Assembly (NCBI GenBank): GCA_037042185.1
Contig: JAXQJY010000032.1
Span: forward strand, 2,356,001 to 2,420,000
Reading direction: 5' to 3'
From: Sordariomycetes sp. S80-01Y
Lineage: Eukaryota > Ascomycota > Sordariomycetes
DNA length: 64,000 bases
The number at the start of each line of letters is the position of its first letter. Within the stretch, counting starts at the first letter, position 1. This document shows positions 1 to 64,000 of this stretch, piece by piece. Below the pieces are notes generated by a model. It did not search any database. It was not told the DNA's origin and saw nothing but the letters and a program-made list of their open reading frames with translations. The position numbers and the translations under genes were made by a program.

Positions 1-1238
1 TGCTGAAGGCCGAAGGAACGCGCTCGGTCAGTGCGCCTGGCATGGCGTCACAGATCATGGACCCCAAGCGGTCACAGCTTGGCAGTTCCATCGTTGGGCG
101 CGAGAAGAGCTATGAACAAGACTACGCCTTTATCGCGCAACACAAGAAGAACAGAGAGCGTCAGGAGATGGAAGAGACCCAGCCACTTGTTGATGAAGAG
201 GACGAGCAGGTACAAAAGCTTCTTGCATCCGACGTACAGGGGACGCTCGAACTCGATGAATTCGTCGCGCATTCAAACACTGCGCCACCTGCACAGGAAA
301 GCATCCCGTCGCAGGTTGAGGCAGTCTACCGCGACATCAACTCAATGATCGACACGGTCGGTCTGAACGCTCGCTCGGTCAAGGCATTCGTCAAGGGCCA
401 CACGGAGAGCCGGCAGGATCAAGGGCGGACAAAGGAGGATCTGGAGATTGCGGACGACTGGATCCTTGGCGAGATTGATTCACTTGGTCAGGTTCTGGAT
501 GAGGATGTCCGTGCCGATCTCGAAGAATCCAAGGTAACGGACCTCGAGGGCAAGCTCGAACTCTGCCAAGAGCTGTCGCGGGATCTCCAACGTCTGCGAG
601 CAAAGCAGGAGGACGTTAAGAAGATGATTGCAGCCAGAGACGTCTCCGCTCAGGTGGAGACAGCGCAATCGGCACCGTTGTCCGCCGAGCAGCTAGCGCA
701 GCAGAATGAGCTCAGGAGGGAGTATGCTAGATTCTCGAAGCTGCTAGCGGAGGCCGAGGAAGCCCTCACACTGTTGAAGACGAGGATCGCGTCCGCAACA
801 GGACCGGCTGGACGGGGTTCTCAAGGGGTGCCAACGGTGGAGGCCGTCATGCGGACAATCACGAAAATGACCACAATGGTCGAGAAGCGAAGTGGTGATG
901 TCGACGTGCTCGAGAATCAGCTAAGGAAACTTCGCCTCAGCTCTGTCGGGCGTGATACTACGCCTACCACGCCTCAAGCTAGGAAGAGTGTTATGTTCTC
1001 CCCGTCAGAAACCACACCGTCACGAACATTCCGCCACAGTTTTGCTGGTAGCATTGGATCATTAGGCGGCAGTCCGGCCAGGATGACGACACCGCGCAAG
1101 AAGGTCAGCGGATTCAGCGACGAGGAAAAGAGCGAACTGATGGAGAAGAGGGCTCGCAGACAGGCTGTCCTGAACAAACTGAAGGGCAACGTCGAGAAGA
1201 GAGGCGTTCAGGTTTGGAATATGGAGGAGATGGAGTAA
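1..1238 (+). CDS. nup159: C-terminal part of a nucleoporin, Nup159/Nup214-like (5' partial)
   Basis: The reading frame is open from base 3, so the gene starts outside the window; about 411 residues are visible, ending at a TAG... TAA-type stop at 1236-1238. The visible part is hydrophilic and rich in Glu, Gln and Lys, with long predicted coiled-coil stretches (roughly visible residues 100-300), a Ser/Thr/Pro-rich linker near residue 320-355, and a basic tail. No FG repeats or beta-propeller are visible; in Nup159 these lie further N-terminal. In the family the C-terminal coiled coil anchors the protein to the cytoplasmic face of the pore with Nup82 and Nsp1. The assignment rests on the overall character and on a Ser-Ala-Pro-Gly-rich entry into the coiled coil that I associate with fungal Nup159; another coiled-coil protein is possible. 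Confidence 0.55.
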   Translation, partial: LKAEGTRSVSAPGMASQIMDPKRSQLGSSIVGREKSYEQDYAFIAQHKKNRERQEMEETQPLVDEEDEQVQKLLASDVQGTLELDEFVAHSNTAPPAQESIPSQVEAVYRDINSMIDTVGLNARSVKAFVKGHTESRQDQGRTKEDLEIADDWILGEIDSLGQVLDEDVRADLEESKVTDLEGKLELCQELSRDLQRLRAKQEDVKKMIAARDVSAQVETAQSAPLSAEQLAQQNELRREYARFSKLLAEAEEALTLLKTRIASATGPAGRGSQGVPTVEAVMRTITKMTTMVEKRSGDVDVLENQLRKLRLSSVGRDTTPTTPQARKSVMFSPSETTPSRTFRHSFAGSIGSLGGSPARMTTPRKKVSGFSDEEKSELMEKRARRQAVLNKLKGNVEKRGVQVWNMEEME

Positions 1239-1652
1239 TGTGTCAGGTCGAGGACATCCATACACACGAAACAGGACATTGTCATTCTTACCCGCAGCGA
1301 TGGATGGAGTAGTAGATAGTCAATAATCCCCCCGCAAAGGGGTGGTTCACGAAGTCTGAGTGTCCAGCGCGTGTACCACTAGTACAGAGCACCACTGTAA
1401 CAAATGTCTTGGTAACATTAAAAAGACATGAAAAAGGGGGGGATGCCTGAGTGTGACAAAAGAATGGTGGGGTCTCGGTGAGAACTACTAGCTCCAGCTC
1501 GTGACCCCACATTGAATGGCCGGCCAGGCTCACTCACCGAGCGCAGCCGCCCCAAAAAAAAAGTTAGTCTGAGCTTCACACTCCAAATCCGGAGGGGCAC
1601 TTTTTCTTCATCCTGGACGGTAGAGACTCGCAACACAAGCGCACATATCGCC
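1239..1652. other. Intergenic, 3' UTR and RPAC1 5' leader
   Basis: No gene is seen. An A-run lies at about 1554-1563. The RPAC1 frame stays open upstream to 1512, but those codons do not resemble the family and the chosen start is 1653. Confidence 0.6.
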
Positions 1653-2861
1653 ATGCCCTCACGGCAGGCAAACGGGGCTTCAGGCCCCAGCGAGCAGGAA
1701 TTGCGTGATAGAAATGTGAGCAAACCCCCCCTTCAATTGTCCTTTGGCGCCTCCGTAACATCTGGAACTGACCCTCCCGCGCAGACCGTCGGCATCGGCA
1801 AAGAAACAGTCTTCGACACAACATCCGTCGACTTCCCGGGCCACTTCCCCGGCGAAGACCACGCCTTCTCCCTCGATCGCTTCCGCGCCGGCTTCAGCGT
1901 CAACTTCCACCAGAACGACGCCTCCCACGCCTCCTTCTCCCTTGTCGGCATCGACGCCTCGCTGGCCAACGCCTTCCGTCGCATCCTCCTCGCCGAGATC
2001 CCGACCCTCGCCATCGAGAACGTCTACATCGAGAACAACACCTCCGTCATCCAGGATGAGGTCCTGGCACACAGGCTGGGTCTCATCCCCTTCAAGGGCG
2101 GCAAGGAGGGGCTGCACAACTTCCTCAAGTGGCACAAGAAGGCCGAGCCGGGCGAGGATCCCTACGCCAATTGCTTCGACTGGAACACGGTCCGCCTGGA
2201 GCTAAACGTCACCTGCACCGTGAACAGGGATGCCGACCCGGGCGAGACGGATCCATTGAAGGCGTACCACAATGCGCACGTCTACGCCAGGGACATTGTC
2301 TTCCAGCCCACTGGCAGACAGCCGGAGTACTTCTCGGGCGAGGACGCCATCATGCCCGTCAACCCGGACATTCTGATCGCCAAGCTGAGGCCGAAGCAGA
2401 CCATCAATCTGGCCATGCACATGCACAAGGGCCTGGGGTCCGACCACGCCAAGTTCTCGCCCGTCGCGACGGCTTCCTACAGGCTTATGCCGACGATTCA
2501 AATCACCAAGCCCATCGTGGGCCCCGACGCCGAAAAGTTCCAGAAGTGCTTCACCGAGGGCGTCATAGGGCTGGAGAAGATCACCAAGAAGGAGGCCGGC
2601 CGGCCAGAGTACGAGGGCCACTCGGCTGGCGAGGTGCAGGCCGTGGTCAGGGACCCGATGAGGGACACCGTCAGCAGGGAGGCGCTGCGGCACGCCGAAT
2701 TCGAGGGCAAGGTCAAGCTGGGCCGACGGAGGGATCACTTCATCTTCTCGATCGAGAGCACGGGCCAGTGGGACAGCGACGAGCTCTTCATGGAGAGCGT
2801 GAAGCACATGAAGGCCAAGTGCAAGAAGCTGGAGCAGCAGGTCGTCGACATGGTCAGGTAG
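1653..2861 (+). CDS. RPC40: DNA-directed RNA polymerases I and III subunit RPAC1 (AC40)
   Basis: Alpha-like subunit shared by RNA polymerases I and III, which pairs with AC19 to nucleate assembly of both enzymes in the nucleus. Proposed CDS is join(1653..1715,1785..2861), 379 residues. The RPB3/alpha motif is clear (NAFRRILLAEIPTLAIE), followed by the family's IENNTSVIQDEVLAHRLG region and a C-terminal part typical of RPAC1. The 69-nt intron (1716-1784, GTGAGC...CAG, branch CTGAC) is a multiple of three with no stop, so unspliced RNA would also read through; removing it gives the expected join to VGIGKETVFD. The ATG at 1653 gives family-like length; the frame upstream to 1512 is open but not family-like. 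The gene is convergent with UBA3, with stops 267 nt apart. Confidence 0.93.
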   Translation: MPSRQANGASGPSEQELRDRNVSKPPLQLSFGASVTSGTDPPAQTVGIGKETVFDTTSVDFPGHFPGEDHAFSLDRFRAGFSVNFHQNDASHASFSLVGIDASLANAFRRILLAEIPTLAIENVYIENNTSVIQDEVLAHRLGLIPFKGGKEGLHNFLKWHKKAEPGEDPYANCFDWNTVRLELNVTCTVNRDADPGETDPLKAYHNAHVYARDIVFQPTGRQPEYFSGEDAIMPVNPDILIAKLRPKQTINLAMHMHKGLGSDHAKFSPVATASYRLMPTIQITKPIVGPDAEKFQKCFTEGVIGLEKITKKEAGRPEYEGHSAGEVQAVVRDPMRDTVSREALRHAEFEGKVKLGRRRDHFIFSIESTGQWDSDELFMESVKHMKAKCKKLEQQVVDMVR

Positions 2862-3128
2862 CGGCTGTTTTGGCTGTTGCTGTATATTACTTGCGCTTGC
2901 CACTTGTTGTTTCTACGGCGTGTTTGGGTACTTAGATAAAAGGGAAATGATACCATGACAACTTCAATCCACGATGCGCTATGACCTTTTTTCTTCTTAA
3001 TCTATATAGCCCTCTATGCATGATAGCCCTGCAGATGTGAAACAAACAACGCCCTGACGCCTTTGGATGCCCCAACGCCGTCATTCCCGAACCTTCTTCC
3101 TCTTCATTCCTCGAGGGACGTCTGCTTC

Positions 3129-4678
3129 CTAGGCCTTTGCCAGAAACTTGAGAACAAAATTGAACTCGGTCATGAAGGCGGGGTCGGTGACGACGACGTG
3201 CTGACCGTTCTCCAAGCCTAGCTCGCGCAAGGTCTTGGAGAGGTTCGGTCGCGTCATCTCCTCCAAGCTCTGCGGCACCCGCATGTAAAGCGTTTTCCCC
3301 TCTGCGCGGATGTTGGGCTTCTTCAGCTGAGCCTCGGGCCGCACAGCTAGCGACTCAAGAAGCTCTTCCAGCGTAGCCTTGGGATCGACCTCGAGCGGAC
3401 GGGCCTCGTCGCTGCAAACGGGGCAGTCCGGCTTCTTCTCGTGGTTGAATGTGTAGGTGTAGATGCTGTCGTTGCCCGAGTACATCATGTAGTTGTTATC
3501 GAAGCCCAGGCAGGGCACTGAAGAGGTCGCAAGCTTGAACGCTTCGTTGCAGCAAGCAGCCGCGATGATGGCGTTGGTCGACGCAATGGCGGGGATGATG
3601 TTCTTTATCGTGCCTTGCGTGAGGGCGTATGTGACTCCTGGGATGTCGAACTCCTCAGCACGGGCAGCAGCCTTCTGGTACAACCAAGTGACGTGCTCCG
3701 GATCGTCCTTGTCCAGCTTCGGAAACGGCTTTTCCTCGTCCCAGGCAATGACATGCGCCCACTCAATACAGTGTTCGGGCTGTCTCGGAATGCTGGCAAT
3801 GGTACACAGCGGAACGGCAGCTCTTGGTGCGTGCATGTCAAGCTGACATTCTATGCACGATGTAATTGAAGGCAGAATGACTCTCGCCTGCCCCTTGAAC
3901 CCTTCCGTTCCCCCATCTATCAGCGGCTTGATGCTGTCGGCGTCGCCCTCCTCCGCGAGGGTCATGAGCGTGCTGTTGATCCAGCGCCTCGCTTCTATGC
4001 TGTCTAGCCCACAGATGACGAGCTGAAATTGCCGGTAGAAGTCAAGGTCGAAATCTTGTATGGCTTTATTGTGAGGGGTGATGGACACGCCCTTGCAGCG
4101 GCGCTCAACGAAGCGGGCGGCGACCTCGGCCTTGTACTTCCCTACGTCTGACTGGCGGAAGAGGAACTGGCGGTTGAGATTGGAGATGTCTATCGTGTCT
4201 GTCGGGTGTTAGGCGCGGTCGCGGGGGACGTGAACGGTTCGTACCCATGTCGATGACGTGAATGTCCCGAAACCGAGACATGGCGAGGTTCTTGAGAATT
4301 TCACACCCTAGGCCTCCAGCGCCACTATCCTTCCGTCAGGCTCATCCTCATCGTTCCGCAAGAAAAAGAGTTACTGACATGACTCTATTCGGCGCGTTAG
4401 CGGTTGGGCGGTGACGTGCAATCGGGCCTCGGTGGGCTGAAGAGGTGCCTACAGGACTTTGTACTTGTCGAACTGCTCAAGGATCTCGGGGCTCAGGGAC
4501 ATCTCCTCCGTGAAGGGGCCAGGGTTCTGGCGGATGTGGTTGAGGTACTTCCTACAGCGGGAGCGTTAGCGACGGTGTGCACGAAGGGAGCTGTTCACCC
4601 CAGCTTGGGGGGAGCTTAAGCTTGCCATTTGGCGGTCTCGTCGACGGTAGCCGCCACCGTCTGAGCGGCGACACTCAT
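3129..4678 (-). CDS. UBA3: NEDD8-activating enzyme E1 catalytic subunit UBA3
   Basis: Adenylates NEDD8/Rub1 and holds it as a thioester before transfer to Ubc12, working with Ula1/APPBP1 to drive cullin neddylation. Proposed CDS is complement(join(3129..4198,4245..4324,4379..4384,4453..4551,4626..4678)), 435 residues, normal for the family. Visible features are the nucleotide-binding loop GAGGLG (residues 54-59), [20 protein letters not shown], catalytic Cys211 in PLCTIAS, zinc-ligand pairs in SCIEC and CPVC, and a C-terminal ubiquitin-fold domain that recruits the E2. Exon 3 is only 6 nt. Intron 1 is GC-AG; the other three are GT-AG with CTAAC or CTGAC branch sites. The last intron (4199-4244) is only 46 nt. 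The start is divergent from TEL2, 362 nt away. Confidence 0.93.
4379..4384 (-). other. UBA3: 6-nt micro-exon of UBA3
   Basis: Read on the minus strand the exon is AGTCAT. It is bounded by ...GCCGAATAG upstream (branch CTAAC) and GTCAGT downstream (next intron has branch CTGAC and ends GGATAG). It supplies Val-Ile in the loop VLVIGAGGLG. No other splice choice restores both the frame and the conserved loop: reading straight on from the micro-exon meets a stop within the next intron. Skipping it would stay in frame and remove exactly two residues. Confidence 0.8.
4552..4625 (-). other. UBA3: GC-AG intron 1 of UBA3
   Basis: The donor reads ATG|GCAAGC and the acceptor CTGTAG, with branch GCTAAC. 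Joining there gives Lys-Trp-Lys-Tyr-Leu, matching the start of the Uba3 core. Using the nearest GT (GTGAAC) would leave an in-frame TAA in the exon. Confidence 0.8.
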
Positions 4679-5040
4679 GGTCGTCTGTTGAGGGGCGAGA
4701 ACAGGTGCTATAGTTGGCAGGCCGGGGCGAAGAGCAGAGGGAGAGCAATGTGTTCCGGGTCAGTGGCGGGAGGGAAGCTGCCGTCATACCTTAGTCTGGG
4801 GGGGTCTTCGGTGAGGCTCGGTGAATGTGGGGTCATGCAGCTAACCAAGACCACTACCACTCTAGTACCTTGGAGTGAAGGCCCGATATGTACCCGCACT
4901 TGGTCAACCTCGACCTCGACTCTGCTGAGTGTACATCTTGAGGCTCCTACATCCAAAGACGACCGTCTGGAGAGCCGACAGAGAATCCTTCAGCAATGTA
5001 CGATGGCTGATAGCACCGGAACGCGAGCCTTCGAGTCACA
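4679..5040. other. Divergent UBA3/TEL2 intergenic region
   Basis: This 362-nt region must hold the 5' leaders and promoters of both genes. No TATA-like box stands out. Open frames crossing it have no family resemblance. Confidence 0.6.
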
Positions 5041-8000
5041 ATGGACCATCTCCTCACACCCGTCAGCACAACCTACCTTAAGTCCAACAATGAGGATGAG
5101 CCTCTCTTCACCGAGGTGAAGCCAGACAGAAAGGACGAACCGTTGTCTAAGCCGGCCACCGTCTCGTCGGAAGATGAGGCTCTGGAGGTTCTGAAAGCCC
5201 AACCCGACTACGACTTGCTCATCTCGACTCTCAAGTACCTCAACCGTGCGCACTCTCTGCACACCCCGGGTCCCAAAAGCGCCGCCATCGTCCAGACTCT
5301 CGTCACGGAAATCGCGCACAACTACTGGGTGCTTTTCTCGGAGGGTTCTAAAGATGGCGACTCGCGGGATCTTGAACTGTTCGTCGCGTCTTTGCGGAGC
5401 GTCACTGGCATCAACGCCTTGCTATCCCACCTCGGAGCTCTCCTTCGGGAGTCTGGGCTGGTCGATAGAGAGGCTAAAAGACCTGACATCACCATGCACT
5501 TGGCCATCTTCCTCGACATCATAGCTTCAGCCCTAAGCGGAGATGACACGATCTTGACTATTTGGGCGGCTTCGACCGCAGACTTGGCTACCGAATCGCT
5601 CAAGAAAGTCCAGTCGCAGGCTTTGCTATCGGTGCTTACAAGCGGGAGGCTCGTTTCAGTTGCTGGAGAGGCAGCAACCTTGGTTGACAAAGACCAACTA
5701 GGTACAACTACACTTTGGATCACGGATGCGCTTGAAATCAGTAGATGGATAGGACGGAATGTCGTCCGCTGGGTGCGTGTTCAATCGGATCGAGCCTCGT
5801 TGCAATTTTGCTCTACATTGCTGCAGAGGGCAATGTCTTTAGGATATCCAGGTGAGTTCTGTCGACGCTGGAACTGAATATGACACTGACTCCGCTATAG
5901 ACAGCTTGATTAGGTTGCTTACAGACTTATTGCTACTGTCAAAAGACCACCGCCCGGGTCTATTCGTGTCGCTGTGCCTTGGCTCAGCTGCTCAGACAAG
6001 ACGAACTCTGTATATCTTGCTAGACTACCTTGCAAGCAGGCACCTTGACCGTATACCCCCAGATGCCGCATCATCAAATCCGATCGTGGCGGCAGCTTCT
6101 GGCATAATCAAATCTGTTATTGAAGCAGACGAAAGTCGCACGCAAGAGGTCTTAAGGTGGTGTACTTCGGCTTCAGGGGCTGGTCTTGGCCACGGCGTAG
6201 CAATCCGTCGAGCTGTACTGGCAGCCTTAGCACAGGACAAGGACGCAGTGACCACGGTCCTCGAGAAGAGCCTGACTCAATTCGGCGATGAGCTCTACAT
6301 TCGACACGCTGCCCTTATGCAACAACATGGCAAGTTACTTCACGCGCAATTGCAACAAGCACGATCGCTAACAGTACAAAGTGCATGCAGAAGTTCTTTT
6401 GCTCAGCGCCGGCTGCGTACATCGTCTCTCGCCTATCAAGCTGACCATGCTGTTACGATCCCCAACGTACCTGAGCACCGTTTCAAATCGCATTGCGGCG
6501 CCTCAGGTCAAAGCTCGCTTCCTGGGCATGGTTGTTGGCGAGGCTCTATCGGGGTTGGTGGATGGGAAGGACAAGAAGTTGGACTTTAAGATGGAGGAGA
6601 TGGACAGTGAAGAAGCGGAGTTTCTCAAGACCCTCACGCATGTGGCCGATGAATGTGGCCCCGTGGACGCCATACTGAACACTGAACAAGACGACGCTAA
6701 AGCACTACCAACAGTCCCGGCACACAGGCCTAGGGAACTTGCCAAGAAAAAGGCAAAGCCAATCCCGGATCCGATCTCCTCCACAAAGCCCAAAGCCATC
6801 ATCGAAGAAGTAGATGACTCGGACAGCGAGGACGATGAAGAACTCAAACCCTACGCAAAGGGCTCAGATCCAGAGGATTCCGACGATGATGCTGAGCTTG
6901 TGCAGCGGAACAAGCCTAAAGCCCCAGTCTACGTTCGGGATCTGATTACGTATCTCCGCGACACGGACAATTATGACAAGCAAAAGCTAGCACTTCACAC
7001 GGCACCACTGCTGATACGGCGAAAAGCCAACTACGGCACCGAGATCTCTTCTCACGCTGATGAGCTCGCCGGCCTGCTCGTTGGTATGCAAGACAAGTTC
7101 GAGCTGGAGGGCTTCGATGATCTGAAACTGCAGGGCATGATTGCCTTAGTAGTGGCACAGCCGAAGAGCATGGCACCATGGTTCGCGCGAACATTCTTCG
7201 AGGGCGATTTCTCCCTGTCGCAAAGGACCGTCATACTCGTCACCCTCGGTCTATCGGCTAGGGAGCTTGCTGGTTTCCAGAAATCCGAGTACCAAGACCA
7301 AGCCTCCTTCGCCTCCAAGAGGCTGCCGGAAAAGATGGAGAAGCTATATATCGACTGGCAGAAAGAGAATGGTCGGGTCGCGGACTCTAACCTCAAAGCT
7401 CTTCCTTCGACGGCCCTCGACACTATCACCAAGTCCCTGACGTCGACTTTCCTCGAGCCCATCGCTGCTGAAGCCGCCGACACCGCCACGGGACCCGACG
7501 CTCTCAAACTGCAGACCTTCACGTCGAGGTACAAATCAAAAGCCTCCAGAAAGCCACGCGTGCGGGCCATACCGAATACGACAGCCGCCCTCCTGGCGAC
7601 GTCTTTCTTCTCGCCGCTGACGGCCCACTTCCAGGTCGCCCTACGTTCGCCGCGACCTATCGTCCTGAACCCGGCGCTCCTAGGGCTCTACCTCCAGACC
7701 CTCGGCGTCATCGTCCACGCCGCCGGCCCTTCGACGCTGTCCCTGCCCGAGCTCACCTCGGAACTATGGGATCTTCTACTAGGCGTGCGGCAGCACGTTG
7801 TGGGAGAGCTCGCCGCCCTGAAGGGTTGGTTCGTCGCTATGGCATCCCTGCTAGAGGTGAACGAGGGCGACATGCGGCGGCTGTGTCAAACGCAGGGGAG
7901 GGAGGTTGTCGAGACGCGGGAATGGGTCAGCGGCGTGTTTGAGAGAACAAGAGGCGAAGATGGCGGCGAAGAGAACGAGGTCAAGATGTTGGCTGCCGGC

Positions 8001-8072
8001 ACGCTGATCAGACTTGGAGAAGCCATCGAGAAGTATCAGGCGTTATTGATGGGGGATATGATTGGGTTCTAA
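5041..8072 (+). CDS. TEL2: Telomere length regulation protein TEL2
   Basis: Alpha-helical repeat scaffold of the TTT complex (Tel2-Tti1-Tti2), which with Hsp90/R2TP stabilises PIKK kinases such as TOR, ATM/Tel1 and ATR/Mec1. Proposed CDS is join(5041..5851,5901..6329,6382..8072), 976 residues. The conserved TEL2 core is clear at about residues 600-730 (VRDLITYLRDTDNYDKQKLA and the following LIRRKANYGTEI). An acidic Ser/Asp/Glu stretch just before it (DDSDSEDDEE) looks like the CK2 site region known to bind the R2TP subunit. Intron 1 (5852-5900) is GT-AG with branch CTGAC. Intron 2 (6330-6381) is GC-AG and is needed to join MQQHVHAEVLLLSAG. TEL2 is divergent from UBA3 and convergent with the kinase gene, 124 nt apart. 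Confidence 0.92.
6330..6381 (+). other. TEL2: GC-AG intron 2 of TEL2
   Basis: The donor reads CATG|GCAAGT, branch CTAAC at 6368-6372, acceptor ACAAAG. With this join the codon G|TG gives Val and the conserved run HVHAEVLLLSAG. The nearest GT donor (GTTACT) leaves the wrong phase for the acceptors seen. Confidence 0.78.
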
Positions 8073-8196
8073 CATAATTCTCATCATACATTGTCGGGCA
8101 CGCCAGGTGCCGCTACCTAGGATACCTGATCTCCTGGATCATATCATTATATACCTGGTGAAAATGACAAGTCTCCCCGAACTCCGTATCAGTCCG

Positions 8197-10830
8197 CTAA
8201 AATGCATCCTGGAAAGACTCCAACCTCGTCGTGCTTCCCCGCCGCACGGGCAGCCCAGACAGGTACATGTTAGCATGACTCAGATGGTCGCCCAGACTCA
8301 TCGCCATCCTCCTCAGCTCCTCTTTGACCTCCCTGCTGGAAGCCTGCCCCTGTAAGACCGTCTGTGCCGGGTGAAGCGGCGTTCTCGGCAGCGACGGCCC
8401 GTCCAGCTGCAGCGGTTGATCGAGCTGCTTCTGGAGGTTCTGCTGGGGTATCGAGGGTGGGAAGTAGGCGAGATCCTGGGGATGGTTAGGCTGCGGGGTC
8501 GGGCCGTCCATGTCCTCGGGGTCCATGTCCGCGAACTCGCTGAGGGAGTACGGCCGCGCGGAATCGGGTGGAATGTCCAAGCTTTGCGGAGGCTCCTTGG
8601 ACTGGTCCGCGCTGCCGTCGGCGTCGGCGTGCATGTCGACGACTGTGTTCGAGGAAAACTCGGAGTCATCGGATACGTAGATCGATGGCTCGCGATATGC
8701 AGACGGCATGGCGTATACCGAGGCGTGTTTCTCGAGCTCGAATGGATTTGTGCTCCCGAACTCAGAGCCGCTCACGGAACCTGCTTCCGAGTGGGACGTT
8801 GAGGGGCGGGCGTAATCCTGAACTGCGAAAGGAGGCTCCGGCATACTCATGTCGAGATCTATCAGACTCCCAAGGGAGGCACGCTGGTCCATATTGGGAG
8901 GCTCCGCCGGCGCCAGATCATTGAAGGTGGCAGATGCTGGAATGGGCTCCGTTGGTCTGTGAAGCAGCGATGGCCGGCCAGCGTTCGGGGCTGGATCATC
9001 TGTCATCGGGAATCGGAAAGTTGCTGGGTTGGCTGGGGGTGCATCTGAGGCAGGGAAGCGGAAGACTTCTGGTTGGGCGGAGGCGGGAGCTGGAGCGGTT
9101 GGGAACTTCCAGTCCTGCGTGCGTCTGTCGGGCTTTGGCCCAAGGTCTGCAGGGTCACTCGAGGGGCCGCCGTTGAGATCAGGATTGGCTGAGGCTGGAG
9201 CAGGCGCGGTAGGGAATTTCCAGTCCTGCGTCCGTCTGTCAGGTTTAGGTCCTAGATCTGCAGGATCACTCGAGGGGCCGGCGTCGTCGTAGGAGTCCTG
9301 ATAGTCTCCATAACTGTCGGAGTCCATGCGTGAGTCGCCGGCTCTGATTGTGTTCATGTCGACAAAGTTTGACAGATCGCCGCCATGCAAAGAGGCGTCA
9401 AGGTCAATCAGAGACTCCCTCACGTCTGACGAAGGCGCCGAGTCGTCTCGTAACGGGAGGTCTGACACTGGTGCAGGGAACAACCTTCCATAGTACGTCC
9501 TGGAATTATCCTCATAGCTGGACATTGTGTTTGGGTCAAAGAGCTTCTCCAAGGGCGCCTTGACAGATGGCAGCTGCGGCGGCGGCCTTCGGCGTCCCTT
9601 GCCGTTCTTCTGTTGCGGGCGAGCAGTGTCTTCGTAGCTTTCCTGACTGAAGTCGACATTCGAACCGTATACGTCGTAGACGTCCTGCGCACCGCCGTCG
9701 TTGAAGACTTGCTGGTCGAAAGCTGCCGTCGTGCTGAAATTCCACTCGTCGTTTGGCAGCTCCATATCTGACAGATCCTCTGGCGCTTGAGCACCACCCA
9801 TGCCAAACAACGACTTTCTGGCTCCTCCCTGTGACTCCCAGAGCTTGAAACCACGGACGAGATGAGTCAAGGCAGACGTCGGGTAAGCCTCCTCGGTCTT
9901 GAAGATGTAACCATGACGTTGTATCTGGTCGATAGTCGGCCGTTGCTTCGGGTCTTGCTGGAGGCAGTAGCCAACGAGATCCTTCAGGCCCGAAGAGTAC
10001 TGATCGCCCTCTAGACGGGGGGCGCGCTGCTTCAGCATGTTTCCTAGCTTCATGATATCCATCCCTGCTTGCGTGTTCGGCGGCAAGCCAGAGGCGATCT
10101 CGTAAACCATGGCACCGAAAGCCCAGATGTCAACCTCGGTACCGTACGATGCGGTCGGGTCGAAGAGCTCGGGAGCCATCCAGTGAGGTGTGCCGATGAC
10201 GGTGGTTCGCTTGTCAAATTTGGTCTCGATGACACCCGCAACACCAAAGTCGCAGAGCTGGACATCGCCCGTTTCTGTGACAAGAACATTGGCGCACTTG
10301 AGATCTCGATGAATGATACCCTGGCCGTGGACCCAGTAGAGGGCTTCTGCCACCTCTCTCAAGATCGGGATGATCCATTTCTCCTGCAGGCCGCCCGGTG
10401 ATGTAGGGCGCATAAGCGTCGCCACACTTCCTCCGGCGCAATACTCGGTAATCATCCACATGGACTGTGCGACCGGCAGCGCCTCAATGACGGTATTGAC
10501 ATTGCGCGCGCCCGTCTGGCTAAGCCGTTGCAGGGCGTTAATCTCCTTCAGCAAGTCGCTGTAGGTATCAGCCGATCTCGGGTCCATAGTGTCGCTCTGG
10601 TCAATGTCGATGATCTTGACAGCAACCAATTTCTTCGTTTTGACAGCGGTTGCTTTGTAGACGCGACCAAAACTGCCCTTGCCGATGAGCTCTGACAGTT
10701 GATAGGGAGGGACCTCTTTGCCGGATTTGTTGCAGTCCTCGACGACTCTCTTCTGCATCTTTGAGGCATCGTCGACGGCCTTTTGCTTGGTGGCCGACAT
10801 CTCGGGCCATCTCACTTGTAGTGAAGCCAT
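8197..10830 (-). CDS. STE20/GCK-family serine/threonine protein kinase
   Basis: Single-exon gene, 877 residues. The kinase domain lies at about residues 40-300: P-loop GKGSFGRVY, the VAIK-type lysine in LVAVKIID, HRDLKCAN, DFGVAG, and GTPHWMAPE, which is typical of STE20/germinal-centre kinases. The catalytic residues are all present. The tail of about 550 residues is Pro/Ser/Asp-rich and looks disordered, with a duplicated 31-residue unit (9077-9279) and two weaker related copies. Filamentous fungi have a few such kinases acting in septation, polarity and the NDR network; I cannot say which this is. The start at MASLQVRWPE was chosen because the upstream in-frame codons (to 10962) look like leader. 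A CACGTG lies at 11023-11028. The gene is convergent with TEL2. Confidence 0.88.
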   Translation of the reverse strand: MASLQVRWPEMSATKQKAVDDASKMQKRVVEDCNKSGKEVPPYQLSELIGKGSFGRVYKATAVKTKKLVAVKIIDIDQSDTMDPRSADTYSDLLKEINALQRLSQTGARNVNTVIEALPVAQSMWMITEYCAGGSVATLMRPTSPGGLQEKWIIPILREVAEALYWVHGQGIIHRDLKCANVLVTETGDVQLCDFGVAGVIETKFDKRTTVIGTPHWMAPELFDPTASYGTEVDIWAFGAMVYEIASGLPPNTQAGMDIMKLGNMLKQRAPRLEGDQYSSGLKDLVGYCLQQDPKQRPTIDQIQRHGYIFKTEEAYPTSALTHLVRGFKLWESQGGARKSLFGMGGAQAPEDLSDMELPNDEWNFSTTAAFDQQVFNDGGAQDVYDVYGSNVDFSQESYEDTARPQQKNGKGRRRPPPQLPSVKAPLEKLFDPNTMSSYEDNSRTYYGRLFPAPVSDLPLRDDSAPSSDVRESLIDLDASLHGGDLSNFVDMNTIRAGDSRMDSDSYGDYQDSYDDAGPSSDPADLGPKPDRRTQDWKFPTAPAPASANPDLNGGPSSDPADLGPKPDRRTQDWKFPTAPAPASAQPEVFRFPASDAPPANPATFRFPMTDDPAPNAGRPSLLHRPTEPIPASATFNDLAPAEPPNMDQRASLGSLIDLDMSMPEPPFAVQDYARPSTSHSEAGSVSGSEFGSTNPFELEKHASVYAMPSAYREPSIYVSDDSEFSSNTVVDMHADADGSADQSKEPPQSLDIPPDSARPYSLSEFADMDPEDMDGPTPQPNHPQDLAYFPPSIPQQNLQKQLDQPLQLDGPSLPRTPLHPAQTVLQGQASSREVKEELRRMAMSLGDHLSHANMYLSGLPVRRGSTTRLESFQDAF
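9077..9279 (-). repeat. Tandem duplication inside the kinase tail
   Basis: Two copies of a 93-nt unit with a 111-nt period (left copy about 9077-9168, right copy about 9186-9279) encode an identical 31-residue peptide containing DWKFPTAPAPASA. By hand count they differ at 14 codons, all silently. The six residues between copies are NPDLNG. Two weaker copies with the F-[KR]-FP core follow (VFRFP, TFRFP). Confidence 0.88.
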
Positions 10831-12623
10831 GATTTCGGTCGTGTATAACTGAGCGAGGATGAGGCTGGCGATGAGAGGTGCAAGTGTGCGGCTCTGGCAG
10901 GTGCGCGGGCCTTGCGCTCTCACATGTTGAGAGTCAATACGTCTTTGCGTCTTCCACAGCACGTCTGGTCACAATTTGACGTCTGTCACAGAGTGTGTTG
11001 TCGCCCTTTTCAGATGTTGAAGCACGTGAAGTCAAGATAGAGGTCGATGCCTTAAGGGGTTGTGAATCTTGAGCGAGGTTTTGCCATCGACCAATCAAGA
11101 ACAGCCAGCGGAAGCCGGCCCCGCCTGAGGTTCTACTACTTACCTGCACCTTATCTGTACCTGCTTCGTCGTACAAAAGCGTCGCTCCACTGAAACTGGG
11201 AGTGGCAGCGGTTGTTGGAGTGGTGACCCGGCAGGCTGATGTTCATTTTTACCTACTCAGGTACACAACGCATATTCCTTTGCTTCGACAACTTAGTGGG
11301 CAAGCAAAACGCTGGTCGGGCCAACCAAAGTGCGGGTCCGAGCCTGTGAAGTACAACTGGCGAGACACATGTTCCCCAAACTGCGGCTCGCCACCATAAC
11401 GGCCTTGGCCCCTCACAGCCATCCTGCGCTTTGGAAGCACCACCAAGGATCCCAATCACTGAGCCATGGCAGTCCACATGTTGGCAAACATGACGGCAGT
11501 GCGCAATGCTTCGACGAGAGCAGGTTCTTGCAGCGCAAGTGTGAACCTCAGCATGCAATACGGCACGCACGTCCAAGGACCGAGTTGCGAGGCCATGCTG
11601 TCGACAAAAAGCAAAGATACTGTATCATCCTTTGGGATCAGTCGTCAGGGTTCCCCGGGCGGGCGCTCGACGTGGCGGCATCAGCGCCATACTTAAGCAG
11701 CCGCGTAAACAAGGGACGTCCGGGTGGGGGACCTGTCCTTCCTGGAGTCACAACCACTTGGCACCGCCGCGGCTTCATCCTGCGCGCTGTTCGGCCTCAG
11801 CGAGGAGCTTGAGCAGCACGAGCAGGCCGAGCAGGCGCTGCAGGATTCCACGTCCGAGGATGCTTCGGGAAAGCTCGTCTCAGACCGAGATACGTGCGCC
11901 AGCACTAGTCACGACGTGCAGCAGCGTCTGTCAGCTTCGAAATCCCCCATCGGAGTTCGTGCTTGACGGATCGGTCGACTGGGCGGGATACGCCACTTAT
12001 CACCTTCTCCGTAGGTCACATCGTCAAACAGGCCGGGATGGCCCCAGCCTGCAGAGGCATCGCCTGCACGGGTTTGATTCGGATGTAAGAGCCTCGCAAC
12101 CTCGGTACTGCACACTTACGACGTATAGCAATTACCAGCGGCCTGGGATCCTGCCTTGCCTGTGCGTACGCCGTACTGCACCAAGGCTGGCATGGCAGTA
12201 AAAGGGTGATCGCCGAACAGGACCCACGGCGAACAGTTCATGAAATGAATCACCACCTCTGCAACGACGAGACGGCGACAGGGGAAATGGGCTCTGCGGG
12301 ATCGCATCCCACCAGTCTCGCTAATCAGGGGCTGGAGACCCCCGGCAGTCCCCTGATCTAGCATGACTAGTGCCCCTGCTAGCGCCCACCAGTAACGAGT
12401 TGCACAGCGGGCTAACGCGTGGGTGTGTTCGATCCATGGCCTTCGATGCCGAATCCCGGCTTCCAGTTCCTGTCGCTGTCTCTCCGTAGGGTCTCCTAAC
12501 TCCTTCTTCTTCTTCCTTTTTCCCCATATTCCAGCCTGGTGCGTTTTATCATATACATATCAAACCCCCTGGCTCCTCGACTGGTCGAACCCAGGATGAT
12601 CAAAACGTGAATCCGTTTACGTT
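10831..12623. other. 1.8-kb intergenic region (kinase leader and receptor promoter)
   Basis: It separates two divergent genes. Open frames (for example 11330-11812 and 11632-12201, plus strand) show no domain, no credible splice chain and poor codon use. The pyrimidine-rich stretch just before 12624 looks like the receptor's 5' leader. Confidence 0.55.
11023..11028. promoter_or_regulatory. CACGTG motif upstream of the kinase gene
   Basis: Perfect E-box/Cbf1-type palindrome 193 nt upstream of the proposed kinase start. Function is inferred from the motif only. Confidence 0.25.
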
Positions 12624-14069
12624 ATGGACGTGTCCATACTCGCTCTGGTAGAGCGATCGAACAACTTCTTGGAGGAGAATCCCGAGAACGATTCTCTGTC
12701 GCCTCTGCCGAGCAACATCCGCCATGGCTTGATTGTCATATCCATACTCGCCTGCGCGTCCTTTATTCTAACGAGCTCTCTGTTCGTGTATCTCAACTAC
12801 AAGCTCTTCACATGGCGACGCAATCTCCGATCCCGAGCCAAAAGGGTTGCCCGCAACATCCCCGAACCACCTGTCATCGTGGATCTCAACTTCAAACGGG
12901 AACATGAAGACAATGAGCACGCGCAGGGGCGGTCCTCGAACGATGCCCATGAGAGGAACCTGCGCCAGATCCACGCTGTCAGAAACGAGGTGCCCAATCA
13001 GTTCTTGGTCCTGATTTACAACCTCTTCTTGGCCGACATGCACCAGTCAGCAGCTTTTTTACTGAGTGCGTCGTGGTTGGGGCACAATGGCATATTCATC
13101 CACAAGGCCACCTGCTTCATCCAAGGCTACTTTGACTCCAATGGCGATCTGGCCTCGAGTCTGTTCATCACCTATATCGCCGTTCACACTTATCTCTCCG
13201 TCATCAAAGGCTACCAGCCAAGGCAGAGAGTCCTATACATCACTGTTTGCCTGATCTGGGTCTTCGTGTACTCCTTATCGACCATTCCCGTGATTGCCAC
13301 GATGAATGGAAGATCGGTTGGAGGCTACTTCGTCCGCGCTGGCGCCTGGTGCTGGATCAGCAGGGCCTACGAAGAACTCCGGCTCTTTACCCATTACCTC
13401 TTCATCTTTATTTCCCTTGTGGCTACGACCAGCATATACTTGGCTATATATTGGAAACTGCGTCAGCAGGCAAAGATGAGCGAATCGAAGATTGATCGAC
13501 ACCCGGCTTTCCTCATCTACGCTGTCTTCTACGTTCTCTGCACATTACCCCTTGCACTGGGCCGCGTCTGCACCATGGCCAAACTGCACGTACCCATTGG
13601 CTATTACTGCTTCGCTGGATCCTTGATTGCGGCAAATGGTATCGTGGACTGCATAATCTTTAGCGCGACGAGGCACAGCATCGTGTTTGGTGGAGCTGAG
13701 GCAGTCACCTCGAAGAGCACTGGCCTCGACACCTTTTCGTTCCTGCGGACACCAGCTCGCAACTTTGGTCATGAGGTTATGATTCAGGGAGGAGACCATG
13801 CACCTGACAACCAGGCGGCTGGCATCGGTGGTTGGTGGCCAGGCTTTGGCAAGCGCAACTCCAAGGGGTTCAAGGAGTCGCAGGTTCGGACGCGGAGCGT
13901 GAGTCAAGAGTCTCTGCGCGGTGATGATATGGCCATCCACATGGACGTGGTCACTTCGATGACGGTTGAGGAGAGGAGGAGGACTGCTCAATTCCAAGGT
14001 CTATCAAGCGAGGGAACGTCATTGAAAAGCGAAGACCTAGATTCCGTTACCAGAAGCAACCGCGATTAG
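12624..14069 (+). CDS. Seven-transmembrane G-protein-coupled receptor-like protein (Git3/cAMP-receptor-like)
   Basis: Single-exon gene, 481 residues. Seven hydrophobic segments are visible: about residues 36-62, 127-149, 172-192, 199-222, 250-277, 293-315 and 325-350. A long basic loop (about residues 63-126) follows TM1, a Trp/Cys-containing extracellular loop (GAWCWISRAYEE) precedes TM5, and the C-terminal tail of about 125 residues is Ser/Thr-rich and could be phosphorylated. This layout fits fungal receptors related to Git3 or cAMP receptors, which signal through a G-alpha to adenylate cyclase at the plasma membrane. The ligand cannot be inferred. Its stop lies only 18 nt from the stop of the convergent DUF7053-like gene, so the two 3' UTRs almost certainly overlap. 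Confidence 0.8.
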   Translation: MDVSILALVERSNNFLEENPENDSLSPLPSNIRHGLIVISILACASFILTSSLFVYLNYKLFTWRRNLRSRAKRVARNIPEPPVIVDLNFKREHEDNEHAQGRSSNDAHERNLRQIHAVRNEVPNQFLVLIYNLFLADMHQSAAFLLSASWLGHNGIFIHKATCFIQGYFDSNGDLASSLFITYIAVHTYLSVIKGYQPRQRVLYITVCLIWVFVYSLSTIPVIATMNGRSVGGYFVRAGAWCWISRAYEELRLFTHYLFIFISLVATTSIYLAIYWKLRQQAKMSESKIDRHPAFLIYAVFYVLCTLPLALGRVCTMAKLHVPIGYYCFAGSLIAANGIVDCIIFSATRHSIVFGGAEAVTSKSTGLDTFSFLRTPARNFGHEVMIQGGDHAPDNQAAGIGGWWPGFGKRNSKGFKESQVRTRSVSQESLRGDDMAIHMDVVTSMTVEERRRTAQFQGLSSEGTSLKSEDLDSVTRSNRD

Positions 14070-14087
14070 CTTGAAATACGAACAAAA

Positions 14088-14645
14088 TTAACTGCTCTCT
14101 TGCGTGCTGGACCCCTTCTCGTGATCCTCCTTTAGCTTGCACATCATCTTCTCGTGGATGCCCTTCCACCCGGCCTCACAGGTTCCTCGCACTGTCCCCA
14201 TCAGTAGCCTCGAGCATTTGATAACCACGTCTTCCAGCATCTCCCACTCCCCCTCACGTCCTTCAATCTCCCTTACCGCCCAAACGGTTTCCATCATGAC
14301 GCCCAGAGGACTTCTTATCCTCACAAATACGCCCTGAGCCGTGTTGATGAACTCGTATGTGCTTTCCACGTCCTTGTCCCAGAGGCCGGCGGGAAGGGCA
14401 TGCACGCGGTCCGTAACCGTGTAGCAGGCTAGCGAGCCATCACTGGGTGACAGCGGAGTGGCGTTGGTGCGGTCGGAGGGTACAGAGGGCGTGGGTGAGG
14501 GGAGAGGAATTGAGCTGTACGTGATCATGTGAGGATCGCATTCAATGAAGAAGTGGTGGCCTTGGAGGAGAGTCTTGAGATTCGAGGGGGGAATGTGAGG
14601 GGGGAGAGGGGTGATGTGTTGAAGGTGTTGACTAGTGTTAAGCAT
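14088..14645 (-). CDS. DUF7053-like fungal protein of unknown function
   Basis: Single-exon gene, 185 residues. The core YTVTDRVHALPAGLWDKDVE, followed by STYEFINTAQGVFVRIRSPL, resembles the fungal DUF7053 family as I recall it, with a Pro-rich N-terminal third and a predicted beta-rich middle. There is no signal peptide or membrane segment. The family has no established function, although the fold looks like a small lipid- or polyketide-binding (START/SRPBCC-type) barrel; that is inference. It is tail-to-tail with the receptor gene. The ATG at 14645 is the first in the frame. Confidence 0.72.
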   Translation of the reverse strand: MLNTSQHLQHITPLPPHIPPSNLKTLLQGHHFFIECDPHMITYSSIPLPSPTPSVPSDRTNATPLSPSDGSLACYTVTDRVHALPAGLWDKDVESTYEFINTAQGVFVRIRSPLGVMMETVWAVREIEGREGEWEMLEDVVIKCSRLLMGTVRGTCEAGWKGIHEKMMCKLKEDHEKGSSTQESS

Positions 14646-15226
14646 GGCTGCTTTGGTTAGCAGTGACGTCTTAACGAACTGTTTGGGTACTCACAAGTCA
14701 TTTTGGATGGGTTGTCGTTTACATGGAGTGGTTGTTCGCGGGTTGGACGTTTATCTAAGTGGGATTGAGGTCGTAAAGTACAGCGTGCTTTGTTGAGGTT
14801 GCATTGACCCTAGCGTTTAGTACAGGCAACATCGATTGATTATCATGTTCAGGTACTCAAAACACTAGGAATGAGCCACGTATTTATATATCACCCCGTC
14901 CATAAAAGTTTCAATCTAATTATACCGCATTTTAGGTAAAAGCCGTCTGCCTCGTCGAGTCTTTAAGTGCCTCCGGGTAGATCATGTGATTTCGCGATAG
15001 TACCATGACGCGCTTGAGTCGTGTCGATCTTTGCCCCTCGGTTCACGCAACATTTGTCGGGCCATCAAACCCCAGGGTTCAGCACAATATTGAGCGCCCC
15101 TGGATCTCCGGCACGCATGGTCCCACGCCAATGACCAGCAGTCTCTTAAGAACGTCGAAAACAACTCGAGTAGAATGACAATTCCACGTGCAGATCGTTG
15201 ATCACATCTGCTAGTCCTCATCCGCA
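14646..15226. other. Divergent intergenic region, DUF7053-like gene / PSO2
   Basis: No gene is seen. The middle (about 14860-14950) is AT-rich compared with its surroundings. A CACGTG lies at 15185-15190, close to PSO2. Confidence 0.55.
15185..15190. promoter_or_regulatory. CACGTG motif upstream of PSO2
   Basis: Perfect CACGTG 37 nt before the PSO2 start codon. It is close enough to lie in the leader rather than the promoter, so a regulatory role is uncertain. Confidence 0.25.
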
Positions 15227-17848
15227 ATGGCTCCTGCTGCCAAAACCCGTCGAACCGCGACGCCCAAGAAACAACCTAAAATCACAGCCGCAAGCTTTGC
15301 GAACGGCACGCCCGCGAAGCAGCCGCGACCGAACGCCAGTATTCTCAGCTTCTTCCAGAAAACCGACAAGCCCGAGGACTCGATCTTTGTTGGACCCGCC
15401 GCGGCGGAGACGGTGGTGCACGATGACGAGGACATGTACGATGCGGACGCGCCGCAAGAACGCTATAATGAGGTCGTCTGGCCGGTGAAGAGGAGGAAAG
15501 TCAGTATAAGCGAGACGACCAGCGTGGAAGAGAAGGCTACAGAGGAGCAACCCCTAAAAGGGAAGCCTGTGACGAAGGGTAAAGTCGAAGGTTTGGTTAA
15601 GCACGGCAGAAGAGTTGTCAAAGGCCCATTCGTCATGTCGGATAGCGAGGATGATGACGATGAGGGGGAAGAAGACAAGGATCTCAAGGCAGAGGAGAGC
15701 CCGCAGCTGCCCACAGAAGTGAAGGAAACGGTCGAAACAAGAACGTCACCGCCGATCACCACAGAAGAACAGGAATCCTCGATATTCGACATGCCACCAC
15801 ATAAGCCCAGGACACCGCCCTCACTCTTACCCGAAGACTCATCCGTGGCACGAGAGTTCGCCGATATGGAACAAGATGAGTTTGCCGAGTTCGAAGACGA
15901 CAATATGGACGATTTCGAAGGTGAAGAAGCACGGGTTATGGCTTACATGCGGGAACAAGCCCGGATAGAGGCCGAAGCTGCTGCGTTGGCAGAAGGGGCC
16001 GAGGACGCGAGTACCTTCCCAGTGGAAGATCTATTTCACGATGCGGATGATGGGACAGTAGACCAGACTTGTCCTATGTGCCAGGGTAGTATTGCTAGCC
16101 TGTCTTCGGACGAGGCAACGCGGCATGTAAACCAGTGCATGGATGGTACCGCGCCACCACTGCCGGAGCCGAAACTAAAAAATGTCGACGAAGTCAAACC
16201 TCAGCCAGGAGAGTGTTCGCCAGCACCCGAAGTCGACCCGGCCGACCTTGGCAGGCGCTTCAATAAATCCGCCGTACCAAGGCCTGCTCAGCTTAATCCG
16301 TTGGAAGGGGGTGCTCCGGTGGCGGGCGCAAAGACAGCGTTTTCGAAGCTGATGTCGAACAATGCGGAGGATACAGCTTGGGCAACAGCTGCCGCCACAG
16401 AGAAGGCTTCAAGGGGCAAGCCCGCGTATGAGCGGACATGTCCTTTCTACAAGATCATGCCCGGCTTCGCTATCAGTGTCGATGCGTTCCGATATGGAGC
16501 TGTTGAGGGATGCAAAGCTTACTTCCTCAGTCACTTTCACAGCGATCATTATATCGGATTGACAGCGAGGTGGACGCATGGCCCTATTTATTGCAGTAAG
16601 GTCACCGGGAGCTTGGTCCGAAGGCAATTGGGGACTGCAGACAAATGGGTCGTTGATCTCGAATTTGACAAACCCTATGACATCCCAGGAACGGACGGGG
16701 CGACTGTCACCATGATTCCGGCCAACCATTGCCCTGGGAGTTCCCTTTTCCTCTTCGAAAAGACCATGGGTAGCGGGCAAAATGCCCATGTCAAGCGCAT
16801 TTTACACTGTGGCGACTTCAGAGCTTGCCCAGCTCACATCGAGCACCCCTTGCTGAAACCTAACTTGGTGGACTCAGTCTCAGGGAGGGTGAAGCAGCAG
16901 AAGATCGACATCTGTTATCTTGATACTACGTATCTCAACCCGCGATACTCCTTCCCGCCACAAAATGATGTAATACAAGCATGCGCCGACTTGATGGCGA
17001 ACATGTCCCCCGATCCCAACTGCAAAGATGATGTCTGGGAAAGGTCGGCAAAAGCTCTAGGCACGCCTGCCGTGAGCAAGTATTTCAACAAGGTCAATAC
17101 CAAAGATGAGTCTGTTGCTGAAGACGCTGTAAAAAAGCCACGGCAGCGGCTTCTTGTCATTTGCGGCACTTACTCTATTGGAAAGGAGCGGATATGCCTT
17201 GCTATTGCCAAGGCGTTGAACTCAAAAATATTTGCGTCACCAGGCAAGATCAAGATTTGCAAACAGCTCGGCATGCCAGAGCTCACTGAGCGCCTTACCT
17301 CCAACCCGCTGGATGCGCAGGTCCACATGCAGATGCTCATGGAGATTCGTGCGGAAACACTGCAAGAGTACCTGAATGGGTACAAACCTCACTTTAGCCG
17401 CATCGTTGGGTTTAGACCTAGTGGATGGAATTTCAGACCAACAAGCACCAAAACTGTCGGTGCGAATACCCCTCCAAGCACTATCCCTTCCGAACAGATT
17501 CTTCACGGCAAGGGCTGGCGGACACGCTTCGGATACAAAGACTTTGTTGCGCAGAGGGGCAGCACAGGCGAGGCTATGTGCTTTGGCGTCCCCTATTCTG
17601 AGCACAGCAGCTTCCGTGAACTCGCCATGTTCATCATGAGCCTCAGAATTGAGAAGGTTATCCCTACTGTTAATGTAGGAAGTGATCAGTCAAGAACCAG
17701 GATGAAGGCTTGGAATGATAGATGGATGTCAGAACGGAGGCGGTGTGGACTGGTGAAGCCGTTGGTTGAAGGACGCGACGAGGACAAAGAGCAAGATGCC
17801 TTATGGGAGGGGAAGGCCGATGGCAAGGGTGGGTTTGCCTGGTGGTAG
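15227..17848 (+). CDS. PSO2: DNA cross-link repair nuclease PSO2/SNM1
   Basis: Nuclear 5' exonuclease that processes interstrand cross-links. Single exon, 873 residues. In order: a disordered, acidic N-terminal part with basic Lys/Arg clusters that could be nuclear localisation signals; a UBZ4-type zinc finger (about residues 281-305, CPMCQG then HVNQC); a metallo-beta-lactamase domain with the metal-binding motif HFHSDHY near residue 437 and later NHCPGS and CGDFR; and a C-terminal DRMBL domain ending near VNVGSDQSRTRMKAWNDRW. These are the hallmarks of SNM1A/Pso2. The length is typical of filamentous fungi. It is convergent with LSM2, 202 nt apart. Confidence 0.95.
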   Translation: MAPAAKTRRTATPKKQPKITAASFANGTPAKQPRPNASILSFFQKTDKPEDSIFVGPAAAETVVHDDEDMYDADAPQERYNEVVWPVKRRKVSISETTSVEEKATEEQPLKGKPVTKGKVEGLVKHGRRVVKGPFVMSDSEDDDDEGEEDKDLKAEESPQLPTEVKETVETRTSPPITTEEQESSIFDMPPHKPRTPPSLLPEDSSVAREFADMEQDEFAEFEDDNMDDFEGEEARVMAYMREQARIEAEAAALAEGAEDASTFPVEDLFHDADDGTVDQTCPMCQGSIASLSSDEATRHVNQCMDGTAPPLPEPKLKNVDEVKPQPGECSPAPEVDPADLGRRFNKSAVPRPAQLNPLEGGAPVAGAKTAFSKLMSNNAEDTAWATAAATEKASRGKPAYERTCPFYKIMPGFAISVDAFRYGAVEGCKAYFLSHFHSDHYIGLTARWTHGPIYCSKVTGSLVRRQLGTADKWVVDLEFDKPYDIPGTDGATVTMIPANHCPGSSLFLFEKTMGSGQNAHVKRILHCGDFRACPAHIEHPLLKPNLVDSVSGRVKQQKIDICYLDTTYLNPRYSFPPQNDVIQACADLMANMSPDPNCKDDVWERSAKALGTPAVSKYFNKVNTKDESVAEDAVKKPRQRLLVICGTYSIGKERICLAIAKALNSKIFASPGKIKICKQLGMPELTERLTSNPLDAQVHMQMLMEIRAETLQEYLNGYKPHFSRIVGFRPSGWNFRPTSTKTVGANTPPSTIPSEQILHGKGWRTRFGYKDFVAQRGSTGEAMCFGVPYSEHSSFRELAMFIMSLRIEKVIPTVNVGSDQSRTRMKAWNDRWMSERRRCGLVKPLVEGRDEDKEQDALWEGKADGKGGFAWW

Positions 17849-18050
17849 CATAGTTGGATGCCGTAATCTCATTCCAAGAGCGATCTTAAACACCGACTAA
17901 AGACGTATGTTCCAACGTCGGGAATTGGCCCGTCTTTACCCTGGGCCCATGCTCGCATTAGCTGACTTAATGCACCACATGTTTCCCTTATTTATTCGTC
18001 AAGCGCAGACCGCTGACAATCCTAAGAGTCCGAGTTCCACCTGAATCGTT

Positions 18051-18427
18051 TCATTTCGCCTTCTCTCGCTGCGTAGCCGCCTCTCTCCTCGTAGCATCCT
18101 CCAACAACTGCGTATCCACCGACCCCGAGGGCAGGTGGACGTACCGTACCACCGAACCACGGATGAAGACGTTCTTGACGGAGCTGAGATGCGGGTACTT
18201 CAGCTCCTCGACTACTTGAATCTCGTCGAGCTTGATGTTGAGGTACTGATCCACGCTCTTGAGGATGCCGCGGAGTTGGATGTCGTTCTTGAGCTCGACG
18301 GTGACCTCCTGGTCGATGAGCGTCTTGAAGAAGCTGTAAGCAGCGTTAGCATCCTGCTTTCTTTGAGATGCGACGGTACAGGTGGAAAGCGGCGGAGCGT
18401 GCGGGGCGCGTACCTGAAGAAAAGCAT
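18051..18427 (-). CDS. LSM2: U6 snRNA-associated Sm-like protein LSm2
   Basis: Ring subunit of both LSm1-7 (cytoplasmic mRNA decay) and LSm2-8 (U6 snRNA). Proposed CDS is complement(join(18051..18333,18414..18427)), 98 residues, matching the family's usual length. Sm motif 1 runs through DQEVTVELKNDIQLRGILKS and Sm motif 2 is NVFIRGSVVRYVHLP. Exon 1 is only 14 nt and codes for MLFF plus two bases. The 80-nt intron (18334-18413) has donor GTACGC and branch GCTAAC. The downstream frame stays open through the intron, which could mislead a start call at 18527. Confidence 0.95.
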
Positions 18428-18912
18428 TGTCGTTGATGAGTATGAAAATGCGGTTGTTGTGAGATCGATGGTCGAACGCCCCGCCGAGAGACAGCCCTGT
18501 TTGTCGCGGATTGAGACTCCTTCTCAAAATATTTGAGTCAGTCTCACGTACTCAAGGTAAATGGCGGAGTTTTGCGATGTTGCTGCGACGTGACGGAGAT
18601 GGTAGGTTGTCGTCGTTGAGCCGTGAGCTCTCGATTTGACGTTGGCGACTGTCACGTGATCCACTTCGGTGCTAAGTAGAACAGGAACTGGTAAAGAAAA
18701 AAGGAAATATCCGAAGACTTTAAAGGTTATTGTTCATTATAGATCAAGATGCATTTGCAGACTCATTAGATCTCCTGATTGAATTGTTTTGACCACTAAC
18801 TTCGCTCAAGCCCAGACTTACAGGGGATTGACTATGTTAGACCATAACGCCATCTATACAACAGCTTGCAGCACCGCCTAACCGAAGACTTGCACTCCAG
18901 ACTTCTGCCTGA
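18428..18912. other. Intergenic region, LSM2 promoter and UTP12 3' UTR
   Basis: No gene is seen. The right part (about 18690-18850) is AT-rich and probably 3' flank of UTP12. TCACGTGA lies at 18652-18659. Confidence 0.55.
18652..18659. promoter_or_regulatory. TCACGTGA motif upstream of LSM2
   Basis: Perfect 8-bp palindrome, the preferred Cbf1/bHLH site, 225 nt upstream of the LSM2 start. Function is inferred from the motif only. Confidence 0.3.
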
Positions 18913-21843
18913 CTACGCAACATGCACGAAAGCTCTCTTCTTCGCACTTCTCTCGGCGCTCTCATCCTCCCAAGTTTCGTCCACGTAATCCTTGACACTC
19001 TGTTCCCGTATCTGCATGCCAACAACCTTCAGCGCCGCAATGTTCACGCCCATCTCATCCTTCTGTCTTTTGAGCGCCGCCCTCAGGTTCGTCCTGATGC
19101 CATCGAGCATGGTTTTCATGGTGCGGCTGGCCACAATCTGGTTGTGGTGCGTCTTCAGCATGAAGAAGAGAATGCGGCAGGTAAGGGGAATGTTCATCGA
19201 GCGCATGGCGAATATGTTGAGGAAGGTGAACAGCATGGGAACCGTAGAAAACGGAAGGACCAGGAGCGCGTCGTGGAGGGCAGACGCCTTGATCTTCTGG
19301 ATGACAGACATGACGTGCTGTTCCGCGCTGATGTTGCCCAAAGCCAGGAAGATTGGATTGCGCTGGGGATAGGGGGCGTGTGCGTTAGTGAGCTTGGCCT
19401 GCTCGTACTCCTTCATCATGCTGAGGTCGGCCATGCCAAGCTCCAAAGCCTCGGATATCCTTTCTCCTGCCATCAAGGTCTCCGTTGTTTGCTTCGAAGC
19501 TGCCCCGATCTCGGTCTCCTCGGCGACATCCTCGTCCCTTTCCAACGACTTGGTCAGGGTGCTCTCGTAGAGCTCTTCAATCTCCCTTTCTCGCTCTTCC
19601 TCGAGGAAGATCTGCTCATCGGTCTCGTCCCAAACGCGGATACTCTTGTCATGGCCGGCACTGATGAGGAAGTTACCGCTTCGGGCCATTGCAATAGACC
19701 ACACCTCACCGTGGTGTCCATCAAGTCGCTGAATCTGCTCAAACTTGTCGGCATCCCAGTAGCGTATCGAGCGGTCCTTGCTACTACTAAAGAAGTGATG
19801 GCCGTTACCATCTGCGTTGTGTGGCACGAAGGCTACCTGCAAAATACTGTCCTGGTGGCCAAACAGGGCTTTGTGGCAGTCTCCAAAGTCAAGGCCCCAT
19901 ATTCTGATGTTCTTGTCTGCCGAGCTTGTAATGATGAGTTTACTGTCGTATGAGATGTCCATGCTCAGGACCGGAAGCTTGTGCCCATAGAGGTTGAGGT
20001 AGAGCTTCAGTGAGTCCACGAAGAATACCTTGACAGTGTTGTCCAGGAGAGCGACCGCTATGAGCTTGGCGTCCGGGGAGAACTTCATGCTCAGAATATC
20101 GTCCGACACCTTGAGCGTCCGCGAATGTTTCAGCTTGAGTTTCGGGGTCGTCCGCTTCGTCCCTAGGATTTCTTCTTGAACGATTTTGAAGTCCCAGAAC
20201 TTGGCTGACTTATCGGCGCTGCCAGAGACTGCAGAGCGGCCGTCTGGGTGAATTCCCAACGACCATATGGCGCCCTCGTGTGCCTCTACGCTGTCAAGTA
20301 AAGTGGCAGATGCGACATCAAAGAGTTGCAGCTCTCCGGCCTTTGTGCCAACGACCACGACCTTATCGCCTGGTAGGAAAGCACAGCAAAGGGCATAGCC
20401 GCAGTCAAAGGTGCGTATGCAGCTATGTGTCTTGATGTTCCAGATCTTGAGTGTTCCATTCGATGCTGATGCTAGCATCTTATCGTCCGAGCTCAATGAC
20501 AAGGCGCGAATGTCAGTTCGATGACCCGGCATTTCCACTGAAAGCGCTCTTGTGTAGTCGGGTATATCTTCCTTGCTCTTCTTCTCGCTCTTTTCCTTCG
20601 ATGGTATGCTGTAGTACTCGATCTGGTTGTTCGTCGTCCCCAGGACCAGGTGGAGGTCCTTGTGCCCGCTGGCTAAAGCCCAGTCAGCGCCTCGCACCTT
20701 GCCAGTCGTTCGTACTGTGACATAGAGCACGAAAACATCGCTGATGTCGGCTTGTGAAACGTCATCGAGGTTGTCGTCCACGTCCATACCCTCGTCGTCT
20801 TCTTTTGAGTCCTTCTTCTTCTCTCGCCGACGTCTTCGCTTCCGGGCTAGACCCTTCTTAATTTCTGCCTCTGATCTCATCCGCCAAATTTCGGCGGCTT
20901 TGGCAGATCCGTGTACTACAAAGTAGTCGCGCTTAGGGTGGAAGACGACCTCTACAGCACGATCCTTCCCTTGCCGGTGGAGCGTTCCTCTGTCTTGCAA
21001 AAAATGCGCCGTAGCGGACTCAATCCGCCCAGTGCTAGACGCAAGCTCGTCGGAGTCCAGAGTCCAGACCTTCATCTCACCGTCGTTGCCCGCAGTGATG
21101 ACCGTACTGAGGTCGCGCGATAGACCCAATGCCCAGCACTCGCCGTTGGTTTGCGAGATATGCGTCTCGACACAGTGCCTCGATGAGAGATCCCATAGCT
21201 TGAGAAGCGAGTCCTTCCCAGTTGTGATGAGGAATCCTTCCAGGTTGCCCTCGCCATCCACAATCATCGCTTGGTCAACGCTGTCGTCCTGCACTTTTGG
21301 CTCGGGTTCGACAAAACGAAGACCTGTCACTTGGTCCTTGTGACCTCGGAGCTTGTACTGACCAACTTCCGCGACCAAGTCCCAAATGATAACATCCGTG
21401 TCCTTGGAGCCACTTGCGAGTCTCACGCCGGACTTGTCGAAAGTCAGTTGTGTAACGGCAGACTTATGGCCGTTGAAGTTGACAACGACAGTCGCAATCT
21501 TACTGTCCCAAAGTCGAATGCTTCCATCATCATATCCAACCGCAAAGACATCAGGATCGGTCTTGCTCTGTGCGAGTGCGGTCACTGCATGTGTGCATCG
21601 GTCGTCTTTCCAGCGGCTGACAAGTTCACCCTTCTTTATATCCCAGCACACGACCTCCTCGTTTGCGGCGACGATCGCTTGACCTGCGCCGGTGCCATTG
21701 CGCTCCTGGGCTCGCCAGACTAAGTTGGAGGTAGGTGATGCGACGACACCAAATGATTGGGCGGGTTCGTACTTGCTGGGAAGCCATTAGCCACTCGATT
21801 CAAACAAGCTTCGAAGGATTAGTTACAGGTATGACTTGACCAT
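18913..21843 (-). CDS. UTP12: U3 snoRNP / SSU processome WD-repeat protein UTP12 (DIP2, WDR3)
   Basis: Subunit of the UTP-B complex, needed in the nucleolus for 18S rRNA maturation. Proposed CDS is complement(join(18913..21775,21827..21843)), 959 residues. The frame shows two sets of WD40 repeats (for example GSADKSAKFWD, SADKNIRIWG, SAGHDKSIRVWD) split by a basic Arg/Lys and acidic insert (about residues 320-350), then the C-terminal helical Utp12 domain (about residues 800-930). Exon 1 is only 17 nt (MVKSY plus two bases); splicing over a 51-nt intron joins it to LKYEPAQSFGVVASP, the conserved start of the family. It is divergent from ARPC2, with starts 287 nt apart. Confidence 0.94.
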
Positions 21844-22130
21844 GGTTACTGGAGATCTCCGAGTAAAGTCTCCCTCAGGTTGGTCGCTAGCATGGAAGCT
21901 TTGAACGATTGTCGCGTCTCGAGGTGGGATATTTTTTCTTTATCGATAAGGCCCAGCGTCGGCGCAAGCTCCACTGGCGTTGCTTCCTGTCAGTCGGACT
22001 CAATCGATGAGTCAGCAGTCGAACTGACGTCCTCCTCCAGGCTGAGCGCCGCATTGCCCCACCTCCGTCGTCAGACAGCTCCGGCAACAGCGAGCAACAC
22101 CCAGAGCTCGAGGTCAACGACACCGGCAAA

Positions 22131-23310
22131 ATGCTTCTCCTCGACTACCAGAACAACCTAATTGAGACGCAGCTGAAGGAGCGTCTGGCTAAGTATGATC
22201 AATGCAGCAATTGCGCGAGCGACGGTGCGGACGAGCTAACGGTGACCAGGGACGCCGCCCACTCCTTCATCGACCAGACGGTTTCCGACTTCGATGGCGT
22301 AACCTTCCATATATCGACACCGGAATCCAAGACTCAAATCCTCCTTTCGATCCAAATACGATGCTTTAGAGAGCTTGTGCAGTATGGCGCTGAGCAAGTT
22401 CTCCAGCGCGAATATGGGGACTTCGTCACGGCCACAGAGCCTGGCTACGACTTCTCGGTGCTGATCGATTTGACGACTCTCCCTGACATGTCTGATGGTC
22501 AGTCAAACAGAAGTGGGTGATGAAGGAATCCGAGATATTGACATTTTGCAGAGGAGCGGGATGCGCTTGCACTCAAGTTCGCACTCCTGAAGCGCAATGC
22601 GATGGCGGCTCCGTTCGAGCAGGCATACCAAGAATACTATCAGCTAAAGGAGGAGGCTTCGAAGTACACCTCGGAAGAAGCTCCGCAAGGCGTCAAGGAA
22701 GGGGGAAATGTAAAGGCGATCCACTACCGCGAGGAGGAAGCCATATACATTAAGGCCAGCCACGACCGAGTCACTGTTATCTTCAGCACCATTTTCCGGG
22801 AGGAGACCGATAGAGTTTTCGGAAAGGTCTTCATTCAGGAATTCGTGGATGCGCGAAGGAGGGCTATCCAAAACGCTCCCCAAGTGCTTTTCAAGAATGA
22901 GCCACCGTTGGAGCTGCAAGGCGTTCCTGGTGTCAAGAACACTGGTTCTGAGAAGATCGGATACGTTACATTCGGTAAGAGAGCAAGATGATCTCGAGAT
23001 GCGCTGGCTGACGGTCGAATAGTTCTCTTCCCGCGACACCTGACCCCTCAGCGCATGGAGGAGGTTATCTCTCACATCCAGACCTTCCGTGACTATTTCC
23101 ACTACCACATCAAGGCCTCGAAGGCCTACATCCACTCCCGTATGCGCAAGCGGACGGCAGACTTCCTCCAAGGTAAGCATGGGTCGCAAATGCAACGAGA
23201 GCGGACCACCGTGGCTAACTCGGTCAGTCTTGCGCAGAGCTCGCCCGGAGAACGAGGAGAAGGAGAGAAAGACAGCCACCGGGCGATCTTTCAGAGTGCA
23301 GGGAAGCTAA
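22131..23310 (+). CDS. ARC35: Arp2/3 complex subunit 2 (ARPC2, p34-Arc / Arc35)
   Basis: Core scaffold subunit of the Arp2/3 complex, which nucleates branched actin at endocytic patches. Proposed CDS is join(22131..22192,22250..22497,22552..22974,23023..23172,23228..23310), 321 residues. Family-specific stretches include [26 protein letters not shown]-like [13 protein letters not shown] and the C-terminal [20 protein letters not shown], ending in a basic tail as usual. All four introns (48-57 nt) are GT-AG with CTAAC/TGAC-like branch sites. Intron 1 is 57 nt, a multiple of three with no stop, so the first frame reads straight through it; splicing is favoured because the insert has no family counterpart. 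Confidence 0.93.
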
Positions 23311-23707
23311 GACATGGTCCGGCATTCGAGAACAAGGAAGCACGTGGGCAGTGGGCATCGATTTCATGGCAGTCTGCACTAGGCCTAGAGGACGGCTGCA
23401 TAGGATTGAAGCGTATAAATTCAAGGCACTACCGTACCTGATCGTTGTGCAAAGCATACCTCGGAATTGCACTTTCAATTGCTAATTGCAATTTCCTGGT
23501 ACTACTTAGGAGTAGGACTAATGTTGAACCGCACACCTTATTTCCCCCGCATAATGGACGACGACGCGGGTCCGAGTCGCGGTTAACGGCGTTTCTGCCG
23601 ACGCGAACCACCTAATTGTTCCTCCACCACCAACCATCTCCTCCGACCCCGACAATTTCGAGCACGCCGACCCGAGCCAACGCCTCGACCTTCGGGTCAA
23701 ATAGACG
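23311..23707. other. Intergenic region between ARPC2 and LCL3
   Basis: No gene is seen. It holds the ARPC2 3' flank and the LCL3 promoter. A CACGTG lies at 23341-23346, too far from LCL3 to judge. Confidence 0.55.
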
Positions 23708-24564
23708 ATGGTATGGCCCTTTGGAACAGGATCTGGCAAGTCCTCTAGCCAAGATGAAAAAAGCCCAGAGCCCATCAAAAAGGCCGTCAACTGGGTCGAA
23801 GACATCGGTCGACCCGACGAGCCTCTGGCCGCAGCGAAAGAATGGGCGCCCATGGTGATTTTCTCACTCTTTAGCTTGGGTGCTCTACAATTGTACTCGA
23901 ATTACCTGCGACGAATACCTGGCGCGGCGTTCGTCAAGCCTTCCTTCTTCCGCAGCAGAAGCGTCTTTGGGAGGGTTACCAGTGTTGGTGACGGGGATAA
24001 CTTTCATCTTTTCCATACGCCTGGCGGGAAGGCTGTAGGCTGGGGATGGTTGAGAAAGGTGCCGCAGACTAGGAAAGAGCTCAAGGACCGCACTGTATGC
24101 CTCCATATCTACACCGTCGCATCTAAACTGACAGCGTCCGACAGATCGCTGTGCGAATCGCCGGAGTCGATGCCCCAGAAGGAGCCCATTTTGGCCGTCC
24201 CGCGCAACCGTACTCCTCCGAAGCCTTGCAATGGCTGAGGGACTACGTTCTTCATCGCAATGTGCGCGCCTACGTCTACAAAAGAGACCAGTACGACCGG
24301 ATAGTGGCGACGGTATATGTCCGGCGTTGGCTGATAAGGAGAAACGTGGGCTTGCAAATGATCAAGCAAGGGCTTGCTACGACATACGAGGCTAAGACCG
24401 GAGGCGAGTATGGTGGGTTGAAGGAGGTGTACGAGAAGGCGGAGGCCAAGGCCAAGAGGAAGAGGAGGGGGATGTGGGCGAAAAAGAATCAGAAAGACTA
24501 TGAGAGTCCGAGGGATTACAAGACAAGGATGCAAGGAGCTGGGCAAGACCATCCAGGTGCTTGA
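23708..24564 (+). CDS. lcl3: Probable endonuclease LCL3 (staphylococcal nuclease-like)
   Basis: Membrane-anchored SNase-like nuclease, located in mitochondria in yeast. Proposed CDS is join(23708..24094,24145..24564), 268 residues, normal for fungi. One membrane helix (about residues 46-66, [19 protein letters not shown]) precedes the nuclease fold, which shows [16 protein letters not shown], then across the intron [10 protein letters not shown] and the basic [15 protein letters not shown] region, where SNase active-site Arg and Glu/Asp are expected. The 50-nt intron has donor GTATGC and branch CTGAC. The tail is strongly basic (KAKRKRRG). Same strand as ARPC2. Confidence 0.9.
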
Positions 24565-26483
24565 TATGGCGAGGGCACCTTGCGAGGTACACGAGCCACG
24601 GCGTTAGGGCTGCCCATGCTGGCGTGAGGGAATCTTTTTCGATCATCATTTGAAGCCCATCGGCAGGCTCGCTTTCAGCCGTCCGACGGTTTCTAAGACG
24701 TAGAGCGAGGACAGAGGAGGTTGTGAGCAGAAGGCAGTCTCCCTTACATTATCTCTAACACCGGACCGAGCCGTCACCGCAAGGTTATTCGGGGAAGGCT
24801 CCCTTAGGGCCGCAAGCCTACCCTAAGGCGGGAGGCCAACAGGAGCTGGAAGGGCTCCCGGCTCCCTATAAACTTCACCGACGCCTCTACCGTACGGGTG
24901 CGCAAACTAAACAACAGAGCCAAATAGCTAGAGGTTTTGAATCTTCAAACGGACAAAATGTACAATGTGGACGCAGAAATGCACTCACCGAACACGCCTA
25001 TGGGCGTCTCGGAGTGTCGTGTGCAAGAACTTGCTGAGGTGGTGGTGCATATTCTTAACGGGCTGTCATCCTTTACTTAATCGGAAGCCCGCCAAACCCC
25101 GAGTTTTCGTTCAGTAGATCGTGAAAACATGCCAAAATAATGCTCCAGCATCACTGGTATATGTAGCGTATTGGTGATTGCTCAATTTAATTGCAGTATG
25201 TCTGAGCTTGAAGCGGTGGATCTTAAGCCCCTGGCATGGAGGTGGACAAATGATGAGGCTGGGTCGGCTGTGAAGTGCAGCGTTTGAGCGCTTCTGACGC
25301 AAAGCGCAGGAGGTCGTGCCGGAACCGCGGCGGCCAGGGGCAGGTCCAGACTCCAGATGCTGGGATCCCAGCTGATAAAGACTTTCTCTCCTCTGCTACA
25401 CTTCGTATCGTGGCTTTGCTCGTCCACGACTCCTGTCTGTTTCAACTGCTCCAGTTGTTCCTGTCGTTCTTCCACTCTTTCCTGGCCGACTGACCACTTT
25501 CCTTCTTTCACCAACGACGGTGCCCACGCTCTTTCCGAACGACGACAACGCATTGTTAACACTCGCTACCTCCTTCCGCACGACCGACCGAGCAATACAC
25601 CAGCCCGCAAACACGAAGACAGAGCCATCGAATTTACCAGCTGGACTCAGACCCAATAGACGGGCAGAAAAGACGGGCAGCCAAGCAACGGTACGACCTT
25701 GCACTGCGATTGGTGCACGACACCTAAGAGCTCCTAAAGCTGGCTGGCTGTAGTTGTGTTGCCCCTAAATTGGAGGCTGCTGCGCGCCGCTGTGCAACAC
25801 TAGCCGGCCAGCAAACGAGACGGCTCTCCCAGCAACAGCGCCTGAGGATTCAAAGCTAACTTGTGATATAGCCTCAGTAGCCTTTCCACTTGGATTTCCC
25901 AATCCAAAGTATTGTTGAAGCGCCAGTGAGTCTCAGGTTCGAGATCTCTTCGTGCGCCGTCGTATCTAACCTATTCGGGTTTAGCGCACTAGCTCTCCCA
26001 GCGACGTCAAGCCAATTTCCCTCATTCTTGGCCCCAGCGCCTGGCTGTGCACAGCCCGCAAACCTCACCTCACCTCCCGCCTGACTCGACCAACCCACCG
26101 TCTGCAAGCACCGCGCGACGCCTCTCAGACGCGACAAACACGACGAATAGAGCCCAGCCTCGCGCCCGTCGAGAGTGTGCTCGCCGCTTCGACCCCGATT
26201 TCTCGACATTCGCTACGCTTTCTTTTCACTCGAAACTTTCATCTAACGCTCGAGTGTTTGGGTATCCACGCCCGACGGTCGCACCCGCCATTTGAAGATT
26301 CCACACCCGCCGACCATTGAATTCCTGTCGTTGCTATGGCCAACGCCCAATTCTGAGATGCTGTCTGGAATGAAGATTCTGCCAACGCCACACTATTGAA
26401 TTGCGATTCTCACTTCTGCGACGACGCAGTCGAATTGGCCGTTCGACCCTCACAAATCTCTCGAGGAACGACACAACACGACC
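24565..26483. other. 1.9-kb intergenic region upstream of RAX2
   Basis: Apart from the unusual segment at 24700-25080, I see only non-family open frames. The last 900 nt or so (from about 25500) are pyrimidine-rich and look like a long RAX2 leader or promoter. Confidence 0.5.
24958..25080 (+). other. 40-codon open frame in a possible repeat-derived segment
   Basis: Starts MYNVDAEMHSPNTPMGV and stops after 40 codons. It is preceded by a purine-rich leader-like stretch and, at about 24806-24835, by a short GC-rich inverted repeat (arms CCTTAGGG and CCCTAAGG). The composition differs from the flanks. It may be the 5' end of a dead mobile element or simply chance; I cannot assign a family. Confidence 0.2.
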
Positions 26484-29400
26484 ATGCGAATATCACAAAG
26501 GCAGCCCCGAGCTGTGCGACTTCCACATAGAATGGGCTACGGCATCGCTGCTTTCGCTGCTCTCGCCCCCTCATTATCACAAGCCTTCGAGTTCTCTAAG
26601 GCGCCGTCACCGAATCTCGACTTTTCGAATCTGGGGAGGATAGGAGTTGCCGGAGACTTTAACGGCATCTCCCTCTACGAGTATGAAGGACAGAATGGCA
26701 GACCACCGCCCAGTAATGGGAGTGAGTCCCTGCTGGGGATGCTGCCAAATGGGGCTTTGACATCAGTGGTATCAACAGATGCATCGATACGAGCAATGTG
26801 CACATTCAAGCTTAGCGATGGAGAACTGCAGGGCGTGGTAATTGGTGGTAATTTCACGAGCTTGGACGGCACCCAATCGACGGCTGTTGCCCTCTACGAC
26901 CCGGAATCTGGCAAGGTCAGCCCTCTCGATGGCTTGGAGGGCGAAGTCAATGCGCTCTACTGTGATAACGAGGCCGACACTGTTTACGTCGGAGGGAACT
27001 TCAGAGGCGCCGATTCAACGAACGCCATCGCCTGGTACGCCAACGACGGGTGGACAAACCTACCGTTTGCCGGGTTCAATGGGCCTGTCGAGGCCATCTC
27101 GAAAGCCTCGAACGGGCACATTATTTTTGGAGGTACATTCACAGGCCTCGGTAACGCTAGCGCCCCAAGTGAGCCTGACGGTCAAATCATCAATTTGTCG
27201 ACGGCCAATATCACAGCCATCAACAGCGCCGATTCGAATGGCAACCCCAAGAACATCGTCTGCTCAGCCGACTCTGAGCGAGGCACCTGGCTGGTGCAGG
27301 ACAACACCCCTGGTTTCTGGGACGCAGTGTTTGGCTATGGCTTCGAGCCTACGAAGCTCAGACTATGGAATACACACCAGGATGGCCGCGGGACCAAGAC
27401 TTTCCGCATGCTTGCGTTCCCCATCGACGGCATCATGAACCTGACCTACATCGACCCGGCTAGCGGCGACAACAGGACATGCACTAGCGAGTGCCCCCTC
27501 AGTGATGATCCCGCCGTCGAGTTTCAAGACTTTCACTTCGTCAACAAGGTCGGCATGAACCGGTTTCAGATCGCTATTTCTGAGTGGTACGGCGCCGGAG
27601 CCGGCCTGAGAGGGATCGAGCTTTTCCAGGACAATATCTTCTCGTATGCGATCGCCGATTTCAACGAGCCTGGTTGTGACAGCATTGACTTCCCTTCGAC
27701 CGCGACTACCACTGGACCTTGGAGAGAGTCGCCGTCGCTCCAAAGCAGCTCCCAATATCTGACTGCTGAGCTCGGCCCCGATGCGTCGCCGAACTCTCAC
27801 CAAGTAGTTTTCTTCCCCAATATCAGGGAGTCGGGGAACTACTCAGTCAACATGTACACACCTGGATGTCAGCCTGACGACACTTGCGAACAGCGCGGAC
27901 GGGTCAATGTCACTGGCACCATGGCTGCTGGCCAAGGCAATGCTGACTTCAGCACGGTTCTTTACCAAAGCAACAACTACGACAAGTACGATCAGATCTA
28001 CTTCGGCTACATCGAAAAGACGTCGGACAACTTCAAACCTAGTGTCACCTTGTCGCCTCTTGCAGATGAAGATACGGACGGTCAAGTAGTCGTTGCTCAG
28101 CGTGTGGGCTTCCAACTAATAAACTCCACCGGTGGGCTCAATGGCCTCTTTGATTACGACACCAGTAAGGCGGAGATTGATGCATCTGACTTTGAAGACT
28201 CTGCTGTCAACGTGCTCGGAGCCAGCTTTGACCGCAACACCGGCGTCAAGTCTCTCGCGACACTGGGGGATCTCACATTCATCGGTGGTAACTTCACGTC
28301 GGATGATCACGAGAACATTGTGGCTATCAACCAGAATGAGAATGTGCGAAACCTGAATGGTGGCCTCAACGGGCAAGTCATCAGCATGCACGTTGAAGGA
28401 GACAACAATCTGTATGTTGGAGGAGACTTCACAAACACGTTGAACGACGAATCCGATGATCTGCAGCACGTTGCAGTTTACAACGTGGACGATGACAGTT
28501 GGAATGCCCTTGGAGCGGGCGTCAACGGCCGCGTGCAGTATGTGGTGCCGCTCAAGATCAACACCACGGACAACGATCCCGAGACCGTTATCGCTTTCAC
28601 TGGCAGCTTCTCGGAAATCAACGCCTTTGGTGACTACGAGACCATCACTGCCAATGGCCTCGCAATCTGGGTGCCCTCTGAAGAGAATTGGCTCCAGAAT
28701 ATCAACTCTGGTGCCCCTTCTTACACGGGCAAGCTTACCGCTGCTGTATTGGATCTTCCCGATGACGAAGCTGTCTACGCCGGCTCCATTTCCTCGGCTC
28801 AGATGGGAGCTAATGGTGCTGTTACTCTGGATGACGAAGGTCTAGGCCAGTTTCCCCTAACTCTCCAAACCCTCCCTGCGGTTTCTACCGACTCCGAGCG
28901 CGAGCGGCGTGACATTTTCGAGGATGCGACTGTTTCCGGGGTCTTGACTGGCCTGTTCTACGACGAGGATGATCACAACATCACCATTCTCGCCGGTCAC
29001 TTCAGGGCTCGTTCGACCGGCGGGGATGCCATTAGCAACCTCGTCATCATTGACGGCAACGACGAAGACTCTGTTTCCGGACTTGGTGACGGCGTTGACG
29101 AGGACTCGACTTTTGTGACCTTGGAAGTTGCCGGCAACACTCTCTACGCCGGTGGACGCATTACCGGCAACGTTGATGGCACGGACATTAGCGGTATTGT
29201 CGCGTACAGCCTCGAAGACAAAGCATTCGGTGGACAGCCATCTTCTATCTCTGGTGGAAACGGCACCGTGGCTGCTATCAGTGCGCGTCCCGGCCGTGAT
29301 TCCGAGATCTTTGTCGGTGGCTCATTCACAAGAGCTGGCGCCCTCGACTGCCCAGGTATATGCTTGTACAACGTAGACTCATCGCAGTGGATCCGTCCCG

Positions 29401-30182
29401 GTAGTGACGTGGGCGGAGATGTCTACTGCTTGATGTGGTCTGATAAGAAGACCCTCGTTGTTGGCGGTGATCTTGAGGATGCCGACGGTCCGACCTCCCT
29501 GGCCATCTACAAGCCTGATAAAGAGGCATGGGAACCCTATCCGTCAGCCGACTCCATCCCTGGCCCTGTCGAGGTCATGACCCCAGGTTCCAACGACAAC
29601 GAGCAAATTTGGGTCGCCGGTACCTCCCGCGAAGACGACACAATTTTTCTAATGAAGTTTGACGGCGACGATTGGCACACGGCCAAGCACGACTTGGGCT
29701 CCGCAACAGTCATTCGCAGTCTGCAAGTCTTCCCAACCACCGAGGGCCACGAGGACAGCGATCTTCTCGATGACAAGGAGGTTCTCATGCTCACCGGCGC
29801 CATCGAGCTGCCTGGCTTCGGCATGGCATCCGCAGCCATCTACAATGGCACCGACTTCCAACCCTACGCCATTACCACCAGCTCAAGTGACAATCCCAGC
29901 AGCATTGCCAAAATCTTCTCGCAAAAGGACAACTTTTTCAAGTCGGGCGACAACCACCTCGCCTTGGGCTTTGTCGTGCTCATCGGCTTGGCCATATCTC
30001 TGGCACTAATCCTACTCATGGTCATTGCTGGCATTGTCCTCGACCGGCTGCGCAAGAAGCGCGAAGGCTACACGCCAGCACCAACGTCGATGTACGACCA
30101 AGGCCGCGGGATGAGGCGAATCCCTCCTAGTGAGCTCTTCCAGTCTCTCGGCAGGGGCAAGTCACCGGCTCCGCAGTTATGA
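26484..30182 (+). CDS. RAX2: Polarity landmark membrane protein RAX2
   Basis: Large type I membrane glycoprotein that marks polarity sites and hyphal growth direction in fungi. Single exon, 1232 residues. An N-terminal signal peptide (hydrophobic run about residues 20-36, cut near SQAFEF) leads to the diagnostic NLDFSNLGRIGVAGDFNGIS. The long extracellular part has many kelch/beta-propeller-like repeats with the pattern VxGGNFT (GGNFTSLDG, YVGGNFRG, FIGGNFTS, YVGGDFTN) and many N-glycosylation sites. One transmembrane helix sits at about residues 1158-1186, followed by a short basic cytoplasmic tail of about 43 residues. The ATG at 26484 is chosen; the next, at 26532, would still leave a signal peptide. 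Confidence 0.95.
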   Translation: MRISQRQPRAVRLPHRMGYGIAAFAALAPSLSQAFEFSKAPSPNLDFSNLGRIGVAGDFNGISLYEYEGQNGRPPPSNGSESLLGMLPNGALTSVVSTDASIRAMCTFKLSDGELQGVVIGGNFTSLDGTQSTAVALYDPESGKVSPLDGLEGEVNALYCDNEADTVYVGGNFRGADSTNAIAWYANDGWTNLPFAGFNGPVEAISKASNGHIIFGGTFTGLGNASAPSEPDGQIINLSTANITAINSADSNGNPKNIVCSADSERGTWLVQDNTPGFWDAVFGYGFEPTKLRLWNTHQDGRGTKTFRMLAFPIDGIMNLTYIDPASGDNRTCTSECPLSDDPAVEFQDFHFVNKVGMNRFQIAISEWYGAGAGLRGIELFQDNIFSYAIADFNEPGCDSIDFPSTATTTGPWRESPSLQSSSQYLTAELGPDASPNSHQVVFFPNIRESGNYSVNMYTPGCQPDDTCEQRGRVNVTGTMAAGQGNADFSTVLYQSNNYDKYDQIYFGYIEKTSDNFKPSVTLSPLADEDTDGQVVVAQRVGFQLINSTGGLNGLFDYDTSKAEIDASDFEDSAVNVLGASFDRNTGVKSLATLGDLTFIGGNFTSDDHENIVAINQNENVRNLNGGLNGQVISMHVEGDNNLYVGGDFTNTLNDESDDLQHVAVYNVDDDSWNALGAGVNGRVQYVVPLKINTTDNDPETVIAFTGSFSEINAFGDYETITANGLAIWVPSEENWLQNINSGAPSYTGKLTAAVLDLPDDEAVYAGSISSAQMGANGAVTLDDEGLGQFPLTLQTLPAVSTDSERERRDIFEDATVSGVLTGLFYDEDDHNITILAGHFRARSTGGDAISNLVIIDGNDEDSVSGLGDGVDEDSTFVTLEVAGNTLYAGGRITGNVDGTDISGIVAYSLEDKAFGGQPSSISGGNGTVAAISARPGRDSEIFVGGSFTRAGALDCPGICLYNVDSSQWIRPGSDVGGDVYCLMWSDKKTLVVGGDLEDADGPTSLAIYKPDKEAWEPYPSADSIPGPVEVMTPGSNDNEQIWVAGTSREDDTIFLMKFDGDDWHTAKHDLGSATVIRSLQVFPTTEGHEDSDLLDDKEVLMLTGAIELPGFGMASAAIYNGTDFQPYAITTSSSDNPSSIAKIFSQKDNFFKSGDNHLALGFVVLIGLAISLALILLMVIAGIVLDRLRKKREGYTPAPTSMYDQGRGMRRIPPSELFQSLGRGKSPAPQL

Positions 30183-33100
30183 AAAGTTGGCGAGTTGATT
30201 ATTGCTTAAGCATTGCATTTGGCGTTTGGATAGGCAGGCGTACGGAAAACAGGGTCTGGTCAGACCCAAAACGGCATCGAAAACTCCAGCTCCCACTCCT
30301 AAATCGACGAGCGCTCACCACCACGACAGCCACCGCGCGCAAGCTCTAGAAGGGCTTGAACCAGCGTCGGCTTTTCAGTCTTTTCACCTCTTTCCTCTTG
30401 TCATGTTCGACATCTTCGCTTACGAAGTCACGTCACATCCCCGATAATGTCTTTCTATCATCTTTCCTCTCACCAACCCGTGTACATACACACACCACGC
30501 ACAGGCGTTGCACGCTTCGAGTCTCTTTCATCTTTGTACATTATACTTCTACTGCCCCAGCAACCCGATCGGGTTGACTGGCGGACAACGGTTCTCATGC
30601 GCTAGGTACGCATGGTTCGTTTCGAGAAGGGAAGCGGCCGTGGAGGGCAGGGGTAGGGATTACTCGGAGATGGTTGGACTTTTGTTGTTGTTTCTTTTGG
30701 AAGGCTGAAGATGCGGACTGCTATCTTGTGGAACTGCTTGCTGAGCTGAACATGGTAGCTTAATCTAAATGGAGATTATACCTTCGAATATGTGCCCCCC
30801 CGTCGTGTAATGCGTGGTGCCGTCTGCCACAATCCGTGCAGGCATACAATCGGCACACCACCCTCAGCTACAATAAGAAACCCCGGCTTCCTGAACAAGG
30901 TAAATGTGTTACAGCTTACAACCCTAGTCAGGCGCCTCGTGGGCGAAGGTTAGAGCGGAACCTTTGGGAGGCCACATTCCCATGATGCGCCGGGACGCCC
31001 AAGACTGGAATGCGATGGTCACACCCCCCATGCTCAGTGACACATGGCCCAGTATGGGCTTGTTGAATGCATCGCAATTACCAAGGTCTCCAGCACCGAG
31101 CCGACTGAACGGACGGCGGGACTGTAGACCTGCGAAGCTCCTTCGCGGCTAGGTATGGTGCCTTAATCACAGCGCGCGTGTGTCTAGCTAGGCCATTGGC
31201 GCGCATGGCACAACTGGAACATGCAGAACGCCTTCAAGCCCCAGCCGCAAACCCGCCGAGACATGACTCTGCGTGACATGCTGCAAAGGAACCACAAGCA
31301 CACATACCGCCTCGTCCTGCTCCTCCTGGGCAGAGGCAAGCAAGGCAAGGACCTGAGGCCCCCGCGAGCGAAGTTGGGCCGTTGGAGTGCCATGGCAGCC
31401 CGCCCCCCTGGCGCGCGCTGATCAGAGATCAACAGGCACTAGCCGTCCATCTCCCGCCCACGGCTCCAGATCGCCAACGCAGCAACGTTGGACTATCGAA
31501 AGCTTGTCTTTGCTGCTTGAGGAAATGTCGCGGAGCTGTCATGTCTTTGATATAGATTGGAGGAATTGATTAATTGACGAACAATGGGAGGATTCTCCTG
31601 TCTTGGAGTGTGGCTGCGCGGCTTGTGATTTAGGTCCCGCCTTGACGTCACGGCGTGTCTGAGTGTGTGATGGCTTTGCGACTCAGGCCAAGCTTTGCTT
31701 GGGTTACACCCTCTGACTTGGCATGACGGGCTGAAGGATTTCCGGGCTCGTGTTGACCTTTGGAGCGCTAATGGGCTCCGTACGTACGTACTGTAGCAAG
31801 ATGCGATCGAAGGGCGCTGAAGGCCGATTGAAACGTCCGGGCTTTTGGTGCGTCCTGTGACTGTAGAGGCCACGTACCGTACTGGCGATGGCTACCGTGC
31901 CTTGGGTGCATACCAGGTCGCATTCAATGGATAGTAAGATGACGCCTGCTGGCGATCACGGTGACCAAAAGCTCGCGCGTCTCAGCGCACAGGGCTTGCA
32001 TAGTGCATCCAGATGATGAAAGCGAGCTCCGTTTCCCATCGCGTCCCGAAGTTCGATGCCGTCAGTCTGCTGTCGCTAGTCTTTCAGCCCGCCCACTTCT
32101 CCAGGAGGCTCCAGGTTTCATTGCAAGTGGAAGCCCAGCACACGTATGCGTACTCCGTAGTGGGAGGGGGTGGGCAGTCGACTACCGAGGAAGGCTGCTA
32201 ACCACCACCACCTACTGTAATATCCGCAACGTCTCTGCCGGCCGCGTCCAGCTCGTCGCAACCTCTATGTCGCGATGCTTTGGGACGGGGGCCACTCGAT
32301 GCGTCACGCAGGGGTACCAGATGCGGCCTGTGTTCCCACACTCTAATGGGGCCCTGCAGTAATTAAAGAAATGAGAACAGAGGTCACGCCCAGATGTCCA
32401 ATTCCCATCTTGGGACGAAGCGTGGGCTCCTCTGCTTCTGACGAGGCCACGGCCAATTTGCAGGCCCTGTTCAGTGTGCTGGGTCCCTGGCGCGCTCTCA
32501 CCCACGAAGCTAAGCCCGTAATTAGCGACGTCCCCAGTGCGAGGCGGCGAAAGGGCTAGGGGTCATGGTTCCGCCTCACAGTGTGAGGCGGCTTAACGCC
32601 GACCTGTCGCCCGCAGTTTGGACCGCAAGTTGGATTGGGACTAGTCGGCGGCGCTGTGTATTCTGTAGGGCCCGCCAACGGAGGGAAACGTGTGGAGGTT
32701 GGGACTAGTGTGAGCCGCGAGTAGTGAGCTCCGTGTTAGTGCTGGGCTTCGGCATGGATACGAAGGACGCATCCTCCTCATGCAGAGGTCGGCAGGCGGC
32801 CAGGAGATGGCGATGGTGCTTCAAGAAGATGCCGTGGTTGAGGTCGAGGTCACAGTCAAAGATGAAGTGAGAATGGAGGTCCAAGAAGGCTACAACTCAT
32901 CTTGGCGGTGCTGTTGAGGTACCTTACCGGAGACTCTACAAAGTAGAGCACAGGTCCAAGGCTTCGACTGTTGCGAGCTGCTAGCCCAGAACACCCGCCG
33001 AGTTCATCCTCAGCAAACACCACCAGTCGGAGTAGGTAGACCTCACGGATGGACCATTCAGGAAACAAGAGGGCCTCTGTCCTCCCTACCCTCCTCACTA

Positions 33101-35801
33101 CCGCTAGGTTGCTCGAGTCAGTCAGTCTGCGAAGCCATCCAACAAAACTTCCCTCGCGCGGTCCCCCGGGTCTAGCAGATAACCACCCGCCGCGCCACGA
33201 GCACCTCTATCTTGGTGCGGCTTCGACGACCGCTGCTGACGCCGCCGACCTGTCTTGAGGCCACTGGCACCCAGACGCTGCTCACCGACGGGTCAATTAC
33301 ACAGCGATAGTGACAGACCGCGACCTATAGGGCGGCTGTCGCATCTCGTCGAGGAGTGCACAGAACAAGACATCCCTGCAACGAGAAATCTTGGCTTTCC
33401 TGGGGAGCATGATGACGAAGGCTGGGCGCACCAGCAACGCATCCAGCCGCGCCGTAACGACGATGGCTCGACATGTTGTTGGATGGATTGCTGCTGCGAG
33501 CTCTGTCCACCGACGTAAGAAAAGTGATGCAAGTTGCGCGCTGCGAAGCCGACAGGGCGACCGAGATGATTTGCCAGGTTTCCCACGGGGAGGGGGCAAA
33601 TTGAAGACGAATGCGTGACGAGGCCAGCGATGGCGGTCGGAGCCTCTCTGCGTCCCTGAATGGCTTCAGCTTCAAGTTGCTGGTGCTGCTGGTGCTGGTG
33701 CTGCCTGTCTCAATTCCTTCTTGATGCGCTGCTGAGCCGTTCAGGAAGCTGCTCGGCCGGGCCACGGCGACAACGCACGGCTGGGTTGGTCTGTGTCTCT
33801 GTTTCCAATCGCATCGTGTCGTCAATGCGCCAAAAGGACCTACAACTCCGACTCATACTCCGACTCCCAGCACCTCGTACCTTACCTTACGTCAGGGGGC
33901 TTTTGGGACGACGCCAGGGCGTCGACGGCGCAATTTATCCAGAGTCAATTCACACTGCAGCGCCACCAGGAACAGCAGCTTCCACCCACGCCATATCGTC
34001 CATGCTGAATGCTGCGAACCCATCAATGATGGCAGGGTTCTTGAGAGTGCGTGCCTCCTCCAAACGAGGCGTCGTTACGGCCTCGCTGTTGTGTCCCCCT
34101 AGCGCCGATTGGAAGTTCTCAACAGCGGACGAGCCGACTGGCGATGTACTCTGTATCTTATTTGCCTCCCCTTGGGCCCTAAGGCCCCCCCCCCCTCGAG
34201 GAACAAGGATGGTTTCGAGGGTCGGCCCACCATCGGAGGTCGCTCGTCGCTCGATCAGAGACGGCGATTTGCAGGAGGAAAGGCGTCACTGCCAACGGCG
34301 AAGAGATAACCTCGCCGCTGTCACCTGTGCCTGAGCAGGCAGCGGTGGCCTAGGTTTATTTGGGTGGCGCGCTGACGGACAGAGTCTCTGGCAGTCCCTG
34401 CATGGGCTGGCTGAGCGCCCACCGCAGGCCAAGCAATAAACCCCAAGCCAGCTATTTCAAGTGCCGGGTGATCTTTTGATTTGGCGATGCGCCTCAGGCT
34501 CAGTCTCCATCGTCATGACCGCAAGCTTATCGCCGTCGGGATCATTGGGTCAGTCCAGTGGGATGTTATCTGATTTGGTTTGACATCCGGCTCAATCTGA
34601 TGCTGGCTGGCACTTATGCCTCGGAGCAGCAGCAGCAGCAGAAAAAGGGCTCCAGCAGCTACTCAGTCACCCGGCAGTGCCAGCGCCAGCGCGAGTGCCA
34701 GTGCCAGTGCCAGTGCCAGTGGCCTTTCACCTCTTCGCAAACCCCCCACCTCCTACGCCAACCCCATCGTCTTCCCCCTACTAGCTCTGATCCCTGACCC
34801 CTGATCCCAGGCGCTCTTTAGTGCCTTTCCGGGTGGGCTATCTCCACCCCTCCAGCCGGGCCCACACTGTCTGCTCACTGTCGACATCATCGCAGTTGTC
34901 GCTGCCCTTGAGTGGCTCCTCGTCGAGCGGCGGACGGTGTTGGCACAGTCCGAGGGCGTCGGGTGGTGCTGGACCCTGCCGGCACTTGGGACATTATTGA
35001 TCTCTGGGCCAAGCCGTCAAGGCTTCAACATGGACTTGACGTGGACAGGTGCATCTGTCGACACCAGCCCACCGCAGTTGGACGCGCAAGCGGCGCAAGC
35101 GATCCAGCGCAGGTTCCGGTGCTTCATCATGTTGGTCTGTCCCGAGACAGCGACCTCATCCTGCCAGCGACTCAGGGGTTCAGGCCTCTCCCGCACCGAG
35201 TACAGGAGGGCCGTATCTACACAGTACATGGCACACGTACCGGCTGGCGCTACCTCATCATAGCACCGACCCTTGTCGCTGCGGCCTTCGCGAAAGGGAT
35301 ATCGCTCTGCCGATCGCTTGCGCTCGCTCTCAAGGGACGGGGAAGTCTGCACTGGCCACCCGCTGTCCATTCGTCCACTCGCCCTCTCGCCCACACATCC
35401 TCTGGGACTCGCTAAGTTGACGCACGTCAATTCAAGGCCCCCCCCCCCAAACTCCCAAGTCTGGGCACTTAAGACTTCGCTGATCCCACCTCTGTCCTTC
35501 ACAAAAGTCTTGGTTCTTGGTTGTTTACTCTGTCCGACCGACTACTACCAATAACTTCCAACAGTCAAGCTCAGGCTCAGGCACACTTGCTTGCTTACAG
35601 TTTCCATCCTTGACACTCGACACGGGATCTTGTCTCTCAACCTGTGCTACCGGCTTGGCTTTTCCTTCCTGTCGGGTTCCCGCATCTGATCAACAAGACC
35701 TCACACACCTCTTCAACCCCCATTTCTTGGCTTCGAGCCTCTCCCTCCACATACACATACCATATATACACCTTCTCACACATCCCTCGGATACACACAC
35801 C
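30183..35801. other. 5.6-kb gene-free region upstream of the zinc-finger gene
   Basis: No family-like coding sequence on either strand. Many open frames of 60-220 codons overlap in several frames, as expected for GC-rich noncoding DNA (for example 33660-34334, plus strand). It contains homopolymer C runs (about 34183-34195 and 35437-35449), a hexamer repeat near 34674 and, in the last 400 nt or so, a CT-rich leader. Most likely the long promoter and 5' UTR of the transcription factor gene, perhaps with noncoding transcripts. Confidence 0.55.
34674..34722. repeat. Hexanucleotide tandem repeat (CAGTGC)n with CAGCGC variants
   Basis: About eight units, preceded at about 34626-34641 by a short CAG run. 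Not in a supported gene. Confidence 0.75.
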
Positions 35802-36956
35802 ATGACCATGACCCTCGACACGTCGCAGCAGCGTTTCGGGCCCGGCATGAGTCTCGACTACCAACAGCACAGCAGCTCGCCTGCCTTCACCAACCCGTGG
35901 CCCTCATCATCGTCGCCTCCTCAGTCCGCACCATCAGCAGGCATGTTCGTTGGCAGCCAGCAACCGGGAGCGCCATTGAACCCGAGCATGATGGCTAGCA
36001 AGCCTCAGCCCCCCAGGCCGAGCGGTGGCTCATATGGTTCCATGCCCGCTACCTCTGGCGCCGACATGATGAGCATGAGCCGCGCCGTACCACCAACCTC
36101 AGTTCCCTACGGCAACCCAGCGTACACGGCTTCGGCCTCTCCCGTCAACAACCAATTCGCCAGCTCGGCACCGGCTGGATACGATGGCCTTGGCTATGCT
36201 CCCGCGCCGTCAGTGCGCCCGGGATTCGGCATGGAAGATCGCAAGTACAACCCTACTGAGTAAGTCATCCTTAACATTGTCGTCGTATATCCGTACCCAT
36301 GTACTAATCTGTGCCATAGTGGCCTTCACCATCAACACGACAACGAGAGGAGGGGATTCGCCGATGCCCTTGATGCCAGCCACGGCATGCTCGCCATGAG
36401 CCAGGAAACTCCCAGGAACATCTACGGTCCTCGCAGCGATCGATCATCCGTTGACTCGTACGGTTTCCCTTCGACACACTCGACCAGCTCGTCCATCTCG
36501 TCAAGCGGCAACTTCAGCTCCTACTACGGCGACTCAGTCAGCGACTACTCGACGGCAGGCTCGGATATCGAGTCCGTCAACTCGAGGACACTGCCGCGTC
36601 CCGCAGGATTGATGACTGCTCAGATGCCTCCGGCTCCTCAATCGATGATGGGCCAGTTCAGCTCCAAGGTCTCTTCAAGCACCCAAAAGAAGCACAAGTG
36701 CAAGGTGTGCGACAAGCGCTTCACCCGCCCCAGCTCGTTGCAAACCCACATGTACAGCCACACCGGCGAGAAGCGTAAGTTCCCCAACCCTGGTGTCTTG
36801 GCATTGAATTAAAACTAACCCGGTGCAGCGTTTGCTTGCGAAGTTGAGGGCTGCGGACGTCACTTTTCCGTCGTCTCCAACCTGCGTCGTCATCGCAAGG
36901 TGCACAGGGGCGAGGCTCGCTCAGAGGCTGGCTCCGAGGACCACCAGTCCGATTAA
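35802..36956 (+). CDS. C2H2 zinc-finger transcription factor, FlbC-like
   Basis: Proposed CDS is join(35802..36259,36320..36774,36829..36956), 346 residues. The first 230 residues or so are low-complexity (Ser, Pro, Gln, Met, Gly), as in activation regions. Two C2H2 fingers sit near the C-terminus: CKVCDKRFTRPSSLQTHMYSH, given here as CKVCDKRF...H...H, and CEVEGCGRHFSVVSNLRRHR-type. The linker is HTGEKPF, and intron 2 splits the codon of its Pro. The pair and its C-terminal position resemble FlbC, an activator of asexual development in Aspergillus; other two-finger factors are possible. Introns (60 and 54 nt) have branch sites TACTAAT and ACTAAC. Very long noncoding flanks on both sides suggest complex regulation. 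Confidence 0.85.
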
Positions 36957-38082
36957 GCTGCCAAGACGCGGCTATGCAATTGTACATTTATGAAGCGGTG
37001 CCTCGCATGGACGAGCGGCAAACACCCTATGGTGGTGGTTTTTCAATTCCCCCCCTACGACAAAAATTTCGCCGACGCTGGAAACGTCTGGCGTACCACG
37101 ACCATCGTAACGCAACGATGAAAGATGGCATCTTATCCATATAATTTCCGCCCGGACACGAACTTGTTTTTTTTCTTCCCGCCAGACATTGAAAACATCA
37201 TGCGACGACGCACGGCATAGAGAGGAAATGGCACAGAGGGCGCAAAGCCCGGCGGCGGAGAAATTGAGACGGGTGGCGCTTTTAGCCTGATTTCCCTTTT
37301 CGACAACACTGGTTCGGTCGGTCAACTTGGGATCGATTCAAAACCATTCTCACGACTTGGCACGTTCGGGAGGGCAGGGAGGATATTTTTGGCGGGACAT
37401 CTGACGGGCGATATACCCTAGCAACAATGGCGTTTGTGGAGTTTGGGATTTGAGCAGCGGTGGCGGCAGAACTGGCCCGCCGCAAAAGGAGGGTTTCGCT
37501 ATTATTATTTTTTTTACCGCCTCGCGCACTCGGACGGGAGGCGTGGTGGCGTTGTACTAGTATCACTTCATGACATAGTGACGTTATACCCCGAACATGG
37601 ATGAAGGCTTGACAGAAGGCCATATCTTTGGAACTTTCCCATGCCATTGCTTCTTTTAGGTGAAACATGTGACGTCTACAGCATTTTGCGCACGACAGTT
37701 GGGATTGGCCTCGAGCCGCAGCATCTGAGACAGGTCTGACAGGTATAGCGACACGGTTATACAGCGTATATCGAGATGCCTGCGCGCCAGTCTCGGTCGT
37801 GAATGTCGGGCGATTCCTGAAGCGGCAGTCGCGGAGAGGGCATACCTCACCGCAAGAGGGCATGCTCTTCATCCTCGCCGGTGACCTCCCTCCCTCCCTC
37901 CCCTCTCGCGGCTGCAATGCAGAATCTTCGACGACACGCAGCCGCACGCTCACTGGCAGCAGCAATCGTGTCCGCATCGAGCTAAGGCCCTGATGGTCCT
38001 CCTTCCGGATACAAGAGGGACAGCCTCTCGCAGGCCGCGCAAGCAGCGGATGCGCCGATTGGACTTTTGGAGTGGCCCCCCC

Positions 38083-38113
38083 AATCCATCCATCCATCAT
38101 CCATCCATCCAAT
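38083..38113. repeat. CCAT tetranucleotide repeat
   Basis: About seven CCAT units with one imperfection, between two C runs. Confidence 0.75.
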
Positions 38114-40014
38114 CCCCCCCAACCCTAGGCGGAAGCGGGTGGGGAGGAGGTTGCAGGGCACGACGACGGGTGATCACTTTCCCGAGGGAGAAATGACCTG
38201 GTCGTTTCAGAAATTGCGCATCATTTCCGCTCGGGGACTCGGACCCCATAGGACGGGTGTTGTCAAGACCGGACAAGCTTTGTGGGGCGACAGGGGTTGC
38301 TGGATTTTTATCATTTCAGTATCCTCTTTGCGGATTTCGAGAGGTGAGGGGGGGTTGGACGGCGGGTTGGGCTAATATCCGGCAGCAAGGAACGGAAGAC
38401 CTTAGCGAAAGAGGATGGCCATTTTCGACACTGTGGCCTCCCATTTGCGGGAATGGCTGGTGTTCTTGGTCCGTTATCCTGATCAGATACCTTCGGCTGG
38501 AGTAGCCGCGTGTGCCTGGTTGCTGCTGACCGCCAGTCTCCAGCGCGGCACGGAGTCAGCAGTCTTACTGGAGAAAAAAGGATGTTCGTCCGTCCATTTT
38601 CTACGGACACCTCAGTGGCGCGAGCTTGCGTACTTCCGGGGGGGGGGAAGAGATGAGGTTTGGTGGCCAATCTGCCTGCTGCTGCCGCCAGGGATATGGA
38701 GGTACACGGCGTTTCACCCTCGGGGTGGGTGAAGAGGCAAAAAAGGTACGGCAAGGCGAGTCAACCGAGAGGCCTCTCGAAGGACACGAACGAGGCTGAA
38801 TGTGGTTTCGCGACGTCGAGAAGGAGCAGCGCCAAGGTTGAGCGGTGGTTGAAATAAAGCTTGCCCAGCATCTCCAGATCGTCAAATCGATTGTCGGTGC
38901 CAGGGTCGATCTGCCCTCTTGGCAAGGGGGGCGGGAGGGGGGGAAAGCGTGGCAGATTCGACGGGCGCGGTCGCGGCATTGGATCTTGGCGGCAAAGCTT
39001 GACCACGGACAAGCCTCGCTCGAGGGCATTGACAGCCGCAGACTCGGATCTGGCCCCGGATCTCATCTCACGATCGCATGTGCGTGCCAACGTGCCCAGA
39101 CGGGATCGTCAACGGGTTTTGCGTCGTCTTTTCTTCCTCCCCTTCCGCATTCGCCTGGCATGCCGTGGTCGTTCCTCGGCACTGGCAATCCGACCACCAA
39201 CAGCTGGGCCCGGGGACCGCATCGCATCTGCCACTGGGGACTCCGTAGTGGTTAGTGGTGAGGGACTTGGAGTTGCGCTGGCAACCCAAGTAAGCTACCC
39301 AATTGCTAAGGCACGCACCGCCGAGGCTGCTCCAGCCATGGAACATGGAACCTGGGAAAGCACTGCACCCACTTCGCAGCGGCGAGCCGTCCGGCGCGAG
39401 TCGCACCAGTTCATCCTGGTTTCTGACCGGCTGCCTCTCCCGATCCCAGCAGCGATGCCACTGCAGTAACCGCCTGAGGTATGTTTCCGCCCCTCATCCT
39501 GGTCAAGGAGAAACATGGGCGGAATGACGTCCGCCTACATCGCGAACGTGGCTCAGAAGGGGAGGAGGAGGCGACAACTTCGATCCTGCCAGCCGCCGGG
39601 CCTCAAAACGAAGCGCACGGACGGAGTAGCGCGCTTCCAGAAATCCCCGGGCCTGAGCACACGCGCAATTGAACCCGCTAATTACATTGAAGGTCGGAAC
39701 GCCACATCTGGCGCTGGCGCTGGCGCTGGCGGTGTGTGGTGTGTGGGTGGTGCGACTCGAGCGGCTTAATTAGTATGCGTAGCGGTCGCAAAGCCGCCAG
39801 CGGTGGTACCTTTTGGATTTTCAGGGTCCTTCTGTTTGGAGGGCCGACGGAGTGCTGCCTCGCCGAATTGGCTGATTGGCCGTCGACCTCCCCGTCCGCA
39901 CTGTCCCTCCCCAGCCCGGCACTGCAGTGGCGTCAGTTGGTGGCGCTAGAAGAGAAGCCGAGTGGAATTTGCATGGTCTCCGTGGACTTGTTCTGGTGTT
40001 GTGCCACATCGCCT

Positions 40015-40094
40015 GTAGCAGCAGCAGCAGCAGCAGCAGCAATAGCAGCAATAGCAGCAATAGCAGCAATAGCAGCAATGGCAGCAATGGCAGT
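40015..40094. repeat. CAG trinucleotide run passing into a 9-bp CAATAGCAG repeat
   Basis: Eight or so CAG/GCA units are followed by about six units of a 9-bp variant (GCAATAGCA, later GCAATGGCA). Readable as Ala/Ile or Ser/Asn runs in different frames, but no gene is supported here. Confidence 0.85.
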
Positions 40095-41353
40095 CGCCGC
40101 CCCCGATGGCGATGGAAACAACGCGTCTGATGTCCCGCGACGAGATCCATGACTGGCCAGGCGCTCTCCCGCATAGCGCGGCCAGTCCGAGTCAGGATGG
40201 CCAGAAATACAGTGCCGCCAACACCTATGCGTAGCGGACTGCAAACGACCCCAGCCAGCACCTCAGCGGCGCCAACGCTGCTGCCAGTGGCTCCCGCGTG
40301 ACGTCAACGGCTGCGGGTCTCAGAAAGCCACCCTCACTGAGACCGTGACCGCGCTCGCAGAGGCGCGCAGGGGGGGCACGTCATTTTCATCTCCGCCATT
40401 GGGCATCAGAGCCCCGGGAGCGGGGCCATCAGAGACGCCAGCAGGGGGAGCCTGCATTGCTACGGGGCACGCATAGTAGAGGGTGTGCCTGTAGCGATCC
40501 CGTCGTCCCTCTCTCGCCCAGCACATCGTCGCGGGAGATTGGGTGGGAGTGAGTTCTTTGGGCTGCCAGGCTAAAAAGTTCGTCTCTCTTGATATGCTGG
40601 ATGACGACGTCAGTGCGAGGATAGGGGGTCGGCTGGTCCTTAACTCGGCCGAAGCAGGACAGCGACGACGATACCGAAGTTTGGGTCCGTTCGCTGACAT
40701 GTGCATCGAGAAAGGCGACGACGGGACGCTGGAAGTGACAGACTGGCAGCTTGCTGTTGATCTTGTCAGGCGATCTTCGCTCGTCCACGTGCAGAGAGGC
40801 TGCTAATTATCCCACAAGTCCACGAGTTCACGACGGCGCAGAGGCACACGGCTGGCAGCAGCTGGCAGCAACTGGATCCCTTTTTTACCTCACTTACTTC
40901 GTAGGCACCCAAAAAGCTCCCCAGCACGCTGGGTGCGCACAGTGTCGTCCCCACCAGCCGCTACATATCGAGCACGAAGTACCAGCACAGTGCTCGACTC
41001 CTATTAGCCTCTCCCTCCTCCTCCCTGCTGCCCCTGGAACCATGTCCTCAGCCCGCCGAAACGACTGGTCGGCTTCTCTTCCTCAGACCTGTGCGGGCAT
41101 CGCTGCCACTGGCGAAGCTGTTTCCCTCTCCAGACTGGTGAGGCAGACGGGTGATACGATGATACAAGGCGCTGGGTACCTAGCGCCAGGCCATCTCATC
41201 TCCCCGCCGTCCAGCGGCGTGGCCAGTCGACCCGGGAATCACGCTTTCGGTGATGATCTTGCTCCTGATAGCGATGCTGGCTCTTCCAGGAACCCTTCCA
41301 AGGGGTCTTCGATTGCAGGAGATCGTCTTCAACTGCCGGAGGATTTCCACGGC

Positions 41354-41373
41354 TGCCATGGCATGCCATGGCA
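41354..41373. repeat. 20-bp perfect palindrome
   Basis: Centred on CCATGGCATGCCATGG and extended by two bases on each side; followed directly by further GGCATG units. Confidence 0.8.
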
Positions 41374-42770
41374 TGGCATGTCTTGTCAAGCTGTCACCAA
41401 AAAGCTTGTCTCTCTCGAGTCCCGAGGGAGAGGCTTCCTTCGTTCCATTCTCCCCCCCTCCCCCCTCCCCATGCGGCCGCCATCATGTCTCCAACGGACA
41501 GGGCGGCGGTGACTGTAGTTAATCTAAGTACGTGCTTCATCACTGGTGAGCGTCTTCTGTCCCTGAGTGGCCCTCTCTGTTTTGTTTGGTCCCCGTGTTT
41601 ACGTGACATTGCCACCGACGTGGTCCGGCGCCCGGGGGCGTCTCCTCATCCTCTGCTAGTCTACTCTAGTCGGTCAGGCTACAGAACGCTGCGGTGCCCT
41701 CATGTGGTCGTGCAGCGGCGACCAACCCCAAGGCATCCTGACCCAAGGCCAGTGCTACGCTCTGGCGCACCTCTTCGTACCCCTTCGGGATTGTCCGCCA
41801 CCTCCTCTTTTTCGATGGGAGGGAGAGGGGGGATCGAGCACGGCTATCTCCACGACCGGAGCACTTTTCGATCATTCCTGTCCATCTGGCATCCCGCCCT
41901 CCCAGCTTACATACTGGGCAGTAGTCATGTTACATCCAGGCTTGCGTGGCTTGCTCGGCGATTCAAAAAGGGCCCCATGTAGACGGACACGGGGTGCGTT
42001 GCAGAGGCTCAAAAAGCAAAAAGAATGCTGGTAGGGCCGTATCTAGTCAGCCAGACCGCCGGTGCTGCCACCCCGTATTATCATACGTAAACCGTCCTTC
42101 CCCTTCTCTGTGCGCAGCGGGCATCCCGGCGTACGAACGAGCTCCTGTGGGACCACGACGCGCACTGCCCTCTCTGCTACATGTAAAGAAGGAGGCGTGG
42201 AAGCTGCCTCCTCCTACTCCTCCTCCGAGACCATGACGGAAGTTCGGCCGCAAGTGCTCGTTCTGCCGGAGCCCTCATCATGGTCCGTAGTAAGGGTGGA
42301 CTGACGTCCGCCCGACTTTGCTCCGTTCGGTGGTGGAACACCGCGCTCGCTTGGGGACGCCGTCGTCGTCACATGGCTCCTCAGCTAGCTTCCCGGTGTT
42401 GGAGGGCGTGGCTTGCGTTCCCGCTTCCCGCTGTCCCCCTCGTTGCAAAAGGACCTGTCAGAAATGCCATGCCGGCCCTTGTTGCTCCGACTCAGCGTCA
42501 CCGACGCGGCGACGGAAGCTTGGAGAACGGCGTAAAGTCAATCTCATGGGCCTTGTGTGAGCTTGGAATCCTAGGAGGCTGGACTGTTGCCTCGGTACGG
42601 GGATGAACATGATGGTTGACGCAATGCCTGTTTCTTGTATTACCTGTAGAACGCCTTTTGAACATGCTATCAACTCATTCTGCCAACAATTAAAAAAGCC
42701 CTCGCCATATGATTCCCCCCTGCCCACTCTAAATCCCAAGAAACCCCTAATCGTATCAACACAGCCCTTC

Positions 42771-45700
42771 TTACAAAACAATCGCCAGCTCCGGTCTGTC
42801 GGGCTTGTCCTCGTCCAGATTCGGATAATAGGGCACCATGGCATCCGCGCCCTGAACGTAGGCGTCATTGTAAAGCCGCCAGTACGGCGTCCTGACCTTC
42901 CTGGCGGGGTGGAAGAGGCCAGCCCATACGTAGTTCATAACCACACCCGGTCCGACGGCCATGCGGATGGCTTCGATCGCCTCGACGATACGGTCGATTA
43001 CGTGAGGGCTCGTCTCGAAGAGGTTGGGGTAGAGCAGGTTCAAGAGATGGATCATGGCATCCTCGCACCCGAGACCGACGACGCCGAGGGCAATGTGCTT
43101 GACAACCGAGGCGGCTGTTTGACGGTGGACTTGATCACGATCAATGAGGGCGTCTTCAAGCAGGGGTGTGACGGCGTAGACGTAGTCCTTGGCCATCTCC
43201 CCAATATACTCGAAGAGGAAAGAGAGCGACTTGAGGACACCGTTCTGAACGTTCAGCTCAGGAACACGGTACTCGTTCATCAGCGCTGGCAGCACGGTGA
43301 ATGGCGCGCAGGTTTCCGCGACGATGCCGATGGCAACGGCCGTGTTGACACGCGACTGACGCTCTTGCACACGTAGGTTGTTCAGCAGAGTCGCCAGCAC
43401 GTCCTGAGGACCAATGGCCTTGGCGATGAAACCGAAAGTGTTGTTGGCCGCCCGACGAATGCCCTTCTTGTGAGCCTTGAGCATGTCTAGAAGTTCGAAA
43501 CAGATGCGCATCCACTCGCGGGCGTTGACACTCTCCGGTCCTCGATCTGCGATGCGGCCGACGAGGTCGATGGTGTTCTCCTGGACCTTCTCATGTCGGT
43601 TTCGCAGAATAGGAGTGAGGCGAGGGAGCAGGTCCCTGATGGGAGGTTGCATCTGAGAGATGCCAACCACCGTAACGATAGAACGCAGCGCCCCCAGGAT
43701 GGATCCAAGCACTTCAGGGTACTCTTCTCCGAGGTACTCGTAAAGGACGATGCCGAGCTTGCCCATTAATGCATCCTCGCCGCATTGCTTCATGACCATG
43801 GCGATGCGCGAGATCAGGTCGGCTGCTTGTTGTCGAACCGTCGCCGACTTGTTGTTCAGCCGCCAGAGAATCGTACTGACGATCTGAGGCAGATACGGCT
43901 TACAGCGAGTGCCGAGAGCGTTCACGACAGAGCCGAAGCCGTTGAGCATGACAATGTCCTCGACGCTCTGTTCCTGGAACGCATGCAGAATGCCGTCGAC
44001 GAGGCGTTCCTCCAAACGTTCGCCGATGTCTGCGGCACCCAAACTTGCGACGATCTTCTCCACTGTCTCGACTGTCATCTTGCGGTAGGGTTCGCTTTCG
44101 TCCTTCAGGTTGTTGACAATTCGTTCAACGATCTCACTGACACCAACCTTCTGGCCAATATCCACGGTCGTCTCCACCACTTGCCGGTAGTTGCGCTTGT
44201 CCAAAGCCATGCGCCTCACCCAGAAGCTCTTGAAGAACTCGTCGAGCACATGGTCCTTGAGATAGCCGGCGGTGACGCCATCGGTGCCAGCACACTGCGA
44301 AACGACCTTGAGGACAACCTTCTTCATCTCCTCGTCGGGGGAGGAAAACTCGCGTAGCAGAATCTCCATGATCTGACTTGTATAGTAGTTGGCATACTCT
44401 TCGTCCATGAGGGGGATGATGAAGCCAACAGCCTTGAGGAAACCCGCCAGCCCCTTTCCTCGCTGCTTGCGAGCTCCTGTCCACAGTGGGTTGAGGATGT
44501 CGTCGAAGCTCTCAATACCGTAGGGGTTGGACGCCTCAGCCAGTGCGGCGATGGACAGACTGGTCACGGTTCGGACCTTCGTCTGCTCGTCGTTCAGGTT
44601 CGGCCCGATGCATTCCACCAGCCCCTTCAGATGGGGAAGGACGGCGCAGCCCATGAGGATGGGAATCTGCTGAACAATCTTGACACCGGTGTGTCTAGCT
44701 TGCCATGACTTCTTGCTTCGGCACACTGCTCGCAGGAAAGGCAGAAGCGCTGGAATGCCCAAAGCTGAGGCTACCACGGCGAAGGCTCTTGCTGTGGTGT
44801 TACGAACATACTCATCGACGTGGTCGATGTCCGGTCGCATGGTGCTAATCATCGTAGCAAGGCCCGCGGCTTTACTGAGGTTGGAAATGATTTCGCGACC
44901 TTCCACACGCGCATAGTAGTCCTGGTCAATGAGCAGGGGCTCAATGACGACCAAGATCTTGTGCACATATGGTCTGACAAGGTCGTCAAGCTTGTAAAGA
45001 ATGCGGTCGATGACCTTGACCAGCAAGTGGCGCTCTTGGTCTTCCAATGTCTTCTCCATGAGTAGAGGTAGAATCTGGTCAAAGAGAGGACCGGCTCCGA
45101 ATTGGCGCGCGTTGTCAGTGATCTGTCGAAGGGCAGTCTTGCGCATTGGTGGCGTGCCGTTCTTGATCTTCAGCAACAGCCTCATAATCTTCCTCTCCTT
45201 CATGTCCTCCACCGTCATCGAATTCTCGTCCGAGTTATCGGTAAGTTTTCCGAAGTAAGCCATATCCTCGGGCTTGAAAAACTGCAGATCACCAACGCCG
45301 GGAATCTCCGCTGGCATAGGCTTGCCGCCTAGTCGCACCTGATCGGGGTCCTGCATCATGAACCCAGATTGCGGTGCGGGAGTAGCCATGACCTTGTGCG
45401 CCGGTGCCGAAATAGGGGCATAACCTGGTGGAGGCTCGAGGATCTTGTATCCATCCTCCTCTCCAGGAAGAAGCTCGTTAAGCTCCTCGTCACTGATGGG
45501 CATGTTGCGACCGCCTAGATCAGACCCAAAAGCCATATGCGCGGGAGCTTGGGATTGAGGTGCTGGCGTCGCGAGCCCTTGGTTTCCCATAGGCGTAGCC
45601 GAAGGTGCTTGGTCCCAGCGAGAGCGCTTCTTCGGCTCGGCTCCTCCCAGCGACGGTGCTTGATCCCACCTCGAGCGCTTCGCCTTCGCCCCGTCGTCCT

Positions 45701-46400
45701 CTATCTTCACTTGCTCATCGGCGGCAGCTGATGCGACGTCCCATCTCTTCTTGCGCTTCCTCCCCGCAACAGCCTCGGTTGAGCCAGATTCAGTGTTCTC
45801 CTTATCTCCATCCTGAAGTGTTGGTTGACCATCGGGAACCTCGCCGTTTTGCTTGGCCTCGATCGCTCGCATGATCCTTGCCTCCTCCCGCTCGAGGTCG
45901 CGCGCCTCCATGATTTCCTTGTAGCCGGCGCCATTCTCGTTCGCGCCAGCTTTGCGATTCTCGGCGAAAGGGTCTGCTCGGGTCGGGGTCAAGACGCGAT
46001 CGAAGCGGCGTTTCTGGTAATCGGACTCGCGATCAGCGATGCGCCCGCTCTTCTCGCCACGCCCGGCGAGAATGTCGTCCTCCTCAACACCATTTCCGCG
46101 CGTGAATTCATCGATCATATCGCGCGAGGCCGTATACTGGCCGACCAGCCTGCGCGAGTTGTCCGCACCCTCCATCTCGTCGTCATCGTCCTCCATTGGC
46201 AGCGACGTGTGGTAACCCGCATACTTATCACCGCCATCGCGTTCGTAAAGGGAACTATCGGCGCTGTCGGTGAGCTTTTGCTTGGTGTCGTCGTCCCGTT
46301 GGGAGGAGGCGTCGAGCGCGCGCGACCCCTTCTTGGCCGCGGCAGCGGCGTTGCGCTCCTGCTGGAGCTTCTTGATGGTCTCGAAACCGGAGTCCGACAT
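42771..46400 (-). CDS. SF3B1: Splicing factor 3B subunit 1 (SF3B1, Hsh155/Prp10)
   Basis: Core of U2 snRNP that clamps the branch-point helix. Single exon, 1209 residues, between yeast Hsh155 and human SF3B1 in length. The N-terminal third is disordered, with RWDQAP motifs at about residues 240-270 (sites that bind U2AF-homology motifs) and TP-rich stretches. The rest is a HEAT-repeat superhelix with very high similarity to human SF3B1, for example the region [20 protein letters not shown] and [20 protein letters not shown], which covers the zone altered in human blood cancers. The gene is intronless although its product is essential for splicing. Confidence 0.97.
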
Positions 46401-46913
46401 GATGGCTTATGGTTTTCTCGTCTTCATCCCGCGTCCAGATCACAAGTGGCGTCTGCCCGGTCGTTGTTGTGCATGGAGGAAGGTGGTCGAAATGAGTGTC
46501 GTGGAAGAGAAGGAGGCGTTCGAGCAACGAAAACTTGAGGTCTGGGCCGCTAAGCTTGAAGAAAACATTGCCGCCCCCACACGCTGAACTTTGTCAGCAG
46601 AGCGGCGGCATTTTTTTGGGTGCCAACTTGGCCGAACCTTACCCGCCATTCTGCGACTACCATTGAATGAGGCCGCGCACTCGAGCAAAACTTGACTTTC
46701 TTTTGATGCAAATAAACTATTTGATGTCGAGCTCACTCTCGCTAGTTTATGTTGCTCTTATCATCCTTGGGCATGCCTACGTTGACAACTTCTTTGGGCA
46801 GTCTGGAAGCTTCAGACCACACTCACAGCTACGGACCTTCTTCTCACGAAACATTGAGACTCGTGCCAATGATGGGAGCTTCACCGATATTACTTTGAGC
46901 CTGCAAAGTTCCG
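46401..46913. other. Intergenic region, SF3B1 promoter and OGG1 3' flank
   Basis: No gene is seen. SF3B1 and OGG1 are read in the same direction, so this 513-nt region must contain both the OGG1 3' end and the SF3B1 promoter. Confidence 0.55.
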
Positions 46914-48180
46914 TTACGGTCTTGCCCTTGTGCGTCTCCGTTTTGTCGTTGCCTCCGCCTTGATAAGCTTGCCGTCGACAGTTTCCTCCACCTTGATTTC
47001 TTGCTTGACCTCAGTCGCAACGACCGCCTTCCTCTTCTTCGTGATGCTGGATAGCTCTGGCTCTACAATCTCCTGCTTGATTTGCACTGCTTCCTCTTTG
47101 ACCGTTGTTGCACGGTCGGAAAATTGTCGTAGGTCCGCTGTGAACAAGACAGAGTGCGCCCAGCCCGCATACTTCCCCCACAAGGTCCTGAAATGCTCTC
47201 CTACAGCGTCGTACATTGCCTTGTTAAAAGTTTTAGCTTTCTTCCCAAACTTGTAGTCCCGCTGTGCGATCTGCCAGACATGGGTATCGACAGGCACCGA
47301 CTCGCCCCAACCAAGTCCCATGAGGCAGACGCAGTCTGCTACCTTTGGGCCAACACCCTTCAAACTCAACAGCCCCTCCTGGGCCTCTTGGTAAGTAGCA
47401 TGATCCTCTCTCGGCAGATCCGGCGCGGCAAAGCCAGGTGACTCTGGATTCCGCAGTGACTCGAGCCAGTCGCTTGGCTTGTCGAGGACAACCATGCGTG
47501 CTGTCTCTGCGATGTACTTGGCTCGATACCCAAACCCGAGCTCGCGGAGGTGTGCTTCGACCCCTTTGCCTGTGAGAGCTTCGGGCGCCGGGAAATCATG
47601 GTATGCTTCATCGTCCACAGTCCCAATAAAAGGCCCATAGTTCTTACACAGTTTGTGTACCATCTGTGAAATCCTCGAGATGTTGTTATTGCTGCTGCAA
47701 ATGAAGGCGATCAAGGCTTCCCAGGCGTCTTGATTAAGGATTCGCACACCGGTGAAGGTTGGTGCCTTTCTCCGAAAGTTCGGGTCAACATCCGACCATT
47801 GCTGGTATAGCTTCTCCAAGTTTATATCCAGGTTGAAGTAATGTCTTAGAAGTTCGGCCGAGTCGTCCTTGACGGCAGGACTGTCGCCTCTAGACGAAGG
47901 TGGTGTAGGCAGTCCAGGGGATCTAGTCTCTGGCCATGTCACTTTGTAGTGCAGGTGATATGGGTCTTGCTTGAGTGATAGAATCCGCCCATGCAGTGTG
48001 CAGCGCCTGAATCACGTCAGTATGCGGACGCTCGACATCGACTATTCCATTGGGCGCTCACCATTCATCTTCAAACTTCCGCCATCTGAAAGATTGACCA
48101 CAACGTAGTGTAGTGTCAATGCATAATTCTGCCAAGCTTACGGGAAGCTTTTGCCAGTCTGCCAGTCTTTTGACAGCCAT
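46914..48180 (-). CDS. OGG1: 8-oxoguanine DNA glycosylase/AP lyase OGG1
   Basis: Removes 8-oxoG opposite C and cleaves the abasic site. Proposed CDS is complement(join(46914..48006,48062..48180)), 403 residues. The N-terminal domain includes LAELCIDTTLRCGQSFRWRK, and the helix-hairpin-helix-GPD domain includes LKGVGPKVADCVCLMGLGWG with catalytic Lys261, then SVPVDTHVWQ with catalytic Asp280; the 19-residue spacing equals that of human Lys249/Asp268. The 55-nt intron has donor GTGAGC and branch CTGAC and joins EDEW to RCTLHGR. The tail beyond about residue 330 is basic and Lys/Glu-rich, probably a nuclear signal. An in-frame ATG at 48255 would add 25 residues. Confidence 0.95.
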
Positions 48181-48559
48181 ACTAGACTCGCAACGTGAGG
48201 GCCTATGAAGGTGGGCGTTGGTGGAAAGTTGATGAGATGCAAGTTCCGAGGTCATCTAAGATCGCCACGCCGGCCCCTGGAGGCAAAGGAGACCCTGCAT
48301 TCTTACCGAGCGCTCGGTCAACAGCCACTCATCGTAGGCCGCTGCTGAGGCTGTCCGGCCGGGTACTCCACCCATCCCGATTTGGTTAGCGTCATTACGG
48401 TCGAAAAAGCTCCAGTGTCGCGGCTCAACCTACAGGTTCTGGAGGCGACGAAACAAACACATTCATCCATCGAGGCGCCTTTGTTACCAGGACCTCGCCA
48501 ACAGCCGCTCTCGCTCCAACTCCTGGATCTTTCTTGGACTTAAGGAACTGTTCAGGATC
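48181..48559. other. Divergent OGG1/U2AF65 intergenic region
   Basis: The 379-nt region must serve both genes. It includes a possible 25-codon N-terminal extension of OGG1 (48181-48255). No TATA box is evident. Confidence 0.55.
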
Positions 48560-50486
48560 ATGAACGGCGATACCTACTCGTCGCGCGGTGCGCTATTCCC
48601 AACCTCTGCAGTTAAAGAATGTGCTAACAACGGCTTGAAGATTCGAGGAGGGGGGGCCGAGACTACCCAGTATGCCTCACTGACTCGATTCATCTCGAAT
48701 GATGCTAACTCTTCCTAGCCCCGTGGAGGTGATCGTGACGACCGTCGCGACCGCCCCCGCGACCGCGACCGTCGCCGATCGAGGTCGCCCGGCCGAAGCC
48801 ATCGAAGGGACGATGACAACGCTTACTCCTCCAGCCGCAACCACCGTGACAGGGAGCGCGAGGATCGCTATTCTGGACGCGACCGCGGTGGTCGCGATAG
48901 GGAATGGGATCGTGATCGGGGTGGTTCTCGTCGCGATGCTCGACGCGACGACGAGTTCCGATTCAACAGAAGAGACCGTGACCCTTACGACGACCGACGC
49001 GGCGGTGGTAGAAGGGATAATAGGCGCGATGACGGGGCACTTGGAGGGAGGCAAGAGAGTCGACGGACTGCTTCGCCGCCACCTAAGAAGCGAGAGCCTA
49101 CCCCAGACTTGACCGACGTTGTTCCTATTCTCGAGCGCAAGCGTCGCATGACCCAATGGGACATCAAGCCGCCTGGCTATGAATATGTAACGGCCGAGCA
49201 AGCTAAGATGTCGGGCATGTTCCCTCTACCTGGCGCGCCGCGACAGCAGCAGATGGATCCCAGCAAGCTCCAGGCCATGGCGCCGAGCGAGCAGGTCTCG
49301 AGCACAAGCCTAAGCGCCAGCAACTCTCGACAAGCCAAGCGATTGATCGTCACAAACTTCCCGCCGAGCACGACCGAGGAGAACCTAATGGGATTCTTCA
49401 ACTTGCAACTCAACAACCTGAATGTGATTGAGAGCACGGATCCTTGCATGCTTTGCCAATTCTCAAACGACCGTTCGTTTGCGGTCCTCGAATTCAAGAC
49501 TCCCTCCGACACAACCGTCGCATATGCCTTGGATGGCATCTCGATGGAGGCCGAAGACGGTGCAAATGGCGCCACCAACGGCGCACCCAGCGGTTTGCAG
49601 CTCCGCCGCCCTAAGGACTACGTTGTTCCTGGAGCGTCTGACGAAAAGCCACAAGAGTCTGACGTGGTCGCTGGCGTCGTGCCAGACTCCGCTAACAAGC
49701 TGAGCATTACCAACATCCCGACATTCCTTACGGATGAGCAAGTCAGTGAGCTCCTTACCGCATTTGGTAGGCCTAGGGCTTTTGTGCTGGTCAAAGATCG
49801 CAGCACCGAAGAGTCACGAGTAAGTCTTGAGCATTCTGGCATTCAAATGAGCAATTTCTAAGTAATTCTACCAGGGAATCGCCTTCGCCGAGTACGTTGA
49901 CCCTTCCACCGCCAATCAACCTGCACTTGATACGCTCAATGGCATGGACGTGGGTGGTAAGAAGCTCAAGGTCACAAAGGCCAGCATTGGTCCTTCGCAA
50001 GTCGCCAATTTCGATGTCGGTGTTGCTGCCATCAGCAGTCTCGCTGCTCAGACCGGCAACGACGCCGAACAAACCCGCATCCTTCAGCTTCTGAACATGG
50101 TCACTGCGGAAGAGCTCCTGGACAACGATGAATACGAAGGTACGGATGCACAACTCTCTCTATCCACCCAAAGCAACACTAATAGCCACTACAGAGATCC
50201 GTGAGGACGTTCGTGAGGAATGCTCCAAGTTCGGCACCGTCCTCGACATCAAAATCCCCAGGCCCGCAGGCGGCAGCAGGCAGATCGCCGGTGTTGGCAA
50301 AATCTTTGTCAAGTTTGACAGCGTCGAATCTACGACAAAGGCTCTCAGGTCGCTCGCCGGACGCAAGTTTGCTGATCGAACTGTAGTTGCGACCTACTTC
50401 CCAGAGGTAAGTTTCTGTAGATGCCGAGATTCTCCCTTGGATTAACTAACTCATCAAAGGAAAATTTCGATGTTGGTGCATGGTAA
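48560..50486 (+). CDS. U2AF2: U2AF large subunit (U2AF65), RNA splicing factor
   Basis: Binds the polypyrimidine tract and helps place U2 snRNP at the branch point. Proposed CDS is join(48560..48587,48641..48669,48719..49819,49875..50139,50195..50406,50460..50486), 553 residues. The first 130 residues are Arg/Asp/Ser-rich (RD/RS type). A U2AF-ligand-type motif follows, with the conserved Trp in MTQWDIKPPGYEYVT, then two RRMs (RLIVTNFPPSTTEENLMGFF and NKLSITNIPTFLTDEQVSEL) and a C-terminal UHM-like RRM ending ENFDVGAW. Exons 1, 2 and 6 are only 28, 29 and 27 nt. Introns are 49-55 nt with CTAAC-like branch sites. It is divergent from OGG1 and read in the same direction as RPS13. Confidence 0.94.
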
Positions 50487-51317
50487 TTCCCGTACAATCC
50501 CGGTTATCGCGTCGCCAGTCGTTGGTGGACAAGGGCAGTACGGAGAGTTAAACTGGCAACGAGATGGGCGGGCCAGGACCGTTTCCGAGGGAGGCTTAGG
50601 TCAAATCTGTTTTCACTGCGAAAATGTCTTGTACAATAATGGACGAGGCGAGGTATCATTAGGCGTCTTTATTAGGGTGAAGCTTTCAAAAATCCTACAG
50701 CGACCGATGGAAGAGAAGTGATCCGTGGTGTTTCATTGTGATCTACATTCGACTATCGCAATTTCTAATCATCACAACCCTTGGAGTTTGTTAGCAAGAG
50801 TCCCAGTGCATCAAACAAGTGAGCATATCGTTCGAAGTTCTGTGATCAGATGTGAAGTTCATTCATTGAGCCTCCGAAGAGACTCTAACATAAGAGGTAC
50901 CAGAAATGATATTGGAGGATCATCATGCTAGAACCGACGAACAATACGCTCGGGAAGAATAAGATGTACTTACAATACAATTTACAAATCCAGACAGCGG
51001 AGAAGACGCCCGCCAGTGCGGTTGGCGTCCAGCGCAGAAGACGCGTCTGGAGGAAACGTGTTGGAGAAATTTCAATGGAGCTGGGGATGAGATTGGGCCG
51101 GCCTCGGGTTCTCCTATGATCACGTGTGCAGCCCCACCGTCGGCGCACCGGCGGCACCTTCCGCACTCTGCCCTAACTTGGGCGAAAATTTCCAGCTCCA
51201 CACAAAGCCCTCTGGATTTGAGGTCCAACGAAGTTCACGACCACCGTAGCGGCGCATCCGACGACAACCTCTTACTCTAACCCCTCCGCAGCACCACGCT
51301 TCACCACAACCGACAAG
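50487..51317. other. Intergenic region, U2AF65 3' flank and RPS13 promoter
   Basis: No gene is seen; the left half (about 50640-50960) is AT-rich. A CACGTG lies at 51121-51126 and the last 60 nt look like the RPS13 leader. Confidence 0.55.
51120..51126. promoter_or_regulatory. TCACGTG motif upstream of RPS13
   Basis: Lies 191 nt upstream of the RPS13 start. Cbf1-type CACGTG sites occur upstream of ribosomal protein genes in several ascomycetes, so this is a plausible element, but nothing here proves it. Confidence 0.35.
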
Positions 51318-52022
51318 ATGGGCCGTCTTCACAGCAAGGGCAAGGGCATTTCTGCCTCCGCGCTCCCCTACTCCCGCGCTCCCCCCGCGTGGCTCAAGAC
51401 CACCCCCGACCAGGTCGTTGAGCAGATCTGCAAGCTCGCCAGGAAGGGTGCTACCCCTTCGCAGATTGGTGTCATTCTGCGTGACTCCCACGGCGTTGCC
51501 CAGGTCAAGATTGTCACTGGTATGATTGGGTTGCAATCGGAGATGGAAGACGACGAGGGCTAACAGTGTTGCAGGTAACCGCATTCTGCGCATCCTCAAG
51601 TCCCACGGTACGGAACCCTGAACGAGCGATCGATCGAACGATGGATGGAATATACACATACATCTGGAGACTCGCTCTCTTACTCGAGACTCTGTTCTCG
51701 CAATGCCTCTGCGCGGTCAATGACTGACAGAGTGACTTATAGGCCTCGCTCCTGAGATTCCCGAGGACCTTTACATGCTTATCAAGAAGGTGCGTCATGC
51801 TGGCAAATTTTGTGATGTCAATGGAGGAGATGTTAACGGTGACTACAGGCCGTCTCGGTCCGCAAGCACCTCGAGCGCAACCGCAAGGACAAGGACTCCA
51901 AGTTCCGCCTCATTCTCATCGAGTCCCGTATCCACCGTCTCGCCCGTTACTACAGGACTGTCGGTGTCCTGCCCCCCAACTGGAAGTACGAGTCCGCCAC
52001 CGCCTCCACCATGGTCGCGTAA
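51318..52022 (+). CDS. RPS13: 40S ribosomal protein S13 (uS15)
   Basis: Small-subunit ribosomal protein. Proposed CDS is join(51318..51519,51575..51607,51743..51789,51849..52022), 151 residues, exactly the usual eukaryotic length. It starts [20 protein letters not shown] and the C-terminus is [17 protein letters not shown]. Exons 2 and 3 are only 33 and 47 nt. Introns are 55, 135 and 59 nt; the 135-nt second intron is the longest in the window and may hold a snoRNA or regulatory element, but I see no clear box C/D motifs. It is convergent with SDC1. Confidence 0.98.
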
Positions 52023-52333
52023 AGTGGTTTTGGTCATGGAGGACGAGTAGCGATTTGAGGTGGACAGATGGAAGGGATTCCCTGGGTATGGAGTTGGGGA
52101 AGCTTATGCTACGGAAAACTTGCATTTAGAGCCATGATGCCATATGCGCCGGTCTATTGAAGACCGAACAGGTAGCTGGATGCCTCAATTCGAACATCAA
52201 CTACCAAATCAAATCTGCGTCGTCCCATGGTATCTTTGCATTCGTGTCGAATGACGTCTCCTGAACCCCAACGCCTGCTTGATCGTGATTGTCCCTAAGA
52301 AGTCTTTTTAAGATCCATATAGAAGCCCATGCC
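52023..52333. other. 3' flanks of RPS13 and SDC1
   Basis: The 311-nt gap holds two facing 3' ends. No gene is seen. Confidence 0.55.
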
Positions 52334-52820
52334 TCATGTAGCGCCCTCCAATTCTTTCGACTTGTGCAACAGATACTCTCCAAGTGCTTTCAGAGGTGCC
52401 TCAGGCTGATCCTTAGCGATCTGCTTCATTCCCTCCAACAGTACACCCGTGACTCTTGTGTTCAGATATCGGCGCGTCTGGTCGCCGTGAGGAGGAGCCT
52501 CGGCGGGGAATGACACTGTCGGATCGGGTTGGGCAGAGGCGGCTCTTGAGCCCCGCGCGGGTGTTCCTGTTCGGCCGTGGGCAGGGCTTGGAGCCGCGGG
52601 TGCGGGCGAAGACTGGGTGGAATTAGCAGTGTTTTCAAACGGTGGAAACGCCAAAGTGGCTTACCCGTAGCTGCTCATTCGGCGCTTCTACCATGATTGT
52701 GTCTTTCTGGGGGGTATCGTCTTTTTGTGCGGGACCGCCGTCGATAGGGATGTCGTCTGCCGCGATGGCGGGCACCGGTGTGCTAGCTTGAGGCTCAGCT
52801 ACAGGTATTTGGTCTGCCAT
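52334..52820 (-). CDS. SDC1: COMPASS subunit SDC1 (Dpy-30 domain protein)
   Basis: Small subunit of the Set1/COMPASS histone H3K4 methyltransferase; its Dpy-30 helices dimerise and bind Bre2. Proposed CDS is complement(join(52334..52612,52665..52820)), 144 residues. The Dpy-30 motif is at the C-terminus: RRYLNTRVTGVLLEGMKQIA followed by PLKALGEYLLHKSKELEG. The N-terminal 90 residues are Pro/Ala/Asp-rich and disordered. The 52-nt intron has donor GTAAGC, branch GCTAAT and acceptor CCCAG, phase 0. It is divergent from FAN1, with 280 nt between starts. Confidence 0.93.
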
Positions 52821-53100
52821 GTTTGCGGCGGTGCGGTCCTCACGTTGAGAGTGACTGGTGGAAGGAATTGAAGGGAGCTTGGAGTTCAAACGCGCCGGTT
52901 CCTTGTCGGTCTTCGGGGGTTCGAAGGACCGGTGCACGGTCAGCTGATTTCGCGTCTGCTTCGTCCCCTCCTTCCGCCACTTGTCGCGTCTCAACCGTGA
53001 AAAGTTGTCACATCCCTTCTGAAGCGCACATTGCCCCTATCGATGGAGACTTCTCTTCCCAAAATAGTCGCTCAATCGGCTGAGCGCAAAGGATTACATA

Positions 53101-55695
53101 ATGGACGCATTCGTTAAGCGAACATCGAAAGGCGATGACGTTCCGCTCAAGGGGGATCCCGACGTGATGAGCAAGGACAAGGCACCCCGGCCAGCAAAAA
53201 GGGTGAAAAGGGACGAGATTCCTGACTCCGAGTCCGAAGATGAGGACAGATCATACCAGTCAATGGAAAGTGGGCAGCCCAAGATCACTGACGTTGAAAA
53301 TGCTCTTCCTCCCGTTGATAGCGAAGATGCACTCCAAGAGTATGAAGCTATCAAGTCTTCGCAACCAGTCGAGGAAGCTGGTCAAGCCAACGACGATGGA
53401 ACCACTGTTCAGACTCGCCCGATGTGGATGCGAGGGCGCAGTTCGATATACGTCGATGCCTTCAACCTGGCTTTGGACACGGTCTTAGAAGAAGAGTCTC
53501 ATTTGTTCGATGACAGGGAGAAGGAAGTCTTCAGGCAGTGGAAAGAGCTGGAATACCAGACTCAATTCATGTCGGTGATTTAAACTCCTGTTTTGATGGT
53601 TCATCAAGCTGACAGCTGAAGGTATGTGAGGCTTTTCCTCCGAAAGACAGATTCGTGGCACCGCACAAGTCGTCTCAACTACTACTCCGACGTCTCAGAT
53701 CCTGAGAAAGCGATTGAGACGCTGCAGAAGCCTCGAGCACTCCCGCAAAGCCCTACCCCGTCTCCAGCTGGTAGAGCACCGGACACAGACCATGCAAACT
53801 CCCCCCTAGGAGATTCATTTACGTTTGCCGACGCTTCGGAAGATCATATCAAGACAGTCAGGGAAGCAGCACCACTTCTCACCCTTGACGAGCTGAAGAT
53901 GGTGGCTAGCGAGGCGAAAGTTCAGGGGAAGAACAAGGCCGAGCTGGTGAAGGCGCTTTGCCGAATGACCCAGAAGCAGGCAGGGTTGATGTCTCTCGGT
54001 TTGAGTAGACACAGTAGCCGAGAGGAGCGAGACTCCTCCATGTCAGAGTCAGAAGCCGAAAGGTCAACCGCGAAAGTCAAGTTACGCAGAGAGGACTCAA
54101 ATCGGGAGCGGCATTTTCTGGGCAAGATCCTCGCCATCATTGGGCCATGCGTCAGGCTATCGTCTGAGCCCTTCAAGCTGTTTGAGCGTGTGCATGTTGT
54201 TTTCTATCGGTCGACGGAATGGACTGAGAAGTCTTTGACCACCATCATTCTCGCCAAAATTGCAAGACGAAATTTTCCAGAATACATCGTATGTCGGACA
54301 TCGACCATGTTCCCGACACGAGCTCATCTCCGTGAGTTCGAAGCTGCGATACGCCTTGAAGCCGAAGTAGACAGGATAGCAGAGTTTGGCGAAATCCCAG
54401 GTGACGCGGGATTTCAGCGCATCTTCGATATATATGAAAGTATCTACCCAAGGTGGAAGGTCCTGCTCATCGAAGAAGAGGAGAAGGAGCAAAAGGTTTA
54501 CGAGATGGGAGAGGGCGCTTATCTCAGAAGATTTACGCCAGGCAATTCATACACTCGTATCGTGCACAAGGCGCTCGCTGTGTTTGCCAGGTGGAAGGAT
54601 CACGGCAAAGAGCACTCTTTGCTGATGGACTTGCTGGAACAGAAGCTTTTCTACCTATCAAAAAGGGGCGCTTGGTATCAACGTAAAGCCTTGTTGGAGG
54701 AGCATTACATGTACGCATTGGACGAGAACCCAGTATCGTCCGACGTGGAACAGCAAAAGCGACACTGGAGGCGCGTTGCGATTGCGACTTGTGAGGCTGG
54801 TCTGCAGGACCCAGACTGCCATTTGATCTATCATTACGATTTGCAGAAGCGCGTCACGAAGCTGGAGAAGAAACTCCGTGTTCCGAAGCGGCACCAGCAC
54901 GAGTTCAATCACGTTCGGCTAGCAAAGCCTCTGGATATTACAGTGGAGGGAATTCAACTCAAGCGCGACCTACCAACAAAGCCTGGCAGGCAGCAAGCAT
55001 CCACCAAGACGATCTGGCTCGATGAACTTGACACCGGAGGCGAGGTTAGTGTCGAAGAGATGTGCTTGAGCCACTTCCGTTCTGAGGGGTGGAAAGGCTA
55101 TCACGCTGAAGGCGGCATCATCCGCACTCTCTTCGCGTACCTTTTTTATGACATCCTCTTCCTTTACATCCCAAATGTCTTCCAGACCGCCTACCAAACC
55201 TGCCCCTTGGATCTTCACACCGACGCCTTCTTTCCCGTGCGAGCATCAGAGATCAATCATCGCTTGATGGATATTGCCAACGGCGACGGGGAACGCATCG
55301 TACGGACCGTCTGGGAAAGAGAACATGAGCGTCGTACTAGCGTTGTCGGGTTGAAGTGGGACTTCGACATCGACGACATTGCTGAGCTCGTGTCGTGCTT
55401 CGAGGGCAGCTCACTGGCTGCGGTATGTAAGGTGATGGCGCAAGAGTACAAGGTGCGTGGGGGTGGCATTCCCGACTTGATCCTGTGGCGCAAACACGAA
55501 AACGCAGACGACGAGGAGACAACAACGGCAAGTGCTCCTGGAAAAGCAAAGGGCCAGGTCATGTTCACCGAGGTCAAGAGCGCCAACGATCGGCTGAGCG
55601 ACACCCAGCGTCTGTGGATCCATGTCTTGACCGGAGCTGGGGTCAAGGTTGCACTTTGCAATGCTGTCGCTAAGGAAGTGAGGGAAGTCAATTGA
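53101..55695 (+). CDS. FAN1: Fanconi-associated nuclease FAN1
   Basis: Structure-specific nuclease for interstrand cross-link repair, present in many fungi though absent from budding yeast. Proposed CDS is join(53101..53570,53622..55695), 847 residues. In order: an acidic N-terminal part with a basic cluster (PAKRVKRDE) that may be a nuclear signal; a SAP-type region (LLTLDELKMVASEAKVQGKN); a long TPR-like helical middle; and a C-terminal VRR-NUC domain with GGGIPDLILW, then FTEVKSANDRLSDTQRLW. The active-site residues of the PD-(D/E)XK fold (Asp in PDL, Glu and Lys in EVK) are all present. The 51-nt intron (53571-53621, donor GTCGGT, branch CTGAC) joins QTQFM to YVRLFLRK. Confidence 0.94.
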
Positions 55696-57940
55696 GCCAT
55701 GCTCATTCGTACACCTCGGTCTGCTATTGGATTTCGGAAGGTGTATGCCTTGCCCACCAAACTAGCAACATGCACCTCGGTGCGTAAGAACAAACCCTGA
55801 AAAGAAACGAGATTGCTCTCTCATCTCAGATGTTGGCCGAGTCCAGGGGATGCATAGACCAGGTATCAAGCCCTCGGAGCAACGGCCAAAGAACTTCGGA
55901 GTGGAGGGAGACGAGTCCTCGCGAGGAGTGACCGCCTCAGAGGATCACATGTCCAAATATAGCAACAGAGGCCGTTCCGAATATTCGAGGATCGCGACAG
56001 CTTCCGTCCCTGACTGCATGAAACCAGGGCAGGGTGAAACGCCGTTTCACGGAGGCTTCTGTCCAGTCGTTTCAGAGATGTTCGTCCAGGGTCACTTGCC
56101 GGCTGCCAATTAGAGTGGAAGGCGAGGTTAGCTCGTCGTGGCTTTTCTGTCACAGCGCATGGCCGCTCCGCACACACTGATCTTTCAAACGCCTGGATCA
56201 TTATGGGAGTCATTCCGAGACGATTTCGGAATTGCAGAACACATTGAGGGATTCCAAGTCGCATGGCAAATGAGCGCTGTGGATCAACGCAATTTTGCAC
56301 ATGCTACCTTGCCTTGCGGTATGCTAGGAGCGGCGCGTGCCTCGCCGCGGAGCTCATATCCGTGGGCGGCACCGGCGTTGGCACGGTGTCGCGACCTAAC
56401 GCACTTGGTCTCTTTTGAGTGCGAAGCTGAGATCTGAGCCTGGGGAGATCCATGGTAGCGTCTTCCCAGGACTGTGGTCACGGTCCTCCCTCCGTCGCAT
56501 ATACGCATCGACCAACCGGCACGGCTTCGACCAACACTCCAGCGCTAGCCACCTGTCACTGGACCTCCTCAGGGCTGTCGCTCTCACTGCAGAGGCGGGC
56601 ATGGCTAGCCAGAAGCACCGGCAGTAGCTGCGTAGCAGAGCATGTCTAGCCCTTACCTCGACCAGAGCTCTACGCTGCATCTGGGCGCCTTTTGTCGACT
56701 TTCTCACAGTTGCAGCAAAGCAGTCCCATACCTTTCGAGGGCGCTTAGCACCTCGCCAATCATGGGCCACGGCCCGCACTGGTGGGTGATGGGGCTCCGG
56801 CATGGTAGCCAATCAGGTGGGGAGCCGGACTTCAACACGGCGCTTAGATCCCTGCCCGGCATGTCCAGGGTGCTGGGACGTTGTTCGTACCGCCGCTTTT
56901 ACGCAGTTTAGCTCCAGAGCCCGCTGGCCGGCACGCGTCTTGGGGGTGTGCGGCAAGTGACGTCGGTTGAGACGGTTCGACATGGGGAAAGACTGGGCGG
57001 AAGAACGAGAGGGGGGTCGACGGCGGCCACCTTCTTCTGGCTCTGCTTCTGCTGCTGCTGGAGAGTGTGAGCTGGCTGCCTTGTCTGCCTGCCTTTCTAG
57101 AATGTGGTATGTGCTCTGCGGCCGATTGCGTGGCCGTCGTGATGCATGTGAAGAGTCATCTGAGTCCTTTCCGGAGGGAACACTACATTACCTCCAGCAT
57201 CAACCATCACCTAATGACCAGACAAAGATTAATCACCATCATGATTCACGCTCTCGTCCCCGCCCACGGGCGTCACACCCAGATTCTCCCGCACCTCCAG
57301 CACGATTCGTGGCTCGCTATGGGTAGCACAACTAGGATTCGCGTGAAGGGAACGGCAGCGGCCCATCGGGAGACCCGCGCCTTGCATGAAACCGTCAACA
57401 AACAAATAATATGAAAAGTGATGGAATACAAGCGGTCAGGAGGAGAGGGGATAAATGTGCATGAAAGGGATTTCATTCAGTGTTGCAGCTATCATGGATG
57501 CTACCAACTATTTGCCTCTAAACCGAGGAGTGTCCGCCTGCCATGCCTACCCGCCACCCATGGTATTTGAAAGAAAACGCCGCAAACACCTGTACCTTGC
57601 ATTCCTGCCTCTCAGCAACATTGATTGCTTTCCTAGCCCTTGTGGCTCCGTTGTTTGAAGTAAATGAATAAAATATCAGAATACCGCCGTGGTATACGCC
57701 GTCTTCTCCAAGTGCGTGAGGTCGTAGAAGCTCCCGTGTGTGGGAAGTATATGGTTTGTCTTTGCATAAGACAGATCGTGGTTCTCAAACATAGGAAATG
57801 AGGTCAGATCGAAGTAATCGCTTTTATGGCGAATTGTTGTAGGTAGATAGGGGGGTTCCAGCCCGATGATGATTTGTTGTTGGTGAATAGTTGTTGACGA
57901 TATGGACTACGAGCGCTGAGATAGTTGATGCTTGTGAGGC
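55696..57940. other. 2.2-kb region without recognised genes
   Basis: Overlapping open frames of 60-140 codons on both strands have no family character. A run with CTGCTGCTG lies near 57050. The right end is the 3' flank of the minus-strand gene at 57941. Confidence 0.5.
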
Positions 57941-58630
57941 TCATTCGACCTTGCGTCGCTTGCCTTTAGGCGCAGGGTCCATTCTCGGTGTGTAGGTGAC
58001 CGTTCTGGTGACGACCTCCCTAATGTGACGCACACTCGTCTTCGATGGCTTCTTCCTGACAGCTTGGGTGCGTGCTTTGAGCGCTGCATCCCAGTCAAAG
58101 GCTGAGTGTACTGAGCGCGCACTGAAGGGTGACCGTGCGGGAGAGTTCAATTCTGACACCGAGGGGCTCTGGGGGACCTTCAAACTGGGAAAGTTTGCAG
58201 CTCCGGTGGGCGGGGCAGACATTGGTGCTGCCGAAGGGCTAAAGGGGCTTGGGGGGACGATTGGGGCAGTGGCAGGTGGTGAGCTCTTCTCGCTGTGCTC
58301 ACTAGCCCGTGGTGATGAGTGAGCTGCCTTGCAAGAGCAATCCGAGGGCTCGCTGGTAGGCTCACTGCTAGATGTGAGGGGGCCGTTGACGGACTCGGGT
58401 GTCGTCTCCCCGGAAGGCGGCAGCGGAGAGTTAAGAGACATAGCCTTGGAGAGGAAGTCGGTATAGGCCATGGGCGGGCTGATGGGAGTTCTGATGTAAT
58501 CAGGATCCGGCTTGATGGGGAATGCCAGAGCAGACACTGGCGTAGCCGTGGTAGCAGAGGTGACCTCAGAGGGGAAGGTAGCCGAGACTGGCGTGGCGAG
58601 CTTGCCGAGCTTGGGACGTTCAAGAGGCAT
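57941..58630 (-). CDS. Ser/Pro-rich protein of unknown function with a basic C-terminal motif
   Basis: Single-exon gene, 229 residues. Most of it is disordered Ser/Pro/Ala-rich sequence with many SP/TP sites. Three parts look constrained: PPMAYTDFLSKAMSL (about residues 53-67), a short WDAALKAR helix (about residues 178-186), and the C-terminal IREVVTRTVTYTPRMDPAPK ending in GKRRKVE, which reads as a nuclear localisation signal. I believe similar proteins occur across Sordariomycetes, but I know no function. The ATG context (CCAACATG) is good and a CT-rich leader of several hundred bases precedes it. It could be a nuclear regulator; that is inference only. Confidence 0.72.
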   Translation of the reverse strand: MPLERPKLGKLATPVSATFPSEVTSATTATPVSALAFPIKPDPDYIRTPISPPMAYTDFLSKAMSLNSPLPPSGETTPESVNGPLTSSSEPTSEPSDCSCKAAHSSPRASEHSEKSSPPATAPIVPPSPFSPSAAPMSAPPTGAANFPSLKVPQSPSVSELNSPARSPFSARSVHSAFDWDAALKARTQAVRKKPSKTSVRHIREVVTRTVTYTPRMDPAPKGKRRKVE

Positions 58631-58970
58631 GTTGGAGAGAGTGATGAGGTGCCGCTGTTGAGTGTCGTTCCTTTGGGTGAGCAGGTGAAGGCGAAATTAG
58701 ATGTCCAAACCAAGTGAATGGCTCAAGATGCCTTGGATCCTGGAGGGAGGTTGAGGAAGGGGGAGACGTGCCCAGGCCGTGCGGGAAGACGCTGACGGTT
58801 GAACGAGAGACAGGAGGAACGAAGGTGCAGCAGCACGAGCTTGTTATGTATATCGCAACAAGCGAGAGACTGGGGAGTACAAGTGCAGGAGCGAGTGCAG
58901 AGCGCTGAGGACTGCTGAGTGCGTGTCGTGGTGCGTGTTTGGCGCCGGGGTCCCGTTTTGGGGAGGGGTG

Positions 58971-58978
58971 TATATAAG
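58971..58978 (+). promoter_or_regulatory. TATA-box-like sequence (TATATAAG) on the plus strand
   Basis: Matches TATAWAAR exactly, but points away from the only nearby gene (minus strand, start 58630). No plus-strand gene is recognised downstream, so its role is unclear. Confidence 0.25.
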
Positions 58979-61900
58979 CAGGGGAGGAGTGCAGGGACTC
59001 TGCCGGGCGGGCCTGCTCAGGGAACAGGCGACAAGCAGTCTGGCTGCGCTGGCGGCAAAATGCCAAAGGACAGCGAGTCGTTGGCAGTCGAATGGTGGGA
59101 TAGGGCGCTTTTGTGCCAGTGGTCTGGTTCGGAGCCAGCGTTAGTGTCGCGAGGGACACGGTCAAAGTTGTCGTTGACTCGTCAAACAAAGCAACAGCTT
59201 CGCTCTAATTCGCCAACAACGAAGATGGTGTCTCTGTGCTTCTGGCCACCGAATAATTGACCAGATCACAAAGAATTCTGGGTCGAAAGTGCGTGATGAG
59301 GTTGTTGGTGAAGGCGCAAGGCCTGGTCTGTTGGCTCGATTCGTGCTTAAAGCAGCGTGACTTGTTTTGGTTCCAGTGAAGAAGGGCAGAGACAGGGGTC
59401 CAAATGCTAGGGGACTACCAGATGGAGCAGAACCGGAGCAAGGCAGGACTTGGGTCTCAGAGGGCCAGAATAGCGAAGGATGAGGAAAACAAAAGAGGCT
59501 TGCGTTGATGTTGAGAAAGGAAGACGGGGAGGCGGAGGGAGAGAATGAGATGATGAAATCCTTTTCTTTCCTGCGAGTTCAGTCGGGAAGGAGACGCCGA
59601 CAATGCGATTTCGATCTTGAGCAGTCGCGCCCAGTGATCTGATTGGTCGGCTGCCAGCCGCTGTTGCAGGTCTCCGATAGGCCCTGTGCGTCTCTGGTGT
59701 GGCTCAATCCAGGACACGAAGCGCCTCTGTCTTTTCTCAGTCTCGGAAATAACTTTTGCCCACGAGGCGCTGCTGTTTAAACTTTGGCTGCTCGACGAAT
59801 GACGATGCGCCACTCAGTACGGAACACTCGCTAAGGACTCGGAAGACTCTGGGGTTGGTCGCGTGGTCTGGTCGGAAGACAAGGCCCAGGAGATGACTGG
59901 TCGACGAGAAATGTGATAACGAGGCAGAGGTGGGAGGCTGAAGAACTTCGAAAGAGGGTTGTGGAAGGTTGTTGGCTGAGGTGCTGACGATTGTTGGTGG
60001 TTCCTCCCAAACTCGGCGACTTCACGACTCTTTATCCTTCTCGACTGTCCCAAATTTTTCTACAGCACCGTTTCATCTGCCAAAACAAACAAGTCTTTCT
60101 GCGCCTCTGCCAGCCATACAACCATTGTGGTCTTCTTCATGGCCTTGCGGACCACCTCCTCTGCTTCACTCCGCGCGCGGCTCGAGCCTCATGGGCGCCA
60201 AAGCAACACCACTCAAGGCCTGAACGACGATGCCTATGGCTGACGTCGACTTTCAACCAAGCTCTGGGTCAATATCTATCAGACCGCTGCATCTCAAAGC
60301 GCGCGCCACGTGAAGCAGGGGCCTGGCCGCCACCATGGCAACGCCCACTTACCGACCACGGACCACTCAAGGAAGAGGCTGAGAATGCATCATGCCAGAC
60401 ATTCTGTTCTGAGCGCGCGCCTCGTGACGCAGAATAAGGGGTCTCTTTTCTGGGCGACCTTCCCGCCGCGGGGTTGGGTTTCCAACACGTCGTTGGGTGG
60501 GCGGCTCTGCTGCTTAAGCGCTCAAGAACCGTTTGACCAACGACCACTCATCCCAAGCGCCGGGAGTCTGGCTTCACGCACCTCGCCTTGTGCCCTGAAA
60601 TATTGAAAGAGGTCTTCTTCATATTACTGCTTCGATTGGACTTCACGATTCGGGATAGCGGCTTGCCGCCCTTATGCGTGCATACCCATTTCACCTCCTC
60701 GCGCAAGACTTCTCCTACCATGTCACTATGTTCGCGAAGAGATTCAGTACACCGAATTCGACAATTCATCATCTTTTGACGCTTCTGTCGGATGCACGAT
60801 GACTGCCAGCTGCCCGATCAGGACCGGCCCCGAGGGTTCCCTCAAACAGTCCGTTCCTACCACCAGCCATCCAACACTGCAATCTCCGGTACGATCCTTC
60901 ACCAAGCCCACACCGCGCTTAATCCTTAATTTTTATTCTACTGTAGCCGCGGGAACACCAGCCAACACTTCTTGGCCCCCCCTGTCGACGGGTTCGGTCT
61001 TAGCACGAACCCCAGTCTTCGATGGGGGTTGAGACCGGCTCCACGTAGCCACCACTCATGCTTGAGGATCACTCACCTCCTAGGAGGCATTGTCCATGGA
61101 TTTGATCGCCCAAAAGACTTCGGGGTGAGAAGAGATGAAACCCGTTCATTACCCAAGCGCTCGACCTAGGCCTGCAAGCCCAGCACTCCGCCACAGGGAA
61201 CACGTTCCCAGTGCCACTCCCCCCTACCTCCTCCTACCACCAGATGTTCGACCAACACCTCCACAAGCATGGAGGGCTTTCATGCAGTCATCGGATGCAA
61301 CAACATGCGCTTAGCGCGGCTATTTGCACGGCGACAGCGCTTACTCGCTTAAGTAACTAGTTGAGGCACAGCGAGCTGCTTCATTAGGAGCTTCATGTAC
61401 ATTTGCCATCAGAGAATCACGATCGAATTCTGATCAGTCATAGCGTACTTGAAAGAAGGCTCTAGACGGGACCAGCGTTTCAGTAGCTCTGCACAAATCT
61501 GCGGGAGTCCGCAGGTAGAATGCCAGAGTGTTACTCATACGCCACTGCAGACCAGTCACTAACAGGTACTCAGGCATGTCTTGTCGGGAAAACTTCTAAA
61601 GCAGCGGGAGACACGAAGGGCCGCACCAACGAGCATGCGAGGGCTCACACCATCATTCTGCTCCGCAGACATCCAGAACGTGAAGAAATCGTCCAAGTCT
61701 TGCGGTCTGAGAATCACCACAAGTGTGTCAGCGGGGCTACAAGCTCATTGCTTCTGCTAAAGCCAGCCTGCTTCCTCGAAGCCAGCCTGCTTTCTTGGGG
61801 TCAGCTTGGTGCCATGCCAAGCTGCGAGTGTGTTCAGGCGATGCCGTGCAACCAGCCTAAGTTCGCATCTTACCATCTGCGGACCTAGCTCGATCGTATG

Positions 61901-62615
61901 ATTCAGTCAATTCCCATCAGGCTCTGTGCGGCTGAGTTTTCCACATATGCGGCATTAACACATACTTCTCAGAGGGCTCTGATAGGCGCCTAATGTTGAG
62001 ACTCCGTCTTCCAGGACGTGAGCTTTTCGGTGAGTGTAGGCAGCTTGAGCGCCTTCGCGTGCATGCTCCCTCAGTCTTTCCAAATTTGCATCGACACTTA
62101 GAATTGGATGTCTTCTTTGTGATCTGCGTTGATCTCCTGGAGTCGGCTCAGTCCAGATCGACAACCAATCGCAACACCCCGTTGGCCACCTAACCCTCAT
62201 AACTTGGCCAGCTATGGCGAGTCCTGGCGTGTCAGGGTAACTGTATGAAAGGGGTGATCAGCTATTGCGGGTTCTTTCGTGCCCGAGATGTACTTTCAAG
62301 CCCACGAGCACTCGGAATCACTGCCAGTATACCTACTACTTCTGACCTCGTCTTCTCTGGGTACAATACTCCAGCTAAACAGTGTGAAGCCTCGCTTGGA
62401 TTCAGTAGGTTCCTTATTTTCCACATCATCTCGATTGTTGAGAGAGTGGTCAGCTGGTGAGGGAACGACTCTTGCGGTCACCATTCCGTCACTAACCCTC
62501 GTAGGGGCGCGAATGAGGGCCTACCCGTACCGTCAGTAGTTCAGAGACTGCCTATCAGCCATGCTAGGTTTTACGAGACCAGAGCCTATAATTTCGGCCC
62601 TAATGATTAAAGGAC

Positions 62616-62848
62616 ATGGCCGACTCTGAAGTCATCGAGCCCCCTTTACGGAGGAGTCTTGGGTCTACCGCAACATACTCGCACAGTCCTTCCTCCACTC
62701 CCACTGCATCCGAACTCGGAAGTCGTTAGATACAAGTTTTGAGGTTCTCCGGTATATTGGGTGCTTATGCATTCATCGTTAGCCTCTGAAATCTTACAGG
62801 ACTACTCGCAACATGATTATGAGCTAGACGGCGAAGTTCTGCCTCGAG
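62616..62848 (+). other. Weak candidate for two exons of a small gene
   Basis: ATG at 62616 opens 36 codons beginning MADSEVIEPPLRRSLGS, rich in Ser/Thr/Pro. A possible GT-AG intron (62725-62782) joins it in frame to 62783-62848, which reads SEILQDYSQHDYELDGEVLP. The composition looks protein-like, but no family is recognised, the intron lacks a good branch site and the continuation is uncertain. It could be a gene fragment or chance. Confidence 0.2.
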
Positions 62849-64000
62849 GTATCTAGAAGCGGATGGGACGCTGCCAGCACCTCTTCTTGTCGAAACATCC
62901 ATCAATCCTACAAGACAAGTATATTTGTTTTGCCTTGTGTACTTGAATCTCTTTGTATACTTTGCCTGCAGCCCATGTTGACTTTTCTACACATATTTGT
63001 ACGACGTCGAAGCCTCGACTTCAGAATAAGAGCCTTGGGCATCAAACATTTGCGTTCTGGCGCTCCGCTCTTTGATGAAACAACTGTTCCCAGTCACAAA
63101 CTCCTCCGGCCAAGGCACGGTTGGCACTGAGGATTCTTGTGTGACCCTCCCACGGTGTGATACTCTGGTCGTCTCGGGCCGTTGATCGCAACATGTGCGG
63201 GTGAAACACCGCGATGCCTTTCCGCGCCTTGCCGGAACTCTATCTTGCAGGTTCGTCATGCTAAGTGGACGTTGCATTCTGTGGGGGGTCAGAGAGCGCG
63301 GTCGGCGGCGCAGAGCTCCGGACATGTATTGAGTCTCATGGGTCAAAGCCTTTGCAATACCACTACTGTATCGGGAGACATGCAACGTTAATGCAAAGCC
63401 ATGGGAGCGCTTCTGTTACCAACTTGCCCAAGTGGAGTTGCACGAGCATGGACGTCTTCTTGGTGCTCGAAAAGCTCCTATGATAATGCAGATGATGTAG
63501 TCAGGCACTCACAATGATTTCATTACAGAGCTATGTGAGTTTGGGTCCAAGTGGCTTCTCCCGTGGGAAGGAATGCCGACCTCCAGGGTAGGAGACTTTG
63601 AAAGACCCGGACCTCTCAAACAAGGTACATGCTGGCACGTGCTACTAATCACAGGATTGATCCAAGTCTCACGTCAAAAGATTGACCCAAGGCTGAGTCT
63701 AGATCCTCCGTGGCAACGTTTTCCCATTGTGTTTTCCCAGCCTGCCTGCATGCGAGTTCAGGACGTCGCTGAGTGGGGGGCGGCAGTGAAAGGCAAAAGC
63801 AACGCGCGGTAAGTCCTTCCATTAGCAAGAAGCCTGCCACCCTCACCGACTTTTGGGCAAAGATGAGCTTCAGTTAGCATGAAACGCACAGTAAAACACG
63901 GTGAGCGAGTTCTAGTGACAGCGCCACCGCCTGGTCGTCCTTAGGACATCATGGCATGATGATAGTGTCGTCATGTCGTACGGAGAATCGTAAGCTATGC

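Follow-up and report, generated by a model that had tools for sequence, protein, structure and literature searches.

The window considered here, a stretch of 64,000 nucleotides from Sordariomycetes sp. S80-01Y (contig JAXQJY010000032.1), carries on its minus strand a five-exon gene (4678-3129) whose joined frame is open and encodes 435 amino acids. Judged by its domains and its best PDB matches, the predicted product is UBA3, the catalytic subunit of NEDD8-activating enzyme. UBA3 belongs to the core enzymes of the NEDD8 pathway. The ThiF domain (PF00899) scored 186.2 bits against a cut-off of 28.1, and the C-terminal E2-binding domain (PF08825) scored 104.3 bits against a cut-off of 33.2. The best PDB matches were UBA3 chains, with 482.6 bits for 1yov_B over residues 11-427, and other E1 subunits scored lower (174.6 bits for the best chain of SUMO-activating subunit 2 and 156.6 bits for the best UBA1 chain). 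Alignment with the sequence of 1yov_B gave 56% identity, and a 13-residue stretch around KVLVIGAGGLG was letter-for-letter the same in both proteins. The GAGGLG motif, corresponding to the GxGxxG of ThiF, occupies residues 54-59. In the alignment to solved UBA3, C211 of the PxCTIAS stretch is conserved, and the cysteine of this stretch (PLCTIAS) is presumably the active-site (catalytic) cysteine. The solved UBA3 chains (PDB 1yov, 2nvu, 3gzn, 1r4m), which we take to be human, represent the same enzyme and share the KVLVIGAGGLG stretch with the fungal gene; they are an animal protein, however, and unlike the fungal locus the structure records carry no gene layout. Scans of viral contigs (two) and of bacterial and archaeal genome contigs (one) returned no eukaryotic UBA3, and the only locus found was in the bacterium Fluviispira; it covered the query in part, at 30% identity, and was left out of the comparison.

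The exons and introns of UBA3 follow one another on the minus strand. Exon 1 (4626-4678) begins with the start ATG at 4678 and is followed by intron 1 (4552-4625), a GC-AG intron of 74 nt (GCAAGC...TGTAG), whose removal is needed for Trp-18, a residue that the alignment shows to be conserved in solved UBA3. When this GC-donor intron is left in place, the in-frame reading runs into a TAA. Exon 2 (4453-4551) ends in AAA GTC CT, which encodes Lys and Val and supplies two bases of a Leu codon. Intron 2 (4385-4452; 68 nt; GTAGGC...GCTAAC...AATAG) is in phase 2, with 12 nt from the branch A to the last G. It is followed by the micro-exon, exon 3 (4379-4384), whose 6 nt, AGTCAT, consist of the last Leu base, a Val codon and the first two bases of an Ile codon. 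Behind intron 3 (4325-4378; 54 nt; GTCAGT...CCTGAC...GATAG), which is also in phase 2, exon 4 (4245-4324) opens with the last Ile base and continues with GGC GCT GGA. Intron 4 (4199-4244; 46 nt; GTACGA...CCTAAC...GACAG) precedes exon 5 (3129-4198), which runs through the stop and holds the PLCTIAS stretch and the E2-binding domain. The lengths of the two introns flanking the micro-exon are in line with those of introns 1 and 4. Among the six intron pairs of the gene, introns 2 (4452-4385) and 4 (4244-4199) are the most alike, with a score of 13 that 14 of 500 shuffles reach, without correction for the six pairs, and their likeness may be chance. Intron 3 was also considered as a copy of intron 2, and this gained no support, the local alignment score of 5 being reached by 482 of 500 shuffles.

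AATAG stands directly before the AGTCAT at 4384-4379 and GTCAGT directly after it, and the joining of CT, A GTC AT and T GGC GCT GGA yields K V L V I G A G G, that is, KVL-VI-GAGG. It is a 6-nt coding segment with GT-AG introns containing CTRAC motifs on both sides, the pattern of a micro-exon, a term used here for internal exons no longer than about 30 nt. The first-pass annotation had proposed a six-base exon AGTCAT between introns of 68 and 54 nt, and the lengths and the sequence are exact; its statement that the exon places Val-Ile directly before GAGGLG is likewise borne out by the five-exon join and the identity to 1yov_B. The further statement that the exon builds the ATP-binding loop holds in part, in that the exon encodes the final residues of the strand preceding the loop but not the glycine loop itself. 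The splice sites, which had been described as good throughout, also present a divided picture: the branch-like motifs (GCTAAC in intron 2, CCTGAC in intron 3) and the acceptors (AATAG, GATAG) look ordinary, but T occupies position -1 in both donors. Upstream, the donor CCT/GTAGGC agrees with the consensus at five of nine positions; the downstream donor, CAT/GTCAGT, agrees at seven of nine and has C at +3, which is unusual at a donor. For comparison, the donors of introns 1 and 4 agree at six and five of the nine positions, respectively. After the micro-exon, two overlapping donors, GTCAGT and GTAACT, lie four bases apart (4378-4369, minus strand). Use of the second, at 4374 (GTAACT, five of nine consensus positions), was rejected because the reading frame would change and run into a stop; an alternative acceptor lying 2 nt downstream was rejected for the same reason.

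The splice paths of this region were enumerated for GT-AG, GC-AG and AT-AC introns of at least 35 nt, with donors from 4500 to 4321, acceptors from about 4460 to 4290 and a middle exon of 1-60 nt. Six of the 199 one-intron paths were open and in frame, and none of the 199 gave VIGAGGLG. The two-intron paths numbered 1,939, with 115 open and in frame and ten giving VIGAGGLG; in all ten, the middle exon was AGTCAT or ended in AGTCAT, with its donor at 4378. The fuller pattern of KVL, two hydrophobic residues and GAGGLG was produced by a single two-intron path (1/1,939) and by no one-intron path (0/199). Even among 18,090 single junctions formed without regard to splice rules and removing at least 20 nt, none gave KVL with two hydrophobic residues and GAGGLG. 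A different splice path supplying Val-Ile after KVL, the outcome that had been named beforehand as speaking against the exon, was therefore absent among the paths enumerated.

The contribution of chance was estimated from 20,000 dinucleotide shuffles of the 128-nt stretch, in which the six and three end bases forming the outer splice sites were fixed, micro-exons of 3-30 nt in steps of three were accepted and both introns had to be at least 40 nt long. KVLVIGAGG appeared in three shuffles, KVL followed by any two V/I in six, and KVL followed by any two hydrophobic residues in 180; when a CTRAY motif near both acceptors was also required, all three counts were 0 of 20,000. By these counts, the AGTCAT exon is more than chance. 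An open, frame-keeping micro-exon of any sequence, on the other hand, occurred in 8,507 of the 20,000 shuffles (96 with the branch motif), and the strength of the case thus lies in the restored protein and not in the AG and GT. A strict intron-motif scan of the window found 28 candidates, compared with 22.1 in 40 shuffles (sd 5.7, maximum 33); it took in UBA3 intron 2, while introns 1, 3 and 4 lay outside the pattern by their donor or branch. A codon-usage scan for introns in the window, which is noisy, gave 13 groups, and none of the 13 printed representatives was a UBA3 intron. Splice motifs alone are not discriminating in this window, and therefore the case rests on the match to UBA3.

Loss of the exon and retention of its introns differ in their consequences. 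Exon skipping through the direct 4453-4324 junction keeps the frame and leaves UBA3 two residues shorter, as had been claimed, and this open, in-frame path is among those enumerated; skipping is frame-neutral because the exon length is divisible by three and its two flanking introns share phase 2. Retention of intron 2 leads to a stop directly after KVL, and retention of intron 3 alone leads to a stop 11 residues after KVL. Without the exon, the ThiF score falls from 186.2 to 176.9 bits (-9.3), with the start of the match moving from residue 40 to 47, and the match to 1yov_B scores 473.9 bits, compared with 482.6 bits when the exon is present. In one alignment of the skipped form to 1yov_B, a two-residue gap is opened and Y-K-V-L stands opposite the V-L-V-I of solved UBA3, so that Tyr and Lys take positions held by Val and Leu. 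A Lys at a Leu position in the strand that leads up to the nucleotide loop suggests that the protein is damaged. The first-pass annotation had supposed that skipping could silently produce a weaker enzyme; this is possible but unsupported, since with Tyr and Lys in the Val and Leu positions a poorly folded or dead product would be as likely as a weaker one.

Taken together, AGTCAT is very probably a coding micro-exon of UBA3 that is normally included, a reading that overlaps with one of regulated use discussed below, and constitutive inclusion appears most likely. Two short phase-2 introns, 6 nt apart within the Leu-Val-Ile codons of the first Rossmann strand, would each, being 68 and 54 nt long, be recognized across themselves by intron definition. 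Pairing of splice sites across the intron is described for filamentous ascomycetes in excerpts of PMC5639578. As a donor, a branch-like motif and an acceptor are present in each of the short introns, the tiny exon would not need to be recognized as an exon at all. Six nucleotides are too short for U1 and the acceptor-binding factors to be bound at once, and the two introns are thus probably removed stepwise; inclusion would restore KVLVIGAGGLG.

Three other explanations have to be weighed against normal inclusion. It is improbable that the 128 nt form one intron, with KVLGAGGLG in the mature protein and AGTCAT as an intronic chance occurrence. The direct 4453-4324 junction is canonical as well as open and in frame, being one of the six such one-intron paths, and a gene finder would for these reasons accept a single-intron model. 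Such a model, however, omits the Val-Ile that solved UBA3 shares, lowers the ThiF and UBA3 scores by about 9 bits each, leaves a 3-in-20,000 rescue of the protein to chance and has to accommodate a GCTAAC branch-like motif in mid-intron whose A is followed 12 nt further on by an AG. A stwintron, in which one intron interrupts a splice site of the other, removal takes two steps and no exon remains between them, is extremely improbable. A pair of neighbouring short introns in a filamentous ascomycete would suit it, and stwintrons are known from such fungi in the excerpted text of PMC5639578, but this arrangement leaves one junction, and a single junction with a sound protein was found in none of the 18,090 cases, for which reason assignment to the stwintron class was rejected.

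The remaining explanation, which we consider unlikely, is a regulated micro-exon, with inclusion and skipping both used and with the shorter UBA3 lowering or changing NEDD8 activation under some condition. It would draw on the frame-neutrality of skipping, which retention does not share, on the upstream donor with only five of nine consensus positions, and on the glucose-dependent 20-nt microexon of Trichoderma Xlr2, as given in excerpts of PMC11121469. The Tyr and Lys at Val and Leu positions in the skipped form suggest loss of function instead of tuning. In a related proposal, which of the two competing introns is removed first, or how efficiently, would decide between full UBA3 and UBA3 lacking Val-Ile and would in this way set NEDD8 activation and cullin-ligase activity; we regard this as rather improbable.

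Exons this small have been described but are uncommon and easily missed. Several fungal cases may be compared with the micro-exon of UBA3, here as far as excerpts of the respective papers describe them. In Fusarium CYP621A, a 1-nt exon is present in 20 orthologues and is accompanied by SRA reads from two species; it lies inside the conserved motif PKG, and reasoning from the protein led to it within an intron of excessive length (139 nt in F. graminearum), while nearly all the CYP621A gene models in that report were wrong at this exon (PMC12940212). An 8-nt exon in a Phanerochaete P450 is cited in the same report (PMC12940212). The CYP621A case resembles that of UBA3 as a filamentous-fungus micro-exon within a conserved protein motif, but the CYP621A exon is one base long and its skipping breaks the frame, whereas the UBA3 exon has six bases, is frame-neutral and is described here for one species from genomic sequence alone (PMC12940212). 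The 20-nt microexon of Trichoderma Xlr2 is conserved in the genus, and its glucose dependence was seen in RNA-seq (PMC11121469). Like the UBA3 exon, it is a small fungal exon coding for part of a conserved domain, and it was missing from the original Xlr2 model; unlike the UBA3 exon, it measures 20 nt and belongs to the DNA-binding domain of a transcription factor (PMC11121469). Exons of 3 nt have been described in Dactylellina lipS, together with stwintrons in Pezizomycotina (PMC5639578). Very small exons in an intron-rich gene and the intron definition of filamentous ascomycetes are common to lipS and UBA3, but lipS is a different gene, and the stwintron form, in contrast to UBA3, leaves no exon (PMC5639578). 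No fungal UBA3 micro-exon is named in the titles and abstract openings covered, a scope outside which most subscription papers lie; the one paper retrieved there for UBA3 together with micro-exons deals with splicing software. The UBA3 exon adds a further case to the known fungal micro-exons and is set apart from them in that a wrong gene model, too, keeps the frame and would pass unnoticed.

It had been claimed that automated gene finders would usually miss such an exon; this is plausible and fits two published cases in the parts of them cited above (PMC12940212, PMC11121469). With the two introns merged, the gene model of UBA3 keeps an open and unshifted reading frame of nearly full length, yet it is two residues short beside the ATP site. 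Because this merged-intron model would pass as correct, the locus offers a clean test for micro-exon-aware annotation. It likewise tests how intron definition copes with an exon too short for both of its splice sites to be bound at once. The interest of the case is moderate to low and lies mainly in annotation and splicing mechanics.

Other genes were also observed in the window. Adjoining UBA3, an open frame on the opposite strand (1512-2861, plus strand) contains RNA polymerase Rpb3/Rpb11-type domains (PF01193, PF01000). Upstream of UBA3, a telomere length regulation protein (Telomere_reg-2) is encoded at 6381-8072 on the plus strand, and it may be guessed that this gene and UBA3 diverge from one promoter region. 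SF3B1 (PF08920), presumably the splicing factor of branch-point recognition, is encoded in the same window at 42771-46400 on the minus strand, with no link to the micro-exon implied. For the intervals 8197-21651 and 26484-55695, taken together, the Pfam matches include a protein kinase, a rhodopsin-family/Git3-like receptor, a DNA-repair metallo-beta-lactamase (DRMBL), WDR3/Utp12, Rax2, an OGG1-like glycosylase, an RRM protein and a FAN1-like nuclease. A Sordariomycete origin is indicated by the UTP12 product (18913-21651), whose score was 1,515 bits with chain 5oql_I, compared with 812 bits for 5wyj_BB; we take these chains to be from Chaetomium thermophilum and baker's yeast, respectively.
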